NCBI RefSeq assembly: GCF_015353075.1
Contig: NZ_CP064188.1
Location: 868,001 to 932,000, forward strand
Reading direction: 5' to 3'
DNA length: 64,000 nucleotides
DNA from: Rhizobium sp. 007
GTDB taxonomy: Bacteria; Pseudomonadota; Alphaproteobacteria; Rhizobiales; Rhizobiaceae
Below the pieces are notes generated by a model. It saw nothing but the letters and a program-made list of their open reading frames with translations, was not told the origin of the DNA and searched no databases. This document shows positions 1 through 64,000 of the stretch, in pieces; within the stretch, counting starts at the first letter, position 1, and each line of letters begins with the position of its first letter. A program made the translations under genes and the position numbers.

Positions 1-21
1 CTTGACGAAATGCTCAGTCAT
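1..21 (-). CDS. Start of toxin gene of a Phd-type toxin-antitoxin pair (partial)
   Basis: Only the first seven codons (MTEHFVK) are in the window; the gene runs off the left edge. Its ATG overlaps the stop codon of the upstream antitoxin gene by 8 nt, the tight coupling usual for toxin-antitoxin operons. Phd-family antitoxins are most often paired with Doc/Fic or RelE/ParE-type toxins. The short N-terminus would suit a Doc-like protein, but this cannot be decided from seven residues. The function is inferred from position only. Confidence 0.5.
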
Positions 22-280
22 CCTTGGACGCCTGATGCTCGGCGGAATCCTTATCTAGCTGTTCCATGAACATGTCGGCCAGGTCGCGGGGCATCTCGCC
101 CGGACCATAGGCGCGGCGTGGGTCTTCATTGCCGGTCATGCGCTCGTAAAGATCGATTGGAACGACCACTACGGATGCGCGGCCATGTTTGGTCAAAGTG
201 ATGGGGTGTCGTTTGGCTTCGTCGTGATAACGTCCGAAGTGCCGCATAAATTCGGCTGTCGAAACGGTCTTGTTGGTCAT
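14..280 (-). CDS. Type II toxin-antitoxin system antitoxin, Phd/YefM family
   Basis: The 88-residue protein has the Phd/YefM layout. An N-terminal DNA-binding segment (TVSTAEFMRHFGRYHDEA, about residues 5-22) is followed by a strand-rich part with ITLTKHGRASVVVVPIDLYE, which is typical of the family, and an acidic, probably disordered C-terminus that would wrap the toxin. The start at 280 is chosen because AGGAAGGG lies just upstream; an upstream in-frame extension to 334 lacks such a site. The next gene begins inside its stop codon, so the two are co-transcribed. Members normally repress their own operon and neutralise the toxin. It is probably a stabilising module of this replicon. Confidence 0.85.
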   Translation of the reverse strand: MTNKTVSTAEFMRHFGRYHDEAKRHPITLTKHGRASVVVVPIDLYERMTGNEDPRRAYGPGEMPRDLADMFMEQLDKDSAEHQASKDD

Positions 281-840
281 GAACCTGCCCTTCCTGTGTT
301 GTCTGAATAATACAGAAAAGACAGGAAACCGCAAGGCACTTGCGGTTTCCTGACCGGATGACTTTGACTAGCTCTATGATAACATCCCTATTCAGGCCGG
401 TGAAAACGGACGAGAACTACACTTGCGAAGCCGGCGAACTCCGAGCCTGGGAAGCGGGTGAGTACCAGGCTGTCAAGGCATTTTAGGAGGCGCTTCACGC
501 AAATATCTACATAAACTGCGGCAGTCTCTGCGCTGTGATGGGCTGATAAGTCCTACGCCTCCCAAATCTGGCAGGGCAATCAGATCCGGCTTGGTCAAAG
601 TGCCGTCACGGGCATGTCGGCGTTCAACCAGCGTACGACACCCCGTATCGCAGCCGACCTGATCGAAGATCAAAGTACCGGGCGCATCCCACCATCCTGT
701 TCGTCTAACGTTTCATCGCACGAACTTTCATGCCTCGGATCTCTTGTTCTCGTTCGCGGAAGGCCGGCAGAGGCATTCATATAGACCAACGAACGCACTG
801 CGCTTTCCGTTCTGCGAGGAGTAAAGCGTGAAGTGGTGGG
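281..840. other. Gene-poor stretch, no supported gene
   Basis: About 560 bp between the antitoxin promoter region and the phosphoesterase stop codon. A 66-codon open frame on the minus strand (473-673) has a low-complexity, Arg/Pro/Leu-rich translation with no family resemblance I recognise and no clear ribosome binding site. The left part must hold the promoter of the toxin-antitoxin operon, but no clear -35/-10 pair stands out. The stretch may hold decayed sequence. Confidence 0.5.
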
Positions 841-1584
841 CTAGTCGGAGTGGGAGACATAAAGGAAGCGCGGCTCGCTATTGCCAGCAATCACGACGGC
901 TGACAGGCGTCCTGTGCGATAGGCCCCCGTATCGATCGCTATGCGGTTCGAATGGATCTCCGGAAGTTCTGAGCCCGTGATCGTGTGACCATGCACTACG
1001 ACCTTTTCGAGTGGGTCTGAGACATCGAGGAAGCGTTCGCGTATTTCGCGAAGATCCCGCTCGTCCTGGTCCGCAAGGGGCTTCTTCGGGTCGATCCCGG
1101 CATGGACGAGGCAGTAGCCATTCACGATGACCATGTCTGCGGCTCGATTGAGCAGTGCCAGATGATGCGCATATCGGGGAAGCAGCAGGTCCGGCAGCTC
1201 TCCTGCCCAGCCCGGCATGCGGTGACTGTAAGACCGAAGGGTCGACTTTCCGCCTAGGCCTGACAGCCAATGATCAAGCGCCGGATCGCCGAGATGGTTA
1301 TTCAACGCCTCGCGAAACAGGTAGTCGTGATTTCCGAGAATGAATTGCGATCCCTCACGTTCCTGAAGCGTCGCATGCACCATTTCCATCGCTCGCCGAC
1401 TGTCCGGCCCTCTGTCGACGATATCGCCAAGGAATACGACCCGCGGCTCCGCGCCGCATCTGTCGGCATCTTCGTCAATTGTCGCTAACAGAACCTCAAG
1501 CAAGCTGGCCATCCCATGAACATCGCCAATGGCATAAACGGGGCGAGACACAGAACTGGCTAACTCGACGATTTTCATTGGCAT
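841..1584 (-). CDS. Metallophosphoesterase (serine/threonine protein phosphatase-like)
   Basis: The 247-residue protein carries the full calcineurin-like phosphoesterase set: GDVHG near residue 20, GDIVDRG near 53, GNHD near 85, and a late VVHGHT that completes the two-metal site. It is close in size to bacterial PrpA/PrpE or bis(5'-nucleosyl)-tetraphosphatase-like phosphatases. The substrate (phosphoprotein or diadenosine polyphosphate) cannot be told from sequence. The start at the ATG at 1584 (MPMKIVEL) is preferred because the frame further upstream opens only with TTG; a second ATG at 1578 is possible. The gene stands alone and no signal peptide is visible, so a cytoplasmic enzyme is expected. 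Confidence 0.85.
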   Translation of the reverse strand: MPMKIVELASSVSRPVYAIGDVHGMASLLEVLLATIDEDADRCGAEPRVVFLGDIVDRGPDSRRAMEMVHATLQEREGSQFILGNHDYLFREALNNHLGDPALDHWLSGLGGKSTLRSYSHRMPGWAGELPDLLLPRYAHHLALLNRAADMVIVNGYCLVHAGIDPKKPLADQDERDLREIRERFLDVSDPLEKVVVHGHTITGSELPEIHSNRIAIDTGAYRTGRLSAVVIAGNSEPRFLYVSHSD

Positions 1585-1911
1585 ACTCAGACGCAATACA
1601 AGCACTACTCTTCCTTCATCTGAGATGATGCAGCTCTGCTGACAAGGGAGGGAGCTCGGCAAGTGCTTGTTGTGGTGTATGAAACGTCAATCCTTTGCCC
1701 GCTGTCTGCTATACGTCGCATCGAAGGACAGTTTCATACGGGCGCTCAATTGATCCGGTTACTCTTCGACTGCTGCATCGGCCTGAAAGCAGATTCGGCT
1801 CTTCCGGCTTGTCCTGCCCCGTGACGAGCCATATTTTAGAGGAATGCCAGGCGCCGCATGAAAGGGGTGACGCTTTACCGTGCGTAAATCTTGCTCATCA
1901 GGAACGAAAGC
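1585..1911. other. Intergenic region between divergent genes
   Basis: About 330 bp separate the divergently oriented phosphoesterase and HtrA-like genes, so it should hold promoters for both. Open frames here read in from the HtrA-like gene in the wrong frame and look like shadows. I see no repeat, hairpin or clear consensus promoter. Confidence 0.4.
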
Positions 1912-2817
1912 ATGAACATCGACAGAATTTTGCGGTCCGTTGTGGCCGTACGTTCTTCAATTCCGGAAGATGCCTTCACGGCGATGACGCTCGGTACCCA
2001 AAGGGAGGGAAGCGGCGTGGTGATCCGGGAAAATGGGCTGGTGGTCACGATCGGCTACCTGATCACCGAGGCCGAGGAAGTTTGGCTGACGCGCAATGAC
2101 GGGTATGTCGTTCCTGCGCATGCGCTTGCCTATGATCAGGAAACCGGCTTCGGTCTGGTGCAGGCGCTTGGGTCGCTTGACGTTCCCGCATTGGATCTTG
2201 GGGATGCTGCCGAAGCGGAGGTCGGCGATCCGGTCATGCTTGCTGACGGTATTGGTCAGTTCGTGCAGGCTACGATTGTCGCCAAGCAGGAATTCGCCGG
2301 CTATTGGGAATACCTGCTCGAAGAGGCAATTTTCATCGCGCCTGCACACCCTTCCTGGGGAGGTGCGGCACTCATCGGCTCCGACGGCAAACTTCTTGGC
2401 ATTGGCTCGCTGCGCCTGCAAATGAGCCAAAGGGGACAGAGCGCGGACATCAACATGGTCGTGCCGATCAGCCTGCTGCCACCCATTCTTGATGATCTGC
2501 TCACGCGCGGCCAAGTGAACAAGCCGCCGCGTCCCTGGCTCGGGGCCTTCTCTGCCGAAAGTAATGGCGACGTGGTGGTCATGAGCGTGGCTGAAGGAGG
2601 TCCGGCGGCTCAAGCGGGCTTGCGTGAGGGAGATATCATCTCGGAGATACGGGATGGGGAGGTCGCCGGTCTTGCCGACTTTTACCGCAAGCTATGGAGG
2701 AGCGGCCCCGCCGGCGTGGAGATCCCCATGAGGATATTGCGCGACGGCCGCGAGGCATGGCTGCGTATCAAGTCGGCCGACCGCAACAGTTTTCTTCGAA
2801 AGCCGCAGCTGCAGTAA
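1912..2817 (+). CDS. HtrA/DegP-like protein with PDZ domain, catalytic triad apparently lost
   Basis: The 301-residue protein has the two-domain plan of S1C (HtrA) proteases: a chymotrypsin-like domain (about residues 5-195) and a C-terminal PDZ domain (about 205-290, with AAQAGLREGDII). The triad is missing. The usual TNAHV is TIGYL (His replaced by Tyr49), the DxxTDLA region is DQETGFG (Asp replaced by Gly79), and GNSGGP is PSWGGA (Ser replaced by Trp149). It has no signal peptide, so it is expected in the cytoplasm, unlike DegP. The start at 1912 has AGGAA 7 nt upstream. It is probably a non-proteolytic binding or chaperone protein. The fold call is strong; the role is unknown. Confidence 0.75.
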   Translation: MNIDRILRSVVAVRSSIPEDAFTAMTLGTQREGSGVVIRENGLVVTIGYLITEAEEVWLTRNDGYVVPAHALAYDQETGFGLVQALGSLDVPALDLGDAAEAEVGDPVMLADGIGQFVQATIVAKQEFAGYWEYLLEEAIFIAPAHPSWGGAALIGSDGKLLGIGSLRLQMSQRGQSADINMVVPISLLPPILDDLLTRGQVNKPPRPWLGAFSAESNGDVVVMSVAEGGPAAQAGLREGDIISEIRDGEVAGLADFYRKLWRSGPAGVEIPMRILRDGREAWLRIKSADRNSFLRKPQLQ

Positions 2818-2866
2818 TGAAGCTGCACTCGTGTTTGGCAACCGCAATAACGCGCACAAAGTCCGC

Positions 2867-2896
2867 TTGACTCATAAAGGGATCGGTGACCAAATG
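2867..2896 (+). promoter_or_regulatory. Candidate sigma-70 promoter of the LacI/ABC operon
   Basis: TTGACT at 2867-2872 is a good -35. The -10 about 17-18 bp downstream (around 2890-2896) is weak. The tandem LacI operators begin directly behind it, where a repressor would block transcription start. The -35 is seen; the promoter itself is inferred. Confidence 0.45.
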
Positions 2897-2923
2897 GTAA
2901 ATCGGTTTACTAAAGCGGTTTAC
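2897..2923 (+). promoter_or_regulatory. Tandem LacI-type operators
   Basis: Two 14 bp sites sit end to end, sharing one base: GTAAATCGGTTTAC (2897-2910) and CTAAAGCGGTTTAC (2910-2923). Both have the GTAAA-N4-TTTAC symmetry and central CG typical of LacI-family operators; the second has one half-site mismatch. They end 6 bp before the ATG of the lacI-type gene, so autoregulation and control of the whole downstream operon are likely. Their position also argues for the start at 2930. Confidence 0.7.
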
Positions 2924-2929
2924 AAGGCG

Positions 2930-3988
2930 ATGGCGAATGAGCGTGTCACCAGTCTGAAGGATGTCGCCGGTGCTGCCGGCGTTTCCGTGACGACGGTCTC
3001 GCGACTGCTGAACGGATCGCTCGAGCTTCCCCACGAGACGAAGAAGAGGATCGAGGATGCGATCCGTGATCTCAACTATCAGCCCAATCCGCATGCCCGG
3101 CGCCTAAGCCGCGGGCGCTCGGATACAATCGGTCTCGTGGTGCCCGACATCGCCAATCCGTTCTTCGCAACGCTTGTCGCGGCGGTGGAGGAGGAGGCGG
3201 ACCGCCGCGGGCTTGCCGTCTCGCTCTACGCGACGCTGAACCGCTCTGGCCGCGAGGTTGCCTATCTTCAGCTTATCGAGCGCAACCACGTCGATGGATT
3301 GATCTTCGTCACCAACCATCCGGATGACGGGCAACTCGGGGCGCTCATCAACCGCACCGGCAAGGTTGTCGTCGTAGACGAAGACGTCCCGGATGCGCTG
3401 GCACCGAAGCTCTTCTGCGACAACGACAGGGGCGGCTATCTGGCAGGAACGCACCTTGCGGAGATGGGGCATCGCCGCGTCCTTTTCATCGGCGGGCCCG
3501 AACGGATGATCAGCGCACAGCGCCGTTTCCAAGGGCTCGAAAGGGCGATGTACGAACTGTGGGGTGCTGATGCCGTGCTGCTCAACTACAAGGGCGAATA
3601 CACCGTCGCCTTCGGGCGGGAAGCCGCCAAGCGCTTCATAGCCGAGGGCATGCCCGCCAGCGCGATCTTCGCGAGTTCGGATGAAATCGCCATCGGTCTC
3701 ATTGAAGTCTTGCGCAGCCAAGGCATTTCGATCCCGCAGGATGTGTCGGTCGTTGGCTTCGACGACGTCGGGCCGCTGCATCTTTTTGCGCCGCCGCTGA
3801 CGGCCATCCGCCAGCCCGTTCGGCAGATCGGCCAGCGCGCGCTGTCGTTGCTTCTTGAGACAAACTGGCAGGAGCGTGCCCCATCCGCTGTGGAAGAGCT
3901 CCTGCCGGTCGAAATCGTCGTGCGGAATTCCGTTGCGCCGCCGGCGAATCCAAAAACCGCAATGGACAAAAAAAGAACCAGAGGATGA
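2930..3988 (+). CDS. LacI-family transcriptional regulator
   Basis: The 352-residue protein has an N-terminal LacI helix-turn-helix (TSLKDVAGAAGVSVTTVSR, about residues 7-25) with the hinge helix region following (ARRLSRGRS), then a periplasmic-binding-protein-like sugar domain (IGLVVPDIANPFFATLV; late SVVGFDD). The start at 2930 puts the helix-turn-helix at the very N-terminus as in the family and leaves the operators in the leader; longer in-frame starts at 2831 or 2894 would translate through them. Its stop is 4 nt before the binding-protein gene, so the regulator heads the operon it probably controls. The effector is likely the transported substrate or a product of it, which is unknown. 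Confidence 0.9.
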   Translation: MANERVTSLKDVAGAAGVSVTTVSRLLNGSLELPHETKKRIEDAIRDLNYQPNPHARRLSRGRSDTIGLVVPDIANPFFATLVAAVEEEADRRGLAVSLYATLNRSGREVAYLQLIERNHVDGLIFVTNHPDDGQLGALINRTGKVVVVDEDVPDALAPKLFCDNDRGGYLAGTHLAEMGHRRVLFIGGPERMISAQRRFQGLERAMYELWGADAVLLNYKGEYTVAFGREAAKRFIAEGMPASAIFASSDEIAIGLIEVLRSQGISIPQDVSVVGFDDVGPLHLFAPPLTAIRQPVRQIGQRALSLLLETNWQERAPSAVEELLPVEIVVRNSVAPPANPKTAMDKKRTRG

Positions 3989-3992
3989 GAAC

Positions 3993-4949
3993 ATGACCCG
4001 GACTATCAAACGCAGAACATTTACAGCCGCTCTCGGCTTCACCGCATTGGCAACCGCCTCGCTCGCAGGCTTGGGCGCAAGTGCGCAGGAAAAGACCTTT
4101 GCGCTGGTGCAGATCAACCAGCAGGCATTGTTTTTCAACCAGATGAACGAGGGTGCCCAGAAGGCGGCCGATGCAGCAGGCGTAAAACTCGTGATCTTCA
4201 ATGCCAACAACGATCCGGCTGCCCAAAACAGCGCAATCGAGACTTACATCCAGCAGAAAGTCGCCGGTCTTGCCGTCGTTGCCATCGATGTCAACGGCAT
4301 CATGCCGGCCGTCAAGCAGGCGGCAGACGCCGGTATCTCCGTGGTCGCGATCGATGCAATCCTCCCTGAAGGCCCCCAGAAGGCGCAGATCGGCGTCGAC
4401 AACGCCAAGGCCGGCGCTGATATGGGCAAATTCTTCCTCGACTATGTCAAGGCGAACATGGACGGCAAGGCAAAGGTCGGTGTCGTCGGTGCGCTGAATT
4501 CGTTCATCCAGAACGTCCGCCAGGAGGGCTTTGAAAAGACGCTCGAAGGTGTCTCCGGCATCGAAAAGGCTGGCGTCGTCGATGGTCAGAACATTCAGGA
4601 CAATGCGCTTGCCGCCGCCGAGAACCTGATCACCGGCAATCCGGATATGACCGCCGTCTATGCGACCGGCGAACCGGCGCTGATGGGAGCCATCGCCGCT
4701 GTCGAAAGCCAGGGCAAGCAGGATGCCATCAAGGTGTTCGGCTGGGATCTCACTGCCCAGGCGATCGCCGGCATCGACGCCGGTTACGTTGCCGCCGTGA
4801 TACAGCAGGATCCGGCAGCCATGGGTGCTGCGGCCGTCGACGCGCTGAAGAAGGTCTCGGATGGCGGTTCGGTCGATAAGAACATCGCGGTTCCCGTGAC
4901 CATCGTCACCAAGGAGAACGTGGAACCATACAGGGCCGTTTTTAAATGA
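3993..4949 (+). CDS. CUT2-type ABC transporter, periplasmic substrate-binding protein
   Basis: The 318-residue protein starts with a long signal peptide (twin Arg-like RTIKRRTF, hydrophobic core, cleavage probably after GASA at about residue 31). It then has the ribose-binding-protein fold of peripla_BP_4 proteins (FALVQINQQALFFNQMNEG, repeated GLAVVAIDVNG-type strands). GAGGATGAGA precedes the ATG. It lies between the lacI-type gene and the ATPase gene, overlapping the latter by ATGA, so it is the binding protein of the FrcABC-like transporter made by the next two genes. The substrate cannot be read from the sequence; the linked enzymes argue against a plain hexose. Confidence 0.9.
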   Translation: MTRTIKRRTFTAALGFTALATASLAGLGASAQEKTFALVQINQQALFFNQMNEGAQKAADAAGVKLVIFNANNDPAAQNSAIETYIQQKVAGLAVVAIDVNGIMPAVKQAADAGISVVAIDAILPEGPQKAQIGVDNAKAGADMGKFFLDYVKANMDGKAKVGVVGALNSFIQNVRQEGFEKTLEGVSGIEKAGVVDGQNIQDNALAAAENLITGNPDMTAVYATGEPALMGAIAAVESQGKQDAIKVFGWDLTAQAIAGIDAGYVAAVIQQDPAAMGAAAVDALKKVSDGGSVDKNIAVPVTIVTKENVEPYRAVFK

Positions 4950-5758
4950 TCAGCCACGGACAGCACCCAAGCGCGGTCTCCGGAACCGGGGGAGCCATGC
5001 TCTCCCGGCAATCCGGGGCGGCGACAAAACGGCCGCGCATATCGCTCCGCGATATCCGCAAGACCTTCGGCTCGCACCAGGCGCTGCGCGGCGTCGACCT
5101 CGACCTTTACCCCGGGGAATGCCTCGGCCTTGTAGGCGACAATGCGGCAGGTAAGTCAACGCTTACTAAAATTATCTCCGGCACCTATATCCCCGACGGT
5201 GGAACGATCTCGATCGATGGAGAAGAGGTGCGTTTTTCCGGTCCGGCCGAGGCCCGCTCGCGCAATATAGAGATGGTCTTCCAGGACTTGAGCCTCTGCG
5301 ATCATATCGATGTGGTCGGCAATCTCTTTCTCGGCCGCGAAATCACCAAGGGACCTTTTCTCGATCGTGCGACCATGCTTTCCGAGGCGCGCAAAATGCT
5401 CGATGCGCTGGAAATTCGCATCCCGCGGCTGACTGCAAAGGTCGAAAAGCTTTCCGGTGGCCAGCGCCAGGCCATTGCAATTGCCCGGGCCGCCTCCTTC
5501 AATCCCAAGGTTCTGATCATGGACGAGCCGACATCGGCACTTGCCGTTGCCGAGGTGGAAGCCGTGCTCTCGCTGATCAACCGCGTCAAGGCGAAGGGCG
5601 TTTCCGTCGTCCTCATCACCCATCGCCTGCAGGACCTCTTCCGGGTCTGCGACCGGATTGCCGTCATGTACGAAGGCACCAAAGTCGCCGAGCGCGAGAT
5701 CGGCAAGACCGATCTGGAGGATCTCGTGAAGCTCATCGTCGGAGGAGAAAGGCAGTGA
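4946..5758 (+). CDS. CUT2-type ABC transporter ATP-binding protein (single domain)
   Basis: The 270-residue protein has one ATPase domain: Walker A GDNAAGKST (about residues 64-72), signature LSGGQRQ (about 170), Walker B VLIMDEP (about 190) and H-loop ITHR. A single domain instead of the usual tandem RbsA-type pair places it with FrcA-like ATPases common in rhizobia, which presumably act as homodimers. An N-terminal extension of about 30 residues precedes the domain. The start overlaps the binding-protein stop (ATGA) and its end overlaps the permease start (GTGA), so translation is coupled. It energises the permease at the inner membrane. Confidence 0.92.
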   Translation: MISHGQHPSAVSGTGGAMLSRQSGAATKRPRISLRDIRKTFGSHQALRGVDLDLYPGECLGLVGDNAAGKSTLTKIISGTYIPDGGTISIDGEEVRFSGPAEARSRNIEMVFQDLSLCDHIDVVGNLFLGREITKGPFLDRATMLSEARKMLDALEIRIPRLTAKVEKLSGGQRQAIAIARAASFNPKVLIMDEPTSALAVAEVEAVLSLINRVKAKGVSVVLITHRLQDLFRVCDRIAVMYEGTKVAEREIGKTDLEDLVKLIVGGERQ

Positions 5759-6759
5759 CCGTCTATACCGAACGCGCCAAAGGCTCGCCGCTTGCCGACT
5801 TCTTTGCCGAGCACGCGCAGGTCCTGTCGATTGCCTTTTTCTTCCTCGCCTGTGTGGCCTTCTTTGCAGTCACGACCGATACGTTCATGACCGTTGGAAA
5901 TCTCCTGAATGTCGTACGGCAGGCGGCGCCGATTCTGATTGTGGCCGTCGCGATGACCCTGGTCATCGTCACCGGCGGTATCGATCTGTCGGTCGGGTCG
6001 CAGGTGGCGCTCGTCAACGCCGTGGCGGCGATCATTCTCGCCATGGGTTACCCTTGGCCGCTCGTTGTCGCGGGTATGCTGACCTTCGGGGCGCTGATGG
6101 GCATAGCGCAGGGATGGTTCGTTGCCTATCAGGGAATCCCGGCCTTCATCGTCACGCTGGCGGGACTTTCGATCCTGCGCGGCCTGGCGCTTTATCTGAC
6201 GCAGGGCTATTCGATCCCGATCAAGGACGTGCCGGGTTTCTTCTGGCTGGGACGCGGCCAGTTTATCGGCTTGCCGGTCCCTGCGCTGATCGCCATTCTC
6301 GTTGCCGCCATCGGCTATGTCGTGATCTCCTCGACCAAATATGGACGCCAGGTCGTGGCCGTCGGCTCCAACATGGAAGCAGCACGCCGCGTCGGCATGC
6401 CGGCGCAGTGGATCATTGCCTCGGTCTATCTCGTTTCCGGCGCGGCCTCGGCGCTGGCCGGGCTGTTGATTGCGGCGCGTCTTGGCTCCGGCTCATCAAA
6501 CGCAGCCGTCGGTTTCGAACTGCAGGTCGTCGCGGCCGTGGTGCTCGGCGGTACGTCGCTGATGGGTGGCCGCGGCACGATCCTCGGCACGGTACTCGGA
6601 ACGCTGACCATCGCGGTGATCGGCAATGGCCTCATCCTGATGCACATCTCGCCGTTCTTCACCCAGATCGTGACCGGTGCAATCATCCTTCTGGCGATCT
6701 GGCTCAATACCCGCATCTTCACCACCAGTTTCCGTTTCGGCGGCAAGAAGAAGGGCTGA
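5755..6759 (+). CDS. CUT2-type ABC transporter permease
   Basis: The 334-residue protein belongs to the RbsC/FrcC family: about ten hydrophobic segments, the conserved VTGGIDLSVGSQVAL block after the second or third helix, and GGTSLMGGRGTILGT in the C-terminal half. It starts with GTG, overlapping the ATPase stop by 4 nt. As a single permease gene it is expected to form a homodimer in the inner membrane. Immediately downstream (3 nt gap) is the phosphotriesterase-like gene, so uptake and hydrolysis are encoded in one transcript. Confidence 0.92.
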   Translation: MTVYTERAKGSPLADFFAEHAQVLSIAFFFLACVAFFAVTTDTFMTVGNLLNVVRQAAPILIVAVAMTLVIVTGGIDLSVGSQVALVNAVAAIILAMGYPWPLVVAGMLTFGALMGIAQGWFVAYQGIPAFIVTLAGLSILRGLALYLTQGYSIPIKDVPGFFWLGRGQFIGLPVPALIAILVAAIGYVVISSTKYGRQVVAVGSNMEAARRVGMPAQWIIASVYLVSGAASALAGLLIAARLGSGSSNAAVGFELQVVAAVVLGGTSLMGGRGTILGTVLGTLTIAVIGNGLILMHISPFFTQIVTGAIILLAIWLNTRIFTTSFRFGGKKKG

Positions 6760-6762
6760 GTG

Positions 6763-7830
6763 ATGAAAGGTGAACTCTCCGAAGGCCATATCCGATCCGG
6801 CAAGGTGATGACCGTTGCCGGGCCGATTGCAGCTGATGCGCTCGGCGTTACGCTGATGCACGAGCACGTCCTCAACGACTGCCGTTGCTGGTGGCATCCA
6901 CCAAAGACGCCGGAGCGGCAATATCTTGCCGAAGGTTTCGTTTGCATGGAGATTCTCGGTGAGCTCCGCCAGGACCCGTTCGTCAATAAGCACAACATAA
7001 CGTTGGACGACGAGCCGCTGGCCATTGCCGAGCTTGAGGATTTCGCGAAGGAAGGCGGCAGGACGGTCGTCGAGCCGACATGCCAGGGCATCGGCCGCAA
7101 CCCGCTGGCGCTCAGGCGCATTGCCAAGGCCACGGGACTCAATATCGTGATGGGTGCGGGCTATTACCTGGCCTCGTCGCATCCAGCCAAGGTTGCTGGC
7201 ATGAGTGTCGCAGAGATTGCCGATGAGATCGTCTGTGAGGCTCTTGAGGGTGCTCAAGGCACGGATGTGAAGATCGGTCTCATCGGCGAGATTGGCGTCT
7301 CTTCCGACTTCACCGCGCAGGAGGAAAAATCCCTACGCGGCGCAACCCAAGCACACTGCCGCACAGGTCTGCCGCTGATGGTCCATTTGCCCGGCTGGTT
7401 CCGGCTCGGCCACAAGGTGCTCGACATCGTGGCCAAGGAGGGTGGCGATCTCCGCCACACCGTTCTCTGCCACATGAATCCCTCGCATGACGATCTCGGC
7501 TATCAGGGCGAGATCGCTTCGCGCGGCGCGTTCCTCGAATACGACATGATCGGCATGGATTTCTTCTATGCCGACCAGCAGGTGCAATGCCCGAGCGACG
7601 AGGAGGCTGCACGGGCCATCGTCAAGCTCGTCGAGATGGGACACGCCGGCCGTATCCTGCTGTCGCACGACGTTTTCCTGAAGATGATGCTGACGAAATA
7701 CGGCGGCAACGGCTATGCCTACGCCCTCAGGCATTTCCTCCCGCGCCTCAAACGCCACGGCCTCAATGACCGGATCATCGGCCAAATGATGCGCGACAAT
7801 CCACGGTCGGTCTTCCAGGCTGCTGCCTGA
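6763..7830 (+). CDS. Phosphotriesterase-family metal-dependent hydrolase
   Basis: The 355-residue protein is an amidohydrolase-superfamily enzyme of the phosphotriesterase (PTE/PHP) branch. The binuclear site is visible: HEH at 33-35, the bridging residue in GEIGVS (Glu176, where PTE itself has a carbamylated Lys), His208 (MVHLPGW), His237 (CHMNPSHDD) and Asp303 (LSHDVF). Glu as the bridge is the arrangement of the PHP subgroup. Characterised relatives hydrolyse lactones or phosphoesters, so a sugar-lactone or related ring-opening step is plausible. A GTG directly upstream (6760) is an alternative start; the ATG at 6763 is preferred. It is cytoplasmic and follows the transporter genes in the same operon. 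Confidence 0.85.
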   Translation: MKGELSEGHIRSGKVMTVAGPIAADALGVTLMHEHVLNDCRCWWHPPKTPERQYLAEGFVCMEILGELRQDPFVNKHNITLDDEPLAIAELEDFAKEGGRTVVEPTCQGIGRNPLALRRIAKATGLNIVMGAGYYLASSHPAKVAGMSVAEIADEIVCEALEGAQGTDVKIGLIGEIGVSSDFTAQEEKSLRGATQAHCRTGLPLMVHLPGWFRLGHKVLDIVAKEGGDLRHTVLCHMNPSHDDLGYQGEIASRGAFLEYDMIGMDFFYADQQVQCPSDEEAARAIVKLVEMGHAGRILLSHDVFLKMMLTKYGGNGYAYALRHFLPRLKRHGLNDRIIGQMMRDNPRSVFQAAA

Positions 7831-7863
7831 CGGCTGGATTCCATCAAAGAAACGGTAAGGACA

Positions 7864-8634
7864 ATGACAAAGAAAGTACTCCTCGTCGGTGAAAGCTGGG
7901 TCAGTTCGGCCACCCACTACAAGGGCTTCGACCAGTTCGGCAGCGTAACTTTCCATTTGGGCGCCGAGCCGCTGGTCAAGGCGCTTCAGGGTAGCGAATT
8001 CGAACTGACCTACATGCCGGCGCACGAGGCGGTGGAAAAATTTCCCTTCGGCATGGCCGGGCTTGACGCCTATGACGCGGTCATCCTGTCAGACATCGGC
8101 GCGAACTCGCTGCTCCTGCCGCCGGCGGTCTGGCTGCAGTCGAAGACGGTGCCGAACCGGCTGAAACTCATCAAGGCCTGGGTCGAGAAGGGCGGCGCGC
8201 TGTTGATGGTCGGCGGCTACTTCTCGTTTCAGGGGATCGACGGCAAGGCGCGCTGGCGCCGCACGCCGGTCGAAGACGTCTTGCCCGTCACCTGCCTTCC
8301 CTATGACGACCGCGTTGAAATGCCGGAAGGATCGACGGCCGTTGTCCTGAAGCCGGAACATCCGGTCATGGCCGGGCTTGACGGCGAATGGCCGCTGCTT
8401 CTCGGCGTCAACGAAGTGGAACTGCGCGACCGTGCCGATATTGAGGTGCTTGCCCGCCTGCCGGAGGATCAGGGGAGCCATCCCTTGCTGGTGCTGGGTT
8501 CGCATGGCAAGGGCCGCACGGCCGCCTGGACCTCCGATATCGGTCCTCACTGGCTGTCGCCGGCTTTTTGCGAGTGGGAAGGGTATGGACGCTTGTGGAC
8601 CAATCTCCTTGCCTGGATGACCGAGGCGCGCTGA
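7864..8634 (+). CDS. Class I glutamine amidotransferase-like protein (GATase1-like, PF07090-type)
   Basis: The 256-residue protein opens with a Rossmann-like strand and glycine turn (KKVLLVGESWVSS) and has VILSDIGANSLLLP and KGGALLMVGGYFSFQG, the features of the glutamine-amidotransferase-like family once called DUF1355. The usual nucleophile Cys of true glutaminases is not apparent at the elbow (MVGGYFS), so glutamine hydrolysis is doubtful; the fold may serve another hydrolase or binding role. A GTAAGG ribosome site precedes the ATG. It sits 33 bp after the phosphotriesterase-like gene and ends 3 bp before the stop of the antisense kinase gene. The function is unknown. Confidence 0.7.
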   Translation: MTKKVLLVGESWVSSATHYKGFDQFGSVTFHLGAEPLVKALQGSEFELTYMPAHEAVEKFPFGMAGLDAYDAVILSDIGANSLLLPPAVWLQSKTVPNRLKLIKAWVEKGGALLMVGGYFSFQGIDGKARWRRTPVEDVLPVTCLPYDDRVEMPEGSTAVVLKPEHPVMAGLDGEWPLLLGVNEVELRDRADIEVLARLPEDQGSHPLLVLGSHGKGRTAAWTSDIGPHWLSPAFCEWEGYGRLWTNLLAWMTEAR

Positions 8635-8637
8635 AGC

Positions 8638-9534
8638 TCAGGCGGCGAGGATGGCATGGAGTTCGGCATTGGTGGGAAACGCAGATCGGGTGCCCCGCCG
8701 GCTGACAGTTAAGGCAGCAGCAGTGGTCGCGTGGCGTATGGCGCGGGCATCGAGCGGCACGCCGCGCAAGGCACAAGAGGCGAGTGCCGTGCCCATGAAG
8801 GTGTCACCGGCGCCCGTCGTATCGATGGCGGTGACGGGGGCTGCCGGGATCTTAAGGGTGCCTGCCCGGCTTGCGAGCATTGCGCCTTCGCCGCCGAGTG
8901 TCAGGACAGCATATTTGACCCCCGCAGAGATCAGGGTCGACGCGGCAGCTTGGCCGCCGGTTCCAGTCAAGCTCTCGGCTTCGCCTTTATTCAGAAAGGC
9001 GATGTCGATGAGCGGCCAGAGATCGGCGAAAAAGCGACGAAGGGGTGAGGGATTGAAGGCGGTGACCAGCTGTCGGCGCCTGGCTTCTTCAAGGATGCCG
9101 CGGGTAACGTCATCGGAAAGGTTGCCCTGCAGGACAACGAGATCGCCAGCGGTACTTTCGGCAAGCGGCCGAATTGCTTCCGAAAGGGTCAGCGAACCGG
9201 CAGAATCCGTGGTCGTGACGATGGCATTCTCGCCATCGGGGGTGGTGAAGATGATGGAGAAATCGCTGGCTTTTCCGGCGAGTCGGACCAGTCGCGCGTC
9301 GACCGGTTCTTCGGCCAACTGGCTGCGAATGATCTCAGCGCGAAAATCATCGCCGACGGCTGCAACAAGGATGGAGGCAAGACCAGCACGGCCCATCACC
9401 ACGGCCTGGTTCGCGCCTTTGCCGCCAAGGTCACGGGTTTCCTCGTGACCGAGAATCGAGGCGCCTGCCTCGGGCATGGCCGATACGGAAATGGTTTCGT
9501 CCACTGTGACGTTGCCGATGACATAAGCGCGCAT
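8638..9534 (-). CDS. PfkB-family carbohydrate kinase (ribokinase-like)
   Basis: The 298-residue protein has both family signatures: the N-terminal GGKGANQAVVMGRAG (about residues 37-51), which covers the sugar-binding site, and the C-terminal DTTGAGDTFMG (about 239-249) with the catalytic Asp. It also has AFNPSP and LTLGGEGA as in ribokinases. It should phosphorylate a ribose-like sugar or nucleoside. The gene faces its neighbours: the convergent stop is 3 bp away and the divergent start of the next gene 24 bp away. It therefore lies antisense inside an otherwise continuous gene set, with no room for a private intergenic promoter. Confidence 0.9.
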   Translation of the reverse strand: MRAYVIGNVTVDETISVSAMPEAGASILGHEETRDLGGKGANQAVVMGRAGLASILVAAVGDDFRAEIIRSQLAEEPVDARLVRLAGKASDFSIIFTTPDGENAIVTTTDSAGSLTLSEAIRPLAESTAGDLVVLQGNLSDDVTRGILEEARRRQLVTAFNPSPLRRFFADLWPLIDIAFLNKGEAESLTGTGGQAAASTLISAGVKYAVLTLGGEGAMLASRAGTLKIPAAPVTAIDTTGAGDTFMGTALASCALRGVPLDARAIRHATTAAALTVSRRGTRSAFPTNAELHAILAA

Positions 9535-9558
9535 GACTGGCTTTCGAAAGGGAAACAG

Positions 9559-10401
9559 ATGCAGGAAATATCCGACAAGACCTCAAGCGCCATACGGGAA
9601 ATATTCGGGACTGACAAGGCGCTGATCGGCATGATCCATTGCCCCGCCTTTCCCGGCGCGCCGCGTTACCGCGGCAAAGAGATGAACGCCATCTATGACG
9701 CCTGCCTGCGCGACGCCGAGGCCCTGATAGAGGGCGGTATGCACGGGCTGATTATCGAAAATCACGGCGACATCCCTTTCTCGAAGCCGGAGGATATCGG
9801 CCCGGAGACCGCGGCTTTCATGTCGGTCGTCACCGATCGCATCGCACGGGCCGTTGATGTCCCCCTCGGGATTAACGTCCTTGCGAATGCGCCGATCCCA
9901 TCATTCGCCATCGCCATGGCCGGCGGCGCGAAGTTCATCCGGGTCAACCAGTGGGCCAACGCCTATGTCGCGAATGAGGGCTTCATTGAAGGCCGCGCGG
10001 CGCAGGCGATGCGCTACCGGTCGATGCTGAGAGCCGAGCACATTAGGGTTTTCGCCGACAGCCACGTCAAGCATGGCGCACACGCCATCACCGCCGACCG
10101 CACGATCAAGGAACTGACCCGCGACCTTGCTTTCTTCGACGCCGATGCCGTGATCGCCACGGGACAGCGCACAGGCAACACGGCGAGCATCGAGGAGATT
10201 GAGGAAATCGGCGCAGCGACCCACCTGCCGTTGCTGGTCGGTTCCGGCGTCAGCAAGGAGAATATCGTCAAAATCCTGAGGCGCACCAACGGCGTCATCG
10301 TCGCCTCCTCGCTGAAGCACGGCGGCGTGTGGTGGAACCCGGTCGACATCGAGCGCGTCAAGGCCTTCGTTGCAGCCGCCAGACCGGCTTTGAAGGGATG
10401 A
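9559..10401 (+). CDS. BtpA/SgcQ-family protein
   Basis: The 280-residue protein matches the BtpA family, a TIM-barrel group that includes E. coli SgcQ: early LIGMIHCPAFPGAPRY, GLIIENHGDIPF, LGINVLAN and late LLVGSGVSKENI. The family was named for photosystem I assembly in cyanobacteria, but in heterotrophs it occurs with sugar operons and its reaction is not established. Start 9559 is chosen for GAAAGGGAAAC upstream and because it begins at the family N-terminus; an upstream extension would overlap the kinase gene. Its stop overlaps the start of the TenA-like gene (ATGA). A role as lyase or aldolase on the kinase product is possible but speculative. Confidence 0.8.
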   Translation: MQEISDKTSSAIREIFGTDKALIGMIHCPAFPGAPRYRGKEMNAIYDACLRDAEALIEGGMHGLIIENHGDIPFSKPEDIGPETAAFMSVVTDRIARAVDVPLGINVLANAPIPSFAIAMAGGAKFIRVNQWANAYVANEGFIEGRAAQAMRYRSMLRAEHIRVFADSHVKHGAHAITADRTIKELTRDLAFFDADAVIATGQRTGNTASIEEIEEIGAATHLPLLVGSGVSKENIVKILRRTNGVIVASSLKHGGVWWNPVDIERVKAFVAAARPALKG

Positions 10402-11051
10402 ACGGCATGCGGGAGAGTATGTCGGATCAGGTCATCCGGGAAAACCGGTCCGTCTTCGAGGCGATGGTCAGTCATCGCTTTGTCGAGGACATCAAGGCGG
10501 GTCGCCTGTCGAAGGAAGTCTTCGACAGATACCTCGTTTACGAGGGTGCCTTTGTCGAAACTGCCATCTCCATGTTCGCCTATGCAACGGCCAAGGCAGA
10601 GACCATTGCGCAGAAGCGATGGCTGATCGGTGTGCTTGACACGCTCGCCAATCAGCAGATTGCCTATTTCGAGAAGACCTTCGCCGCACGCGGGATCGAT
10701 CCCACAGCCTTCGATGTCGATCGCCCGGAGGTGGCGGACTTCCGCAACGGCATGCTGGAGATCGCAAGATCCGGAGGCTTCCTCGACACGATCGCCGCCA
10801 TGTTTGCTGCTGAATGGATGTATTGGACCTGGTCGAGACAGGCGGCCGAATGCCGGATCGACGATCCATTGCTCAAGGAATGGGTGGACCTCCACGCCCA
10901 TGAGGATTTTGCCGCCCAGGCGCGCTGGCTTAAGGCAGAGCTCGACCTTGCAGCCGATCCCCTCGAGCCCGTCGAGCGGTCGCGGCTCAGCAGCATCTTC
11001 GGCCGGGTCCAGCAGCTGGAGATCGGTTTTCACGGCGCGCCCTATCGATAG
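10398..11051 (+). CDS. TenA-family protein, TenA_E type (no catalytic Cys)
   Basis: The 217-residue all-helical protein resembles TenA/THI-4 aminopyrimidine aminohydrolases: FDRYLVYEGAFVE (about residues 42-54), the helix with EWMYWTW (139-145) and WVDLHAHEDFAAQ (162-174). The Cys of TenA_C enzymes is replaced (Ala138 at the expected place), while the second catalytic Glu is kept (Glu169). This is the TenA_E pattern, some of whose members act outside thiamine salvage. No thiamine genes or TPP riboswitch are nearby. The ATG overlaps the btpA-like stop. It probably hydrolyses an amine or amide in the pathway of this cluster; the substrate is unknown. Confidence 0.75.
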   Translation: MNGMRESMSDQVIRENRSVFEAMVSHRFVEDIKAGRLSKEVFDRYLVYEGAFVETAISMFAYATAKAETIAQKRWLIGVLDTLANQQIAYFEKTFAARGIDPTAFDVDRPEVADFRNGMLEIARSGGFLDTIAAMFAAEWMYWTWSRQAAECRIDDPLLKEWVDLHAHEDFAAQARWLKAELDLAADPLEPVERSRLSSIFGRVQQLEIGFHGAPYR

Positions 11052-11295
11052 CGGAGAATGCCCATGACACAGGCGGTTGGCATCGCTGGCGAGGGACCCG
11101 TGAGACGGCTCATGGCGTCGAGGCGGTCGCCCGGACAAAAACAAGGGGGGTGCCGGTTTGCTCCGGGCTGCGTAGGCTCGATGGCGTCTTTGCTGGGCGC
11201 GATCCCGCGAACTGGGATAGCAGTCGAGCCACAGATGGGGCGCTCTTCGAAAGCTACTAAGCCTTCCGGAAGCAGCTGGCGGGCTTAGTCGCGCC
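11052..11295. other. Intergenic, no supported gene
   Basis: About 240 bp between the TenA-like gene and the AbiEi remnant. A short open frame (11058-11288) has an Arg/Ser/Gly-rich translation with no family resemblance. The stretch probably holds the operon end and decayed sequence linked to the remnant that follows. Confidence 0.4.
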
Positions 11296-11484
11296 ATGCT
11301 GGGCTTCCGATATCGCAACAAGATCGGTCTGTCGGTGGCGATCGAAGGCCTCCAAAAAGCGCTTCGCCAGCCTAAGGTGGCGGCAGGCGAAATTGCTAGA
11401 CAGGCCGAGCGTGGCGGTGTCTTCACCGTCGGGCCGTATCTCGAGGCGCTGACTGCCAATGGCTACCGACGATCCTCAAGATAA
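11296..11484 (+). pseudogene. Remnant of an AbiEi-like (type IV antitoxin) gene, C-terminal fragment
   Basis: A 62-codon fragment contains KIGLSVAIEGLQKALRQ and a following VGPYLEAL. In complete AbiEi-family antitoxins the C-terminal part carries a very similar KIGLDVALEALRD...RPYLE block. The N-terminal winged helix and the rest of the protein (normally about 200 residues or more) are absent upstream, and no AbiEii nucleotidyltransferase partner follows. It is best read as the leftover of an abortive-infection or toxin-antitoxin module. The family match is from memory of the motif and is moderate. Confidence 0.5.
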
Positions 11485-11508
11485 AGCTGCCGAAAAGCCA
11501 TCAATTCG

Positions 11509-11533
11509 GGAACAATACCGCTGTCTTCAGGTT
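11509..11533 (+). promoter_or_regulatory. EcfG/RpoE2-like stress promoter upstream of the YbhB-type gene
   Basis: GGAAC at 11509-11513 and GGTT at 11530-11533 are separated by 16 bp, close to the alphaproteobacterial general-stress consensus GGAAC-N16/17-CGTT. It lies about 67 bp upstream of the ATG of the YbhB-like gene. The -10 has G instead of C at its first position. Confidence 0.5.
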
Positions 11534-11599
11534 GATCTTGCTTCAACACAAAAGCCCCAGAGGCTGCGCGTGAGGCAGCAGGATGAAAGGAGAAGCGCA

Positions 11600-12061
11600 A
11601 TGGCACTGACCCTGATGAGCCCGGCATTCACACAGGATAATCCCATTCCCAAGAAATATGCGCGCTCCGGCGAAAATCTGTTCCCGCCTCTCAAGTGGGG
11701 CGGGGCTCCGCAAGGAACGAGAAGCTTTGCCTTGATCGTCGAAGACCCGGACGCGCCGCGCGGCACCTTCCGCCATTGTGGCATTGCCAATATCCCATCC
11801 GATTGGGATGCTCTGGCCGAAAGCGCCGATACCGCACCGGAAAACGCGCCACGCTTTTACACGAATGATTTCGGCAATGCGCGCTATGATGGTCCGCAGC
11901 CACCACGGGGCGACAAGGCGCATCACTATATCTTTCGCCTTGCCGCGCTCGACGTCCCGAGGCTTTCGGTTCCCGGCGACGCCGGTATCGCTTCGATGTG
12001 GAACGAAGCAAGGAAACATATGCTCGCCGAGGCAAGCATTACCGGGACCTATCAGACCTAG
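11600..12061 (+). CDS. YbhB/YbcL family Raf-kinase-inhibitor-like (PEBP) protein
   Basis: The 153-residue protein is a bacterial PEBP: SPAFTQDNPIPKKYARSGEN at the N-terminus, the ligand-pocket motifs DPDAP (about residues 51-55) and GPQPPRGDKAHHY, and a C-terminal helix. The molecular role of these proteins in bacteria is not settled; no signal peptide is seen. AAAGGAGAAG lies just upstream of ATG 11600, which also fits the family N-terminus. It is convergent with the DUF2267 gene and is preceded by an EcfG-like promoter, so stationary-phase or stress expression is likely. Confidence 0.9.
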   Translation: MALTLMSPAFTQDNPIPKKYARSGENLFPPLKWGGAPQGTRSFALIVEDPDAPRGTFRHCGIANIPSDWDALAESADTAPENAPRFYTNDFGNARYDGPQPPRGDKAHHYIFRLAALDVPRLSVPGDAGIASMWNEARKHMLAEASITGTYQT

Positions 12062-12161
12062 GATGAGCTGATTTCATTTGATCCGACTTGGCAAGTGCTG
12101 ATCGGGCAGCGCAATGCGCCCAAGGTTCCGGCGAAAAGGGCGGCGGCCCGCTGTTCCGCCG

Positions 12162-12602
12162 CTATCTTACGCCGACGCTGTCGGGCCACAAAGCCTGAAT
12201 CTCCTTGGGCAGTGCGTCGCGCACCTTCGCCGATTGGCCGAGATCGACATGACGGGCAAGAACGTGGAAAACCGATTTCGCCGCATCGGCGGGATCGACC
12301 GGACGAATGGATTTTAGCCCTTCGGCGACACGCTCGAGGAATTCATCGCGTGAACGCGTCTTTTCCGGCATCTGGGAAGGTCGATACTGATCATAGTAGA
12401 TGCCGCGAACGATGAGCGGCAGTTCTGCGCCGAGATGGGCCGCAAGGTCCGGCGAAAGCTTGTCGCGCAAGGCCTTAAGGACGGCGCCCAGAATATGCCA
12501 TGCGACGTGCCGGTCGGGACCATGGTCGGCCATGATTTCGTTCAGCCAGATATTGGTGGTTTGCAGTGTCTTGTCGAAGACATCGAGACCGGTTGTGCTC
12601 AT
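12162..12602 (-). CDS. DUF2267 family protein
   Basis: The 146-residue protein matches the DUF2267 family: the N-terminal FDKTLQTTNIWLNEIM, the HILGAVLKALRDKLSPDLAAHLGAELP block and the PLIVRGIYYDQYRPS stretch. These are small helical cytoplasmic proteins of unknown function, often found next to CBS-domain or stress genes in soil bacteria, as here (the CBS gene is divergent, 248 bp away). CAAAGGAGGG upstream of the ATG is a strong ribosome site. No EcfG-type promoter was found on its side. Confidence 0.85.
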   Translation of the reverse strand: MSTTGLDVFDKTLQTTNIWLNEIMADHGPDRHVAWHILGAVLKALRDKLSPDLAAHLGAELPLIVRGIYYDQYRPSQMPEKTRSRDEFLERVAEGLKSIRPVDPADAAKSVFHVLARHVDLGQSAKVRDALPKEIQALWPDSVGVR

Positions 12603-12784
12603 ATTGAGACCCTCCTTTGCAAGGGGCCGGTCGAAGCCCGAACATCCTTCTCAAAGAGCACAACTGCAATTGGCCACAATTGTTTCGTCATTCGCAAAGA
12701 AAACGGCCGTGGAGCGTCTATATGCGGGCAATTGCCTGGCGTGAGCGTCCAAATTGCTGACAGGGACGTTAATCGATGACGCTT

Positions 12785-12809
12785 GGAACATTGCCGAGCC
12801 AGATACGTT
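12785..12809 (+). promoter_or_regulatory. EcfG/RpoE2-like general stress promoter upstream of the CBS gene
   Basis: GGAAC (12785-12789), a 16 bp spacer and CGTT (12806-12809) match the EcfG consensus exactly. The site ends 41 bp upstream of the CBS-protein ATG, a normal leader length. This suggests expression under the general stress sigma factor. Confidence 0.7.
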
Positions 12810-12850
12810 GGACTTTTGTAGAAATCCATACAAGGCGGAGGATAAAAATC

Positions 12851-13294
12851 ATGAAAGTGAGCGAAGTGATGACGCGCGACGTCCGGCTCGTCAGGCCGGG
12901 TGACACGATTGAGGAAGCGGCAAGGATCATGGCCGAACTCGACGCCGGCGTCGTGCCGGTCGAGGATAATGACCGGCTCGTTGGCATGCTGACGGATCGC
13001 GACATCGCGGTTCGCGCCATTGCCCAGGGGCAGGGACCTGAGGCGAAGGTCGGCGATATCATGACGTCCGAAGTCAGATACTGCTTTGATGATCAGGACA
13101 CCGACGAAGTCTGCAAGAACCTTGCCGATCAACAGATCAGGCGCATTCCGGTGGTTAATCGGGACAAACGGCTGGTCGGCATATTGTCGCTTGGCGATCT
13201 GGCTACTGTCGCCGAAAAAGCGTCGGCCGGCGCAGCTCTTGCGGGGATATCGCGGCACGGAGGCCACCATTCGCAGTCGAGCGGCCTTCACTAA
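12851..13294 (+). CDS. CBS-domain pair protein
   Basis: The 147-residue protein consists of two CBS domains (about residues 1-60 and 66-125), each ending in a characteristic block: RLVGMLTDRDIAVRA and RLVGILSLGDLATVA. Such stand-alone pairs bind adenine nucleotides such as AMP or ATP and act as energy or stress sensors; the partner protein is not encoded next to it. The C-terminus is His/Ser-rich (HGGHHSQSSGLH). GGAGGATAAAAATC precedes the ATG. An exact EcfG-type promoter lies upstream, so it likely belongs to the general stress regulon. Confidence 0.9.
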   Translation: MKVSEVMTRDVRLVRPGDTIEEAARIMAELDAGVVPVEDNDRLVGMLTDRDIAVRAIAQGQGPEAKVGDIMTSEVRYCFDDQDTDEVCKNLADQQIRRIPVVNRDKRLVGILSLGDLATVAEKASAGAALAGISRHGGHHSQSSGLH

Positions 13295-13349
13295 GCGGCC
13301 GCGCGATGAGGCGGAAAACCGGGTGGCGCCACCCGTTCCCGCCGTACCC

Positions 13350-13378
13350 GGGTGCGCGCCGTTACGCGGCGCGCACCC
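13350..13378 (+). terminator. Strong GC hairpin after the CBS gene
   Basis: A perfect 12 bp stem (GGGTGCGCGCCG / CGGCGCGCACCC) with loop TTACG lies 55 bp after the CBS stop. A second palindrome, GGGTGGCGCCACCC, is just upstream at 13321-13334. There is no U-tract, so it is either a weak or factor-assisted terminator, or an RNA 3' end protector. Confidence 0.5.
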
Positions 13379-13409
13379 CCAAATGCTGCAATGCGGCGAC
13401 GAATATCTC

Positions 13410-13462
13410 TTGACGGCCGTCCTGCTGTAACCTTTACTCAACTGATCTGGTGGACCAACCAG
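13410..13462 (+). promoter_or_regulatory. Promoter and operator of the GntR-type regulator operon
   Basis: TTGACG (13410-13415) is followed after 17 bp by TTTACT (13433-13438), an acceptable -35/-10 pair. Right behind it is the inverted repeat CTGGT-N6-ACCAG (13447-13462), nested within a wider CTGATC/GATCAG pair (13442-13470). FadR-subfamily GntR repressors often bind TGGT-Nx-ACCA sites. The operator over the start point fits autorepression and control of the denD operon. Confidence 0.6.
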
Positions 13463-13484
13463 TGGATCAGTGACGACGGGGACC

Positions 13485-14228
13485 ATGGACGAGAGCCCAA
13501 TCTTGACGCAAGTGCCGAATGTCGGGCGAAGCCTTGCCCGCCAGACGGCGCGCGACGTCATCGCTGAAAAGCTGATGGTCCTGATTGCCACGAACATGCT
13601 GCGGCCGGGCGACGAGCTGCCGGGCGAGCGCGAGCTTGCCAATGTTCTTCACGTTAGCCGGGAAACGGTGCGCGGCGCAATCCAGATGCTTGCCGCCCAA
13701 GGCATCATCGAAGTCTCGCACGGCAGCCGCAGCCGCGTCGGCAAGGTCGACCTCAGCCACATCACCGTCACCATCGCATCCCCAAACGCCATCGACAGCT
13801 ACGATTTGGAATCGGTCCATGCGGCGCGCCTGCATATCGAACTCAAGATCGTCGGAGATGCCGCCGAAAGGATAGACGCCGAAACGCTGAAAAAGGTGCA
13901 GGGCCTCATCGAAGCGCAGCGTCTGGGTGGAGACGATGCAATGCGCTTTCTCATCTGTGACCGTGAATTCCACGTCGCAATCTATCGCGCCTGCGGAAAT
14001 CCGCTGCTCGCCGACTTCGTCACCGATCTATACACCTACATGATGGACTACCGACGCAACGCCATGTCCCAGCCGGGCGCCATTGAGGCCAGCTACGCCG
14101 ACCACGTTGCGATCGCCGAGGCCCTTGAACGGCATGACCGGGACGCCGTGATCGCCGCGTTTCGCCATCATCTGACGCGCATTTACGAAACGACCAGGGC
14201 TCTTTTGAGCGCCGGCGGTCCGGCGTGA
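13485..14228 (+). CDS. GntR-family regulator, FadR subfamily
   Basis: The 247-residue protein has an N-terminal winged helix-turn-helix (LRPGDELPGERELANVLHVS, then RETVRGAIQMLAAQGIIEVS) and an all-helical FCD effector domain (about residues 90-235) with likely metal-ligand residues (DREFHVAIYRACGN, FRHH). The ATG at 13485 is preferred to a GTG 15 nt upstream. It is the first gene before denD (29 bp gap) and stands behind its own predicted operator. FCD regulators typically sense organic or sugar acids, which agrees with a tetronate pathway. Confidence 0.9.
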   Translation: MDESPILTQVPNVGRSLARQTARDVIAEKLMVLIATNMLRPGDELPGERELANVLHVSRETVRGAIQMLAAQGIIEVSHGSRSRVGKVDLSHITVTIASPNAIDSYDLESVHAARLHIELKIVGDAAERIDAETLKKVQGLIEAQRLGGDDAMRFLICDREFHVAIYRACGNPLLADFVTDLYTYMMDYRRNAMSQPGAIEASYADHVAIAEALERHDRDAVIAAFRHHLTRIYETTRALLSAGGPA

Positions 14229-14257
14229 GCCGGACAGCATGAGGAGACTTGCCTGAT

Positions 14258-15241
14258 ATGCATGTGATGGTTATCGGCGCAGCCGGCATGATCGGACGCA
14301 AACTGGTGGAAAAGCTCGGCTCCAACGCCGAAGAGCTCGGCCGCAGCGTCGACAGGCTCACGCTCGTCGATGTCGTTGCTCCGCCGGTGCCTGCCGCACT
14401 TGCCTCCGTTTCTAACGCGCTGGCGCTTGATCTCTCGGATGCCGGCGCCGCAGGCACGCTTGCCTCCTTGCGACCGGATCTGATCTTCCATCTCGCGGCG
14501 ATCGTTTCCGGCGAGGCCGAGGCGGATTTCGACAAAGGCTACCGCGTCAATCTCGACGGCACGCGCTCGCTCTTTGAGGCGATCCGGTTTGAAGGCCAGA
14601 AAGAGCCTTACACCCCGCGCCTGATCTTTGCGTCATCCATCGCCGTCTTCGGCCAGCCTTTCCCGGAGAAGATCAGAGATGATTTCTTCACGACGCCGCT
14701 GACGAGCTATGGGACGCAGAAGGCAATCTGCGAGCTCCTGTTGGCCGATTATTCACGGCGTGGCATTTTCGACGGCATCGGCATCCGCCTTCCGACGATC
14801 TGCATTCGTCCCGGCAAACCCAACAAGGCCGCCTCCGGCTTTTTTTCCAATATCCTGCGCGAGCCGCTGGTCGGCCAGGAGGCCGTGCTCCCCGTCGACG
14901 AGAACGTCCGCCACTGGTTTGCAAGCCCCCGTTCGGCGGTCGGCTTCTTCGTCCATGCCGCGCGGATCGACACCAGTAAGATCGGGCCGCGCCGCAATCT
15001 GACCATGCCCGGCCTTTCCGCGCTCGTCGGCGAAGAGATCGAGGCGCTGCGCCGCGTTGCCGGAGACAAGGCGGTCAAGCTCATCCGCCGCGAGGCCGAC
15101 CCGGCCGTTCGTTCGATTGTTTCCGGCTGGGCGACGGATTTCGACGCGCAGCGCGCCACCGCGCTCGGTTTCAAGGCCGAAGCCAATTTCGACGAGATCA
15201 TCAAGATCCACATAGACGACGAACTCGGGGGTAAAATCTAA
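14258..15241 (+). CDS. denD: D-erythronate dehydrogenase-like NAD-dependent epimerase/dehydratase family protein
   Basis: The 327-residue extended short-chain dehydrogenase has the NAD motif GAAGMIGRK near the N-terminus, then [27 protein letters not shown] and the catalytic YGTQK (Tyr-x-x-x-Lys, about residues 150-154). The [11 protein letters not shown] stretch and the [12 protein letters not shown] block are as I recall for DenD, which oxidises D-erythronate to 2-oxo-tetronate (2-dehydro-D-erythronate). GAGGAG stands 11 nt before ATG 14258; a TTG at 14249 is too close to it. Linked otnI, otnK and otnC genes 8-11 kb downstream complete the pathway. The exact substrate is inferred from family and context. 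Confidence 0.8.
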
Positions 15242-15242
15242 G

Positions 15243-16019
15243 ATGCCGCAATCCGCAACCCTGCAGAAAGGCAAGATCGCGCTCGTCACCGGCGGAGGCA
15301 CCGGCATCGGCCGCAGCATCGCCGGCGCCTTGAGCGCTGAAGGCTATGTCGTCGTCATTACCGGCCGCCGGAGCGATGTTCTGGAAAAAGCCGCCGCCGA
15401 GCTTGCTGCCGAAACCGGCGGGACGGTCCGGGCGATGACCTGCGATATCAGCCTTGCCGAGCAGGTGGCAGACCTTTTTGGTCAGATCAAGGCCGAGTTC
15501 GGCAGGCTCGACCTTCTCGTCAACAATGCCGGCAGCAATATTCCGGCGATCCCGCTGGAGGACGTCAGCTTCGATCAGTGGAGTGGGGTGGTTGCGGCCA
15601 ACCTCACCGGCGCCTTTATATGCACGCAGCAGGCTTTCAGGTTGATGAAATCGCAGGAGCCGCGCGGCGGCCGCATCATCAACAACGGATCGATTTCCGC
15701 CACGACGCCGAGGCCGAATTCCGCTCCTTATACGGCGACAAAGCATGCGATCACCGGCCTGACGAAATCGGCCGCACTCGACGGACGGCCATACGATATC
15801 GCCTGCGGCCAGATCGATATCGGCAATGCCGCAACGGATATGACGTCGAAGATGAGCTCGGGAGTGCTGCAGGCGAATGGAGAGATTGCGAGCGAGCCGA
15901 CGATCCCGTCCGAGCATATCGCCCGCGCCGTCGTCTATATGGCAAGCCTGCCGTTGGAGGCAAACGTGCTGACGATGACTGTGATGGCGACACAGATGCC
16001 CCTCGTGGGAAGGGGATAG
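15243..16019 (+). CDS. Short-chain dehydrogenase/reductase
   Basis: The 258-residue classical SDR has the cofactor motif [10 protein letters not shown] (about residues 16-25), NNAGS (about 93-97), the active Ser in NNGSISA and YTATK (Tyr-x-x-x-Lys, about 163-167). It starts 1 nt after the denD stop and is therefore translationally close to it. It probably oxidises a hydroxyl of the imported polyol or acid sugar, or handles an alternative stereoisomer. The substrate is not recognisable from sequence. Confidence 0.85.
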
Positions 16020-16125
16020 GCATAACGAAGTTGAATTGGCCTGCGCCCTGGCGGTGTTATCCTGGAGGAGGGATGGCCGGGCAGATGAAGGCCGAAGGCG
16101 AAGACAAGGTCTGGGAGGGACTTTT

Positions 16126-17193
16126 ATGGCAGCTGTCGAGTTCGTCGATGTCAGGAAATCATTCGGGGCGTTCCCCGTCATCAAGGGTGTGAACATCGAG
16201 ATTGCCGACGGGGAGTTCGTGATCCTGGTCGGGCCGTCCGGATGCGGAAAATCCACGCTTTTGAGAATGCTCGCCGGCCTCGAAAACATATCCGCCGGGG
16301 AAATCCGCATCGGCAGCCGCGTCGTCAACGGGCTGGCGCCTGGAGAACGCGACATCGCCATGGTCTTTCAGAACTATGCGCTTTATCCGCACATGACGGT
16401 CGCCCAGAACATGGCGTTTTCGCTGATGCTCAAACGTGCGCCGAAGGCGGACATGGATCAGCGCGTGAACAAGGCCGCCGGCATCCTCGGCCTCACCAAA
16501 CTTCTCGACCGCTATCCACGCCAGCTTTCCGGTGGCCAGCGACAGCGCGTCGCCATGGGCCGGGCGATCGTGCGCGATCCGCAGGTCTTCCTCTTCGACG
16601 AACCACTCTCCAACCTCGACGCCAAGCTCCGCGTCGCCATGCGCGCCGAGATCAAGGAGCTCCACCAGCGCCTTAGCACCACGACCGTCTATGTCACCCA
16701 CGATCAGATCGAGGCAATGACGATGGCCGACAAGATCGTCGTCATGCATGACGGCGTCGTGGAACAGGTTGGAGCGCCGCTCGATCTTTACGACAATCCG
16801 GCGAACCTCTTTGTCGCAGGCTTCATAGGCTCGCCGGCGATGAACATGTTCAAGGGCCGCCTCAATCCGGACAACGCCAACCAGTTCATTGCGTCGGACG
16901 GAACGGCCCTGCCGGTTGCAAATCCGCCTGCCGGGGCAAAGGGACGCGATCTGATCTATGGGTTGCGCCCGGAATATATCGCGCTCGATGCCAATGGTCT
17001 GCCGGCTGAGATCGTCGTCATCGAGCCGACCGGCTACGAAACGCAGCTGATCGTGAGGTTCGCGGGCGCTGACGTAAGTTGCGTCTTCCGCGAACGCGTC
17101 AACGCGCGTCCCGGCGAGACGCTGCGCGTCTCGATCGACGCGCCGCATGTGCATCTCTTCGATGCCGAAAGCGGACAGAGATTGAGTGCCTGA
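16126..17193 (+). CDS. CUT1-type ABC transporter ATP-binding protein (UgpC/MalK-like)
   Basis: The 355-residue ATPase has Walker [10 protein letters not shown] (about residues 37-45), signature LSGGQRQR (about 134), Walker [17 protein letters not shown] and H-loop [10 protein letters not shown]-terminal TOBE/MalK regulatory part (about 240-350) contains [10 protein letters not shown]. Such ATPases may be shared by several CUT1 importers. The start at 16126 follows GGGAGGGA, and the family N-terminus begins here. It precedes the binding protein and two permeases, so the operon order is ATPase, binding protein, permease, permease. Confidence 0.93.
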
Positions 17194-17210
17194 TAACGCT
17201 TCAGTGGAGA

Positions 17211-17305
17211 CAGGGAAGAAGAGGAGCCTTCCCTGCTCATCCGCCGATGCGATGACCGTCGTTCGCCAAGCGGGAAGGTGAACGCCGGAGAATTCGCTCC
17301 CGCTT
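17211..17305 (+). promoter_or_regulatory. Two hairpins in the leader of the binding-protein gene
   Basis: The first (17211-17235) has stem CAGGGAAG/CTTCCCTG with a 9 nt loop. The second has arms AAGCGGGA (17268-17275) and TCCCGCTT (17298-17305), running into a short T stretch directly before the AAGGAGGAG ribosome site. The second could act as an attenuator or partial terminator between ATPase and binding-protein genes. Structure is seen; function is inferred. Confidence 0.4.
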
Positions 17306-17321
17306 TTCAAGGAGGAGTATT

Positions 17322-18635
17322 ATGACAATCAAAAGACGTGATTTTCTTGCCGCGTCGGCGGCCGCGGCCGGTATCGCGGGCCTTTCGCCGTTCGGGGTTC
17401 GACCGTCTTTCGCCCAGGCCGAACCGAGCTACAAGCCGGAAGAAGGCGCAAGCCTCAGGCTTCTTCGCTGGACGCCCTTCGTCAAGGGAGACGAGGATGC
17501 CTGGCTTGCCAACACCAAGAAGTTTACCGAGGCGACCGGCGTCGACGTTCGCGTCGACAAGGAAAGCTGGGAAGATATCCGTCCGAAGGCTGCCGTTGCC
17601 GCCAATGTCGGCTCCGGTCCGGACATGGTGATGTGCTGGTTCGACGACGCCCATCAGTATCCCGACAAACTCGTCGACCTGACCGAACTTGCGACCTATC
17701 TCGGCAACAAGTACGGCGGCTGGTATGACGGTGTCCGCGGCTATGCAACCCGCGACGACAAGTTCATCGCTATGCCGCTCACGGCGATTGGCAATGCCGT
17801 CGTCTACCGCGACAGCCATGTGAAGGCGGCCGGCTTCAGCGAGTTCCCGAAGGATACGGCAGGCTTTCTTGAACTTTGCAAGGCAATGAAGGCCAAGGGC
17901 ACGCCCGCCGGCTTCCCGCATGGCAAGGCGGTCGGCGACGGCAACAACTATGCCCATTGGCTGCTTTGGAGTCATGGCGGCAAGATGGTGGACGAAAGCG
18001 GCAAGGTGACCATCAACAGCCCCGAAACGCTGGCTGCCATCAACTATGCGAAGGAACTCTATGCAACCTTCATCCCGGGCACGGAAAGCTGGCAGGACAT
18101 CAACAACAACCGGGCATTCCTCGCCGGGCAGGTTTCGCTGATCGCAAACGGTGTGTCGGTCTACTATGCGGCGAAAAAGGATCCAAAGCTTGCCGAAATC
18201 GCCGCAGACATGAGAACCACGAACTTCCCGATTGGTCCGGTCGGCAAGAGCGTCGAGCTGCACCAGACGAGCTCGCTGCTTCTCTTCAGCCATACCGAGT
18301 ACCCGGAAGCTGCAAAAGCCTACATCAAGTTCATGATGGAAGCCGACCAGATGAATGCTTGGATTACAGGTTCCAGCGCCTATTGCTGCCAGCCGCTGAA
18401 GGCCTTTTCCGACAATCCCGTCTGGACGTCCGATCCGATCCATGCGCCCTATGCGCGTGCTTCGGAGACGCTGCGGCCGAACGGTTATGCGGGCCCCCTC
18501 GGCTATGCTTCGGCAGGCACCATGGCCGACTACGTGCTCGTCGACATGTTCGCCGCTGCTGTAACCGGCCAGATGACGCCGGAAGACGCGATCAAAGAAG
18601 CAGAGCGCCGGGCAAACCGCTACTACCGGGTTTAA
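17322..18635 (+). CDS. CUT1-type ABC transporter, extracellular solute-binding protein
   Basis: The 437-residue family 1 solute-binding protein has a twin-arginine-type export signal (IKRRDFLAASAAAAGIAGL, cleavage near residue 32, SFAQA). The mature part is of the maltose-binding type (LRLLRWTPFVKGDEDAW, SGPDMVMCWFDDAHQYPDKL, WLLWSHGGKMVDESGKVTIN). AAGGAGGAG precedes the ATG. It is followed by a perfect hairpin and two permease genes. Given the flanking denD and otn genes it may bind an acid sugar, its oligomer or a related polyol, but the ligand is not evident. Confidence 0.9.
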   Translation: MTIKRRDFLAASAAAAGIAGLSPFGVRPSFAQAEPSYKPEEGASLRLLRWTPFVKGDEDAWLANTKKFTEATGVDVRVDKESWEDIRPKAAVAANVGSGPDMVMCWFDDAHQYPDKLVDLTELATYLGNKYGGWYDGVRGYATRDDKFIAMPLTAIGNAVVYRDSHVKAAGFSEFPKDTAGFLELCKAMKAKGTPAGFPHGKAVGDGNNYAHWLLWSHGGKMVDESGKVTINSPETLAAINYAKELYATFIPGTESWQDINNNRAFLAGQVSLIANGVSVYYAAKKDPKLAEIAADMRTTNFPIGPVGKSVELHQTSSLLLFSHTEYPEAAKAYIKFMMEADQMNAWITGSSAYCCQPLKAFSDNPVWTSDPIHAPYARASETLRPNGYAGPLGYASAGTMADYVLVDMFAAAVTGQMTPEDAIKEAERRANRYYRV

Positions 18636-18651
18636 GCCCGTTTAAAGGTCT

Positions 18652-18677
18652 GCAGCATGCCGGCGACGGCATGCTGC
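18652..18677 (+). promoter_or_regulatory. Intercistronic hairpin after binding-protein gene
   Basis: A perfect 11 bp stem (GCAGCATGCCG / CGGCATGCTGC) is closed by a GCGA tetraloop, 16 nt after the binding-protein stop and 24 nt before the permease start. No U-tract follows, so it should stabilise the upstream message or limit read-through rather than terminate fully. Confidence 0.65.
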
Positions 18678-18701
18678 GATTGTCCATCAGGAGATAGAAC
18701 C

Positions 18702-19637
18702 ATGTCGACCGTGACATCCGGGGATACGACGCGCGGCCGGGTCGCATCGCTCATGCAGAACAACAACATGCTCGGCTTCTTGTTCATGCTGCCGGCGGCA
18801 ATCTTTCTCGTATGTTTCCTCACCTACCCGCTCGGACTGGGTGTCTGGCTCGGCTTCACCGACACCCGGATCGGTCGCGACGGTATCTTCATCGGGCTTG
18901 AGAACTATCAGTTCCTTGCCAGCGATTCCGTTTTCTGGCTCTCGGTCTTCAACACCCTGCTTTATACGTTCGTTGCCTCCGTCTTAAAATTCGTGCTTGG
19001 CCTCTGGCTGGCGCTGCTTCTCAATCAGCACCTGCCGTTCAAGTCTTTCTTCCGCGCTATCGTCCTGCTTCCATGGGTCGTTCCGACGGTGCTATCGGGG
19101 CTGGCTTTCTGGTGGATCTACGATTCCCAATTCTCGATCCTTTCCTGGTCGCTGATGCAGATGGGGCTGATTGATGGACCGATCAATTTTCTCGGCGATC
19201 CCACCAATGCGCGGATCTCGGTGATTATCGCCAATGTCTGGCGCGGCATACCGTTCGTTGCCATCTCGCTGCTCGCCGGCCTGCAGACCATTCCCGCCTC
19301 GCTCCAGGAAGCCGCCTCGCTCGACGGTGCAACCAGCTGGCAGCGGTTCCGCTATGTGACGCTGCCGATGCTGACGCCGATCATCGCCGTCGTGATGACG
19401 TTTTCGGTGCTTTTTACCTTCACCGATTTCCAACTGATCTACGTCCTGACCAAAGGCGGGCCGGTCAATGCCACGCACCTGATGGCGACGCTGTCCTTCC
19501 AGCGCGGCATTCCGGGCGGCCAGTTGGGCGAGGGAGCTGCCATTGCGGTCGCGATGATCCCCTTCCTGCTTGCCGCCATCATGTTCAGCTTCTTCGGTCT
19601 ACAGCGCCGCAAATGGCAGCAGGGCGGCCAGGATTAA
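18702..19637 (+). CDS. CUT1-type ABC transporter permease (MalF/UgpA-like)
   Basis: The 311-residue inner-membrane protein has six predicted hydrophobic segments and the EAA loop near the C-terminal third (LQEAASLDGATSWQRFRYVTLP, about residues 205-226), which docks to the ATPase. AGGAGATAGAACC precedes ATG 18702. With the following permease it forms the heterodimeric channel of the transporter. The short cytoplasmic N-terminus (about 25 residues) and the lack of a large periplasmic loop are as in UgpA-like members. Confidence 0.92.
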   Translation: MSTVTSGDTTRGRVASLMQNNNMLGFLFMLPAAIFLVCFLTYPLGLGVWLGFTDTRIGRDGIFIGLENYQFLASDSVFWLSVFNTLLYTFVASVLKFVLGLWLALLLNQHLPFKSFFRAIVLLPWVVPTVLSGLAFWWIYDSQFSILSWSLMQMGLIDGPINFLGDPTNARISVIIANVWRGIPFVAISLLAGLQTIPASLQEAASLDGATSWQRFRYVTLPMLTPIIAVVMTFSVLFTFTDFQLIYVLTKGGPVNATHLMATLSFQRGIPGGQLGEGAAIAVAMIPFLLAAIMFSFFGLQRRKWQQGGQD

Positions 19638-19653
19638 CGGTCGGGAGACAATC

Positions 19654-20547
19654 ATGAACGCCAACACTACCGATCAGGTTCTGACCGACAACGTCCAGGG
19701 GATGAGTTATCTCAATCGCCTGCCACGGCGCATCGTCATGCTCTATCTGCCGATGGCGGTCTTCGTCTTCGTGCTGCTCTTTCCGTTCTATTGGATGGCG
19801 ATCACCGCCGTCAAACCGAACTCGCAGCTGACCGATTACAACAACTACAGCCCCTTCTGGGTGGTCGAGCCGACGCTAGACCACATTAAATATCTGTTCC
19901 TTGAAACCTCCTATCCGGGCTGGCTCTGGAACACGATGCTGGTTGCGGTCGGATCGACGGTGCTGTCGCTTGCAGCATCCGTTTTCGGCGCTTACGCAAT
20001 CGAGCGCGTGCGCTTTACCGGATCGCGCCCGGTCGGGCTCCTTATTTTTCTCGCCTATCTCGTGCCGCCATCGATCCTCTTCATCCCGCTGGCCTTCATC
20101 GTCTTCAAGCTCGGCATCTATGATTCCAGGCTGGCGCTGATCTTTACCTATCCGACCTTCCTGATCCCGTTCTGCACCTGGTTGCTGATGGGCTATTTCC
20201 GGTCGATCCCTTTTGAGCTCGAGGAAAGTGCCTTGGTCGACGGCGCCAACCGCTGGCAGATCCTGGTGAAGATCATCCTGCCGCTTGCCGTGCCCGGGTT
20301 GATATCGGCCGGCATTTTCGCCTTCACGCTCTCGTGGAACGAGTTCATCTATGCGCTCACATTCATTCAGTCGTCGGAAAACAAGACCATTCCCGTCGGT
20401 GTTTTGACCGAGCTGGTGCGCGGCGACGTGTTCGAATGGGGATCGCTGATGGCCGGGGCTTTGTTCGGCTCGCTGCCCGTCGTGATCCTCTATTCGTTCT
20501 TCGTCGACTACTATGTTTCGTCGATGACCGGCGCGGTGAAGGAATGA
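19654..20547 (+). CDS. CUT1-type ABC transporter permease (MalG/UgpE-like)
   Basis: The 297-residue protein has six hydrophobic segments and the EAA-type loop (LEESALVDGANRWQILVKIILP, about residues 189-210). It ends with a membrane segment and a short tail (YVSSMTGAVKE) typical of MalG-like partners. The ATG at 19654 lies 16 nt after the first permease stop with GGGAGACA upstream. It completes the importer and is followed closely by an SDR gene, which places the dehydrogenase in the same transcript. Confidence 0.92.
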   Translation: MNANTTDQVLTDNVQGMSYLNRLPRRIVMLYLPMAVFVFVLLFPFYWMAITAVKPNSQLTDYNNYSPFWVVEPTLDHIKYLFLETSYPGWLWNTMLVAVGSTVLSLAASVFGAYAIERVRFTGSRPVGLLIFLAYLVPPSILFIPLAFIVFKLGIYDSRLALIFTYPTFLIPFCTWLLMGYFRSIPFELEESALVDGANRWQILVKIILPLAVPGLISAGIFAFTLSWNEFIYALTFIQSSENKTIPVGVLTELVRGDVFEWGSLMAGALFGSLPVVILYSFFVDYYVSSMTGAVKE

Positions 20548-20586
20548 CGAAATTTGACTGCCAGCGTTCGTGAGGGAGAGGGGCGG

Positions 20587-21333
20587 ATGAACAGGATTGA
20601 TCTGGAAGGCCAGCATGCGATCGTCACAGGAGGTGCACAGGGCATTGGTTTTGCAATCGCCAGCCGTCTCATTGCCTCCGGTGCGGCGGTCACACTTTGG
20701 GACATGGATGGGCCGTTGCTCAAAAAGGCGGAGGCTGCGCTTGGCGCAGGAACTCGCAGCGCCGTCGCCGATATCTCACGCTGGGACCAGGTCGAGGCTG
20801 CCTATGCCGCCACCACCGCCGACGGCCCACCGGTATCGATCGTCGTCAATTCCGCCGGCATCGCCGGAGATGCAGCGCCGGTTGATACCTATGACATCGC
20901 CATGTGGAAGAAGATCATCGATATCAATCTCACCGGCACCTTCTATGTCAACCGCGCAGTGGTCCCGGATATGAAGGCGCGCAACTATGGCCGCATCGTC
21001 AATATCGCCTCGATCGCAGGCAAGGAGGGCAATCCGAACGCTGCAGCTTATTCCGCCTCGAAGGCCGGCGTCATCGGGCTTACCAAATCGCTGGGCAAGG
21101 AGCTTGCTGGCTACGACATCGCCGTCAATTGCATTACGCCGGCAACCGCTCAGACGCGGATTCTGGAACAGCTGACGCCGGAGTTCATCGAATACATGCG
21201 CTCGCGCATCCCGCGCGGCCGCTTTTTGAAGGTGGAGGAGGCCGCGTCCATGGTCGCCTGGCTGGTGTCTAAGGAAAACAGCTTTACCACAGCCTCGACA
21301 TTCGACCTGTCGGGCGGGCGTGCCACCTATTGA
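20587..21333 (+). CDS. Short-chain dehydrogenase/reductase
   Basis: The 248-residue classical SDR has TGGAQGIGFA (about residues 14-23), NSAGIAG (about 87), the active Ser in NIASIAG and YSASK (Tyr-x-x-x-Lys, about 154-158). It lies 39 bp after the last permease gene and ends 23 bp before the convergent LacI gene. It is similar in size to 3-oxoacyl reductase- or polyol-dehydrogenase-like SDRs. In this setting it is probably a second dehydrogenase of the acid-sugar pathway. The substrate is unknown. Confidence 0.85.
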   Translation: MNRIDLEGQHAIVTGGAQGIGFAIASRLIASGAAVTLWDMDGPLLKKAEAALGAGTRSAVADISRWDQVEAAYAATTADGPPVSIVVNSAGIAGDAAPVDTYDIAMWKKIIDINLTGTFYVNRAVVPDMKARNYGRIVNIASIAGKEGNPNAAAYSASKAGVIGLTKSLGKELAGYDIAVNCITPATAQTRILEQLTPEFIEYMRSRIPRGRFLKVEEAASMVAWLVSKENSFTTASTFDLSGGRATY

Positions 21334-21340
21334 AGAACAT

Positions 21341-21356
21341 GGCGCGCTTCAGCGCC
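21341..21356. terminator. Small hairpin between convergent genes
   Basis: GGCGC (21341-21345) and GCGCC (21352-21356) form a 5 bp stem with a 6 nt loop exactly between the convergent SDR and LacI stops. It is short and has no long U-tract, so it is a weak bidirectional terminator candidate only. Confidence 0.3.
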
Positions 21357-22382
21357 TTAAGCCGTGGCGCCTGGAAAAATCTCGAAGCCTGTATCGACGA
21401 TTGATTTCGTTTGCGGCCGCTCCGGCGTTTCGAAGGCCTTTTCCACTGATGTGCGTCCAATTAAGAAGCGGTTGGAGCGCACCGTTGCAAGGGGCTGGGG
21501 CAGTTCGCGGCCAATATCCAGGCCATTGAAGCCAAAAATGGCGAGATCGTCGGGCATGCGCACGCCGGCACCAAGGCACTGGAAGACTCCCCCGACCGCC
21601 ATGTCGTCGTTGGAATAGATGATCACATCGACCTTCACCGGCTCGGCGAAAAGACGTGCGGTCATCTCCCGTCCGACACCGACGGAACTCGGCGCATCGG
21701 CGATCGCGTGGGCGGCAATTCGCAATCCCGCGTCGCCCAAGGCGTCACAAATCCCGTCGTAGCGCAGCCGCGCCCGCCTGTCGGCGTTCCAGTCATGACC
21801 GACATATCCGAACTGGCGGTATCCGCGCTCGATGAGGTATTGGCCGGTAGCGTAGCCAGCACGCCGATGCGACATGCCGACGGCGATGTCGATCGGCGTC
21901 GAATCGATGTCCATCATCTCGACAATGCGGATGCCGCTTTCAGAAAGCATGCGGTGGGTTGCCGGGGTATGATCGAAGCCGGCAATCAGGATGGCTGCGG
22001 GCTTCCATGACAGCAGTCCGCGAACGATCGTTTCCTCCAGAGCAATGTCGTAGCCTGTAATGCTGATGACGGGCTGGTAGTCGCTGCCGCGCAAAGCGGC
22101 ATGGACGCCTTGCAGAACTTCGGGAAAGACGATGTTGGACAGTGAGGGAACGACGACGCCAACCAGATGGGAATCGAGCGAGGCAAGCGAACCGGCAATC
22201 CGGTTGGGGACATAACCCGTCGCCCGAACGGCCTCCATCACCCGCCGGCGCGTTTCCTCTGCGACTGGCCCCTTGTTGCGCATGATCCGCGAGACCGTCG
22301 ATTCGCCCACGCCGGCTCGAAGGGCGATATCCCTGACGGTCACCTTGCTTTTCCTTGCCGGCAGACGCTGTTTTTGCTGCAT
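21357..22382 (-). CDS. LacI-family regulator (GntR-like subgroup), probable tetronate-pathway regulator
   Basis: The 341-residue protein starts with a LacI helix-turn-helix (VTVRDIALRAGVGESTVSR, about residues 14-32) and has the sugar-binding core (LVGVVVPSLSNIVFPEVLQG; late AIFGFNGLDIG). The VPSLSNIVFPEV run resembles the gluconate-repressor subgroup, whose effectors are sugar acids. AGGAGG precedes the ATG. It lies downstream of otnI on the same strand, 112 bp apart. A near-palindromic site of the subgroup type at 24258-24273, between ltnD and otnK, is its probable target. Confidence 0.88.
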   Translation of the reverse strand: MQQKQRLPARKSKVTVRDIALRAGVGESTVSRIMRNKGPVAEETRRRVMEAVRATGYVPNRIAGSLASLDSHLVGVVVPSLSNIVFPEVLQGVHAALRGSDYQPVISITGYDIALEETIVRGLLSWKPAAILIAGFDHTPATHRMLSESGIRIVEMMDIDSTPIDIAVGMSHRRAGYATGQYLIERGYRQFGYVGHDWNADRRARLRYDGICDALGDAGLRIAAHAIADAPSSVGVGREMTARLFAEPVKVDVIIYSNDDMAVGGVFQCLGAGVRMPDDLAIFGFNGLDIGRELPQPLATVRSNRFLIGRTSVEKAFETPERPQTKSIVDTGFEIFPGATA

Positions 22383-22494
22383 TAAGTCCTCCTGCTTCAG
22401 CCCGCAGGCGGCATCATCTCCAGACGTTCACTGGCCCATACATCAAGGGCCAGCTCAACGAGACCCACACGATCGATTGCCGCAGCGCTTGTTC

Positions 22495-23271
22495 TCAGCG
22501 GCTTGCAAACGCATCAAGCCAGCTAAGACCTGCCACCGTCTTGCCTGCAGGACGATACTCGCAGCCCACGAAGCCTTTGTAGCCGAGAACATCCAGCTCT
22601 GTGAGCAGACGAAAATCGTCAAGTTCGCCGGTTGCGGGCTCGTTGCGCAGCGGCACCGAAGCAATCTGTACGTGGCCGATGAGCGGCATCAGCCGCCGGA
22701 GCCCCGTGAGCACGTCGCCGTGAATGATCTGACGATGATAGATGTCGAATTGCAGCTTCAGGTTTGGCCTCTTCAATGCACTGATAATGTCGGCAGCAAA
22801 GTCGAAGTTGTTGAGAAAATATCCCGGCATGTCCCGTGGGTTGATCGGCTCGATGACGATGTTGATGCCGCGTTCGCCTGCCCGATCGCAGGCGAATGCC
22901 AGAGAGTCGCGGTAGATCGCAATCGCGGCTGGATCCCTGCGCGAGGCCAGACCGCTCATGACATGCAGCGTGCGGGCGCCTGCGCTTCGGGCGTATCGCA
23001 AGGCGGTATCCACCGAGGTACGAAATTCGCTCTGCCGACCGTCGAGCGCAGCAAGGCCGCGTTCGCCGGCCTGCCAGTTTCCTGGCGGCAAATTGAAGAG
23101 TGCAACTGTCAGTCCGTTTTCGCGCAGGCGCTCGCTGATGACCTCCGGCGGGTGGTCATAGGGAAACAGGAACTCGACGGCGGAAAAGCCGACCATTGCG
23201 GCTGCCGCAAACCGTTCCAAAAACGCCACCTCGTTGAACATCATCGTAAGATTTGCGGCAAATTGCGGCAT
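22495..23271 (-). CDS. otnI: 2-oxo-tetronate isomerase (hydroxypyruvate isomerase family)
   Basis: The 258-residue TIM-barrel protein belongs to the Hyi/OtnI family: FAANLTMMFNEVAFLERFAA at the N-terminus, VEFLFPYD, the metal-site segments IEPINPRDMPGYF and HVQIASVPLRNEP, and GCEYRP near the C-terminus. OtnI interconverts the 2-oxo and 3-oxo forms of tetronate. The true start is the ATG at 23271, which overlaps the ltnD stop (TGATG), so the two are translationally coupled. Its neighbours ltnD, otnK and otnC support OtnI rather than hydroxypyruvate isomerase. Confidence 0.85.
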   Translation of the reverse strand: MPQFAANLTMMFNEVAFLERFAAAAMVGFSAVEFLFPYDHPPEVISERLRENGLTVALFNLPPGNWQAGERGLAALDGRQSEFRTSVDTALRYARSAGARTLHVMSGLASRRDPAAIAIYRDSLAFACDRAGERGINIVIEPINPRDMPGYFLNNFDFAADIISALKRPNLKLQFDIYHRQIIHGDVLTGLRRLMPLIGHVQIASVPLRNEPATGELDDFRLLTELDVLGYKGFVGCEYRPAGKTVAGLSWLDAFASR

Positions 23272-24191
23272 CACGCAGCCTCCGGCCCGCCGGGAAGCTC
23301 AATGCCCGTCACCTTTGCGATCAGCCTTGCGACGGAGGCATCATCGTCCCGGCCCATGCCGGCTGCAGCCGTCATGATGAACATCTGAAGTGCCGTGGAC
23401 GTGATCGGCAGCGGAAACTTCATCCCGCGCCCAAGGTCCGATACGATGCCAAGGTCCTTCGTGAAAATATCGACGGCGCTCTTTGGGGAGTAATCGCCTT
23501 GAAGGATGTGTGGAACGCGGTTTTCGAACATCCAGGAATTGCCCGCCGACGCTGTGATGACCTCATAGACCTTGTCGATATCAAGGCCGATCGCCTTGGC
23601 AAAGGTTATCGCTTCACAGGCGGCCGCGATATGAACGCCGGCAAGGAGCTGGTTGACGATCTTGAAGGATGATCCGATGCCGGCCTGGTCTCCGAGTTCG
23701 TAGACCGTCATGGCGATCGCATCGAGCACGGGGCGCACATGGTTGAAAGCTTCGGGTCGTCCCGATGCCATGATCGTGAGTTCCCCGGCAGCGGCGCGCT
23801 TTGCGCCGCCGCTGATGGGCCCGTCAATATAGTTCAGACCAAGCGCGCCAGCGCGCTGTGCCAGATCTTCGGCCGTCTGCGGCGGCATCGTTGCAAAGGA
23901 AAGGATCGTGCCGCCCTTCGACATGCTCTGCGCCGCACCGCCCTTACCAAATAGAACCTGTTCTGTCTGGGCGCCATTGACGACCACGGTCACGACAACA
24001 TCGGCGCCGGCAGCTGCTTCGGCTGGACTTGCAGCCCCTTTGCCGCCTGCCGCGACGAAGCGTGCTGTCGTCTCGGGGCTGATGTCGTAGCCGCCGGTCT
24101 TAAATCCTTTTTTCAGCAGTGATGTCGCGACGCCAAAACCCATCGATCCGAGACCGATGACACAGACCTTCAGGTCAACCGCTTCGCTCAT
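23271..24191 (-). CDS. ltnD: L-threonate dehydrogenase (3-hydroxyisobutyrate dehydrogenase family)
   Basis: The 306-residue beta-hydroxyacid dehydrogenase has the NAD motif GLGSMGFG (about residues 13-20), substrate motif DGPISGGAKRA (about 123-133) and the catalytic Lys in SSFKIVNQLL (about 174). LtnD oxidises L-threonate to 2-oxo-tetronate, the substrate of OtnI. It is the first gene of a minus-strand pair with otnI and is divergent from otnK, with a candidate LacI operator between them. The closest confusable functions are GarR and 3-hydroxyisobutyrate dehydrogenase; the context favours LtnD. Confidence 0.82.
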   Translation of the reverse strand: MSEAVDLKVCVIGLGSMGFGVATSLLKKGFKTGGYDISPETTARFVAAGGKGAASPAEAAAGADVVVTVVVNGAQTEQVLFGKGGAAQSMSKGGTILSFATMPPQTAEDLAQRAGALGLNYIDGPISGGAKRAAAGELTIMASGRPEAFNHVRPVLDAIAMTVYELGDQAGIGSSFKIVNQLLAGVHIAAACEAITFAKAIGLDIDKVYEVITASAGNSWMFENRVPHILQGDYSPKSAVDIFTKDLGIVSDLGRGMKFPLPITSTALQMFIMTAAAGMGRDDDASVARLIAKVTGIELPGGPEAA

Positions 24192-24257
24192 GTTCGAAAT
24201 CCATTGTTGCTTTCATCCGGTGCGGAATTGGCTTGAATTGTGATCCGCGAAAAACTA

Positions 24258-24273
24258 ATGACAGCGCTGCCAC
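24258..24273. promoter_or_regulatory. Candidate LacI/GntR-type operator between ltnD and otnK
   Basis: ATGACAGCGCTGCCAC matches a perfect 16 bp palindrome (ATGACAGCGCTGTCAT) at 14 positions, with the central GCGC common for gluconate-repressor-like LacI regulators. It lies in the 189 bp divergent gap, 67 bp from the ltnD start and 108 bp from the otnK start, so it could control both directions. Confidence 0.55.
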
Positions 24274-24380
24274 TCTATGGTTAGCTTATCGGCGGAATGG
24301 ATTGCAAGTTCTATTTCTCATCGGGGAATTGGACCCTTCGTCAGCCCGGGCATTCAACGCAAACAGGCAGGAGAAACGAT

Positions 24381-25670
24381 GTGCTAATCGGTGCAGTAGC
24401 CGACGACATCACCGGAGCCACCGATCTTTGCCTCATGCTGTCGCGTGAAGGCATGAAGACCCTGCAAGTGATCGGCGTGCCCGAGGAGGGGGCTGATTTT
24501 GGCGATGCGGATGCGGTGGTCGTTGCGCTCAAATCGAGAACGATCCCTGCAGAAGAAGCCGTCAGGGCATCGACGGCGGCGGCCGGCAAGCTCATTGCCG
24601 CCGGCGCAGAGCAGCTGCTGTTCAAATATTGCTCGACGTTCGATTCCACCGATGACGGCAATATCGGGCCGGTCGCCGACGCGCTTCAGGATCTGACCGG
24701 AGGCGAGCTGACGATTGCCTGTCCATCCTTTCCTGCAACCGGCCGCACCGTCTATAAGGGGCATCTTTTTGTCGGCGACCGGCTCCTGTCGGAAAGCTCT
24801 CTGAAGGACCATCCCTTAACGCCGATGCACGATTCCGATCTCGTCCGCGTCCTGCAACGGCAGACAAGACGTCCGGTCGGTCTTATCGATTGGCCGGTGA
24901 TCGCCAGGGGCGAAGACGCCATCCGGGCGGCTTTTGCGCAGCAGAAGGCGGCAGGAAAGCGCATCCTCGTTGTCGATACATTGTCGGATGCCGATCTGCG
25001 CACCATCGGGGCGGCCTGCGACGGCATGAAGCTTGTCACGGGCGGCTCCGGCATTGCCATGGGGTTGCCCGAAAATTTCAGAAAACGCAAAAAATTGCCA
25101 GTCCGCAAGGCCATGACCCGCATGATGGCGCCGGCAGGGCGCCGGGTCGTCCTTGCCGGATCCTGCTCGCTTGCAACCCGTGTCCAGATCGAGGTTGCCC
25201 GCAATGACGCTGCCGCGCTTCTGAGGCTTGATATTTCGGCGGTTGCCGATGGAAGCCAGAGCGCTGCAGACATCGCCGACTGGGTGATTTCGCAAGACAA
25301 GGACCGTCTGCCCCTCGTTTATTCCAGCGCCAGTCCGGAGGAGCTTCAGAGCATCCAGGCGGCCATGGGACGGCACGAGTCCGGAGCGCTTGTCGAACAG
25401 ACGCTGGCCGAGGTTGCCGAGCGACTGAAGCAGAAGGGCTTTACCCGCTTTCTCATTGCCGGCGGAGAAACTTCAGGCGCGGTGATCAATGCGCTCGGCG
25501 TCAAGACGCTTTCCATCGGCCCTGAAATCGATCCAGGCGTCCCATGGACCCGCAGCCTAAGCGGTCCGGACATTGTGCTGGCTTTGAAATCCGGCAATTT
25601 CGGCGCTCCGGATTTCTTCCTGAAAGCATGGGCGCAGCTTGAAACGGAGGGGTCGGATGCACGAGATTAA
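24381..25670 (+). CDS. otnK: 3-oxo-tetronate kinase (four-carbon acid sugar kinase family)
   Basis: The 429-residue protein begins with the family hallmark LIGAVADDITGATDLCLML (binding Asp-Asp pair near residue 9) and ends with a nucleotide-binding domain (about 260-420) containing RFLIAGGETSGAV and SIGPEIDPGVPW. OtnK phosphorylates 3-oxo-tetronate at C4. GTG at 24381 with AGGAGAAAC upstream is the chosen start; it places the hallmark directly at the N-terminus. Its end overlaps otnC by 14 nt, as expected for consecutive pathway enzymes. Confidence 0.88.
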   Translation: MLIGAVADDITGATDLCLMLSREGMKTLQVIGVPEEGADFGDADAVVVALKSRTIPAEEAVRASTAAAGKLIAAGAEQLLFKYCSTFDSTDDGNIGPVADALQDLTGGELTIACPSFPATGRTVYKGHLFVGDRLLSESSLKDHPLTPMHDSDLVRVLQRQTRRPVGLIDWPVIARGEDAIRAAFAQQKAAGKRILVVDTLSDADLRTIGAACDGMKLVTGGSGIAMGLPENFRKRKKLPVRKAMTRMMAPAGRRVVLAGSCSLATRVQIEVARNDAAALLRLDISAVADGSQSAADIADWVISQDKDRLPLVYSSASPEELQSIQAAMGRHESGALVEQTLAEVAERLKQKGFTRFLIAGGETSGAVINALGVKTLSIGPEIDPGVPWTRSLSGPDIVLALKSGNFGAPDFFLKAWAQLETEGSDARD

Positions 25671-26298
25671 CCGCCTGCGTGAAGAGATATGCCGTAGGGG
25701 GCAGTCGCTGTTCGAGCGCGGGCTGACCTCCGGCTCGACCGGCAATATTTCGGTTCGCCTTTCCGATGGAGGTTGGCTGATGACGCCGACCAATGCATCG
25801 ATGGGCTCTCTTGACCCGGCCCGGCTTTCCCTCTTCGACGCCTCGGGCAAACTCCTGTCCGGCGACGCGCCGACCAAGGAAGCATTTCTGCATTTTTCGA
25901 TGTATGGCGAGCGCGGTGATGCCGGCGCCGTCGTCCATCTCCATTCGAGCCATGCAACAGCAGTCAGCATTCTGCGCGATATCGATCCTGAGGATGTCCT
26001 GCCGCCCTTGACCGCCTATTACGTCATGCGTGTCGGACGCTTGCCGCTTGTCCCCTATTTCGCGCCCGGGGACATGGCGCTTGCAGACGCGGTCCGGTCG
26101 CTCGCCGGGCGTCATCACGCGATGCTGCTTGCCAATCATGGGCCGGTCGTCGCCGGCACGACGCTTGCAAACGCCCAGTTCGCCACCGAAGAGCTTGAAG
26201 AAACTGCAAAGCTTTTTCTCATGCTGCAGCATCACGCCAAAAGGATGCTGACCGCAGAACAGGTCGATGACTTGCGCAAACGCTTCAACCTTCCTTAG
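25657..26298 (+). CDS. otnC: 3-oxo-tetronate 4-phosphate decarboxylase (class II aldolase family)
   Basis: The 213-residue class II aldolase/adducin-type protein has GLTSGSTGNISVRL (phosphate-binding loop, about residues 20-33), the acidic catalytic region PTKEAFLHFSMY (about 73-84), metal ligands HLHSSHA (about 95) and a late third ligand in LLANHGPVV (about 152). OtnC decarboxylates 3-oxo-tetronate 4-phosphate to dihydroxyacetone phosphate, linking the pathway to glycolysis. The ATG at 25657 lies within the otnK 3' end. Related fuculose- or ribulose-phosphate aldolases look alike; the neighbour otnK decides the call. Confidence 0.86.
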   Translation: MHEINRLREEICRRGQSLFERGLTSGSTGNISVRLSDGGWLMTPTNASMGSLDPARLSLFDASGKLLSGDAPTKEAFLHFSMYGERGDAGAVVHLHSSHATAVSILRDIDPEDVLPPLTAYYVMRVGRLPLVPYFAPGDMALADAVRSLAGRHHAMLLANHGPVVAGTTLANAQFATEELEETAKLFLMLQHHAKRMLTAEQVDDLRKRFNLP

Positions 26299-26344
26299 GC
26301 CGCGTCGGCGGCGCAACTTCAAAACGATTGGACGGGAGAGAAAA

Positions 26345-27238
26345 ATGGCTGAAATCGAGGAAAGAGTCGGATTTGTCGGTGTTGGACTGATGGGACACGG
26401 TATTGCGAAGAACATCGTCGAAAAAGGCTTCCCGCTGACGGTGATCGCGCACCGCAATCGCAAACCCGTCGAAGACCTGCTCGGCCGCGGCGCCCGCGAG
26501 GCCCATTCGCTTACGGAGCTTGCGAAAAATTCGACCATGATCTTTCTGTGCCTCACAAGCTCGAAGGAAGTGTCCTGCGTTATCGAGGAAATGCGGCCGT
26601 CCCTTGCCCCGGAAACGGTGATTGTCGACTGCTCGACCGGGGATCCAACGGTGACAATGCATCTTGCCGAAACGCTTGCGGCGCAGAAAGTCTATTTTGC
26701 CGACGCACCGCTTAGCCGGACGCCGAAGGAAGCGTGGGAGGGGACCTTGGACTGCATGGTCGGTGCCGATGATGCGACATTCCAGCGGATCCAGCCGGTG
26801 ATATCGACCTGGGCGGCGAAGATCGTCCATATCGGCGGGGTCGGCGACGGTCATCGCATGAAGCTGCTCAACAATTTCATTTCGTTGGGCATGGGAGCTC
26901 TCTTTGCCGAGGCTCTGGCACTCTCCCGGAAGGTCGGAATCTCCGTGGAACGCTTCGACAGCGTCATCCGGGGCGGGCGCATGGACAGCGGATTTTACCA
27001 GACCTTCATGGGTTATGCTCTGGAAGGTAACCGAAATGCGCATCGCTTCACGCTTTCGAACGCGTATAAGGATCTGAAATATCTGGAATCCATGGCAAAT
27101 GACGCGACGGTTGCTACGCCGCTTGCAAGTGCGGTGAAGAATTCCTATGCCGCGGCAGTGGCAGGCGGCGGCAACGGTCCTGAGGATTACGTGCCGCATC
27201 TTGCAGACTTCGTTGCCCGGAAAAACAATGTCGGTTGA
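26345..27238 (+). CDS. NAD(P)-dependent beta-hydroxyacid dehydrogenase (GarR/HIBADH family)
   Basis: The 297-residue protein has the cofactor motif GVGLMGHGIA (about residues 12-21) and the catalytic Lys in HRMKLLNNFI (about 171). The substrate motif is DAPLSRTPKEAWEG, where typical family members have DAPVSGG; the Gly pair is replaced by Arg-Thr, so the substrate pocket differs from LtnD 2 kb away. It follows otnC after 46 bp. It is probably a second acid-sugar or tartronate-semialdehyde-type dehydrogenase of the same pathway, perhaps for another stereoisomer. The substrate is not certain. Confidence 0.8.
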   Translation: MAEIEERVGFVGVGLMGHGIAKNIVEKGFPLTVIAHRNRKPVEDLLGRGAREAHSLTELAKNSTMIFLCLTSSKEVSCVIEEMRPSLAPETVIVDCSTGDPTVTMHLAETLAAQKVYFADAPLSRTPKEAWEGTLDCMVGADDATFQRIQPVISTWAAKIVHIGGVGDGHRMKLLNNFISLGMGALFAEALALSRKVGISVERFDSVIRGGRMDSGFYQTFMGYALEGNRNAHRFTLSNAYKDLKYLESMANDATVATPLASAVKNSYAAAVAGGGNGPEDYVPHLADFVARKNNVG

Positions 27239-27369
27239 CCGAAGATCAAAGCAAGCGGCGGTGTGAAAGCAGTTTCAGCAGCTTCTAATCGATATTATCT
27301 TAGCAGGTAAGTTGACGCTTCGCGCGAAATCAACTTCTATCCGCCACCGCTTTTTGGGGAGGTTGAAGG

Positions 27370-28245
27370 ATGCGTGTCGTAACAAGGATTGCCGAACTGC
27401 GGGAGCACATCGCGGCGATCAAGAATGAAGGCCGGACCCTTGGGTTCGTCCCGACGATGGGGTACCTTCACGCCGGGCATATGGAACTGGTCGCGCGTGC
27501 ACGCAGTGACAACGATGCCGTCGTCGTCTCTATTTTCGTCAATCCGCTGCAGTTCGGAAAGAACGAAGACCTTACGCGCTATCCGAGAGACTTCGAAAGG
27601 GACAGCGCCATGCTCTCTGCCGCCGGCGTCGATATCCTTTTTTCCCCAAGCGTTCAGGAGATGTATCCGCAGCCGATGCAGACGATCGTGGACGTGCCGG
27701 CGCTTGGCAGCGAGTTGGAGGGTGCCGTGCGGCCCGGACATTTTGCCGGCGTTGCGACCGTCGTGACCAAGCTTTTCAATATCGTTCAGCCGCATGCGGC
27801 CTATTTTGGCAAAAAGGACTACCAGCAGGTCGTAATCATCAAACGGATGGTCGAGGATCTTGCCCTGCCGGTCCGCATTGTCGCCGTCGAGACTGTCCGG
27901 GAGGCCGACGGGCTGGCGTTTTCATCGCGAAACAGTTACCTGACGGCGGACGAACGTGCCGCTGCGGTGATCGTTCCAAAGGCACTTGACGAAGCCGAAC
28001 GACTTTACCGCGACGGAATCGACGAGCCGCAGGCTCTGGAGGCGGCATTGGCCGCGTTCATTGCACGCGAGCCGCTCGCCGTGGCTGAAGTCGTCGCCGT
28101 TCGCGATCCGCAGACCCTGACACGGCTTGAAACCTTGCGCGATCGGCAAGCCCTTGTCGCCCTCTTCGTACGGATCGGTTCGACCAGGCTTCTTGACAAC
28201 AGGATCATCGGCCACCGGCGCCAAACCCAGTCGAGGGCTGCGTGA
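27370..28245 (+). CDS. panC: Pantothenate synthetase
   Basis: The 291-residue protein joins pantoate and beta-alanine using ATP. The adenylate-forming motifs are clear: [15 protein letters not shown] (HIGH-type, about residues 27-41), [23 protein letters not shown] and FSSRNSYL (KMSKS-like, about 181-188). GGGGAGGTTGAAGG precedes the ATG. Its stop overlaps the panB start (TGATG), forming the panCB operon. In some rhizobia (for example R. etli) panCB is plasmid-borne, which would suit the accessory surroundings. It has its own intergenic region of 130 bp and probably its own promoter. Confidence 0.97.
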
Positions 28246-29075
28246 TGAGCAAGCCTTCCAGTCAAAAGCGGCTGACACCATTTCGCATCCAGTCCATGAA
28301 GGGCTCAGCGCCGATCGTTTGCCTGACCGCTTATACGACACCGATGGCGCGCGCCCTTGATGCCCATTGCGATCTGCTTTTGGTCGGCGATTCCGTCGGC
28401 ATGGTGCTCTACGGCCTGCCGAGCACGACTTCGGTTACGCTCGACATGATGATCGCCCACGGTCAGGCGGTCATGCGGGGGGTCTTGCGGGCCTGCGTCA
28501 TCGTCGATCTGCCCTTCGGCAGCTACCAGGAATCGAAGGAACAGGCTTTTCGCAGTGCCGTGCGGATCATGCAGGAAACCGGCTGCGACGGCGTCAAGCT
28601 GGAGGGGGGCGAGGAGATGGTCGAGACCATCGCCTTTTTGACCGCGCGCGGCGTGCCGGTATGCGGACATATCGGACTGATGCCGCAACAGGTGCACACC
28701 GCCGGCGGTTATCGCTCGCTCGGCCACAACGAAAGCGAGATCGCCAGGATCAGGCGCGATGCCCGAGCAGTCGGCGGATCCGGCGCTTTTGCAGTCGTGA
28801 TCGAGGGAATGGTGGAGCCCCTGGCGCGCGAGGTGACCGCCTCGATCCACGCCGCGACGATCGGCATCGGCGCTTCGCCGGCCTGCGACGGCCAGATCCT
28901 GGTTGCCGAGGACATGCTGGGCGTCTTCACCGATTTCAAGCCCAAATTTGTCAAACGCTATGCCGGTCTTGCACAGACAATCGAGGAGGCGGCAAGCGCC
29001 TATGCTGACGATGTCCGGAATCGACGGTTCCCGGCCAAAGAACACACCTTCGACGTTCGACCTCCACCGCCTTGA
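28245..29075 (+). CDS. panB: 3-methyl-2-oxobutanoate hydroxymethyltransferase
   Basis: The 276-residue TIM-barrel enzyme makes ketopantoate from 2-oxoisovalerate and methylene-tetrahydrofolate. Family motifs are present: [20 protein letters not shown], the metal-binding [17 protein letters not shown] (about residues 119-124) and GHIGLMPQ with [12 protein letters not shown] later. ATG 28245 overlaps the panC stop; a GTG one codon upstream is also possible. No other pantothenate gene (panD, panE) is in the window. It acts in the cytoplasm, typically as a decamer. Confidence 0.97.
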
Positions 29076-29236
29076 TCCGCAGGTTCTGCAAGCCATGTTC
29101 CAATAAGCTCGCCTCGGCCAAGTCGTCGACGCGGGTCGGCCGATCTTTCTTGGCATGCACCAAAAGACATTTATCAGCAGCGCTGTCGATTTCGGCGGCC
29201 GTCAATCGTCCTTGAACAGGCGAGCGCTTCAGTTCC

Positions 29237-29261
29237 GGAATGACGGCCGGCGCCTCGCGTT
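29237..29261 (+). promoter_or_regulatory. EcfG-like promoter upstream of the DUF899 gene
   Basis: GGAAT (29237-29241), a 16 bp spacer and CGTT (29258-29261) match the EcfG consensus except for T in place of C. It is 61 bp upstream of the ATG. The call is weaker than for the CBS promoter because of the mismatch. Confidence 0.4.
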
Positions 29262-29322
29262 CAAAAGCCTGGGAGAGACGGCACACGGCTCCTCTCTCAC
29301 GATCAGATCGATGGAGGATATT

Positions 29323-30027
29323 ATGGCTGATCATCAGCACCTGACACCCGCAATCGAACTCGCCCGCAGAAACGGTGCCCGATTTCCGAATGAGAGTGAA
29401 GACTATCGGCGTGCGCGCGATGCGCTGCTTGCCGAAGAGATCGAGCTACGCCGCCACATAGAACGCGTCGCCGAGCAAAGGCGCGCTCTTCCGCCTGGGG
29501 GCGAAGTGACGAAGGAATACAGGTTTGAGGGAAGTACCGGTTTCGTGTCATTGAAAGACCTGTTCGCCGACAAGGACACGCTGGTTGTCTACAGCTACAT
29601 GTTCGGTCCCGAACGTGAACGTCCTTGTCCTATGTGCACATCCTTATTGTCCGCCTGGGACGGGGAGGTGCCCGACATGCAGCAGCGCGTAGCGCTCGCA
29701 GTCGTTGCCCGTTCGCCCCTCGAAAGGCTGCTGTCGTTCAAGAAGGAGCGCGGTTGGCGCTATCTGCCGCTTTATTCGGACATTGATGGCGACTATAGCC
29801 GGGACTATCGCGCGCTCGGTAAGGGCGGCAGCGATGATGCGGCGTTTAACGTCTTCACGCGACGCGACGGTACGATCCGGCATTTCTGGAGCGAGGAAAT
29901 GGGACCGGCGACAGCCGACCCGGGACAGGATCCGCGCGGTGCGCCCGACCCTATGCCCATCTGGACGGTGCTGGATTCCACGCCGGAAGGACGTGCGCCG
30001 GACTGGTATCCCAAGCTCTCCTACTAA
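29323..30027 (+). CDS. DUF899 family thioredoxin-like protein
   Basis: The 234-residue protein matches DUF899: VAEQRRALPPGGEV, then KEYRFEGSTGFVSLKDLFAD, VVYSYMFGPERERPCPMCTS with a CxxC pair (about residues 103-106), a block rich in aromatic residues (ERGWRYLPLYSDIDGDYSRDY) and a late VFTRRDGTIRHFWSEE. The family has a thioredoxin-like fold; the reaction is unknown. GGAGGATATT precedes ATG 29323, the family N-terminus. The in-frame extension upstream to 29155 has no such site. A possible stress promoter lies upstream. Confidence 0.88.
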   Translation: MADHQHLTPAIELARRNGARFPNESEDYRRARDALLAEEIELRRHIERVAEQRRALPPGGEVTKEYRFEGSTGFVSLKDLFADKDTLVVYSYMFGPERERPCPMCTSLLSAWDGEVPDMQQRVALAVVARSPLERLLSFKKERGWRYLPLYSDIDGDYSRDYRALGKGGSDDAAFNVFTRRDGTIRHFWSEEMGPATADPGQDPRGAPDPMPIWTVLDSTPEGRAPDWYPKLSY

Positions 30028-30729
30028 TTTAGGTTCGGAGATCTGAAGCGCAGATACGCCCCCGCGCCCGCCAGGACGATGCCGCCTCGCGAATAATGAC
30101 CATTCCAGGGGTCTGTGCGATTTGCGCCAAGTCTATCGACGCATTGGCACGACCACGGGTCCTTGTCCTTGGCTGCTACCGCCTTTGGCCGCCGGGCCAG
30201 ACGGGTATGGAGCACCCCGGCGGGCCGCGGCTGGCGAGATTGCTTTTGAAGAAACCGCCGAAGTTAATATCAGTGGCTTGGCAAGCAAATTGTCACGCCT
30301 CCCCTGGGCCTTGATGGGTCGCAGTGGCGTCCATGAAGCTCCGATCCCTTACGCTGCGTAACGAAGACCGGGGATCGCGAGACGACGGGAATGTCGTGAG
30401 GTCGAACCGAGGATTATGGGCATTCGGTCAGAAACGGGATCGGAAGAATGATTTAGTCGATGAGCGCCTTGCGCACGCCTCGTCGAATCCGATCCACTTA
30501 TTCAATTAAGAGGCCGCGACGTGTTGAAGTCGCCACGGAGGCCCGGACACACGTCAGCGCCGGCGCGGACCTGTACCCCGCAAATCGCAATTGCGGACCA
30601 TGCGAATCTCGGGAAGATGGTGGCAGACGGAGACACGCGAAGCTTGCCGTTGGACAATGATCGGAGCATCCGCTTTAGGTTGCGCTTGGCCCTATGCTAA
30701 GACCCTCTCGCAGCTCCTGCTCAAAATAT

Positions 30730-30745
30730 GTTACAGGGCCGTAAC
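30730..30745. promoter_or_regulatory. Inverted repeat GTTAC-N6-GTAAC
   Basis: GTTACAGGGCCGTAAC is a perfect two-arm repeat of 5 bp with a 6 bp spacer, 144 bp upstream of the luxR-type start, in AT-rich surroundings. It looks like a regulator site; the protein is unknown. Confidence 0.4.
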
Positions 30746-30831
30746 TTATTTGGTGCAAGGCACAGGATTTTCAAACACTTATAGGTGTAATCCCAATCGG
30801 GTTAATCCCGAATTTCTCATGACATGATGCA

Positions 30832-30849
30832 ATAAAGAACATACTTTAT
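30832..30849. promoter_or_regulatory. Inverted repeat ATAAAG-N6-CTTTAT
   Basis: ATAAAGAACATACTTTAT is an 18 bp site with perfect 6 bp arms, 39 bp before the GTG start of the luxR-type gene. Its position fits autoregulation. It is seen directly; function is inferred. Confidence 0.5.
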
Positions 30850-30888
30850 TCGCCGCTAGCTGGTTGCAAATAATCCTGGGGTTGACTC

Positions 30889-31662
30889 GTGTCCATCAGT
30901 TCAGGAACGCTAAGCCGCAAGAGCCATACGCCGACCGGGATCGTGATCGAGCATCACACACTGGCGCGTACCGCCATCGTGACACTTCTCCAGCGTGAAC
31001 TCACCGGCTGGAATTTTATCGACATGGTCTCAACCGAGAGTCTCGACACGGCACTCGGCTGTGATGTGCGTCTAATCACGCTGGACCTGGCGGGCCGAAG
31101 AATCGGAAGCCGCAGTCTGCTGACCGAACTCGCGGAAATCCGAAGGTACTTTTCCGAAGCACCAGTCGCGGTGCTGTCGGACTCAGACGATATGATGAGC
31201 GCCGCCGAGGTGCTGAAGCTGGGAGTTCGCGGCTTCTTCACCACTTCTCTTCGGATCGAACTTGCGCTTGCTGGTTTGCGCCTGGTTCTTGCTGGTGGTG
31301 TGTTTTGTCCCGATCCGCTTGCTACGCTTAAGGAAGGCGCGGCCGCCAGTGATCAAGAGGGCGGGGAAAGAGTGTCAATGGGCGCCTACCAAAGCGAGTA
31401 TGCATTGGCCAGCTTTACGCCGCGTGAGGCGGACGTTCTTGCCGAGCTGCGATGCGGTTCGTCGAACAAGGTGATTGCGGGCAAGCTCAACCTATCGGAT
31501 CATACGGTGAAGATGCATCTGCAGCACATCATGCGCAAGCTGCAGGTGCAGAATCGAACAGAGGTGGTCGCGATGCTTGGGGGTCGAGCAAATGGCGGCA
31601 GGGATGCGGCCGCGACCGACGGCGCAGTCGTCAGCGCGACATCTTTTCGAGCATTTCACTGA
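30889..31662 (+). CDS. LuxR/FixJ-type response regulator with degenerate receiver
   Basis: The 257-residue protein has a C-terminal LuxR helix-turn-helix (FTPREADVLAELRCGSSNKV then TVKMHLQHIMRKLQVQNRTE, about residues 176-230). The N-terminal half looks like a receiver (IVIEHHTLARTAIVTLLQ; VRLITLDLAG; APVAVLSDSDD), but the conserved acidic start pair is EHH and the usual Lys before the last strand is replaced (GFFTTS). Phosphorylation is therefore doubtful. It starts with GTG. Next to it are the type I secretion genes on the opposite strand, which it may control. Its end overlaps the IS3-type remnant by 32 nt. Confidence 0.8.
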   Translation: MSISSGTLSRKSHTPTGIVIEHHTLARTAIVTLLQRELTGWNFIDMVSTESLDTALGCDVRLITLDLAGRRIGSRSLLTELAEIRRYFSEAPVAVLSDSDDMMSAAEVLKLGVRGFFTTSLRIELALAGLRLVLAGGVFCPDPLATLKEGAAASDQEGGERVSMGAYQSEYALASFTPREADVLAELRCGSSNKVIAGKLNLSDHTVKMHLQHIMRKLQVQNRTEVVAMLGGRANGGRDAAATDGAVVSATSFRAFH

Positions 31663-31900
31663 GAGTGACTGCCGTCAGCATGGCTTTCGCAAGCAGTTTC
31701 TTGAGCTTCTGATTTTCCTGCTCGAGCGCCCGCATTCGCTTGGCGTCGAGGCTAGCATCCTTGAGCTGCAATGATTGCCAGCGGTAGAAAGTCGGTTGGC
31801 TGATGCCATATCGCTGGCAGACATCAGAGACGGTCGCGCCGGCCTGATGTTCCTTGAGGATATCCGTGACTTCTTCATCGTTGAATTTTCGCTTGCCCAT
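31631..31900 (-). mobile_element. IS3-family orfA-like transposase fragment (orphan)
   Basis: The 89-residue protein has the OrfA layout: a helix-turn-helix (DILKEHQAGATVSDVCQRYG then ISQPTFYRWQS) followed by a leucine-zipper tail (ALEQENQKLKKLLAKAML). The DDE-bearing orfB that should follow by frameshift is absent; instead its 3' end overlaps the luxR-type gene tail to tail. No terminal inverted repeats are seen. ATG 31900 follows AAGGA. It is a decayed insertion sequence, or possibly a retained DNA-binding protein, since the reading frame is intact. Confidence 0.75.
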
Positions 31901-31967
31901 CGCGGCCGTCCTTGGAGGAACCGAATGAGGCATGCAAGTCCACAGGTTTTTCCAGTGACGGGATGCC

Positions 31968-33404
31968 TCAGTTCTCACGAAACGCCCTGTTGAAGCTGTC
32001 TAGGAGCGGTCGCAATGCATAGAGCGCCACGCTGCTCGTGCCTGTCCTTATCATTATCTGCGCCGGCATTCCGGGAACCATCTCCACATCGGTCATCCTC
32101 GCAAGACGTTCGTCCGTCACACGAATCGTCACTGCATAATAGGAATGGCCAGCCTTCTGATCGACCAAATGATCCGCGGACACATACTCGACCTTGCCCC
32201 TGAGAAGAGGGACCCGCCTCTGATTGTACGGGATAAGATGCACATGTGCCTCGAGCCCCGGATGCACCTCATTGATGTCTTCCGGCTTCACGCGCGCTGC
32301 GATCACAAGATTGCTCGTGCGCGGGACAAGCTCAGCCAACGGTTCGCCGGCACCGATCACACCGCCTGTCGTATGGATGCGCAGATCCATGATCACCCCG
32401 TCCTCGGGCGCCCGGATCTCGGTTCTCGCCAATTGGTCATCGATCGCGCGCAATCGCTCGCGCAGCTGCAGAAGCTGGTTCTCCGTGTCGCGAAGGTTGA
32501 GCGCGACTTCGTTCAACCGGTCGCTGCGCAGTTTCACAAGGTAGGAATGAGCCTCGCTTATGACCTGGTGCGCGCGCGAAATGCGCGCAGTGACATCACC
32601 GATTTGGCCGCCGATATCTGCCTTTTCCCGCTCCAGGATAAGAACCCGGCTCTTCCTTTCCAAGCCCTTGGCGGTAAGCATCGAGACGGTTTCAAGCTCC
32701 CCATGGGAAATATTACGCCTCTGGATCAAGGCGGCTTTCTGGGCGCTCAAGCCCGCCACTTCCTCCAGCACCTGCTTTATCCTCTGCTGCGTGATAGCAA
32801 TCTCCGATTGCATGACCTGCCGCCGCGCATCAAATATCCGCTGCTGTCCCGTAACGATGTCCCTGATCGAATGGTTCCTCGCCATGTGTTCGGTGAGTTC
32901 GGGCGGAAAGCCGATGCGATCCGTGCCGCTCTCTTCGGCGATCAGCCGTGCGCGTCGTGCCTCCGCATCCCATAGCTGTCCTCGCAGGCTGTCGCGTTCC
33001 GAACGCGATTTTGTGTCGTCGAGTTCGATCAGCACTTGGCCTGCGGCCACGGCATTGCCGTTCCTGACGAAAATCTGCCTAACGATCCCGCCCTCGAGGT
33101 GCTGGATGGTCTTGCGGTTGGATTCTGTCTCGACGACACCTGACGCAATCGCCGCGCTGCTGAGCGGCGCAAGTGCCGACCAGGTGCCCAAGCCGATGAT
33201 GAAAACGCCGATCAGCAGGTTTCCCGTCCAGACGATCCGGCGCAGTCTCGATATCGGGGAGGCATCGGCAAGCGTCAATGGAGGATTGGCAAAGAGGGAG
33301 GACGGAATTGCCGGATCGGCCGTCCGCCCGGTATCGCGACTGTAGTCGACGTCCGGTCGTCGCGGGACCCGGTCGAAAGGAGGGTCGATCTTGACGAGTT
33401 GCAT
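31968..33404 (-). CDS. Type I secretion membrane fusion protein, HlyD family
   Basis: The 478-residue protein has a cytoplasmic N-terminus of about 58 residues, one membrane helix (about 60-82, NLLIGVFIIGLGTWSALAPL), and the biotinyl-lipoyl halves around a long coiled coil (about 150-340). EIRAPEDGVIMDL (about 345) and a C-terminal beta-barrel part close the hybrid motif. It bridges the ATPase of the next entry and an outer-membrane TolC-type channel, which is not in this window. AGGAGGAGGTGA precedes the ATG. It resembles PrsE-type proteins of rhizobia. It lies 16 nt after the ATPase stop. Confidence 0.92.
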   Translation of the reverse strand: MQLVKIDPPFDRVPRRPDVDYSRDTGRTADPAIPSSLFANPPLTLADASPISRLRRIVWTGNLLIGVFIIGLGTWSALAPLSSAAIASGVVETESNRKTIQHLEGGIVRQIFVRNGNAVAAGQVLIELDDTKSRSERDSLRGQLWDAEARRARLIAEESGTDRIGFPPELTEHMARNHSIRDIVTGQQRIFDARRQVMQSEIAITQQRIKQVLEEVAGLSAQKAALIQRRNISHGELETVSMLTAKGLERKSRVLILEREKADIGGQIGDVTARISRAHQVISEAHSYLVKLRSDRLNEVALNLRDTENQLLQLRERLRAIDDQLARTEIRAPEDGVIMDLRIHTTGGVIGAGEPLAELVPRTSNLVIAARVKPEDINEVHPGLEAHVHLIPYNQRRVPLLRGKVEYVSADHLVDQKAGHSYYAVTIRVTDERLARMTDVEMVPGMPAQIMIRTGTSSVALYALRPLLDSFNRAFREN

Positions 33405-33420
33405 GGTCTGTCACCTCCTC

Positions 33421-35136
33421 CTAGGTGGACGTCCGTGCGGGCGGTTGAAGGTAGCTGTCGAAGATGTGGTCGCTATCTCCGAACGCGTCGATCGTGCCAT
33501 TGCGCATGATCGCGATCTTGTTGGTGACGGGGAGGATGCCCATGCGGTGGGTGATGATGACGACCATCATTTGCGTGGCGCGCATACGGGCGATCGCCGT
33601 AAACAACTTGCGCTCGCCGTCATAGTCGAGGCTCGAGTTCGGGTCGTCGAGGACCACGAGCGCGGGGTTGCCATAGACTGCTCGTGCCAGTCCCAGTTGC
33701 TGGCGTTGAGCGCGCAGCAGTAATGCGCCACCGTCGCCGATATCGGTGTCGTAGCCTTGCGGCAGTCGCGTGATGGTCTCATGCAGTCCAACGAGCTTGG
33801 CCGCTTCGATGACCTTGCCGACGTCAGTGCCGTCAAGTCGGCCGATGACATCCTTGACCGCGCCGCCGAACAGCTCGATTTCCTGCGGCAGGTAGCCGAT
33901 ATGGCGCATACCGCCGTAGAGCCGTAAGGCCGAGATATCGACGCCGCCGAGCAGCGCGCAGCCCCAGGTCGCCGGCTGGACCCCCGCGATGATCCGGCCA
34001 AGCGTCGACTTGCCGGATCCTGAAGGCCCGATCAGCGCAACACAGTCTCCAGGTGCCAGGCGCAAGGTGACATCGCTTAGTATTTGGCGATTGGCCGAGG
34101 GAAGCACATAGCCAACACCGTCGAGAACGAGTCCGCCTCGCTCGGGTATCAACATGGTTCGTGTGTCGTTCTGCGATGCGATCGCGATCAGCATACGGTT
34201 GATGCGATTGAAGGCAGCGTGGGCAAAGGCGACGGCGCGCCACGCGCCGATGGCGCCTTCGATCGGCGCGAGCCCGCGGCCGAGAAGCAGGCTGGAAACG
34301 AAGATGATCCCCGGGTTTCCGCTCTCATCGAGGACCAACCAGGTCGCCACTCCCATGATCAGGATTTGCGAGAGCATGCGAGCGGACTTGGATAGCCCAA
34401 GAATGATCTCGGTCCGTTGCATGGCGTCGTCCTGCGCACGCCTCGCCGTCTCCGCGTCACGGTAAACGAGCTGAGCGGCGCCGCTTTGCATGTTCATCGC
34501 GCGGATCACCTGGATATAGCGCAAGGCGGTAGCGAAACGCATATGGCTGCGCGCCAGCGCCAAATTCGCTTGCGTCAGTGGCTCCCGTGTTGCCAACTCG
34601 GTCAGGATCGCGAGCACGAGCAGGGCTCCCGCGCTCATCAGGCCAATGGTTCCAAGCACCGGATGAACCAGAAACAGAAGAACCAGGAACACAGGCGCCC
34701 AAGGGATATCAAAGAGCAATGAGCTGGCCGGCGAATCGAGGAACTGGCGCAAGGTCGACAGGTCCTTGTAGCAGTCATTGGCAAGGTTCGCGTCGCTACG
34801 GGCTCCGTATTCGAAGCACGCGGTGAGCACGACCGGGCGCAACCTGTGATCCAGCCAGCTGCCAATGCGCGAAAGGGCGGCACGCCTTATGATGTCAAGG
34901 ATCGAACCGACCACGACGGCCACTGCGATGATCAGCGTCAGCATGACGAGCGTATCGGTACTGCGGCTCGACAGTACGCGATCGTAGATCTGCAGGAGGT
35001 ATATGGAAGGGGCGAGTAGAAACAGGTTATAGCCGCAGCTATACAGGAAAACCAGGCAGAAGGCTCCCGCACAGGCTTTGAGGGCTATGATCAGATGCGT
35101 CGGAGAAGGCTGCGACGCTGTAATATTCGTTGTCAT
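33421..35136 (-). CDS. Type I secretion ABC transporter (PrtD/PrsD-like), degenerate signature motif
   Basis: The 571-residue protein has a membrane domain (about residues 15-310, six helices) and an ATPase domain. Walker A is intact (GPSGSGKST, 370-378), Walker B reads ALVVLDDP (catalytic Glu replaced by Asp498), and the H-loop His530 is kept. The signature LSGGQ reads LLRAQ (473-477), losing Ser and both Gly that normally contact the ATP gamma-phosphate. No proteolytic C39 domain is present. It exports the two repeat proteins encoded just upstream, if still active. ATG 35136 is preferred to in-frame starts upstream, which lack the family N-terminus. Confidence 0.88.
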   Translation of the reverse strand: MTTNITASQPSPTHLIIALKACAGAFCLVFLYSCGYNLFLLAPSIYLLQIYDRVLSSRSTDTLVMLTLIIAVAVVVGSILDIIRRAALSRIGSWLDHRLRPVVLTACFEYGARSDANLANDCYKDLSTLRQFLDSPASSLLFDIPWAPVFLVLLFLVHPVLGTIGLMSAGALLVLAILTELATREPLTQANLALARSHMRFATALRYIQVIRAMNMQSGAAQLVYRDAETARRAQDDAMQRTEIILGLSKSARMLSQILIMGVATWLVLDESGNPGIIFVSSLLLGRGLAPIEGAIGAWRAVAFAHAAFNRINRMLIAIASQNDTRTMLIPERGGLVLDGVGYVLPSANRQILSDVTLRLAPGDCVALIGPSGSGKSTLGRIIAGVQPATWGCALLGGVDISALRLYGGMRHIGYLPQEIELFGGAVKDVIGRLDGTDVGKVIEAAKLVGLHETITRLPQGYDTDIGDGGALLLRAQRQQLGLARAVYGNPALVVLDDPNSSLDYDGERKLFTAIARMRATQMMVVIITHRMGILPVTNKIAIMRNGTIDAFGDSDHIFDSYLQPPARTST

Positions 35137-35234
35137 TATCAGATCTCGGCACAATCGATACTGACACGTCGGCTCGGTCAGGACAGGCGAATGGGAGGAT
35201 CGCCGGCCACGGCCGGCGATCCTCATCAAGGGGT

Positions 35235-35822
35235 TCAGGCGACATCGATGATGCCGAGGTTGTTGAAGTTGTCGAGAATACTCGAGAGCGTGTTGGTCGT
35301 CGTCGTGGTCGTGGTTTCCGAGATCGGGTTCGAGTGAACCAGAGCGGCCGAAACATCACCACCTAAGGCCGCATTACCGCTGCCGCCGGCACCGCCCACG
35401 CCAGCAAGGATCGTCGCACTTTGATCGGCGACGAGCGTCGTGTTCTGCGTGGCGGTGGTGTCTGCCGAAAGGCCTACGACATTGCCGCCACTCGCGTTGC
35501 TCTGGGAGCCACTTGAGGTGGGGTTCCCGCCGGCGCCGGCGGTACCGCTATTGGTTTGGGCTGCAAAGACAGCGATTGGTATCTGTAGTAGGCCGCCACC
35601 GTCAGCATTGCCAGTTCCCCAGCCAGCGGTCTGCCCAACGATGTCGCCATTATAGACATTGGGGTCGGCCCCATCGACGAATTGCGTGTTGGCGACATAG
35701 GCGACCGGGGTGTAGTAGATATCAGCATAGTTGGTGCCATCGCCCCCATTGCCAGCGTTCGCATCGCCCCCGTTGGGATTGGTGAGGTTGATCGTGTCTG
35801 ATGTCACTTGGGTAATAGGCAT
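35235..35822 (-). CDS. Glycine-rich repeat protein, probable type I secretion substrate
   Basis: The 195-residue acidic protein is rich in Gly, Asn, Ala and Thr and has no N-terminal signal peptide. It carries the same building blocks as the larger neighbour: NAGNGGDGT near residue 22, IPIAVFAAQTNSG near 80, and ATILAGVGGAGGSGNAALGGD near 135-155. A Thr run (TTTTTTTN) precedes a hydrophobic C-terminal tail with SSILDNFNNLGII, which could be the export signal. GAGGAGAG precedes the ATG. It is 98 bp upstream of the secretion ATPase gene. Calcium-binding RTX nonapeptides are not evident. Function is unknown; surface or matrix protein is a guess. Confidence 0.75.
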   Translation of the reverse strand: MPITQVTSDTINLTNPNGGDANAGNGGDGTNYADIYYTPVAYVANTQFVDGADPNVYNGDIVGQTAGWGTGNADGGGLLQIPIAVFAAQTNSGTAGAGGNPTSSGSQSNASGGNVVGLSADTTATQNTTLVADQSATILAGVGGAGGSGNAALGGDVSAALVHSNPISETTTTTTTNTLSSILDNFNNLGIIDVA

Positions 35823-36090
35823 TGCGTCTCTCCTCTACTTGTTTGCCCCGTAGACTTGAACGGTTCGATGCCACAGGACACGTCAAAGCATGGTGCGCGC
35901 GATCTCCAATGGGGGCCAGCTGGACATTCGGGGACGTCCTTTTGGGTAGGGTCCAGATTTAAGGGATTCTCCTGGCGACATCAGGTCCTGCGCCCGGCGC
36001 GGCCCCTCATGCGGGGGAGGGTGGATCAGCGTGGGATGAGGAAAAGTGTATGCGGTTTTCCGCCGGCATCTTCTGTCTCAACTTATGAGA

Positions 36091-37170
36091 TCAGCCGTCG
36101 AGGACGTTGAGGATATCGTCGACGAGCGCAGAATGGGCATTCGCGATATTGCCCTCGCCACCGGCGCCGCCGATGCCGCCTATCTGCAGCGTATGTTGGT
36201 CGTAGAGCACGTGATTGAGCTGGTCGGCCTCGGCCGTGCCGCCGGCGGGCACCGCGATGTTGACGGGGTGGAAATAACCTATACTGACATCGACCAGGCT
36301 GCCGTTCGAATAGCCGGTCCCGCCGTCACCGCCGACCGCGTTGCCGGTGAAGATCGTGTCGGAGGACAGGTTGAAACCGCCGCCACTGCCGCCGATCCCC
36401 GCAACCTGCACGCCGCCCTGATCGAAGATCGCATTGTTCGTCTGAGCGGCGGCGGCATCGCCGCCCGCAGCACCGACGGCAATGTTGATTGGCGAAAAAA
36501 CGGCTACGTTCACGTCGATCATGCTGCCGATGAACGTGCCGTCGCCGCCATGGCCCGCGTAGCTGTCGCCGTTGTAGATGAACGTCGCGCCATGGGAGCC
36601 CGATGCCGCGCCGCCTGCAACGTTATGACCCCCGCCCGAGCCGCCCACGCCGCCGATCTGGGTCCCGCCTTGGAAAATGGCGGCGTTGTTGGTTTGCTCG
36701 GCGGAGGCCGTCGCGCCCGGCCCTGCTGCGACCGCCGTATTTACTGGGGCGAACACTGCGGTGTCGGTGCTGACGAGGGCGCCGAGAAAGGTTCCGTTGC
36801 CGCCGTTGCCGGCAAGATTGGCGTTGTCAGCGCTGCCGATCGCCAGGTTGCCGCTCCCACCGTGCCCGCCAAGACCAGCCATTTCGGTGGAGTCCTGATT
36901 GATCAGGGCGTTGTTGCCTTGTTGGGCGTCTGAGTCGGTCTGTGGACCGGCGATGGCCGAATTTGAGGGCATGAAGACAGCGAGTGTATTGCTGCTGATC
37001 GTCCCGACACTTGTGCCGTCGCCGCCGTTTCCTGCAGCGTTGTAGCCGGCATTGGCCGCAATATCGAGCGGCAGCCACGTCGGGACCAGTGCGAGATGTC
37101 CGGTGGCAATTGCACCCTGATTGGTGTTCGTGTCCTGTGCGTCTTCCGACAAAAGTCGTGATTCCGCCAT
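36091..37170 (-). CDS. Large glycine-rich tandem-repeat protein, probable type I secretion substrate
   Basis: The 359-residue protein has four repeats of about 73-85 residues starting near 46, 120, 205 and 278. Each has GNGGDGTxxG, then an AVFxPxNxAV strand, an AxQxNNAxxxQ segment and a GIGGSGG turn with N. No signal peptide is present, and the end (LVDDILNVLDG) resembles the tail of the smaller neighbour. Only 14 or so basic residues are present, so the protein is strongly acidic. GGGAGATACGACG precedes the ATG. It heads the operon, followed by the smaller homolog and the secretion apparatus. No known family is recognised. Confidence 0.75.
   Translation of the reverse strand: MAESRLLSEDAQDTNTNQGAIATGHLALVPTWLPLDIAANAGYNAAGNGGDGTSVGTISSNTLAVFMPSNSAIAGPQTDSDAQQGNNALINQDSTEMAGLGGHGGSGNLAIGSADNANLAGNGGNGTFLGALVSTDTAVFAPVNTAVAAGPGATASAEQTNNAAIFQGGTQIGGVGGSGGGHNVAGGAASGSHGATFIYNGDSYAGHGGDGTFIGSMIDVNVAVFSPINIAVGAAGGDAAAAQTNNAIFDQGGVQVAGIGGSGGGFNLSSDTIFTGNAVGGDGGTGYSNGSLVDVSIGYFHPVNIAVPAGGTAEADQLNHVLYDQHTLQIGGIGGAGGEGNIANAHSALVDDILNVLDG
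36112..37035 (-). repeat. Four degenerate tandem repeats inside the glycine-rich protein gene
   Basis: Protein repeats begin at about residues 46, 120, 205 and 278 of the 359-residue product (DNA unit about 220-255 bp). The units share the frame GGDGT / AVF.P.N.AV / Q.NNA...Q / GGSGG. They are diverged at DNA level, so they are old duplications rather than a recent slippage array. Confidence 0.65.
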
Positions 37171-37554
37171 CGTCGTATCTCCCAGCGACCTGGGCCGCAG
37201 TCATTTGCAGCGCGCACGGGCGCGTATCGGATGCTTATTTTGAAGCCTGTCGCGCAAAAAGGTGAGCCGGCAATTCGTCTACGTCCGTTTGGGGAGGCCG
37301 ATAGCCAATCGGGTGTAGTTCGCAATTTGAACGCAAACCGCGCGTCCCGGATGTCCTCGTGTGCGGAGATTGCGCGACTTCAGGCCCGTAGGCTTAGATA
37401 AGGCTGGTGTTTGGGATTCATTCGAGGATCGGACACGCAATCTGCGCTAAATCAGAGACATGACAGACAGGAACTTGCGCGATCGGCCTACAAATCCCGA
37501 CAGAATTGTCAAAAAAGTATCAGCGAGAGGTCGATGGCGTAGTAGCGATCGCTG
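37171..37554. other. Divergent control region between repeat-protein operon and AraC gene
   Basis: 384 bp without a supported gene. It must hold the start signals of the type I secretion operon (minus) and of the araC-type gene (plus). The stretch 37480-37525 is AT-richer than its surroundings. No consensus box was recognised. Confidence 0.4.
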
Positions 37555-38532
37555 ATGCCTGCGCGTAAAGTCCCTTCAGATGATGACCTCTGGGAGGAGG
37601 CGCCATTGCCGGAGAAATTCCGGCTGAAGCGCAGGGAGGAAGGTTCCATGAATCCAGATTTGGAAGTGGTCGCGATCGGCAGCGGCGAGTCCTTCAAGGC
37701 CTGGGAGCATGGTTATCCCTACCGTACGGTCCGCTGGCACTTCCATCCCGAATATGAAATCCACCATGTCGTCGCGACGACGGGACAGTATTTCGTCGGC
37801 GATTTCATCGGCGAATTCGAGCCCGACAACCTTGTGCTCACCGGACCGAACCTGCCGCACAATTGGGTGAGCGACGTGCCGCCGGGCACATGCCTGCCGC
37901 TGCGCTGCCGGGTGCTTCAATTCAGCGAGTCCTTCCTTGCAGATGCCAGTCGGATTTTTCCCGAACTCTCGGCTTGTGCCGGCATTTTGGAAATGAGCCG
38001 TCGGGGTGCGCTGTTCACACCGGAAACGGCGTCGCTCGTCGGCCCGCTGCTTGGGGAGCTGGTCGAAGCCAAGGGAATTCGCCGCATCGAGCTTTTCATG
38101 AACGTGCTCGACGCGCTGAGTTCTGCGCAGGGCACGCGCACCCTCGCAAGCGCGCTTTATCATCCGGATCCCTCGGGCTTCATGTCAGCCGGGGTGAACC
38201 AGGCGCTGGCCTTTATCAACACGCATCTGACCGAACCTTTCAGCGAAGGTGACCTTGCCGAGTTGACCGGACAAAGCCCAAGTGCGTTCTCCCGCAGCTT
38301 CCGTCGGCATACCGGCATGGCGCTCGTTCAATATGTGAACCGGCTGCGGATCAACTTCGCCTGCCATCTGCTGATGAGCGAAACCGCCATGTCGATAACC
38401 GACATCTGCTTTGCGGCCGGCTTCAATAATATCTCGAATTTCAATCGCCGTTTTCTGGATCAGAAGGGCATGGCGCCCTCGCGTTTCAGAACATTGCTGG
38501 CACAAAATGCAAGAGCGGTGGAGGCCGCCTAA
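37555..38532 (+). CDS. AraC-family transcriptional regulator
   Basis: The 325-residue protein has an N-terminal cupin-like effector domain (WHFHPEYEIHHVVATTGQYF, about residues 62-81) and a C-terminal double helix-turn-helix (about 225-315: FSEGDLAELTGQSPSAFSRS; MSITDICFAAGFNNISNFNR). The ATG at 37555 gives the N-terminus DDLWEEAPLPEKFRLKRREE, which looks conserved in character; ATG 37648 is an alternative with GGAGGAAGG upstream and still keeps both domains. It stands immediately before the sugar ABC/ribitol operon on the same strand and is the likely activator of it. Confidence 0.88.
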   Translation: MPARKVPSDDDLWEEAPLPEKFRLKRREEGSMNPDLEVVAIGSGESFKAWEHGYPYRTVRWHFHPEYEIHHVVATTGQYFVGDFIGEFEPDNLVLTGPNLPHNWVSDVPPGTCLPLRCRVLQFSESFLADASRIFPELSACAGILEMSRRGALFTPETASLVGPLLGELVEAKGIRRIELFMNVLDALSSAQGTRTLASALYHPDPSGFMSAGVNQALAFINTHLTEPFSEGDLAELTGQSPSAFSRSFRRHTGMALVQYVNRLRINFACHLLMSETAMSITDICFAAGFNNISNFNRRFLDQKGMAPSRFRTLLAQNARAVEAA

Positions 38533-38741
38533 AAAGGGAGGATCGGGGAGGAGAAAACGAACAACCAGGGCAAGGCGAACGGGCACACAAGTGGCCCGAA
38601 CGGGATTGCTTGTCCGCAAACCAGCCTGAGAAGCGCCGGTCAAGAAGGCGCCTTGGACGGCCGGATCGCACAAAGAGTGTCGAGTTCGCGCGAGCTTGAG
38701 ACTTCGTTGAAACAGTTACCATTTGGTACGGAGAAATTCCA

Positions 38742-39827
38742 ATGACCCACTTCGCATGGAAATTGGCAGGCGCAGCAGCGCTCGCCCTCGGTCTTCTCAG
38801 CGGCACGTCCGCCTTTGCGCAGTCTGCAAAGGTAACCGATGCAACGGTCGCCTTTCTGATGCCCGACCAGAGCTCCACACGCTATGAGGAGCACGACTAT
38901 CCGGGCTTTGAAGCGGAAATGAAAAAGCTCTGCGCCGGTTGCAAGGTGATTTACCAGAACGCAAACGGCGACGCTTCGCGCCAGCAGCAGCAGTTCAACT
39001 CGGCGATCTCGCAAGGCGCCAAGGCGATCGTGCTCGACCCGGTCGATTCCACGGCTGCCGCATCGCTGGTCAAAATGGCGCAGAGCCAGGGCGTCAAGGT
39101 GATCGCCTATGACCGGCCGATTCCCTCTGCCGCTGCAGACTATTACGTCTCCTTCAACAATGAGGAAATCGGCAAGATGATCGCCAAATCGCTTGTCGAT
39201 CATCTGAAGGAAAAGAACGTCCAAGCTGGCGACGGCGGTCTTCTTGAGATCAACGGCTCGCCGACGGATGCTGCCGCGGGCCTCATCAAGAAGGGTATCC
39301 ATGCCGGTCTCGCCGAAGGCGGCTATCCCATCCTTGCCGAATTCGATACGCCGGAATGGGCTCCGCCGAAGGCGCAGCAGTGGGCGAGCGGACAGATCAC
39401 CCGTTTCGGCAAGAAGATCATCGGTGTTGTGGCCGCCAATGACGGCACGGGAGGTGCTGCCGTTGCAGCCTTCAAGGCTGCCGGCATCGATCCTGTGCCG
39501 CCGGTCACCGGCAACGATGCGACGATCGCTGGCCTGCAGCTCATCATCGCAGGCGATCAGTACAACACCATCTCCAAGCCAAGCGAGATCGTGGCCGCGG
39601 CTGCGGCGAATGTCGCCATCCAGCTGCTGTCGGGCGAAACGCCGAAGGCCGATACCACGCTCTTCGACACGCCGACGCAACTCTTCACGCCGGCGCTCGT
39701 TACCGCCGAAAATCTGAAGGCCGAGATCATCGACAAAACCGTCAATGGCAAACCGATCCAGACCCCGGAGCAGCTCTGCACGGATCGCTACGCCGAAGGC
39801 TGCAAAAAGCTCGGCATCGGCAGCTGA
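38742..39827 (+). CDS. CUT2-type ABC transporter, substrate-binding protein (XylF-like)
   Basis: The 361-residue protein has a Sec signal peptide (cleavage after SAFA, about residue 26) and a type I periplasmic-binding fold with XylF-like features: VAFLMPDQSSTRYEEHDYPG near the start, IVLDPVDSTAAASL and VIAYDRPIPSAAADYYVSFN. It is followed by a perfect 17 bp hairpin and the ATPase gene. The operon encodes ribitol dehydrogenase-like and pentulose kinase-like enzymes, so a pentitol (ribitol or a relative) is the most likely ligand. It is one of three binding-protein genes in the window with such a hairpin. Confidence 0.9.
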   Translation: MTHFAWKLAGAAALALGLLSGTSAFAQSAKVTDATVAFLMPDQSSTRYEEHDYPGFEAEMKKLCAGCKVIYQNANGDASRQQQQFNSAISQGAKAIVLDPVDSTAAASLVKMAQSQGVKVIAYDRPIPSAAADYYVSFNNEEIGKMIAKSLVDHLKEKNVQAGDGGLLEINGSPTDAAAGLIKKGIHAGLAEGGYPILAEFDTPEWAPPKAQQWASGQITRFGKKIIGVVAANDGTGGAAVAAFKAAGIDPVPPVTGNDATIAGLQLIIAGDQYNTISKPSEIVAAAAANVAIQLLSGETPKADTTLFDTPTQLFTPALVTAENLKAEIIDKTVNGKPIQTPEQLCTDRYAEGCKKLGIGS

Positions 39828-39841
39828 CCTGTCCTCCCAGA

Positions 39842-39879
39842 AGGCCCTTCGACCGCTCTTGCGAGCGGTCGAAGGGCCT
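39842..39879 (+). promoter_or_regulatory. Perfect 17 bp intercistronic hairpin after the binding-protein gene
   Basis: AGGCCCTTCGACCGCTC (39842-39858) pairs with GAGCGGTCGAAGGGCCT (39863-39879) around loop TTGC. It begins 15 nt after the stop and ends 28 nt before the ATPase start. There is no U-tract. It probably protects the upstream message and lowers expression of the downstream genes. Confidence 0.75.
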
Positions 39880-39907
39880 GAAATTCATGATGAAAGGCTC
39901 GCGACAG

Positions 39908-40729
39908 ATGACTGACGCTTCCAACCAAGCAGCCCCGGCCGGCGAAGTGGTGCTCAGCCTAAAAGGTATCTCGAAACATTTCGGTGCCGTCTCGGCGCTC
40001 ACCGATATCGATCTTGACGTTCACGCAGGCGAAGTCGTGGCGCTCGTCGGCGACAACGGCGCCGGCAAATCGACGCTCGTGAAGATCCTTGCCGGCGTCC
40101 ACCAGCCGAGTTCGGGCGAGATCACTTTCCGCGGCAGCAAGGTGACGCTGGCCGACCCGAGTGCGGCGCTCTCCTTGGGGATTGCGACCGTGTTTCAGGA
40201 TCTTGCGCTTTGCGAGAACCTTGATGTCGTTGCCAACATCTTCCTCGGCCGGGAGCTCAGTCCGCTAAAGCTTGACGAGACCGCGATGGAGGTTCGTGCC
40301 TGGACGCTGTTGAACGAGCTTTCGGCCCGCATTCCAAGTGTCCGCATTCCGATCGCATCGCTGTCGGGTGGACAGCGACAGACGGTGGCGATTGCCCGGT
40401 CCCTGCTTCTGGAGCCGAAGCTCATCCTGCTCGACGAACCGACGGCCGCCCTTGGCGTTGCCCAGACGGCAGAGGTGCTGAACCTGATCGAGCGGGTGCG
40501 CGACCGCGGCCTCGGGGTCGTAATGATCAGCCATAATATGGAGGACGTGCGTGCAGTAGCCGATCGCATCGTCGTCTTGAGGCTCGGGCGGAACAACGGA
40601 GTTTTCTATCCCGATGCGTCCAACCAGGAACTCGTCACCGCCATTACCGGGGCGACCGAAAATGCAGTCTCGCGCCGCGCCGGCCGTCGTCAGGCGCAGC
40701 AGGATATGATGCAGGAGGGTCAGATATGA
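39908..40729 (+). CDS. CUT2-type ABC transporter ATP-binding protein (single domain)
   Basis: The 273-residue ATPase has Walker A GDNGAGKST (about residues 49-57), signature LSGGQRQ (about 155), Walker B LILLDEPTAALG and H-loop ISHNMED. Like the ATPase at 4946-5758 it has a single domain instead of a tandem one. ATG 39908 has AAAGG upstream; ATGs at 39887 and 39890 lie closer to the hairpin and lack a site. The end overlaps the permease start by 4 nt. The Arg/Gln-rich C-terminal tail (RRAGRRQAQQDMMQ) is unusual but short. Confidence 0.92.
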   Translation: MTDASNQAAPAGEVVLSLKGISKHFGAVSALTDIDLDVHAGEVVALVGDNGAGKSTLVKILAGVHQPSSGEITFRGSKVTLADPSAALSLGIATVFQDLALCENLDVVANIFLGRELSPLKLDETAMEVRAWTLLNELSARIPSVRIPIASLSGGQRQTVAIARSLLLEPKLILLDEPTAALGVAQTAEVLNLIERVRDRGLGVVMISHNMEDVRAVADRIVVLRLGRNNGVFYPDASNQELVTAITGATENAVSRRAGRRQAQQDMMQEGQI

Positions 40730-41976
40730 CCAGCGATGTGAAACAAACGGCAACGCTTCTGGATCGCGGCGATGTTCGCGTCAGCCACGATGCGGGCATT
40801 GGCGCGACGATCCGCTCTTCGATCGATAAGGTGCGCTCGGGCGATCTCGGCTCGCTTCCCGTGGTCGTCGGCCTGGTGATCATCTGGACAGTCTTCGGCA
40901 CCCTCAACCCGACATTTCTTTCAAGCAACAACCTTGCAAACTTGCTTTTCGACGCCTCAACGGTCGGGGTGATTTCGCTTGGAATCGTTTGCGTGCTGAT
41001 GGTCGGCGAGATCGACCTATCCGTTGGTTCAATCAGTGGCTTTGCTTCCGCCATGGTCGGCATGCTGTGGGTCAATCAGGGTTGGCCCGTAGCGGTTGCG
41101 ATCATTGCCGCCATCCTTGTCGGCGGATTGATCGGCTCGCTCTATGCTCTGCTTTTCAATCGCCTTGGAATGCCAAGTTTCGTTTCGACGCTTGCCGGCC
41201 TGCTGGCGGTGCTCGGAATGCAGCTCTATCTGCTTGGCGCAACAGGCTCGATCAACCTGCCTTACGGCTCGTCTTTGGTGAATTTCGGCCAGCTGCTCGT
41301 CATTCCGCGTCCACTCGCATACTTGTTTGCGCTGCTGCCGGGCGTCGTGATGCTGATTTCAGGCTATCGGGCTGCGCAACGCCGCAGACAAGCCAATCTC
41401 TCGTCGCGCTCGATCGGTGCTCTCGTCGTGCGTGTCGCTGCAATCACGATCCTTCTCGAATTCGTCGTCTTTTATCTCAATCAGGATCGCGGCATCCCGT
41501 GGATGTTCGCGCTCTTCGTCGCGCTTGCGATCGTGATGAACTACGCGCTCACGCGGACTCAATGGGGCCGCTCGATGGCGGCCGTCGGCGGCAATCGCGA
41601 GGCGGCACGCCGTGCAGGCATCAATGTCCGGCTCATCTACACCAGCGCCTTCGTTCTCTGCGCCATGTTTGCCGCACTCGGCGGCGTGCTTGCGGCGGCG
41701 CGCCTGGCATCGGCAAGCCAGCAGGCCGGCACGGGCGACGTCAACCTGAATGCGATCGCAGCAGCCGTCATCGGCGGAACAAGCCTCTTCGGTGGCCGCG
41801 GCAGCGCTTACTCGGCACTTCTCGGCATCATCGTTATCCAGTCGATCGCAAGCGGTCTGACGATGCTCGATCTGTCTTCGGCCCTTCGCTACATGATCAC
41901 CGGCGCAGTTCTTGCCATCGCAGTCATCGTCGACTCGCTGGCACGCCGGTCGAGAGTCTCGCACGGCCGCGCCTGA
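40726..41976 (+). CDS. CUT2-type ABC transporter permease (XylH-like)
   Basis: The 416-residue protein is longer than RbsC-type permeases, as is usual for XylH: about 11-12 hydrophobic segments, a conserved [13 protein letters not shown] block, and [18 protein letters not shown] late. An N-terminal cytoplasmic stretch of about 45 residues precedes the first helix. The start overlaps the ATPase stop (ATGA). It forms the inner-membrane channel for the pentitol or pentose-like substrate of this operon. Confidence 0.92.
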
Positions 41977-42001
41977 TACAACTACGAAAGCAAGGATTGA
42001 T

Positions 42002-42730
42002 ATGGGACAGGAACTTTCTGGAAAGGTCGCAGCGATTACCGGGGCTGCCTCGGGGATCGGTCTTGAATGCGCCAAGTCTTTATTGCGGGAGGGTGCGAGC
42101 GTCGCTCTCATCGACAAGGCCGAAGATTCACTGAGGAGCATATGCTCCGAGCTGGGTGCGAACGCTTTCCCGCTGGCCGCCGATCTGACCAATCCTGCCA
42201 GCGTCTCAATGATGATGCCGCAGATTTTGGAGCGGTTCGGAAAGCTCGATATCTTTCACGCCAATGCGGGCTCCTACATCGGCGGGCAGGTCGTGGACGG
42301 CGATCCGGATGCCTGGGACCGAATGCTGAACTTGAATATCAATGCAGCCTTCCGATCGGTTCAGGCGGTCTTGCCTCATATGGTGGAGAGAAAGACCGGC
42401 GACATCATCATGACCAGTTCGATCGCCGGCCTGGTTCCCGTGGTGTGGGAGCCGATCTATACTGCGTCCAAACATGCCGTGCAGGCCTTCGTCCATACGG
42501 TCAGGCGCCAGGTCATAAAGCATGGCATTCGCGTCGGCGCGGTCGCACCCGGCCCGGTGGTGACGGCGCTGATCAGCGACTGGCCGCAGGAAAAACTCGA
42601 TGAGACGATTGCCGCAGGAGGATTGATGGAAGCCAGGGAGGTCGCAGACGCCGTGCTCTTCATGCTGACGCGACCACGCAACGTGACGATCCGCGACCTC
42701 GTCATCTTGCCGCACAGCACGGACCTTTGA
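42002..42730 (+). CDS. Ribitol 2-dehydrogenase-like SDR
   Basis: The 242-residue SDR has [10 protein letters not shown] (about residues 13-22), HANAG (about 86, where most SDRs have NNAG), TSSIAG with the active Ser, and YTASK (about 152-156). The HANAG variant and overall length fit ribitol 2-dehydrogenases, which convert ribitol to D-ribulose. The following gene encodes an FGGY pentulose kinase, which supports this. It lies 25 bp after the permease. Other polyol dehydrogenases of the family cannot be excluded, so no symbol is given. Confidence 0.75.
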
Positions 42731-42732
42731 CC

Positions 42733-44367
42733 ATGGCGCAGTTCTTTATCGGCGTCGATGTGGGTACAGGCAGCGCGCGCGCAGGGGTCTTCGACGAGTA
42801 CGGCATTCTGCGGGCGGCTGCAAAACGCCCCATCACGATCTGGTATGAGGCAGGCAGCATCGTCGAGCAATCGAGCGAGCAGATATGGAAAGCGGTCTGC
42901 GACAGCGTCAAGGAAGCTGTCGCAGCGGCGGGAATTCCACCTGCAGCTGTTGCCGGTCTGGGTTTTGATGCCACCTGTTCTCTCGTTTCAGTGACGGCCG
43001 ACGGCGCCCCGGTCGCCGTTGGTCCCTCCGGCGACCCCAACCGCAATATCATCGTCTGGATGGATCACCGTGCCGCCGGTGAAGCTGCGGAAATCAATCT
43101 TGGAGACCATAAGGTCCTGCGTTATGTCGGCGGGCGGATCTCCCCGGAAATGGAAACGCCGAAGCTTCTCTGGCTGAAGCGCAATCTGCCGGCCTCCTTT
43201 GCCGCTGCCGGTCACTTCTTCGACCTTGCGGACTATCTGACCTGGCGCGCAACAGGCTCGCTCAGCCGGTCGGTCTGCACGGTCACCTGCAAATGGACCT
43301 TTCTTGCCCACGAGAACCGTTGGGATGCACGGTACTTCGAGGCGATCGGGCTCGAAGAATTGGCAGCCGAAGGCTTTTCCAGGATAGGCACGGACATCGT
43401 CGATCCCGGCACGGCGCTGGCAAATGGGCTCACCGAACAAGCCGCCGCCGATCTCGGATTGACGGTCGCAACGCCGGTCGGAGCTGCGCTGATCGATGCG
43501 CATGCGGGCGGTGTCGGCACGCTTGGCGGGGCCGAGGCAAGCGGCGATTCGGATGTCAGAAACAGGCTTGCCTACATCTTCGGTACATCCGCCTGCTCGA
43601 TGGCCTCAAGCGACAACCCGGTATTCGTCGATGGCGTCTGGGGACCGTACTTCTCGGCCATGGTGCCAGGGCTCTGGCTGACGGAAGGCGGGCAGTCAGC
43701 GGCAGGTGCTGCCATAGACCATCTTGTAACGATGCATCCCGCGTCCGGTGAAGCACAGGCGAACGCTGCCGCCGCGGGCGTGTCTCTTGTTACATGGCTT
43801 GACGGGCAAGCCACCGAGATGTGCCCGGACCTTGGGCGCGCCGTCGAGCTTGCCAAGTCTCTTCACGTCGTGCCGGAGTTTCTCGGAAACCGGTCACCGC
43901 ATGCCGACCCCGACGCGCGGGCAGTCGTCGCCGGCATCGGACTTGATACAGACATTTCCGACCTGATTTCCCTCTACATCGCCGGCCTCTGCGGCATCGG
44001 CTACGGCCTCAAGCAGCTCTTGGAAAAACTGGCGCAGGACGGCATTACGCTTGACCTGATCGTTGCCAGCGGTGGCGCGGCGCAAAGCAATCTCGTGCGG
44101 CAGCTTCTGGCCGATACGACGAATCTGCCCGTGGCGATCGCCGACACCGAGGAGCCTGTGCTGCTCGGTGCGGCAATGCTCGGGGCCGTCGCTGGCGGAC
44201 ATCATCATTCCCTGCCGGAAGCGATGAAGGCGATGTCGCGTCTCTCCAAAACTTTCCGTCCGACCGGTGGCGCGATTGCGGCTCTGCACAAAAACAGGTA
44301 CTGGGCTTTCGAACTGCTGCAGTCCGCAGACCGGAATGTCCGTTCGCTCTCATTGACCGGCGATTGA
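42733..44367 (+). CDS. FGGY-family pentulose kinase, probable D-ribulokinase
   Basis: The 544-residue kinase has the phosphate-1 motif GVDVGTGSARAGVFD at residues 7-21 and the FGGY C-terminal signature region with VASGGAAQSNLVRQLLADTT (about 438). The GTGSARAGVFD form is that of the ribulose/ribitol kinase branch (YDR109c/FGGY-like), not xylulokinase or glycerol kinase. The product would be D-ribulose 5-phosphate. ATG 42733 starts 2 nt after the dehydrogenase stop; a TTG at 42727 overlaps that stop. It ends 31 bp from the convergent fhuB stop. Confidence 0.85.
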   Translation: MAQFFIGVDVGTGSARAGVFDEYGILRAAAKRPITIWYEAGSIVEQSSEQIWKAVCDSVKEAVAAAGIPPAAVAGLGFDATCSLVSVTADGAPVAVGPSGDPNRNIIVWMDHRAAGEAAEINLGDHKVLRYVGGRISPEMETPKLLWLKRNLPASFAAAGHFFDLADYLTWRATGSLSRSVCTVTCKWTFLAHENRWDARYFEAIGLEELAAEGFSRIGTDIVDPGTALANGLTEQAAADLGLTVATPVGAALIDAHAGGVGTLGGAEASGDSDVRNRLAYIFGTSACSMASSDNPVFVDGVWGPYFSAMVPGLWLTEGGQSAAGAAIDHLVTMHPASGEAQANAAAAGVSLVTWLDGQATEMCPDLGRAVELAKSLHVVPEFLGNRSPHADPDARAVVAGIGLDTDISDLISLYIAGLCGIGYGLKQLLEKLAQDGITLDLIVASGGAAQSNLVRQLLADTTNLPVAIADTEEPVLLGAAMLGAVAGGHHHSLPEAMKAMSRLSKTFRPTGGAIAALHKNRYWAFELLQSADRNVRSLSLTGD

Positions 44368-44398
44368 TCGCTTCGCTGCTAAAGGCAGAAGGCGAGGT

Positions 44399-46399
44399 CT
44401 ATCGGGAGCGGCTCATTGCGATCAGAAAAAACGGGCCGCCGGCGAGAGCTGTCAGCAGACCTGCCGGTATCTGCCACGGAAAAAGGATGGTTCTTCCCGT
44501 CCAGTCGGCCGCGATCAATATGAGTGCACCGTAAAAAGCGGATGCGAATATTTCGCCGGCCGGTCTTCGGAACCCCGTCATTCTCGCAAAGTGCGGCGCC
44601 ATCAGCCCGACGAAACTGAGCGGTCCGATCAGCAGCGTGGCGACGGCTGTCGGGATCGCGATGAGGCAAAGGAGGATGGCGCGAACGGCAACGACACCGA
44701 GGCCCAGCGAGCGCGACACGGTTTCGCCAAGCGGCAAGACGGCGAGCCAGCGGATCGTCAAAGGCGCGACGGATAGAAGAAGGATCGCGACAGCGGCTGC
44801 TGCTGTCGCCTGAGTTGGAGTTGCCCGGTAGGTGGATCCCGAGAGCCAGGCGAGCAGGAAGTCCGTCCTCGGATCGCCGCTTGCAAGAGCGAGAGCTGCG
44901 AGCGCCGAGGCAAGCGTCGTCACAGATGTCCCCGCGAGCAGAAGCTTCTCCGGCGAAAGGCGCTGCCGGCCAGCGACAAACATGACGAGCGCGAGTGTTG
45001 CCAAGGCGCCGACGCTTGCGGCCGTTGCCAGTGAAAGCCCATCGATGCTGGACGTGACGACAAAAAGCGCAAGTACGCCGAGGCTTGCCCCACCTGAGAC
45101 ACCGATCACTTCGGGAGCAGCCATGCTGTTTGTGGTCATCCGCTGAAGCAATGTGCCGCAAACGCCAAACATGGCTCCCGCTGCAAGCGCCACGCCGATC
45201 CGTGGCAACCGCAATTCGGCCAATTGACCGATCTCTGCTGCCGCGATGGAGCCCCAGCCGTTTGCGCCCTTTCCAAAGAAAAAAGCAAGGCCTGTCGCAA
45301 CAACAAGTGCCACGGCAAGCAGAAGAAGAGCCGGCATTCCGTGAGGAGTGACGGCAGCGAATGTGCCGTCTCGGCTGTCGAGGGACACGGTCTTCAAACG
45401 AAGCAGGAAGAAGAACAGCAAGGGCGCTCCGAGAAGTGCTGTCGCAGCGCCTGCGGGAAATGCCACCTCCCTGAAGTGGAACTGGATCAGTTGATCGACC
45501 AGCCAAAGCTGCGAGGCGGCAATCAGTGGTGACCAGACCATGCGCTGCAGCAGCGTCCTTGCGCCGGCTATGCGCGCGAAGGCCGGGGCTGCGAGTGCAA
45601 TGAAGCTTATGACGCCGGCTGCCGCAACGACGAATGCGCTCATTGCTACTGCGATCGAAAGACCGATCAGCCTGATGGCTGCCGGCCTCATGCCAAGGCT
45701 ACCGGCACTTTCATCACCCGCTTCCAGCAGCCGCAAGGGCCGCAGGAACATGAATGTAAGGACACTGCAAACAGTAATCTGCGGAAGGAGCGCTCGGATG
45801 ACGGCGTCGCCGTTCTGGATCAACGATCCGCTCTGCCAGATGAAAAGCTCCTCGGTGTACTCGCGATTGATGGCCATGAGCAGGGCGCTCGCCGAGCCGC
45901 AGGTCAAACTGACGACAAGCCCTGAGACAATGACGGCGACTGGCGAAAATTGCCGGCGCTGTGCGAGCAAAAAGACGAGGAACGTCGTCAACGCACCGCC
46001 CAGAAGCGCGATGACACCGCGTCCGTTTTCGAGCGCGACGGGGGCGTAAAGCGTTGCGATGGTCAAGGCGAGCCCGGCACCGGCATTCGTGCCGATGGTC
46101 GTTGGCTCTGCCAGCGGGTTGCGAAGCAGATGCTGGATCAGGATGCCGGAGAGCCCGAGGCCCAGGCCGGCGAGGATGCTGACCGCGACACGCGGCATGA
46201 AGGCATGGCGGAAAAGCAGTTCCTGCGATTTCGCATTGTCGGTATCGACAAGCGCGGACCACCAGGAGGAAGGCGGCAACAGCCGTTCGGCTCCGGCAAC
46301 GGTCAGGGCCATCGCGGTGATCGCGGGAATGGCGACGAGCAGGATGAGTTTCCAAAAGCCGCTGGGTTCCGCCGATATCGGCTGATCGATTGCCATCAT
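44399..46399 (-). CDS. fhuB: Fe3+-hydroxamate ABC transporter permease, duplicated FhuB type
   Basis: The 666-residue protein holds two fused BtuC/FecD-type permease units (about residues 15-335 and 345-660), each with about ten membrane helices. Both halves carry the GLGLSGILIQHLLRNPLAEP-type block: the first as written, the second as GVCGTLLQRMTTNSMAAPEV. This fusion is diagnostic of FhuB, which serves alone with FhuC and FhuD in ferric-hydroxamate import. It overlaps the stop of fhuD by ATGA. It is the last gene of the minus-strand iron operon. Confidence 0.93.
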   Translation of the reverse strand: MMAIDQPISAEPSGFWKLILLVAIPAITAMALTVAGAERLLPPSSWWSALVDTDNAKSQELLFRHAFMPRVAVSILAGLGLGLSGILIQHLLRNPLAEPTTIGTNAGAGLALTIATLYAPVALENGRGVIALLGGALTTFLVFLLAQRRQFSPVAVIVSGLVVSLTCGSASALLMAINREYTEELFIWQSGSLIQNGDAVIRALLPQITVCSVLTFMFLRPLRLLEAGDESAGSLGMRPAAIRLIGLSIAVAMSAFVVAAAGVISFIALAAPAFARIAGARTLLQRMVWSPLIAASQLWLVDQLIQFHFREVAFPAGAATALLGAPLLFFFLLRLKTVSLDSRDGTFAAVTPHGMPALLLLAVALVVATGLAFFFGKGANGWGSIAAAEIGQLAELRLPRIGVALAAGAMFGVCGTLLQRMTTNSMAAPEVIGVSGGASLGVLALFVVTSSIDGLSLATAASVGALATLALVMFVAGRQRLSPEKLLLAGTSVTTLASALAALALASGDPRTDFLLAWLSGSTYRATPTQATAAAAVAILLLSVAPLTIRWLAVLPLGETVSRSLGLGVVAVRAILLCLIAIPTAVATLLIGPLSFVGLMAPHFARMTGFRRPAGEIFASAFYGALILIAADWTGRTILFPWQIPAGLLTALAGGPFFLIAMSRSR

Positions 46400-47253
46400 G
46401 CCTGCACGACGTTTTCGATCAAGTTGGCGAAACGGGCGGCAGCGGCCAACCCGCCGAAGGGCCAGACCGGCGGAATCGTTGCAACATTTCCAGCTCTGAC
46501 ACAGGGCAGGCTGGTCCAGAGCGAACTCTGCTCAATGCGGATGCGGATATGCGCCGGGATCGGATCGAGCGAAACCAGACGGGCATTACCGATTGCCGTA
46601 AGCGCATCGATGCCAACGGTTGAAAATCCCCAGTCCGATGTCCCTCCGGTCCACGCGTTGACCAGCCCGATGCGGTCAAACACGTCTTGAAACAGGCTGC
46701 CTCTTCCATAGACCCGCACGTGGCGGTCGTCGAACATGCTGACGATCACGATCGGACCGGCCGGGCGGGTGCGAAGAGCATCCCTGGTATCATTGATCGT
46801 GCGCATGGCTTGGCTGACATGCTCCCGCGCTTCCTCCTCCCGTCGGAGAAGAGCGCCGAGTTTTACGGTTTCGGCTGCCGCCTGAGCAAGCGGCGTGCTC
46901 TTTCCGTCATAGAACGGAACGCTGAAAATCGGCGCAAAGCGCGCAAACATTGTTTCATCGATCCCGTAGCCATAGGCGCCTGCGATCAGATCGGGACGAA
47001 GCGCGCTGATCACTTCGAGGTTCGGTTCACCGCGGGCGCCGAGATCAAATGTCGACAAGGGCAGGGCGGGCGCAGCGACCCAGTCCCGATAGCCTTTGAG
47101 ATCGGCAACCGCCAATGGCTGCACGCCGAGCGACATGAACATTTCGGCCGATGTCCATTCGAGGCAGACGATGCGTCGCGGCGGGGCTGCGAAGGCCGCC
47201 GGTGCGAAAGCCGATGCGGCAAGCCCGCCGAGTAATGTCCGCCGGGTAAACAT
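46396..47253 (-). CDS. fhuD: Iron-siderophore ABC transporter, substrate-binding protein
   Basis: The 285-residue protein has a twin-arginine-type leader (MFTRRTLLGGLAASAFAPA, cleavage near FAA at about 23) and the FhuD/BtuF-type fold (RRIVCLEWTSAEMFMSLG at the start, EVISALRPDLIAGAYGY, late FGGLAAAARFA). The start at 47253 shares one base with the fhuA stop (TAATG), so it is translationally coupled to the receptor gene. It passes ferric siderophore from the periplasm to FhuB. The ligand is presumably hydroxamate-type from the FhuB fusion. Confidence 0.9.
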   Translation of the reverse strand: MFTRRTLLGGLAASAFAPAAFAAPPRRIVCLEWTSAEMFMSLGVQPLAVADLKGYRDWVAAPALPLSTFDLGARGEPNLEVISALRPDLIAGAYGYGIDETMFARFAPIFSVPFYDGKSTPLAQAAAETVKLGALLRREEEAREHVSQAMRTINDTRDALRTRPAGPIVIVSMFDDRHVRVYGRGSLFQDVFDRIGLVNAWTGGTSDWGFSTVGIDALTAIGNARLVSLDPIPAHIRIRIEQSSLWTSLPCVRAGNVATIPPVWPFGGLAAAARFANLIENVVQA

Positions 47254-49373
47254 TACCAACGGTATTTCACCGAGCCGACGATCTTGCGGCCCTCGGCGAA
47301 AAAGCATCCGGCCGTTTGCGAAAAGCACGTAGCCACATAGCGCTTGTCGAAGAGATTACTGACGTTCAGCTGGAACTCGTAGTCTTTCCACTGGTAATTT
47401 GCGGCAAGGTCGACAAGCGTGACGCTCGGAACCTTGAAGGAATTCGCATCGTCGCCATAGGTCGATCCGATGTAGCGGATGCCTGCCGCTAGGCCGAGAC
47501 CCTCCAACGTGCCGCGCTGGACCGTGTACTTTGCCCACAACGACGCGCGATGGCGCGGCACGCCGTAGGGCGTGTTGCCGCCGGTTCCTTCGGTATCGTC
47601 CATGATCTCGGTATCGAGATAGGCATAAGCGAGCCTGATATCCCAGCCCTCATCGAGGCTTGCGACGCCTTCGAGTTCGATGCCGCGGGAGCGGATTTCT
47701 CCGGTCTGCACCGCAGTACTTCCTTGATAGCGAACTGCATTGTCTTTCGTCAGATCAAAGGCCGAAAGCGTCACGAAGCTGTTATAGCCTTCCGGCTGAT
47801 ACTTCACGCCGACCTCGTATTGCCGCCCGGTTTCGGGATCAAAGCTCGGATCGTCAAGCACCGGCATGAACGAGGTCGAATAGCTGGCGTAGGGCGCAAG
47901 ACCGTTATCGGCCAGATAGACAAGGCCGAGGCGGCCGGTAAAGGCACTATCGGATTTGTCCGTGCGGCTTCCGTCAAACTGCTCGAGCGTTTCCGTTCGC
48001 GCCCAGTCGTGACGGAGGCCGCCCGTCAGCACGAATTTGTCGAACTTGACCTGGTCGTTCACGTAAAGGCCGAGCTGATGCTGTGTCGTCTTCGCGTCTG
48101 TATAGACATCAAGTGCTGGCAGCGACGAGCCGTAGACCGGATTGAAGACATCTATGGGATCGACATCGGCATAGGTGCCCCAGTCTTTGAAATGCGTATA
48201 CTGATAATCCAGCCCGAAAAGCATCTTATGCGCAAGCGGACCGGTGTCGAACATTGCCTCCGCCTGATTGTCGATCGCAAAGCTTGCCAGCTGCGATCGG
48301 CCTTCGTCGGCATAGCGCATGAGTGTGCGTCCGTCGGCGGCGAGTCCGTTGCCAAAAACGCCTTCCTGTACGTTTTTCAGATAGGAAAAGCGCGCGTTCT
48401 GCCGGAAAGCCCACGTCTCGTCGATCTGGTGCTCGAACGCGTAGCCGATCGTCGCAATCGTCAGGTCGTAGCGGTCAAAATCCGGTTCGCCGACAAACCT
48501 GTCGCGTGGAATTTCGCCATTCGCGTTCGGCAGGACGGTTCCGGATGCAGGCAGAAACTGGATGCCCCAGCCGGTGAAGTCCTTCTGGTATTTTGCAAAG
48601 ACCGTCAGGCTCGTTTCGTCGTCCGGCGCCCATTTGACGGAGGGTGCGAGGTAGACGCGATCGTCGTTGACGAAGTCCACGTGTGTGTCGCCCTTGCGGC
48701 TAAGACCCGTCAGGCGGTAGCTGAATACGCCGTCTTCGGTGATCGGACCACCAATATCGAATTGTGCTTCGTAGCGGTCGAAGCTGCCGACGCTGAGGCC
48801 CACTTCGCCGAACGCTTCGGCAGTCGGGCGTTTGCTGGAGTAATTGATGATGCCACCGGGGCTGTTCTGCCCGTAAAGTACGGAAGCCGGACCGCGCACA
48901 AGCTCGATGGCTTCGGCGCCGTAAGTCTCCAGCGACAGGAAGGAGGCGAATTCCGTTCCCTTCGAATGCAGGCCATCGACATAGAAGATTTCGTCGGAGA
49001 CGTTGAAGCCGCGGATTTGCAGCCCATAGCCGCGAGTATCCGATCCATTATTCTCGCCGGCGACGCCTGCGCTGTAACGCAGGGCCGCATTCAGAGTTTC
49101 GGCACCTTGCGCGTCGATCTGGTCCGCCGTGATCACCGACACGGACTGCGGCGTTTCGATCAGCGGGGTATCGCTCTTGCCGGCTGCGCGCCCGGCTTTG
49201 GCAACGTAACCTTCCTCTTCGAATATGCCGCTGCTGTGTGCACCGCCATCCCCTTGGATGACGACAGGCTGCAGCACCGTCGCTGCCTGATCCTGCGCAA
49301 GCGCTGGTAGAAAAAAGCCTGCGCTGCATGAAAGTGAAAGAATGGTGCGGCCAAGCGCGGAACGAAAGGACAT
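47253..49373 (-). CDS. TonB-dependent ferric-siderophore receptor (FhuA-like)
   Basis: The 706-residue outer-membrane receptor has a signal peptide (about 27 residues, FFLPALAQ), a TonB-box-like start (TVLQPVVIQG), a plug domain (DTPLIETPQSVSVITADQID; GFNVSDEIFYVDGL) and a 22-strand barrel ending in aromatic residues (VGSVKYRW). The last gene part has a Cys pair (CFSQTAGC). The ATG at 49373 follows GGGGAG; the longer reading has no such site. It lies between fhuC and fhuD, and gives the operon its outer-membrane step. TonB-ExbBD are not in the window. The siderophore is unknown. Confidence 0.93.
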   Translation of the reverse strand: MSFRSALGRTILSLSCSAGFFLPALAQDQAATVLQPVVIQGDGGAHSSGIFEEEGYVAKAGRAAGKSDTPLIETPQSVSVITADQIDAQGAETLNAALRYSAGVAGENNGSDTRGYGLQIRGFNVSDEIFYVDGLHSKGTEFASFLSLETYGAEAIELVRGPASVLYGQNSPGGIINYSSKRPTAEAFGEVGLSVGSFDRYEAQFDIGGPITEDGVFSYRLTGLSRKGDTHVDFVNDDRVYLAPSVKWAPDDETSLTVFAKYQKDFTGWGIQFLPASGTVLPNANGEIPRDRFVGEPDFDRYDLTIATIGYAFEHQIDETWAFRQNARFSYLKNVQEGVFGNGLAADGRTLMRYADEGRSQLASFAIDNQAEAMFDTGPLAHKMLFGLDYQYTHFKDWGTYADVDPIDVFNPVYGSSLPALDVYTDAKTTQHQLGLYVNDQVKFDKFVLTGGLRHDWARTETLEQFDGSRTDKSDSAFTGRLGLVYLADNGLAPYASYSTSFMPVLDDPSFDPETGRQYEVGVKYQPEGYNSFVTLSAFDLTKDNAVRYQGSTAVQTGEIRSRGIELEGVASLDEGWDIRLAYAYLDTEIMDDTEGTGGNTPYGVPRHRASLWAKYTVQRGTLEGLGLAAGIRYIGSTYGDDANSFKVPSVTLVDLAANYQWKDYEFQLNVSNLFDKRYVATCFSQTAGCFFAEGRKIVGSVKYRW

Positions 49374-49459
49374 CGCTGCTCCCCAGGCAAAATTCGATAT
49401 CGAAATGAAATGCTGGTGGCTGGGGCGCAGGGCCGTGGCTTCCGTGCCCGACACCTATT

Positions 49460-49484
49460 AAAGTTGCCAATAACTGTCAACTTT
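49460..49484 (-). promoter_or_regulatory. Inverted repeat and -35-like element upstream of the receptor gene
   Basis: AAAGTTG (49460-49466) and CAACTTT (49478-49484) form an inverted repeat with an 11 bp spacer in the 151 bp gap between fhuC and the receptor gene. On the minus strand TTGACA (49480 to 49475) is a perfect -35 inside it. A separate, regulated promoter for the receptor is likely; the -10 is unclear. Confidence 0.45.
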
Positions 49485-49524
49485 CAGGCGGGAAGTTTCC
49501 GCCTTCGAACTTGCAATCCAGGGA

Positions 49525-50361
49525 TTATTGGGCCACCGCCACAAGCCGACCGGATCGTTGCTGCATCACATCCATCCGGACATTGTAGATCTTATCGAGT
49601 TCGGCAGGTCTCATGATTTCCGCCGGTGACCCCCGTGAGATCAAGCGCCCGGAATGCAGCGCGACGATTTCGTCGCAGAATCTCGCCGCCATGTTGACGT
49701 CGTGAAGCACGGCGATGACGCTGAGGCCCTTCTCGCGCGAAAGTGTCTGGGTGAGCGCCAGCACTTCGAGTTGATGGCCGATGTCGAGTGCCGAGATGGG
49801 TTCGTCAAGCAGTAGGCAATCGGCATCTTGGGCTACAAGCATGGCCAGCCAAACGCGTTGGCGTTCTCCGCCCGACAGCGTATCGACAAGCCTGCGGGCC
49901 AATGAGGCGGTGCCTGTCAGTTCAAGCGCCTCGGAAACCTTGGTGCGATCCGCTTCTGCGAAGCGGCCGAGCGCACCATGCCAGGGGTAGCGGCCGAGCG
50001 CGACAAGCTCCTTGACAAGCATCCCCGGCGCTGCCGGCGTCTGCTGCGGCAGGTAGCCGAGGCGGCGGGCAAAGGCGCGGCCCGGCCATTCGCCAAGCGC
50101 CTTGCCTTCGAAGCGTATCGTGCCGGAAGAAGGCTGTTGCTGGCGGGCGAGAAGCTTCAGCAGCGTCGATTTTCCGGAACCGTTATGGCCGATCAGCCCG
50201 ACCGTTTTGCCGGCTTCAAAATCCAGCGTCAGCGGGTGCAGCAGGGTACGGCCCTCGATGACGAAGCTGACGCCTTGAAGAGAGAGCATGGAAGCGGTGC
50301 CCGCGTCGGAACCTTTCGCCTTAGCGGCAGTTGCCGGTTTCTTATCAACATGCAATGTCAT
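49525..50361 (-). CDS. fhuC: Iron-siderophore ABC transporter ATP-binding protein
   Basis: The 278-residue ATPase has Walker A GHNGSGKST (about residues 58-66), signature LSGGERQR (about 162), Walker B CLLLDEPISALD and H-loop VLHDVNMAARFCD, the last being typical for FepC/FhuC-type proteins. ATG 50361 is the first ATG of the frame; a TTG lies 27 nt upstream. No strong ribosome site is seen, so the start is moderately sure and a leaderless message is possible. It is the first gene of the iron operon, divergent from an ABC exporter, with an iron box between them. Confidence 0.9.
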   Translation of the reverse strand: MTLHVDKKPATAAKAKGSDAGTASMLSLQGVSFVIEGRTLLHPLTLDFEAGKTVGLIGHNGSGKSTLLKLLARQQQPSSGTIRFEGKALGEWPGRAFARRLGYLPQQTPAAPGMLVKELVALGRYPWHGALGRFAEADRTKVSEALELTGTASLARRLVDTLSGGERQRVWLAMLVAQDADCLLLDEPISALDIGHQLEVLALTQTLSREKGLSVIAVLHDVNMAARFCDEIVALHSGRLISRGSPAEIMRPAELDKIYNVRMDVMQQRSGRLVAVAQ

Positions 50362-50394
50362 GCACAGCGCCCTATTGGCTCTCGTCAAAAAATA

Positions 50395-50409
50395 TGAGAA
50401 TGCGGATCA
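50395..50409. promoter_or_regulatory. RirA-type iron-responsive box (TGA-N9-TCA)
   Basis: TGAGAATGCGGATCA fits the IRO consensus TGA-N9-TCA bound by RirA in rhizobia. An overlapping inverted repeat, ATGCG/CGCAT, lies at 50400-50419. The site is 34 bp from the fhuC start and 67 bp from the exporter start, so both divergent genes could be iron-repressed. The consensus is short and the call rests on location. Confidence 0.55.
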
Positions 50410-50475
50410 TGTTTCGCATCAATGCGCGCTTATCGTCAATGCCGCCGTTTAAGCTTACTCCCTTTAAAGGTCGAA

Positions 50476-52197
50476 ATGCTCCGCCGCTTCTTTTCCTATT
50501 ACAGGCCCTATCGCGGCCTCTTCGTGCTGGATTTCAGCTGCGCGATCATCTCCGGCCTGCTCGAGCTCGGCTTTCCGATGGCTGTGAAGCTGTTCGTCGA
50601 TCGGCTTCTGATCGGCCAGGACTGGCTGCTCATTTTATTGGCATCTGCCGGTCTTCTGGTGGTTTATGCGATCAACACCGGCCTGATGGCGATCGTCACC
50701 TATTGGGGCCACATGCTCGGCATCAACATCGAGACCGACATGCGCCGAGCGGCCTTCGACCATCTTCAGAAGCTTTCCTTCAGCTATTACGACAATCAGA
50801 AGACCGGACATCTGGTCGGCCGTCTAACGAAGGATCTCGAAGAGATCGGCGAGGTGGCCCATCACGGTCCCGAGGATCTTTTCATTGCGGTGATGACTTT
50901 TGCAGGCGCACTCATCTTGATGCTGACTGTCAATTGGCAGCTCGCGCTCATCACCGCCATCATCGTGCCGCTGACGGCGTGGGTGACCAGCCGTTACGGA
51001 ACCCGGATGACGAGGAATTCGCGGGCGCTCTTCGGGCGCGTCGGCGATTTCAATGCCCGGATCGAAGAGAGCGTCGGCGGCGTCAGGGTCGTGCAGGCCT
51101 TCGGCAACGAGGACCATGAACGGGCTCTCTTCGAAAATGACAATCAAAGCTACCGGAAGACGAAACTCCAAGCCTACCGCATCATGGCTGCCAGCACGTC
51201 GCTGAGTTACATGAGCATGCGGCTGACGCAGATGATCGTGATGATCGCCGGCAGCTATTTCGTTCTGGCGGGCGAGCTGACGGCCGGTGGCTTCATTGGT
51301 TTCCTGCTTCTCGTCGGCGTCTTCTTCCGGCCCGTCGAGAAGATCAACTCGGTGATCGAGACCTACCCGAAAGGCATTGCCGGTTTCCGGCGGTTTACCG
51401 AACTGATCGACACAGAACCCGATATCGAGGATGCGCCCGACGCGATCGAAGTCGATCATTTGAGGGGCGAAATCGCCTATCGCGACGTGTCTTTCGCCTA
51501 TAGCAGCGGAAAGCCGGCGCTTAAGCATGTCAATCTGACGATCAGGGCAGGCGAGACGGTTGCGTTCGTCGGCCCCTCTGGCGCGGGAAAGACGACGATA
51601 TGCTCGCTGCTGCCACGCTTTTATGAAGTCGGCGACGGCGCCATCTCGGTGGACGGCATCGACATCCGCCATATGAAGCTCGCCTCGCTCAGACGTCAGA
51701 TCGGTGTCGTGCAGCAGGATGTCTTTCTGTTCGCAGGAACGATTCGCGAAAACATCGCCTATGGGAGGCTGGACGCCGGCGAAGCCGATATTGTCGAGGC
51801 CGCTATGCGCGCCAAGCTTGACGGCATGATTGCGTCGCTGCCAGACGGGCTGGATACGATGATCGGCGAACGCGGCGTCAAATTGTCGGGTGGCCAGAAA
51901 CAGCGCCTGGCAATTGCCCGCATGTTCCTGAAGAACCCGCCGATCCTCATCCTCGACGAGGCGACGTCGGCGCTCGACACAGAGACCGAACGTCAGATAC
52001 AACAATCGCTGGCCAAGCTTGCCGAAGGCAGGACGACGCTGATTATCGCGCACCGGCTGGCAACAATACGCGACGCGGACCGGATCGTTGTCGTCGACGG
52101 CTCACGTGTCGTGGAAGAGGGTTCGCATGCCGAGTTGCTAAAGCGGCGCGGCCATTACAGGCGCCTATACGATGCCCAACTTGCCACCAGTTCTTAA
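50476..52197 (+). CDS. ABC exporter, fused permease and ATPase (MsbA-like)
   Basis: The 573-residue half-transporter has a six-helix exporter domain (about residues 15-310) and an ATPase with Walker A GPSGAGKTT (about 367-375), signature LSGGQKQR (about 474), Walker B ILILDEATSALD and H-loop IAHRLAT. All motifs are canonical. It acts as a homodimer in the inner membrane. It is divergent from the fhu operon across a shared iron-box region, which suggests export of a siderophore or an iron-linked compound; no siderophore synthetase is in the window. ATG 50476 has AAAGG upstream. Confidence 0.9.
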   Translation: MLRRFFSYYRPYRGLFVLDFSCAIISGLLELGFPMAVKLFVDRLLIGQDWLLILLASAGLLVVYAINTGLMAIVTYWGHMLGINIETDMRRAAFDHLQKLSFSYYDNQKTGHLVGRLTKDLEEIGEVAHHGPEDLFIAVMTFAGALILMLTVNWQLALITAIIVPLTAWVTSRYGTRMTRNSRALFGRVGDFNARIEESVGGVRVVQAFGNEDHERALFENDNQSYRKTKLQAYRIMAASTSLSYMSMRLTQMIVMIAGSYFVLAGELTAGGFIGFLLLVGVFFRPVEKINSVIETYPKGIAGFRRFTELIDTEPDIEDAPDAIEVDHLRGEIAYRDVSFAYSSGKPALKHVNLTIRAGETVAFVGPSGAGKTTICSLLPRFYEVGDGAISVDGIDIRHMKLASLRRQIGVVQQDVFLFAGTIRENIAYGRLDAGEADIVEAAMRAKLDGMIASLPDGLDTMIGERGVKLSGGQKQRLAIARMFLKNPPILILDEATSALDTETERQIQQSLAKLAEGRTTLIIAHRLATIRDADRIVVVDGSRVVEEGSHAELLKRRGHYRRLYDAQLATSS

Positions 52198-52244
52198 CCA
52201 CGGCCATGAGGCGGTTGCCGTCTCGACAGTCGTGGCGAAGCGAA

Positions 52245-52254
52245 TTATCTATAA
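52245..52254. promoter_or_regulatory. BioR box upstream of bioR
   Basis: TTATCTATAA is a perfect match to the BioR recognition palindrome of alphaproteobacteria (TTATMTATAA). It ends 3 bp before the bioR ATG, where the ribosome site would be, so autorepression is expected. Confidence 0.85.
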
Positions 52255-52257
52255 AAA

Positions 52258-52926
52258 ATGACCGATCACAGTGACGAGACAATTGCCGCGCGGATAAGCC
52301 GCGTACTTGCTGACCGGATCGTGACAGGACAGCTCGCACCCGGCTCCAAACTCAAGCAGGATCATATCGCCGAGGAATTCGGCTCCAGCCATGTACCGGT
52401 GCGCGAGGCACTTCGGCGGCTGGAGGCGCAGGGGCTTGCGATCAGCGAGCCGAGGCGAGGCGTCCGCGTTGCGTCATTCGATCTTGCAGAAGTGCAGGAA
52501 GTAGCGCGCATGCGCGCTGCGCTCGAAGTTCTGGCGCTTCGCCATGCTGCTCCCCACCTGACGCCGTCCATCCTCGATCATGCCGAACGCGCCACCCTTG
52601 AAGGCGACCAGGCCGTTGATGTTCGCGGCTGGGAAGCGGCAAACAGGCGCTTTCACCGGCTGGTGCTTTCGCCTTGCGGGATGCCGCGCCTCTTGGCGGC
52701 AATCGATGATCTGCACGCTGCGAGCGCGCGGTTTCTTTTTTCAACGTGGAACTCGGGCTGGATGACACCCAAGGACCGCGATCATCGAGCGATCCTCGGT
52801 TTTCTTCGCGAAGGAGAAACCGAACACGCGGCCACTGTCCTGGAGCGGCATGTCCAATGGATCGGCCGGCGGCCGGCAAGAAGCGGCGCTGCTCCCGACG
52901 CCGAGCGTTTCGCGATCGTCGGCTGA
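52258..52926 (+). CDS. bioR: Biotin operon repressor BioR, GntR family
   Basis: The 222-residue GntR/FCD-type regulator has a winged helix-turn-helix (VTGQLAPGSKLKQDHIAEEF then VPVREALRRLEAQGLAISEP, about residues 22-63) and a helical effector domain (about 75-205). Its identity rests on context: a perfect BioR box directly before its own ATG, further boxes before bioB, and the bio operon 140 bp downstream. BioR represses bio genes when biotin is sufficient, replacing BirA in this lineage. No ribosome site is seen between box and ATG, so the message may be leaderless or start near the box. Confidence 0.9.
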   Translation: MTDHSDETIAARISRVLADRIVTGQLAPGSKLKQDHIAEEFGSSHVPVREALRRLEAQGLAISEPRRGVRVASFDLAEVQEVARMRAALEVLALRHAAPHLTPSILDHAERATLEGDQAVDVRGWEAANRRFHRLVLSPCGMPRLLAAIDDLHAASARFLFSTWNSGWMTPKDRDHRAILGFLREGETEHAATVLERHVQWIGRRPARSGAAPDAERFAIVG

Positions 52927-53005
52927 GCAGGCCGTTTACCCATCGCTGCAATCTGTCGCTAGCGGAAAATTCACCTCTGCCCTTGCCTTATGTTGCGCTG
53001 CATTA

Positions 53006-53034
53006 TTATAGATAAAGCTGGAAGATATCTATAT
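53006..53034. promoter_or_regulatory. BioR box and degenerate second box upstream of bioB
   Basis: TTATAGATAA (53006-53015) is the perfect BioR palindrome read on the other strand. ATATCTATAT (53025-53034) matches it at 8 of 10 positions, 19 bp away centre to centre, about two helical turns. They lie 52 and 33 bp before the bioB ATG, fitting repression of the operon. Confidence 0.8.
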
Positions 53035-53066
53035 GGCAACGCATCCAAAAGGGAGGACCTCGTTCG

Positions 53067-54080
53067 ATGCAGGCTGAAACGGCTGATTTGAATGGTGCAT
53101 ACGAGATTGCGGAGCCTCTCGCCCCTCGGCATCGGGCTGATGAAGCAGAAATTATCTATAATTTGCCATTCAACGATCTTCTTTTTCGTGCTCACGGCGT
53201 TCATCGCGAAAACTTTGATCCGAACGCTGTCCAGATGAGCCGTCTGCTGTCCATCAAGACCGGCGGCTGCGCCGAGGACTGCGGCTATTGCAGCCAGTCA
53301 GCCCATTATCCGACCGGGCTCAAGGCCTCGAAGCTGATGGAGGTCGAGCGTGTCCTTGCTGAAGCGCGCAGGGCAAAGGAGGGCGGCGCGACCCGCTATT
53401 GCATGGGCGCGGCATGGCGCAGCCCGAAGGATCGCGACATGGATGCGATCGCTGCCATGGTTAAGGGCGTCAAGGCGCTGGGCATGGAAACCTGCATGAC
53501 GCTCGGCATGCTGACGCCGGCACAGAGCGCTGCGCTCGCGCAAGCGGGGCTTGACTATTACAACCACAATATCGACACCTCCGAACGCTTCTACGGCGAG
53601 ATTATAACCACGCGGACATTTGCCGACCGTTTGGAGACACTGTCGAATGTTCGTGACGCCGGCATCAAGGTCTGTGCGGGCGGCATCCTCGGGATGGGAG
53701 AGACGGCCGCCGACCGCATCGCGATGCTGGTGACGCTTGCCAATCTGGCCGTGCCTCCCGAGAGCGTGCCGATCAACATGCTGATCCCGATCCCGGGTTC
53801 GAAGCTTGCCGACGCCGAACCCGTCGATCCGATCGAGTTCGTGCGAACGATCGCTCTGGCCCGCATTTTGATGCCGACCTCGCACCTGCGGCTTTCGGCG
53901 GGACGCTCCGATATGAGCGATGAGATGCAAGCCCTCTGTTTCTTCGCCGGTGCCAATTCCATCTTCGTCGGCGATACCCTTTTGACAGCCGACAATCCAG
54001 GCGAGGACGATGACAGCGCACTGTTTCGCCGCCTCGGTCTGAAGCCGATGGAACTGGACGGCGGGGAGACGGCCCCATGA
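53067..54080 (+). CDS. bioB: Biotin synthase
   Basis: The 337-residue radical SAM enzyme converts dethiobiotin to biotin. The cluster motif CAEDCGYC (about residues 69-76) binds the 4Fe-4S/SAM centre, followed by [10 protein letters not shown] and [11 protein letters not shown]; the [15 protein letters not shown] and [10 protein letters not shown] motifs belong to the family. GGGAGGA precedes the ATG. Residues 1-30 are a variable extension with a BioR box (53152-53161) inside its coding sequence. It heads bioBFDA-bioZ, all linked by 4 nt overlaps. Confidence 0.97.
53152..53161. promoter_or_regulatory. Third perfect BioR box, inside the bioB coding sequence
   Basis: TTATCTATAA occurs again 86 bp into bioB, in codons for Ile-Ile-Tyr-Asn, just before the conserved LPFNDLLFR segment. 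It is seen directly. Whether it is bound, as a downstream roadblock site, or a coding coincidence is open. Confidence 0.5.
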
Positions 54081-55225
54081 GCTTTGCGGGCCTTGCCCGC
54101 TACGAGCGGACACTGGCCGGCCTTGAACGGAAGGGCCGCGCCCGGGCGCTGATCGGCCAGAGCGGCATCGATTTTACGTCGAACGACTATCTGGGGCTTG
54201 CTCAATCGGAGCGCCTTAAGAACGCGATTGCCGAAGCGATCGGGCGCGGCGTTGCGGTCGGGGCAGGGGGATCGAGGCTGCTGCGGGGCAATCATCCCGA
54301 GCACGAAGCGCTCGAGGAGCAGGCAGCCGCATATTTCGGAACCGAAAGGGTCGTCTATTTCGGCAGCGGCTACGCGGCCAACGTCGCTGTCTTCTCGACC
54401 CTTCCGCAGCGCGAGGACATCATCATCCACGATGCCCTGGTCCATGCAAGCGCGCATGAGGGGATCGCGGCGAGCAAGGCACGGGCGATGTCGGTCGCTC
54501 ACAACGATGTTGCCGCCTTCGATGAGGCGATCAGGAGATGGCGCCGCTCAGGCGGCACTGGCAGGGCGTGGATTGCCGTCGAGAGCCTCTATTCCATGGA
54601 CGGCGATCGCGCACCGCTTGCTCAACTTGCAAGCATTGCGAATGCGCATGACGCCTTCCTGGTCGTGGACGAAGCGCATGCAACCGGTGTCTTCGGGCCG
54701 GGGGGACGCGGTTTTTCGGCAGGTCTGGAAGCGCAAGACAACCTCATCGTCCTTCACACCTGCGGCAAGGCGCTCGGTGTTGCCGGAGCGCTGCTTTCTG
54801 CAAGCGCTGTCATTTGCGACTACCTCGTCAACCGCGCCCGCGGTTTCATCTATGCGACGGCGCCTTCGCCGTTGATGGCGGCTGCTGTTGGCGAAGCGTT
54901 GCGCGTTCTCGAGGACGAGCCGCAGCGGCGCGCCGAGCTCGACAAGCTGCGGGCTTTTGCAAACTCCGCACTTGCGGCTGCGACCGGTGCCAAAGGCAGC
55001 GGTTCCCAGATCCTGCCGGTGATGATCGGCGACAATGCGCGCGCCGTCGCAATTGCCGCGCATATGCGCGACCAAGGATTCGACATCAGGGCAATCCGCC
55101 CGCCGACCGTGCCGGAGGGGACAGCGCGGCTGAGAATCGCAATCACGCTTAACGTGGATTCCAGCATGATTTCCAGCATGTTCGAGCAGCTTGCAGCCGT
55201 CCTGGCGGAGGAGGATCGGTCATGA
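54077..55225 (+). CDS. bioF: 8-amino-7-oxononanoate synthase
   Basis: The 382-residue PLP enzyme of the alpha-oxoamine synthase family condenses pimeloyl-thioester with alanine. Signs are the family start NDYLGLAQ (about residues 35-42), [36 protein letters not shown] (about 197-212) and the PLP-Lys in [10 protein letters not shown] (about 227). It starts within the bioB stop (ATGA) and overlaps bioD. It catalyses the first step of ring assembly, downstream of the BioZ-made pimeloyl chain. Confidence 0.97.
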
Positions 55226-55860
55226 CGCAGGCTTGCGTCGTCACCGGGACGGATACCGGCATCGGCAAGACGTGGTTCGCCGCTGCCCTGACGCAGGCAC
55301 TGGATGGCTATTACTGGAAGCCGGTGCAGGCGGGTCTTGAGGAAGAGACAGACAGCCAAGCTGTCGCACGGCTGGGCGGCATTTCTCCGGCACGGATCAT
55401 CCCGGAGGCTTACAGGCTGAAGACACCAGCATCTCCGCATCTCTCCGCCAGGCTCGATCGCGTGTCGGTCGAGCCCGAGCGACTGAGCCTTCCTGAAACC
55501 GACCACCCTCTGGTCGTGGAAGGGGCCGGCGGCCTTTTGGTGCCGCTTACGGACCGGCTGTTGTTCGCGGATGTTTTTGCCCATTGGCAGGTCCCTGTCA
55601 TTTTGTGCGCGAGGACCACGCTTGGAACGATCAATCATACGCTGCTGTCGCTAGAGGCGCTGAAGCACCGTGCCATGCCGATCCTCGGTGTTGCTTTCAT
55701 CGGTGACGAGAACGCCGAAACGCAGCGGGTCATCGCCGAGATCGGAGGCATTCGGTCGCTTGGCCGCCTGCCGTGGTTGTCTGGTCCAACGCCCAAGACA
55801 CTGCAGAAGGCTTTCGCCGAAAACATCGATATTGGACGCATCAAGGCAGCCCTGGCATGA
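55222..55860 (+). CDS. bioD: ATP-dependent dethiobiotin synthetase
   Basis: The 212-residue protein closes the ureido ring of dethiobiotin. It has the P-loop [11 protein letters not shown] (about residues 7-17), [17 protein letters not shown] with the catalytic Lys (about 32-48) and [12 protein letters not shown] (about 95-106). The start overlaps the bioF stop and the end overlaps the bioA start (ATGA). It acts in the cytoplasm as a homodimer. Confidence 0.95.
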
Positions 55861-57122
55861 CGCATTCTCGTGTATGGCATCCCTTCACCCAGCACGCGCT
55901 CGAACCGCGCATGAAGCCGATCGTTGAGACGGCAGGCGCCTACCTTATCGATGAGGACGGCAATCATGTTCTTGACGCGATCTCATCATGGTGGGTGATC
56001 ACCCACGGCCATCGGCACCCTGCCATCATGAGCGCAATTGGCGCCGCCGCTGGACGCTATGACCAGCTCATCTTCGCCGAATATACGCATGCGCCGGCCG
56101 AAGAGCTGGCTGAAGGGCTGATCGCCGTTGCACCGCCCGGACTGGCCCATGTCTTTTATTCCGACAGCGGATCGACCGCCGTCGAGGTCGCACTGAAGAT
56201 GGCGCTCGGTTTTTTCCATAACAAAGGCGAGCGGCGCAATCGCATCGTCGTCATGGAACATGCCTATCACGGCGATACGATCGGCACGATGTCGGCCGGT
56301 GAGCGCGGCGTGTTCAATGCTGCCTACGAACCGCTGCTCTTTGCCGTCGACCGGCTGCCTTTCCCAGAGGCCGGCCGCGAGCAAGAAACTCTCGATGCCT
56401 TCGAAAGCTACTGCCGGTCAGGCGAAGTCGCAGCTCTTCTCATCGAGCCGCTCGTCCTCGGGGCGGGCGGCATGAAGATCTATGCGCCGTGGCTTCTTGC
56501 GAGCCTCAAGGAGGTTGCCGAGCGTTGCGGGACGCTTCTCATTGCCGATGAAGTGATGACCGGTTGGGGGCGCACCGGAACGCTTTTTGGCTGTGAGCAG
56601 GCAGCGATCACCCCGGACATCCTCTGTACGTCGAAAGGCCTGACGGGAGGTGCTCTACCGCTGGCGGCAACGTTGTGCACGGCGGAAATCTTCGACGCGC
56701 ACCTTTCCACTGACCGCCGCAGAACCTTCTTTCATTCGAGTTCCTACACAGCCAATCCGATCGCCTGCGCAGCAGCGGTTGCCAATCTTTCCGTCTGGCG
56801 GGATGAGCCGGTGCAGGCACGGCTTAAGGCTCTCGCGGACGTGCATCGGGCGCATCTGACCCGCTTTTCGAACGACGTGCGTTTCCGCAATGTTCGGCAA
56901 ATCGGAACGATCGCGGCTCTTGATCTCGATGTCGTGGCGGGCGGATACTTGGCAGAGGTCGGGCCGAGGCTGCGCGCTTTCTTCCGCGAGCGTCACCTGC
57001 TCATCCGGCCGCTCGGCAACGTCATCTACCTGATGCCGCCCTATTGCATCACGGCCAAGGAGCTCGAATGCGCCTATGAAGCGATCGAAGAAGCCGCCTT
57101 TCACTTCAGGGTGTCGGCATGA
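55857..57122 (+). CDS. bioA: Adenosylmethionine-8-amino-7-oxononanoate aminotransferase
   Basis: The 421-residue class III aminotransferase makes 7,8-diaminononanoate using SAM as amino donor. Family motifs are VWHPFTQH (about residues 6-13), [48 protein letters not shown] (about 232-244) and the PLP-Lys in [10 protein letters not shown] (about 261). The ATG at 55857 lies in the bioD stop; an upstream in-frame extension would overlap bioD deeply and is rejected. Its stop overlaps the bioZ start. Confidence 0.96.
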
Positions 57123-58108
57123 CCGCGGCGAGGGCTTCGCGGCTGGCGGGCTTCGGGCACAGCGTGCCGGCGCGACGGGTCGAAAACGGCGAGATTGAGA
57201 GGGCGCTTGGGCTGGAACCCGGCTGGATCGAACGCCGTACAGGCATTCGTGCCAGGCACTGGGCGCAAGAGGGCGACACCTTGAGCGGGCTTGCGGCCCG
57301 CGCCGGGGCCATGGCCCTTAGCGATGCCGGCGTCGACCGGGCCGAAATCGCCTTGACGCTGCTTGCAACCTCGACCCCTGACCAATTGCTGCCGCCGTCA
57401 GCGCCCCTGCTTGCCCATCGCCTCGGTCTTGCAAATTCCGGAGCGATCGATCTTGCAGGCGCCTGCTCGGGCTTTCTTTATGCGCTGACACTTGCCGACG
57501 GCTTTGTTCGAAGCCAAGCAAGACCGGTACTCGTCGTTGCCGCAAACATCTTAAGCCGGCGGATCAACCCGGCCGAGCGCGCGAGCTCGGTTCTGTTTGC
57601 CGACGCAGCTGGTGCGGTCGTGCTTTCGCCATCGGTCGAGCCCGGCACCGGTCTCCTCGGCGTCGATCTTACGTCCGATGGAAGCGGTTACGACCTGATC
57701 TCGATCGCTGCCGGCGGCAGCAACCGCCCGTTTGCGCCGGGGATGAGGGCCGAGGACTTTCTCATGACGATGCGCGACGGACGTGAGGTGTTTTCGCGTG
57801 CTGTCGAGATGATGACGGCTTCTTCGCTGCGGGCGCTCGAGCGCGCGGGCATGGTCACGTCGAATGTCAGCCGGTTCGTGCCGCACCAGGCCAATACGCG
57901 AATCTTCAGCGCCGTGGGCGAGAAACTGGGTATTTCGGACGTCAAAACCGTCAGCACAATTGCCGACTACGGCAATTCATCTGCCGCGACCATTGCCCTG
58001 TCGCTGTCGATTGCCAAGGAGAAACGGCCGTTTGCCTCGGGCGAGGCGGTGCTTCTAACGGCTGCGGGTGCCGGATTGACCGGTGGTGCCTTGGTTTTGG
58101 GATTTTGA
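57119..58108 (+). CDS. bioZ: BioZ, KAS III-like enzyme for pimeloyl precursor synthesis
   Basis: The 329-residue FabH-like ketosynthase has the triad Cys in [13 protein letters not shown] (about residue 115), His in VPHQANTRI (about 257) and Asn in YGNSSAAT (about 287). In Agrobacterium BioZ starts biotin synthesis by condensing glutaryl-CoA with malonyl-ACP, which replaces the BioC/BioH route; no bioC or bioH is nearby. Position as the last gene of bioBFDA and a 4 nt overlap with bioA support BioZ over housekeeping FabH. It ends 37 bp from the convergent permease gene. Confidence 0.93.
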
Positions 58109-58145
58109 GAGGTTTGCCAGCGGATAAATCCGGTAGGGCCGCGGG

Positions 58146-59132
58146 TCACCGGTTGGCAGGGCCGCGGCCGTAAAGCAGCAGCATGGCGATGATGACTACG
58201 CCGTAGATGATCTGCCGTCCTGCCTCCGGCATCTGCATGACCGAGAGGATCGATTGCAGGAGGGTGATTAAGATCACGCCGGCGACTGTGCCGAGGTAGG
58301 AGCCCCTGCCGCCGAGAATGGATGTTCCGCCGAGGACGACGGCGGCGATCGAGGGCAAAAGATAAGCATCGCCCATCGATTGGGCCGCCTTCGACGCATA
58401 GCCGGCAAGCAGGCCGCCGCCAAAGGCGCTAAGGGCACCGGAGGCGATGAAGGCGATCAGGACGATCCGGCGGGTGTTGATGCCGGATAGATAGGCCGCG
58501 CTCTCGCGGTTGCCGATGCCGTAGACGGAGCGGCCGAATGTCGTGCGCGTGAGGGCAAAGACCGTGCCGGCACCGATCACGGCCCAGATGAGCACGGCAT
58601 TGGGTATGCCGGGGAGAAGAAAGCCGGTTGCCAGATAACGCATGGCAAATGTAGCCGAATCCTGTGGTGAGAAGCCACCAGTATAAAGGACCATCAACCC
58701 CTGAGCGACGGCGTTGGTCGCAAGCGTGATGATCATCGAGGGAATGCGCAGATAAGCGACGCCGATCCCGTTGGCGAGGCCGATTGCCATGCCGCAGACA
58801 ATTCCGAAGGGAATAGCAAGCATCTCGCCTGCAGGACCATATGCGGCCGCAGCACAAGCCATCATTCCGCCAACGGCGACCGACCAGGGAACGGAAAGAT
58901 CGATCTGGCCGAGCAAGATGACGATCATCATGCCGGTGGCAATGACGCCAAGGAAGGATGCCACTTTCAACTGCTGCAGGAGATATTCGGGCGACAGGAA
59001 ACTCGTCGAATAAAAACTGCCGATGATCAGCAAAAGGATGATGCAGCCGAAGGCCGTCGCGATCGCCGGATCGAGCCGCCGCACGAATTTAGGCAGAGAG
59101 CTCACCGGCTCTTCTCGCGCTGCGTTGCTCAT
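58146..59132 (-). CDS. CUT2-type ABC transporter permease (second of two)
   Basis: The 328-residue RbsC-family permease has about nine to ten membrane segments, the VILLGQIDLSVPWSVAVGG block, and GGTSILGGRGSYLGT late. ATG 59132 overlaps the stop of the preceding permease (ATGA); upstream in-frame codons lie inside that gene and are rejected. With the partner permease it likely forms a heterodimeric channel, as in AI-2- or erythritol-type transporters that use two permeases. It is the last gene of the transporter operon. Confidence 0.9.
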   Translation of the reverse strand: MSNAAREEPVSSLPKFVRRLDPAIATAFGCIILLLIIGSFYSTSFLSPEYLLQQLKVASFLGVIATGMMIVILLGQIDLSVPWSVAVGGMMACAAAAYGPAGEMLAIPFGIVCGMAIGLANGIGVAYLRIPSMIITLATNAVAQGLMVLYTGGFSPQDSATFAMRYLATGFLLPGIPNAVLIWAVIGAGTVFALTRTTFGRSVYGIGNRESAAYLSGINTRRIVLIAFIASGALSAFGGGLLAGYASKAAQSMGDAYLLPSIAAVVLGGTSILGGRGSYLGTVAGVILITLLQSILSVMQMPEAGRQIIYGVVIIAMLLLYGRGPANR

Positions 59133-60109
59133 CCGAACCACTCCAGGCGATTGCGGACGCGGAACAATCCGAAGGCTCCGAGGCTGACGGCGACGAGCAG
59201 CACCACACCCTGGAACAGAGGCTGCCACAGCGGATCGAAATCGAAGACGAAAAGCAGGTCGCCGATGGTGCGGAAGGCGAGCGCTCCGAATATCGCACCG
59301 ATCGCGCTGCCCTTGCCGCCAAAAAGGGATACGCCGCCAAGGACGACCGAGGCGATCGAGAAAAGCGTGTAGGCATTGCCGCTTGCAAGGGCTGCCTCGC
59401 CTGTGAAAGTGAAGAATGTGAGAAACAGACCGCCGATCGAGGCAAGAAGGCCGGCCAGCGCATAGGCAGTAAACTTGGCGCGGCGGATCGGTAGTCCGGA
59501 CATATAGGCTGCGGTCTCCGACGAGCCGGATGCATAAGCCGTCCGTCCGATGACAGACCGGCTGAACGGCACCCAAATGATGAGAACGATGGCAGCCAGG
59601 GCAACCAGGCTGGCGGGCACAGTGCCGAATATCTTTCCGGTCATGATATCTGCCAGTTCCTCATTGACCGAGCCGCCGGGAAAGGGCCGCAGCAGCAAGG
59701 CGATCCCGAAGAAGACCGCGCCCGTCGCGATGGTGGCGACAATCGGCTGCAATCTCCCATAAATGACGATCAGGCCGTTCAATGCCCCGCAGAAAAGACC
59801 GGTGGCCAGAACGGCGATCACGCCGAAGGCCGTTTCGATCGCCGTTCCAAGAACGATCCAGGAGGCCAGCGCATTGGTAAGGATGAAGATCATGCCGACG
59901 GATAGGTCGATGCCCGCCGTGATCACGACCAGCGTCTGCGCCATCGCGACAAAGGCAAGCAGAACACCCTTGTTGGCGGCGGTCTGCACGACGTTGGCCG
60001 TTAAACCGGCCGGATGGTTGGAGACATAGATGGCAAACATGACGAGGAAAATACCGGCTGCCATCAGCGTGCTGCGCCGTTCGTTCAACCGGTAACGCCA
60101 TTCCTTCAT
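59129..60109 (-). CDS. CUT2-type ABC transporter permease (first of two)
   Basis: The 326-residue RbsC-family permease has the VVITAGIDLSVGMIFILTN block (about residues 61-79) and GGVSLFGGKGSAIGA late, with about ten hydrophobic segments. Its start overlaps the ATPase stop and its stop overlaps the next permease start, both by ATGA. The two permeases of the operon differ clearly in sequence, so they are not a recent duplication. Confidence 0.9.
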   Translation of the reverse strand: MKEWRYRLNERRSTLMAAGIFLVMFAIYVSNHPAGLTANVVQTAANKGVLLAFVAMAQTLVVITAGIDLSVGMIFILTNALASWIVLGTAIETAFGVIAVLATGLFCGALNGLIVIYGRLQPIVATIATGAVFFGIALLLRPFPGGSVNEELADIMTGKIFGTVPASLVALAAIVLIIWVPFSRSVIGRTAYASGSSETAAYMSGLPIRRAKFTAYALAGLLASIGGLFLTFFTFTGEAALASGNAYTLFSIASVVLGGVSLFGGKGSAIGAIFGALAFRTIGDLLFVFDFDPLWQPLFQGVVLLVAVSLGAFGLFRVRNRLEWFG

Positions 60110-61659
60110 GCCGCGCTCTCCGCCTTCTCGCCCTCGACATTGAGCGCGCTTGCGACCAAAGCATGCTGTGTAATGCCGTCGTCCCTCAGTTCGCGCACGA
60201 TGCTGCCGTTATAAAACACGAGAACGCGATCGCAGCAGCCGATCAGTTCATCGTAATCCGTCGAATAAAAAAGAATGGCCGCGCCTGCCTCGGCAAGCCG
60301 CCGCAGCAACTGGTAAATTTCCTGTTTGGTGCCGACATCGATGCCGCGTGTGGGGTCGTTGAGCAGCACGATCCGAGGCCGGCGCATCAGCCACTTGGCA
60401 ATGACGACCTTTTGCTGATTGCCGCCAGAAAGCGCGCCGACCGGAATGTCGAGGCCTGCCGTCTTGATCGCCAGCAACTGCACCATCTCGTCGATCAGCT
60501 GTTCTTCCTTTTGCCGATCTATGACGCCACCCTTGGATACCCGGTCCAGCACCGCGAAGGAGAGATTTTCCCGAACCGTCATCGGCAGCATCAATCCTTC
60601 GGTCTTGCGGTCCTCGGGGATCAGAGCCATGCCTATATGCTTTGAGCGTGCGACTGCCGGACTGGTGAGTGCGACGGGCTTGCCATCGACAAGGACGGAG
60701 CCGATGGTGCCGCGAAGCACGCCGAAAAGGGCAAGCAGCATTTCGCGCTGTCCTTGCCCGTCCAGACCGCCAAGGCCGACCACCTCGCCTCTGCCGACGG
60801 TAAGAGAAATGTCGCGCAGGCTGTCCCCCCAGCAGAGCTTGCGGCACTCAAGAGGGGGAGGAGCCGTATCGGTTGCCGCTCGCGCCGGCTTCGGCGGGAA
60901 GGCGCTGGAATATTCACGGCCGATCATCATTTCGACGATCTCGCTGCCGCTGCGCGTTCCGGCCGCAAAGCTCATGACATTGCGGCCATTGCGCAAAACC
61001 GTGCATTCATCGGCCAGTTCGGCGATCTCTTGCATGCGGTGTGAAATGTAAAGCAGCGCCAAGCCCTCGGATCGTAGTCGCCTCAGGACGGAAAAAACCT
61101 TGGCGACGTCAGCTGCCGTCAGCGCCGACGTTCCCTCGTCGAGAATAAGAATGCGCGGCTTCCATGCGAGCGCCTTGGCGATCTCGACCAGTTGCCGACG
61201 CGACAATGACAGATCCTTGACCAGCGCCCGCGGATGGATGTCTTCGGCGCCTGCCCGGGCCAGCATCTCCTCGGCGATCGCACGCTGGGCCCTGCGGTTG
61301 ATCAGGCCGAAATGGCGCGGCGGCGCGGCGATGCAGATGTTGTCGGCAACGCTCAGGTCGGGGATGAGCGAAAGCTCCTGGAACACACAGGTGACCCCGG
61401 CAGCGGAGGCTTCGGCGGGGGACCTGAAGCTGACCGGGCGTCCGTTCAGCAACATTTGGCCTTCATCGGGCGCGACGACACCTGCCATGATCTTGATAAG
61501 GGTCGATTTTCCCGCGCCATTCTCGCCGAGAATAGCGTGAATCCGCCCGGGTTTGACGGCAAGTTCGGCATTTTCCAGTGCGTGAACGCCGCCGTAACGC
61601 TTCGAAACACCGCTCATCTGGAAGAGGGGCGTTGCCGCCGGTAATTCTGATGTGATCAT
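60106..61659 (-). CDS. CUT2-type ABC transporter ATP-binding protein, tandem ATPase (RbsA/MglA-like)
   Basis: The 517-residue protein has two ATPase domains. The first has Walker A GENGAGKST (about residues 45-53), a variant signature LSLSRRQ and Walker B ILILDEGTSALT. The second has the family-typical degenerate P-loop GLDGQGQRE, a full LSGGNQQK signature and a variant Walker B (IVLLNDPTRGIDVG, Asn-Asp instead of Asp-Glu). Such asymmetry is usual in RbsA-type proteins. ATG 61659 with GAGGAACC upstream is the family start. A hairpin separates it from the binding-protein gene. Confidence 0.92.
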   Translation of the reverse strand: MITSELPAATPLFQMSGVSKRYGGVHALENAELAVKPGRIHAILGENGAGKSTLIKIMAGVVAPDEGQMLLNGRPVSFRSPAEASAAGVTCVFQELSLIPDLSVADNICIAAPPRHFGLINRRAQRAIAEEMLARAGAEDIHPRALVKDLSLSRRQLVEIAKALAWKPRILILDEGTSALTAADVAKVFSVLRRLRSEGLALLYISHRMQEIAELADECTVLRNGRNVMSFAAGTRSGSEIVEMMIGREYSSAFPPKPARAATDTAPPPLECRKLCWGDSLRDISLTVGRGEVVGLGGLDGQGQREMLLALFGVLRGTIGSVLVDGKPVALTSPAVARSKHIGMALIPEDRKTEGLMLPMTVRENLSFAVLDRVSKGGVIDRQKEEQLIDEMVQLLAIKTAGLDIPVGALSGGNQQKVVIAKWLMRRPRIVLLNDPTRGIDVGTKQEIYQLLRRLAEAGAAILFYSTDYDELIGCCDRVLVFYNGSIVRELRDDGITQHALVASALNVEGEKAESAA

Positions 61660-61684
61660 AAGGTTCCTCGAAACCGGTTTTTCT

Positions 61685-61712
61685 GGCGCGTCGCGGGCAC
61701 CCGCGACGCGCC
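61685..61712 (-). promoter_or_regulatory. Perfect intercistronic hairpin after the binding-protein gene
   Basis: GGCGCGTCGCGGG (61685-61697) and CCCGCGACGCGCC (61700-61712) pair perfectly; with a realistic six-base loop the stem is 11 bp. On the transcribed strand it is followed by AGAAAAACC, not a U-tract. It lies 26 nt after the binding-protein stop and 25 nt before the ATPase start. It probably sets differential message stability. Confidence 0.7.
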
Positions 61713-61738
61713 GTTCAAGCGAGCGGCTTGGACCCGGT

Positions 61739-62863
61739 CTACTGGTTTTCCTTCGACTGCCCCATGATCTCCTGCGCGGTGAAGTTGATGCCGCAGGTCG
61801 GGAAGGCATTGCCGACGAAGAAGTTGTCGGATTGATCGGGATAAAAGTCCTGGCCTTCCTTGAAATTCGGGTCTTCAACAATTGCCAGCGGCAGCTTGAT
61901 GGATTGCGGCACGACCTTTCCTTCAAGCGCAGCAATCGCCGTCTTGATGGCAACCGCCACCTGTGCGGGTCCCGTACCGGCCGAGGAGCATTTCAGGCCC
62001 TCGGCGGCATGCTTGGCGCAGAACTTGCGAAAGCCGTTTTCGGTCTCTCCCCCGAAAGGCACAAACGGATGTCCGGCATCGATCATCGCCTGTACGACGC
62101 CGGTATCGCCGCCCTGCGCGGTGATGCCGTCAAATTTCTTGTGCACGGCAATTGCGTCAGCGGTCGCCTTTTGTGCTGTCGGATCGTCCCATTTTCCGAG
62201 CACTTCGACGACATCCCATTTCTTGCCGGTCGCAGCAAAGGTTTCGTGAATACCGTTGTGACGATCGGTATCGACCGAGGTGCCGGCAACGCCGCGCACT
62301 TCGAGAACCTTGCCGCCGTCAGGCAGGTGCTTTGCCAGCCAGTTTGCCCACAATACGCCGAGGCCCTTCTGATCGACGTTGACGTTGATTGCGTCTTCGG
62401 TGTCAAGGATGTTGTCGAAGGCGACCAGGATGACGCCGGCCTGCTTGGCGCGCTTGATGACCGGTCCGAATGCCGTCGGGTTCTGCGCATTGACGACGAT
62501 GGCGTCATAGCCTGAATCGATGAAGTTGTTGATTGCCGAAATTTGCGCAGGCACGTCCTCGCCGGTCGAAACGACCTTGAACTCCTTGAGTTTTGAGGCG
62601 ACATCCGGCTGCGCGGCATAGGCTTTCGCCGTCTGGATCATCTGGATGCGCCAGGTATTGGCGATATAGCCGTTGGCGAGCGCTATGCGGTAGGGGCCGT
62701 CCTTCTTTGGAAACTTGAAGAACTTGGTTTCTGCCGCCCACGGCACGAAGCAGTCAGCTTCGGCCGCAGGCCCGCTGACGATTTCCGGCTCTGCAAGGGC
62801 CGTGGAGTGGGAAAGCGTGAATGCAGCCGCGGCCAGGATGCCGCCGACCAATGTCTTATACAT
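61739..62863 (-). CDS. CUT2-type ABC transporter, substrate-binding protein
   Basis: The 374-residue protein has a Sec signal peptide (cleavage after ALA, about residue 24) and a peripla_BP_4-type fold (YRIALANGYIANTWRIQMIQ; DAIVVNAQNPTAFGPVIKRA; ILVAFDN). Three Cys residues occur in the mature part (EADCFVPW, RKFCAKH, LKCSS) plus one near the end (FPTCGINF), which could form disulfides. GGGAGGATTCG precedes ATG 62863. No enzyme or regulator gene is linked on this side, so the ligand cannot be guessed. Confidence 0.9.
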   Translation of the reverse strand: MYKTLVGGILAAAAFTLSHSTALAEPEIVSGPAAEADCFVPWAAETKFFKFPKKDGPYRIALANGYIANTWRIQMIQTAKAYAAQPDVASKLKEFKVVSTGEDVPAQISAINNFIDSGYDAIVVNAQNPTAFGPVIKRAKQAGVILVAFDNILDTEDAINVNVDQKGLGVLWANWLAKHLPDGGKVLEVRGVAGTSVDTDRHNGIHETFAATGKKWDVVEVLGKWDDPTAQKATADAIAVHKKFDGITAQGGDTGVVQAMIDAGHPFVPFGGETENGFRKFCAKHAAEGLKCSSAGTGPAQVAVAIKTAIAALEGKVVPQSIKLPLAIVEDPNFKEGQDFYPDQSDNFFVGNAFPTCGINFTAQEIMGQSKENQ

Positions 62864-63474
62864 CGAATCCTCCCATTGTTGCCGTGCTTGGACTGGCATC
62901 GAATGGGTGTCGGCATCATCGACGTTCCGCTGCGGATTGTTTTCTGCAGTCGGGTGCCGGTCCGGCAAGGCATGTCGATACGCTATCCAGATGACGTCAG
63001 ACGGGCTCCTCTCCCCTGCGTCATGCGGGCGATGCTAGCGCTGCCAACCATGATTGTAAAGCGGCCTGGAATGACCTGCTCTGTCAGGGATTCTTGCGAT
63101 TCAGAAGCATTGCATTTTTGAGCAATCGATGTCCAAACCGAGATTGATGGCGGGTCTTTCTGCTGCGGCCTTTCCGTGGCGCGGACCTTTAAACCGGCAC
63201 TGGATATGCCACAACCTAGCGGCGCGGATGAAGGCCGTCTGTGCCCATGCGGCCGTTGTGGAGCCACGGCCAAGCCCTCCGCGGGGTTCGAGGCCTATTT
63301 GGAGGCATCGCGCATCAGGCAAAACGCGGTGCAGCCATATTGGTTTTCAATCTTGCCAAACACGAAGAGCTTGCAGAAGCGTTGCGCGGCAAACTCTGGC
63401 CGGCCAGTGTTGAGGCATTGCTATTGCCTAAACGGGCCGGACGCAGCCGCTCCGGTGGAATTTGCTAGCTCCGT
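62864..63474. other. 610 bp intergenic region, no supported gene
   Basis: The stretch separates the binding-protein start and the end of the DctD-like gene, both on the minus strand. It must contain the promoter of the ABC operon. Short frames on both strands (for example 63129-63413 and 63241-63468) give no recognised family and have no ribosome sites. One translation (ILVFNLAKHEELAEALRGKL) looks protein-like and may be a decayed gene fragment. Confidence 0.45.
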
Positions 63475-64000
63475 TTAAATCTGCCCGGATTTGGATGCTG
63501 CGAATTGACTGCGGACGATGCCGTGGCGCTGGAGCTTGTCGTAAAAAGTCTTGCGCGGTATGCCGAGCTCCGCAATCGTGCGGCGGACGTCGCCGCCATT
63601 GGCATCGAGCGCCTCACGGATGATGCTGGCTTCATAGCGGTCCAGTCTATCGGGCAGCGGAAGCACTTCGCCCGTCTCAGGTGCCGACGGCCGTGTACTT
63701 GCCGGTAACTGCTCAACGCCGAGGACGAAGCGTTCGGCAAAGTGCGACAGCTCGCGCACGTTGCCTGGCCAGCCGTGACCCTGCAAATGACGTTGAACGG
63801 CTGACGAGATCGCCGGAACTTCGCGTTTGAACCGGGACGCCGCGCGTTCGGCAAAATGGCCAAAGAGGAGGGGGATGTCGTCTCGGCGTTCTCTAAGCGG
63901 CGGGATCGAGATCGTGACCACATTGAGCCGATAATAGAGATCCTCACGAAAACCCCCACGCTGTTCCGGGTCTCCAAGATCCACCTTTGCGGCGGCGACG
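63475..64000 (-). CDS. Sigma-54-dependent response regulator, DctD-like (C-terminal part)
   Basis: The visible 174 residues are the end of an NtrC-family activator; the gene runs off the right edge. The AAA+ domain tail is clear ([20 protein letters not shown] then [39 protein letters not shown] with the sensor II Arg). A Fis-type helix-turn-helix closes the protein ([20 protein letters not shown] then [15 protein letters not shown]). The [20 protein letters not shown] segment strongly resembles DctD, the C4-dicarboxylate transport regulator. The sensor kinase and dctA are not in the window, so DctD itself is likely but not proven. Confidence 0.85.

Follow-up and report, generated by a model that had tools for sequence, protein, structure and literature searches.

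A compact run of nine genes in Rhizobium sp. 007 raises the question of which compound a LacI-family regulator, a sugar importer, a sugar kinase, and several hydrolases might jointly serve. The genes lie at 2930-11051 of the window, as the whole 64,000-nucleotide stretch of DNA is called here. That this island encodes a pathway, under LacI control, for scavenging a ribose-linked nitrogen compound has, in our judgment, about an even chance of being correct.

Gene content, operators, and conservation

The preliminary description had listed nine tightly linked genes (overlaps or gaps under 40 bp) behind tandem LacI operators; as a whole, its genes, linkage, and operators stand, while the strand of the kinase and the start of the regulator were revised and a tenth gene had been missed. 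All nine families were recovered by Pfam, and the intact genes are spaced at -4 to +33 nt (in order 4, -4, -4, 3, 33, 3, 24, and 5 nt, with the start codons as chosen here). On the plus strand are a LacI-family regulator (2930-3988), a CUT2 importer consisting of an RbsB-like periplasmic binding protein (3993-4949), an ATPase with one ABC domain (4946-5758), and a permease (5755-6759), a PTE-family metal hydrolase (PF02126; 6763-7830), a GATase1_like protein (PF07090; 7864-8634), a BtpA/SgcQ-family protein (PF03437; 9559-10401), and a TenA-family protein (TENA_THI-4, PF03070; 10407-11051). The PfkB kinase gene (PF00294; 8638-9534) lies on the opposite, minus strand. It converges with the GATase-like gene and diverges from BtpA, and transcription from the operators thus does not read its sense strand; the earlier statement that nine genes follow the operators omitted this and holds for the eight on the plus strand.

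Two 12-bp LacI-type operators, TAAATCGGTTTA at 2898 and TAAAGCGGTTTA at 2911, with a period of 13 nt, occupy 2898-2922. The start first proposed for LacI, 2867, would put these operators within the gene, so that the ATG at 2930 is more likely the start. In the strain's own 7.6-Mb genome they are the only tandem site at no more than one mismatch, and a search with this pattern and threshold found no second tandem site indicative of a regulon outside the island; the single motif scoring at least 10 of 12 occurs at just two other places in the window.

Eighty loci were fetched as the best BtpA matches (at least 78% identity, one orthologous clade). Every gene of the nine except TenA was matched in 80/80 and TenA in 72/80, which contradicts the possibility, raised earlier, that the genes are not conserved together; weak spots are locus L062, with a GATase-like match of 84 bits, and L053, where PTE and the GATase-like protein are a paralogous pair. 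In 18 of the 80, pfkB instead follows TenA on the plus strand. Upstream of lacI, at least one operator site was found in 78/80 loci and at least two in 67/80, against 1.7% and 1.4%, respectively, of 4000 random stretches of 330 nt, and the four of 41 genomes with tandem operators are the same four with a close BtpA (E below 1e-150). A chance mix of selfish or recently assembled genes with no common pathway would agree with the patchy occurrence in the genus (10 of the 61 genomes searched, own included, have a close BtpA) and with the five of 80 records named as plasmid, but the constancy of the gene set and operators, and the presence of all nine genes together with an M20 gene in 7/20 stretches of another family (L233, L234, and L236-L240, the nine genes 40-70% identical to those of the window), make it extremely improbable.

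Importer, kinase, and hydrolases

By Pfam and NCBIfam the importer is of ribose type; the binding protein (closest solved chain, 5hsg), ATPase, and permease have their top scores with RbsB, the N-terminal half of RbsA, and ribose permease models, all below the equivalog cut-offs. The regulator scores best with RbsR, then CytR (a LacI-family subfamily) and PurR, and the kinase with the ribokinase RbsK (TIGR02152; 188.6 bits against a cut-off of 299.65), both again below equivalog level. The kinase has the sequence DTTGAGD with the catalytic Asp, and D238 to D244 are kept in at least 97% of 88 sequences; in the alignment, its pocket differs from that of RbsK near Glu143, with QGN in its place, a change that fits a substituted ribose but could also fit another sugar. 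The Rbs ribose operon resembles the island in its CUT2 importer, LacI-family repressor, and ribokinase-like PfkB, but window-type islands add PTE, GATase-like, BtpA, TenA, and M20 genes and the window kinase falls short of the ribokinase cut-off. Counting against a riboside, no nucleosidase is encoded in the island itself.

An alternative is catabolism of a glycated (Amadori or glycosylamine) amino acid derivative, in which the kinase would phosphorylate the sugar of the conjugate, BtpA would be the deglycase, and the amide hydrolases would trim the amino acid. In its favor are related islands with PF07090 and a DeoR-PfkB fusion that also encode an amino-acid permease and a hydrolase of proline-iminopeptidase type; for L241 this was seen by Pfam and NCBIfam, and for L243 and L245 by similarity. 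The ribose-type rather than amino-acid-type importer of the window argues against it, as does the kinase score with the fructoselysine 6-kinase model (44.4 bits, against 188.6 for ribokinase), and no deglycase of a known type was found among the island proteins by Pfam.

The PTE-family protein has the metal ligands H34, H36, E177, H209, H238, and D304 (numbered from codon 6760), all six positions being retained in at least 97% of 93 sequences, and its best solved relative is 3k2g (572 bits). The PTE family includes lactonases, and the preliminary description had noted that enzymes of this kind open lactones or cleave esters; judged by sequence, the island protein lies nearer to metal amide hydrolases of the PTER type than to the models for lactonases and esterases that were tested. 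Plain sugar or sugar-lactone catabolism, with PTE opening a lactone, PfkB phosphorylating the resulting acid or the sugar, and accessory roles for TenA and the GATase-like protein, would suit the sugar-type importer and kinase; it is nevertheless distinctly improbable given a score of 57.7 with the phospho-furanose lactonase model (cut-off 630) and a Glu at the bridging ligand position, as in PTER, and it leaves the recurring M20 and TenA partners unexplained. Mouse PTER is an N-acetyltaurine amide hydrolase, and the accessible text gives 3k2g as its top structural match (PMC11374699); PTER has also been linked to N-acetyl-beta-alanine (PMC13311154). The fold, the HxH/Glu/His/His/Asp metal site, and the nearest solved relative are thus shared, but R204, R233, and H300 of PTER, as given in that accessible text, are G212, P241, and F306 in the window protein (mapped by hand through the alignment to chain 9efa, whose name and matching residues suggest that it is PTER), which makes a different substrate likely (PMC11374699).

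In the GATase-like protein G117 and G118 are kept in at least 97% of 102 sequences, and Cys144 is conserved elsewhere. Class I glutamine amidotransferases have their nucleophile Cys in a G-x-C-x-G-x-Q elbow; in the stretch MVGGYFSFQG, which we take to be the elbow, the usual nucleophile position holds no Cys. Of 38 PF07090 loci, 35 have a C-N hydrolase of one family or another within 7.5 kb, a partly circular count; L135, L227, and L244 have none, and 14/38 loci have no nearby kinase from the query list, both against the proposed reading. Since these 14 loci have no such kinase nearby, and some loci have different importers (an amino-acid permease or NMT1-type), the GATase-like module is not confined to ribosides. 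One distant relative (48%; L131) is beside a nucleoside hydrolase, a cytidine deaminase, an adenine-deaminase-like protein, and a PnrA-type binding protein.

TenA_E proteins have no active-site Cys and a conserved Glu instead. The island TenA had been assigned to this class, and alignment and conservation support the assignment: A135-E136 stand in place of the Cys and are kept in at least 97% of 75 sequences, and among the aligned chains 3mvu, 1rtw, and 2rd3 have Cys, while 1z72/2a6b have AE as in the island protein. In favor of TenA as the key enzyme of a salvage route for thiamine breakdown products, or for some other pyrimidine, are its Cys-less type and PF07090 loci L230-L232, where an NMT1/THI5-like binding protein occurs together with a CN_hydrolase; L229 has the binding protein without the CN_hydrolase (by similarity, with Pfam on L231 only). 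Such salvage was set aside as very unlikely, because TenA scores 50.7 with the salvage thiaminase model (TIGR04306, salvage_TenA; equivalog cut-off 130) and no Rfam match, hence no TPP riboswitch at gathering score, was found in window positions 1-16000, in keeping with the earlier statement that no TPP riboswitch is near, or in the 20-kb stretch L188; the ribose importer and ribokinase would also be superfluous for it, and TenA itself is missing from 8/80 loci. A protein search with TenA gave 661 matches, and the 120 among them that were listed provided no context. Elsewhere in the genome, the other member of the TenA family (C2:853424) looks like PqqC, going by its neighbors at 6433 and 8389 in L188, whose similarity to PqqB and PqqE was judged from the first residues alone.

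The tenth gene, an M20 carbamoylase-type hydrolase, is full length in 38/80 loci. The window copy is a HyuC-like, frameshifted relic on the plus strand (11102-11248), with pieces in two frames, whose best score of 36.6 bits was reached by none of 1000 dinucleotide shuffles (maximum 31.2). The M20 protein of L003 scores 371.4 bits with the hydantoinase/carbamoylase family (TIGR01879; cut-off 204) and is below every NCBIfam equivalog cut-off tested. All eight loci in which TenA is missing have an M20 gene and none is missing both (p=0.0017, which is optimistic because the loci are related).

BtpA and its neighboring kinases

BtpA scores 232.5 bits with the BtpA/SgcQ family (TIGR00259; cut-off 153.4) and 202.5 with the photosystem I biogenesis BtpA model (NF045918), below its equivalog cut-off of 400; PF03437 exceeds its family threshold in 19 of the 398 genomes sampled from the phylum. 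Against the PDB, phmmer gave no match at E<=0.001. The structure model (pLDDT 80.3, pTM 0.84) predicts a TIM barrel whose fold neighbors include ThiE, HisF/HisA, TrpA, ribulose-phosphate epimerase, hexulose-phosphate synthase, and MJ1099 with PRPP. G228, S229, G230, S250, and K253 are kept in at least 97% of 97 sequences, and may correspond to the motif of phosphate-binding barrels, in which GxG follows strand 7 and a Ser/Gly loop follows strand 8.

In further BtpA loci (22, several paired from one genome, with L173 dropped as a weak unlabelled match), a sugar kinase is within 6 kb of BtpA in 20, and in 18/19 of those without GATase-like, PTE, or TenA genes (excluding L133, L164, and L182, which have pieces of the window-type set). 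The two without a kinase, L163 and L133, are against the reading, as are 12/22 without a C-N hydrolase from the query list. The locus counts are partly circular, because the kinase and C-N hydrolase query families were drawn partly from the counted loci. The controls are rough: among 68 flanks of about 7.3 kb, kinase, C-N hydrolase, and GATase-like matches numbered four each, probably the same second islands, and an FGGY-type gene was found in three of seven overlapping 15-kb stretches of the window. As BtpA tracks sugar kinases and resembles phosphate-binding barrels, a phosphorylated BtpA substrate is the more likely one, judging from sequence and model. HisA performs an Amadori rearrangement, and its place among the fold neighbors, together with M42 genes near BtpA in 6/22 further loci, gives some support to glycated amino acids as substrates; with the importer and kinase weighed, that alternative is unlikely.

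Proposed pathway and related systems

For the ribose-linked nitrogen compound, the substrate type, the sequence of steps, and all of the reactions that follow are inferred. The ribose-type CUT2 importer would take up an N-riboside, for instance a modified nucleoside or the product of its ring opening. PTE, as a binuclear-metal amide hydrolase, and TenA, as a Cys-less C-N hydrolase, joined in relatives by the M20 carbamoylase or deacylase, would trim the nitrogenous part to yield ammonia or a small amine. PfkB would phosphorylate the ribose at O5, and the BtpA barrel may grip the phosphate and then free or rearrange the phosphoribosyl part. Ribose-5-phosphate would pass to central metabolism with no extra enzymes, so no later sugar-degrading enzyme would be expected in the island, and none is encoded there. 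The preliminary outline, in which a ribosylated nitrogen compound is imported, hydrolyzed, and phosphorylated and BtpA also works on it, agrees with this evidence, with the details of PTE, the GATase-like protein, and BtpA revised. A more specific version, to which little probability is given, is that the substrate is a ribonucleoside in modified or ring-opened form, dihydrouridine and hydantoin ribosides being examples of the type, with PTE opening a cyclic ureide, M20 removing the carbamoyl group, PfkB making the 5'-phosphate, and BtpA splitting or rearranging phosphosugar-nitrogen bonds. If so, BtpA would be the founding member of a TIM-barrel class acting on such bonds, with a reaction type for the whole BtpA/SgcQ family, including SgcQ of E. 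coli.

No reaction is assigned to BtpA among the open-access literature matches listed, including the accessible part of PMC13343008. In E. coli, sgcABCEQX also combines a BtpA-family protein (SgcQ) with phosphorylating uptake and a zinc hydrolase, an M42 in L163, but uptake is by a PTS rather than ABC importer and kinase (PMC13343008, as excerpted), and in L163 BtpA is just 30% identical, with no PTE, GATase-like, or TenA gene nearby. As far as its accessible text goes, the E. coli carbon atlas assigns SgcQ no substrate, reports that sgc mutants grew without a defect under its assay conditions, and puts forward chemistry of the pentitol type, at variance with the present reading (PMC13343008). 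The association of BtpA with a sugar-phosphorylating enzyme would make a testable enzyme class of an orphan family, and the island would point to a new nutrient for rhizobia and other carrier bacteria. A search of Rhizobium leguminosarum expression literature by guessed locus tags gave nothing bearing on the cluster in the accessible text (PMC7900000).

The preliminary description knew of no pathway with this gene combination; no identical characterized operon was found among the open-access literature matches listed, but a smaller relative, the Salmonella rikA (STM3547)-STM3548-STM3549-STM3550 locus, was published in 2026 as a pathway without a known substrate (PMC13432705, accessible part). 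According to the same portion of that paper, RikA phosphorylates ribose in vitro, which its authors consider a possible side activity, and GATase-like and PTE family genes adjoin it (PMC13432705). Judged by gene list, both systems group a ribokinase-like PfkB with GATase-like and PTE genes; a DMT transporter is in place of the LacI-controlled CUT2 importer, and the accessible text names no BtpA, TenA, or M20 gene there (PMC13432705). The comparison places the rikA locus within a wider set of islands. In the rikA-type stretches the kinase of L197, L242, and L246 best matches a DeoR-PfkB fusion and that of L196 a plain PfkB, and the PTE and GATase-like proteins in stretches of this type are 35-43% identical to those of the window.

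Layout and operators of the island

All nine genes that the preliminary description had claimed for the island are matched by Pfam. With preferred starts these are LacI (2930-3988), binding protein (3993-4949), ATPase (4946-5758), permease (5755-6759), PTE (6763-7830), GATase-like (7864-8634), BtpA (9559-10401), and TenA (10407-11051), with PfkB (8638-9534) on the minus strand; the intergenic gaps from LacI through TenA are 4, -4, -4, 3, 33, 3, 24, and 5 nt. The operator pair, TAAATCGGTTTA and TAAAGCGGTTTA (2898-2922), leaves 7 nt between its end and the LacI ATG. The comparison set consisted of 80 loci of named genomes, the best BtpA matches at 78% identity or more, searched by tblastn. At least one operator lies 5' of lacI in 78 of these loci versus 1.7% of 4000 random stretches, and at least two in 67 versus 1.4%. 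The tandem operator was found in four of 41 genomes searched, the same four that have a close BtpA match, and the regulator therefore looks dedicated to the island. The host genome is 7.6 Mb; in its near relative Rhizobium mongolense (locus L001) BtpA is 98% identical.

Two further regions of the window were seen by similarity or first residues only: another ABC importer of the sugar type, together with an FGGY-type kinase and an ORF resembling short-chain dehydrogenases (38742-44367, both kinds of evidence), and an ORF run resembling biotin synthesis bioB, F, D, A, and Z (53067-58108, first residues).

Conservation and the M20 gene

The eight genes other than TenA are matched in all 80 loci, the GATase-like match being weak in L062 and the PTE and GATase-like genes of L053 being a paralogous pair. 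In 62 loci PfkB is encoded on the minus strand, and in the other 18 it follows TenA on the plus strand. TenA is matched in 72, and all eight TenA-less loci have an M20 gene, so that no locus is without both. Full-length M20 matches occur in 38 loci (30 with TenA, eight without) and partial matches in seven; the protein of L003 is a member of the hydantoinase/carbamoylase family. In four TenA-less loci examined the M20 protein sits where TenA would be, while M20 of L053 is at another place in the locus. The window retains an M20 relic, with pieces resembling M20 residues ~113-166 in two frames (11102-11248), whose best score of 36.6 bits exceeds all 1000 dinucleotide shuffles (maximum 31.2). 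Three other M20 matches in the genome have 39% and 34% identity over most of their length and 43% over 116 residues. The only other TenA-family match of the genome lies among PQQ-synthesis-like genes (C2, a contig of this genome, 852432-855521), ~12 to 16 kb ahead of the window start.

Enzymes and proposed substrate

The top PDB match of the PTE is 3k2g (572 bits), followed by Pmi1525 (212) and 9efa, a "phosphotriesterase-related protein" (206). 3K2G is also the top structural match of PTER, the mammalian N-acetyltaurine hydrolase, for which the published account gives metal residues H26, H28, and E169 and substrate residues R204, R233, and H300 (PMC11374699). Positions mapped by hand on the 9efa alignment show the metal residues retained in the window PTE as H34, H36, and E177, but G212, P241, and F306 at the substrate-residue places; judged from these residues, PTER-type chemistry on another substrate is plausible. 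TenA has A135-E136, like 1z72, where 3mvu, 1rtw, and 2rd3 have Cys. Cys is also absent from the GATase-like stretch MVGGYFSFQG, which we take to be the nucleophile elbow position.

The importer, LacI, and PfkB score highest with ribose-system models, all under the equivalog cut-offs. PfkB retains GGKGAN and DTTGAGD, while residues 136-138 are QGN (at least 97% of 88 sequences); E. coli RbsK has QLE around Glu143, a ribose-binding residue. Since ribose-type parts and C-N hydrolases occur together and other sugar enzymes are absent, we infer an N-riboside as the substrate class; glycated amines are the strongest rival. An N-riboside would enter through the ribose-type transporter, PTE, TenA, and M20 are predicted to hydrolyze amide or ureide bonds, PfkB to phosphorylate the 5 position, and BtpA to act on the phosphoribosyl-nitrogen bond, and the ribose-5-phosphate produced would pass to central metabolism.

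Related islands and neighborhoods

GATase-like matches were found in 36 of 295 genomes searched from a second family (that of genome G374), taken to be Enterobacteriaceae. Stretches from 20 of the 36 were examined, and seven (L233, L234, L236-L240) have TenA, BtpA, PfkB, binding protein, LacI, ATPase, permease, PTE, and GATase-like genes plus an M20 gene; the M20 tested, that of L128, is of the ArgE/DapE type. TenA-less rhizobial paralogue islands have an XRE-cupin regulator in the case tested (L122) and, for the most part, an M20 gene (L122, L126, L127, L138, L139); one, L125, has neither TenA nor M20. The set is split in L053 and, within one genome, in L120 and L164, into importer-PTE-GATase-like (plus M20 in L053) and LacI-importer-BtpA-TenA-PfkB, which suggests that the island is made of two sub-modules. 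L031, L035, L036, and L045 have another GATase-like gene after the first island; they are probably the same loci as four flanks that have GATase-like, LacI-PfkB, and M20 genes. A LacI-PfkB fusion (L121, 8204-9385) has GATase-like and M20 genes and a CUT2 importer beside it.

Among the matches listed in the open-access literature, no paper on the full island was found. We file it as a LacI/CUT2 catabolic island. In Salmonella, STM3547 (rikA) has ribose kinase activity, and its GATase-like, DMT, and PTE neighbors are described there as a possible pathway for a substrate that the authors leave unnamed (PMC13432705). The authors also doubted the 90-residue N-terminal extension annotated on STM3547. 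The RikA-like kinases at L241:9131-10357 (by Pfam) and L197:8029-9276 (by similarity) have an N-terminal DeoR helix-turn-helix, which may explain that extension.

In 38 loci around genes of the GATase-like family (PF07090), surveyed within 7.5 kb, a description and no independent test as the query families were partly chosen from those loci, a C-N hydrolase of some family (PTE, M20, CN_hydrolase, M24, S33, amidase, creatininase, deaminase, or nucleoside hydrolase) is present in 35, a kinase in 24, and BtpA in 15. One of these loci, L131, is a nucleoside island, with nucleoside hydrolase, cytidine deaminase, creatininase, an adenine-deaminase-like protein, and a PnrA binding protein. L241, L243, and L245 (Pfam on L241, similarity for the others) combine a GATase-like gene with a DeoR-PfkB fusion, a proline-iminopeptidase-type hydrolase, and an amino-acid permease; the large adjoining ORF presumably resembles a tetrathionate reductase gene. 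Distant BtpA proteins (28-32%) occur with FGGY kinases, and in some cases M42 peptidases, in L165, L167-L172, L174-L179, and L181, which are another set of putative pathways.
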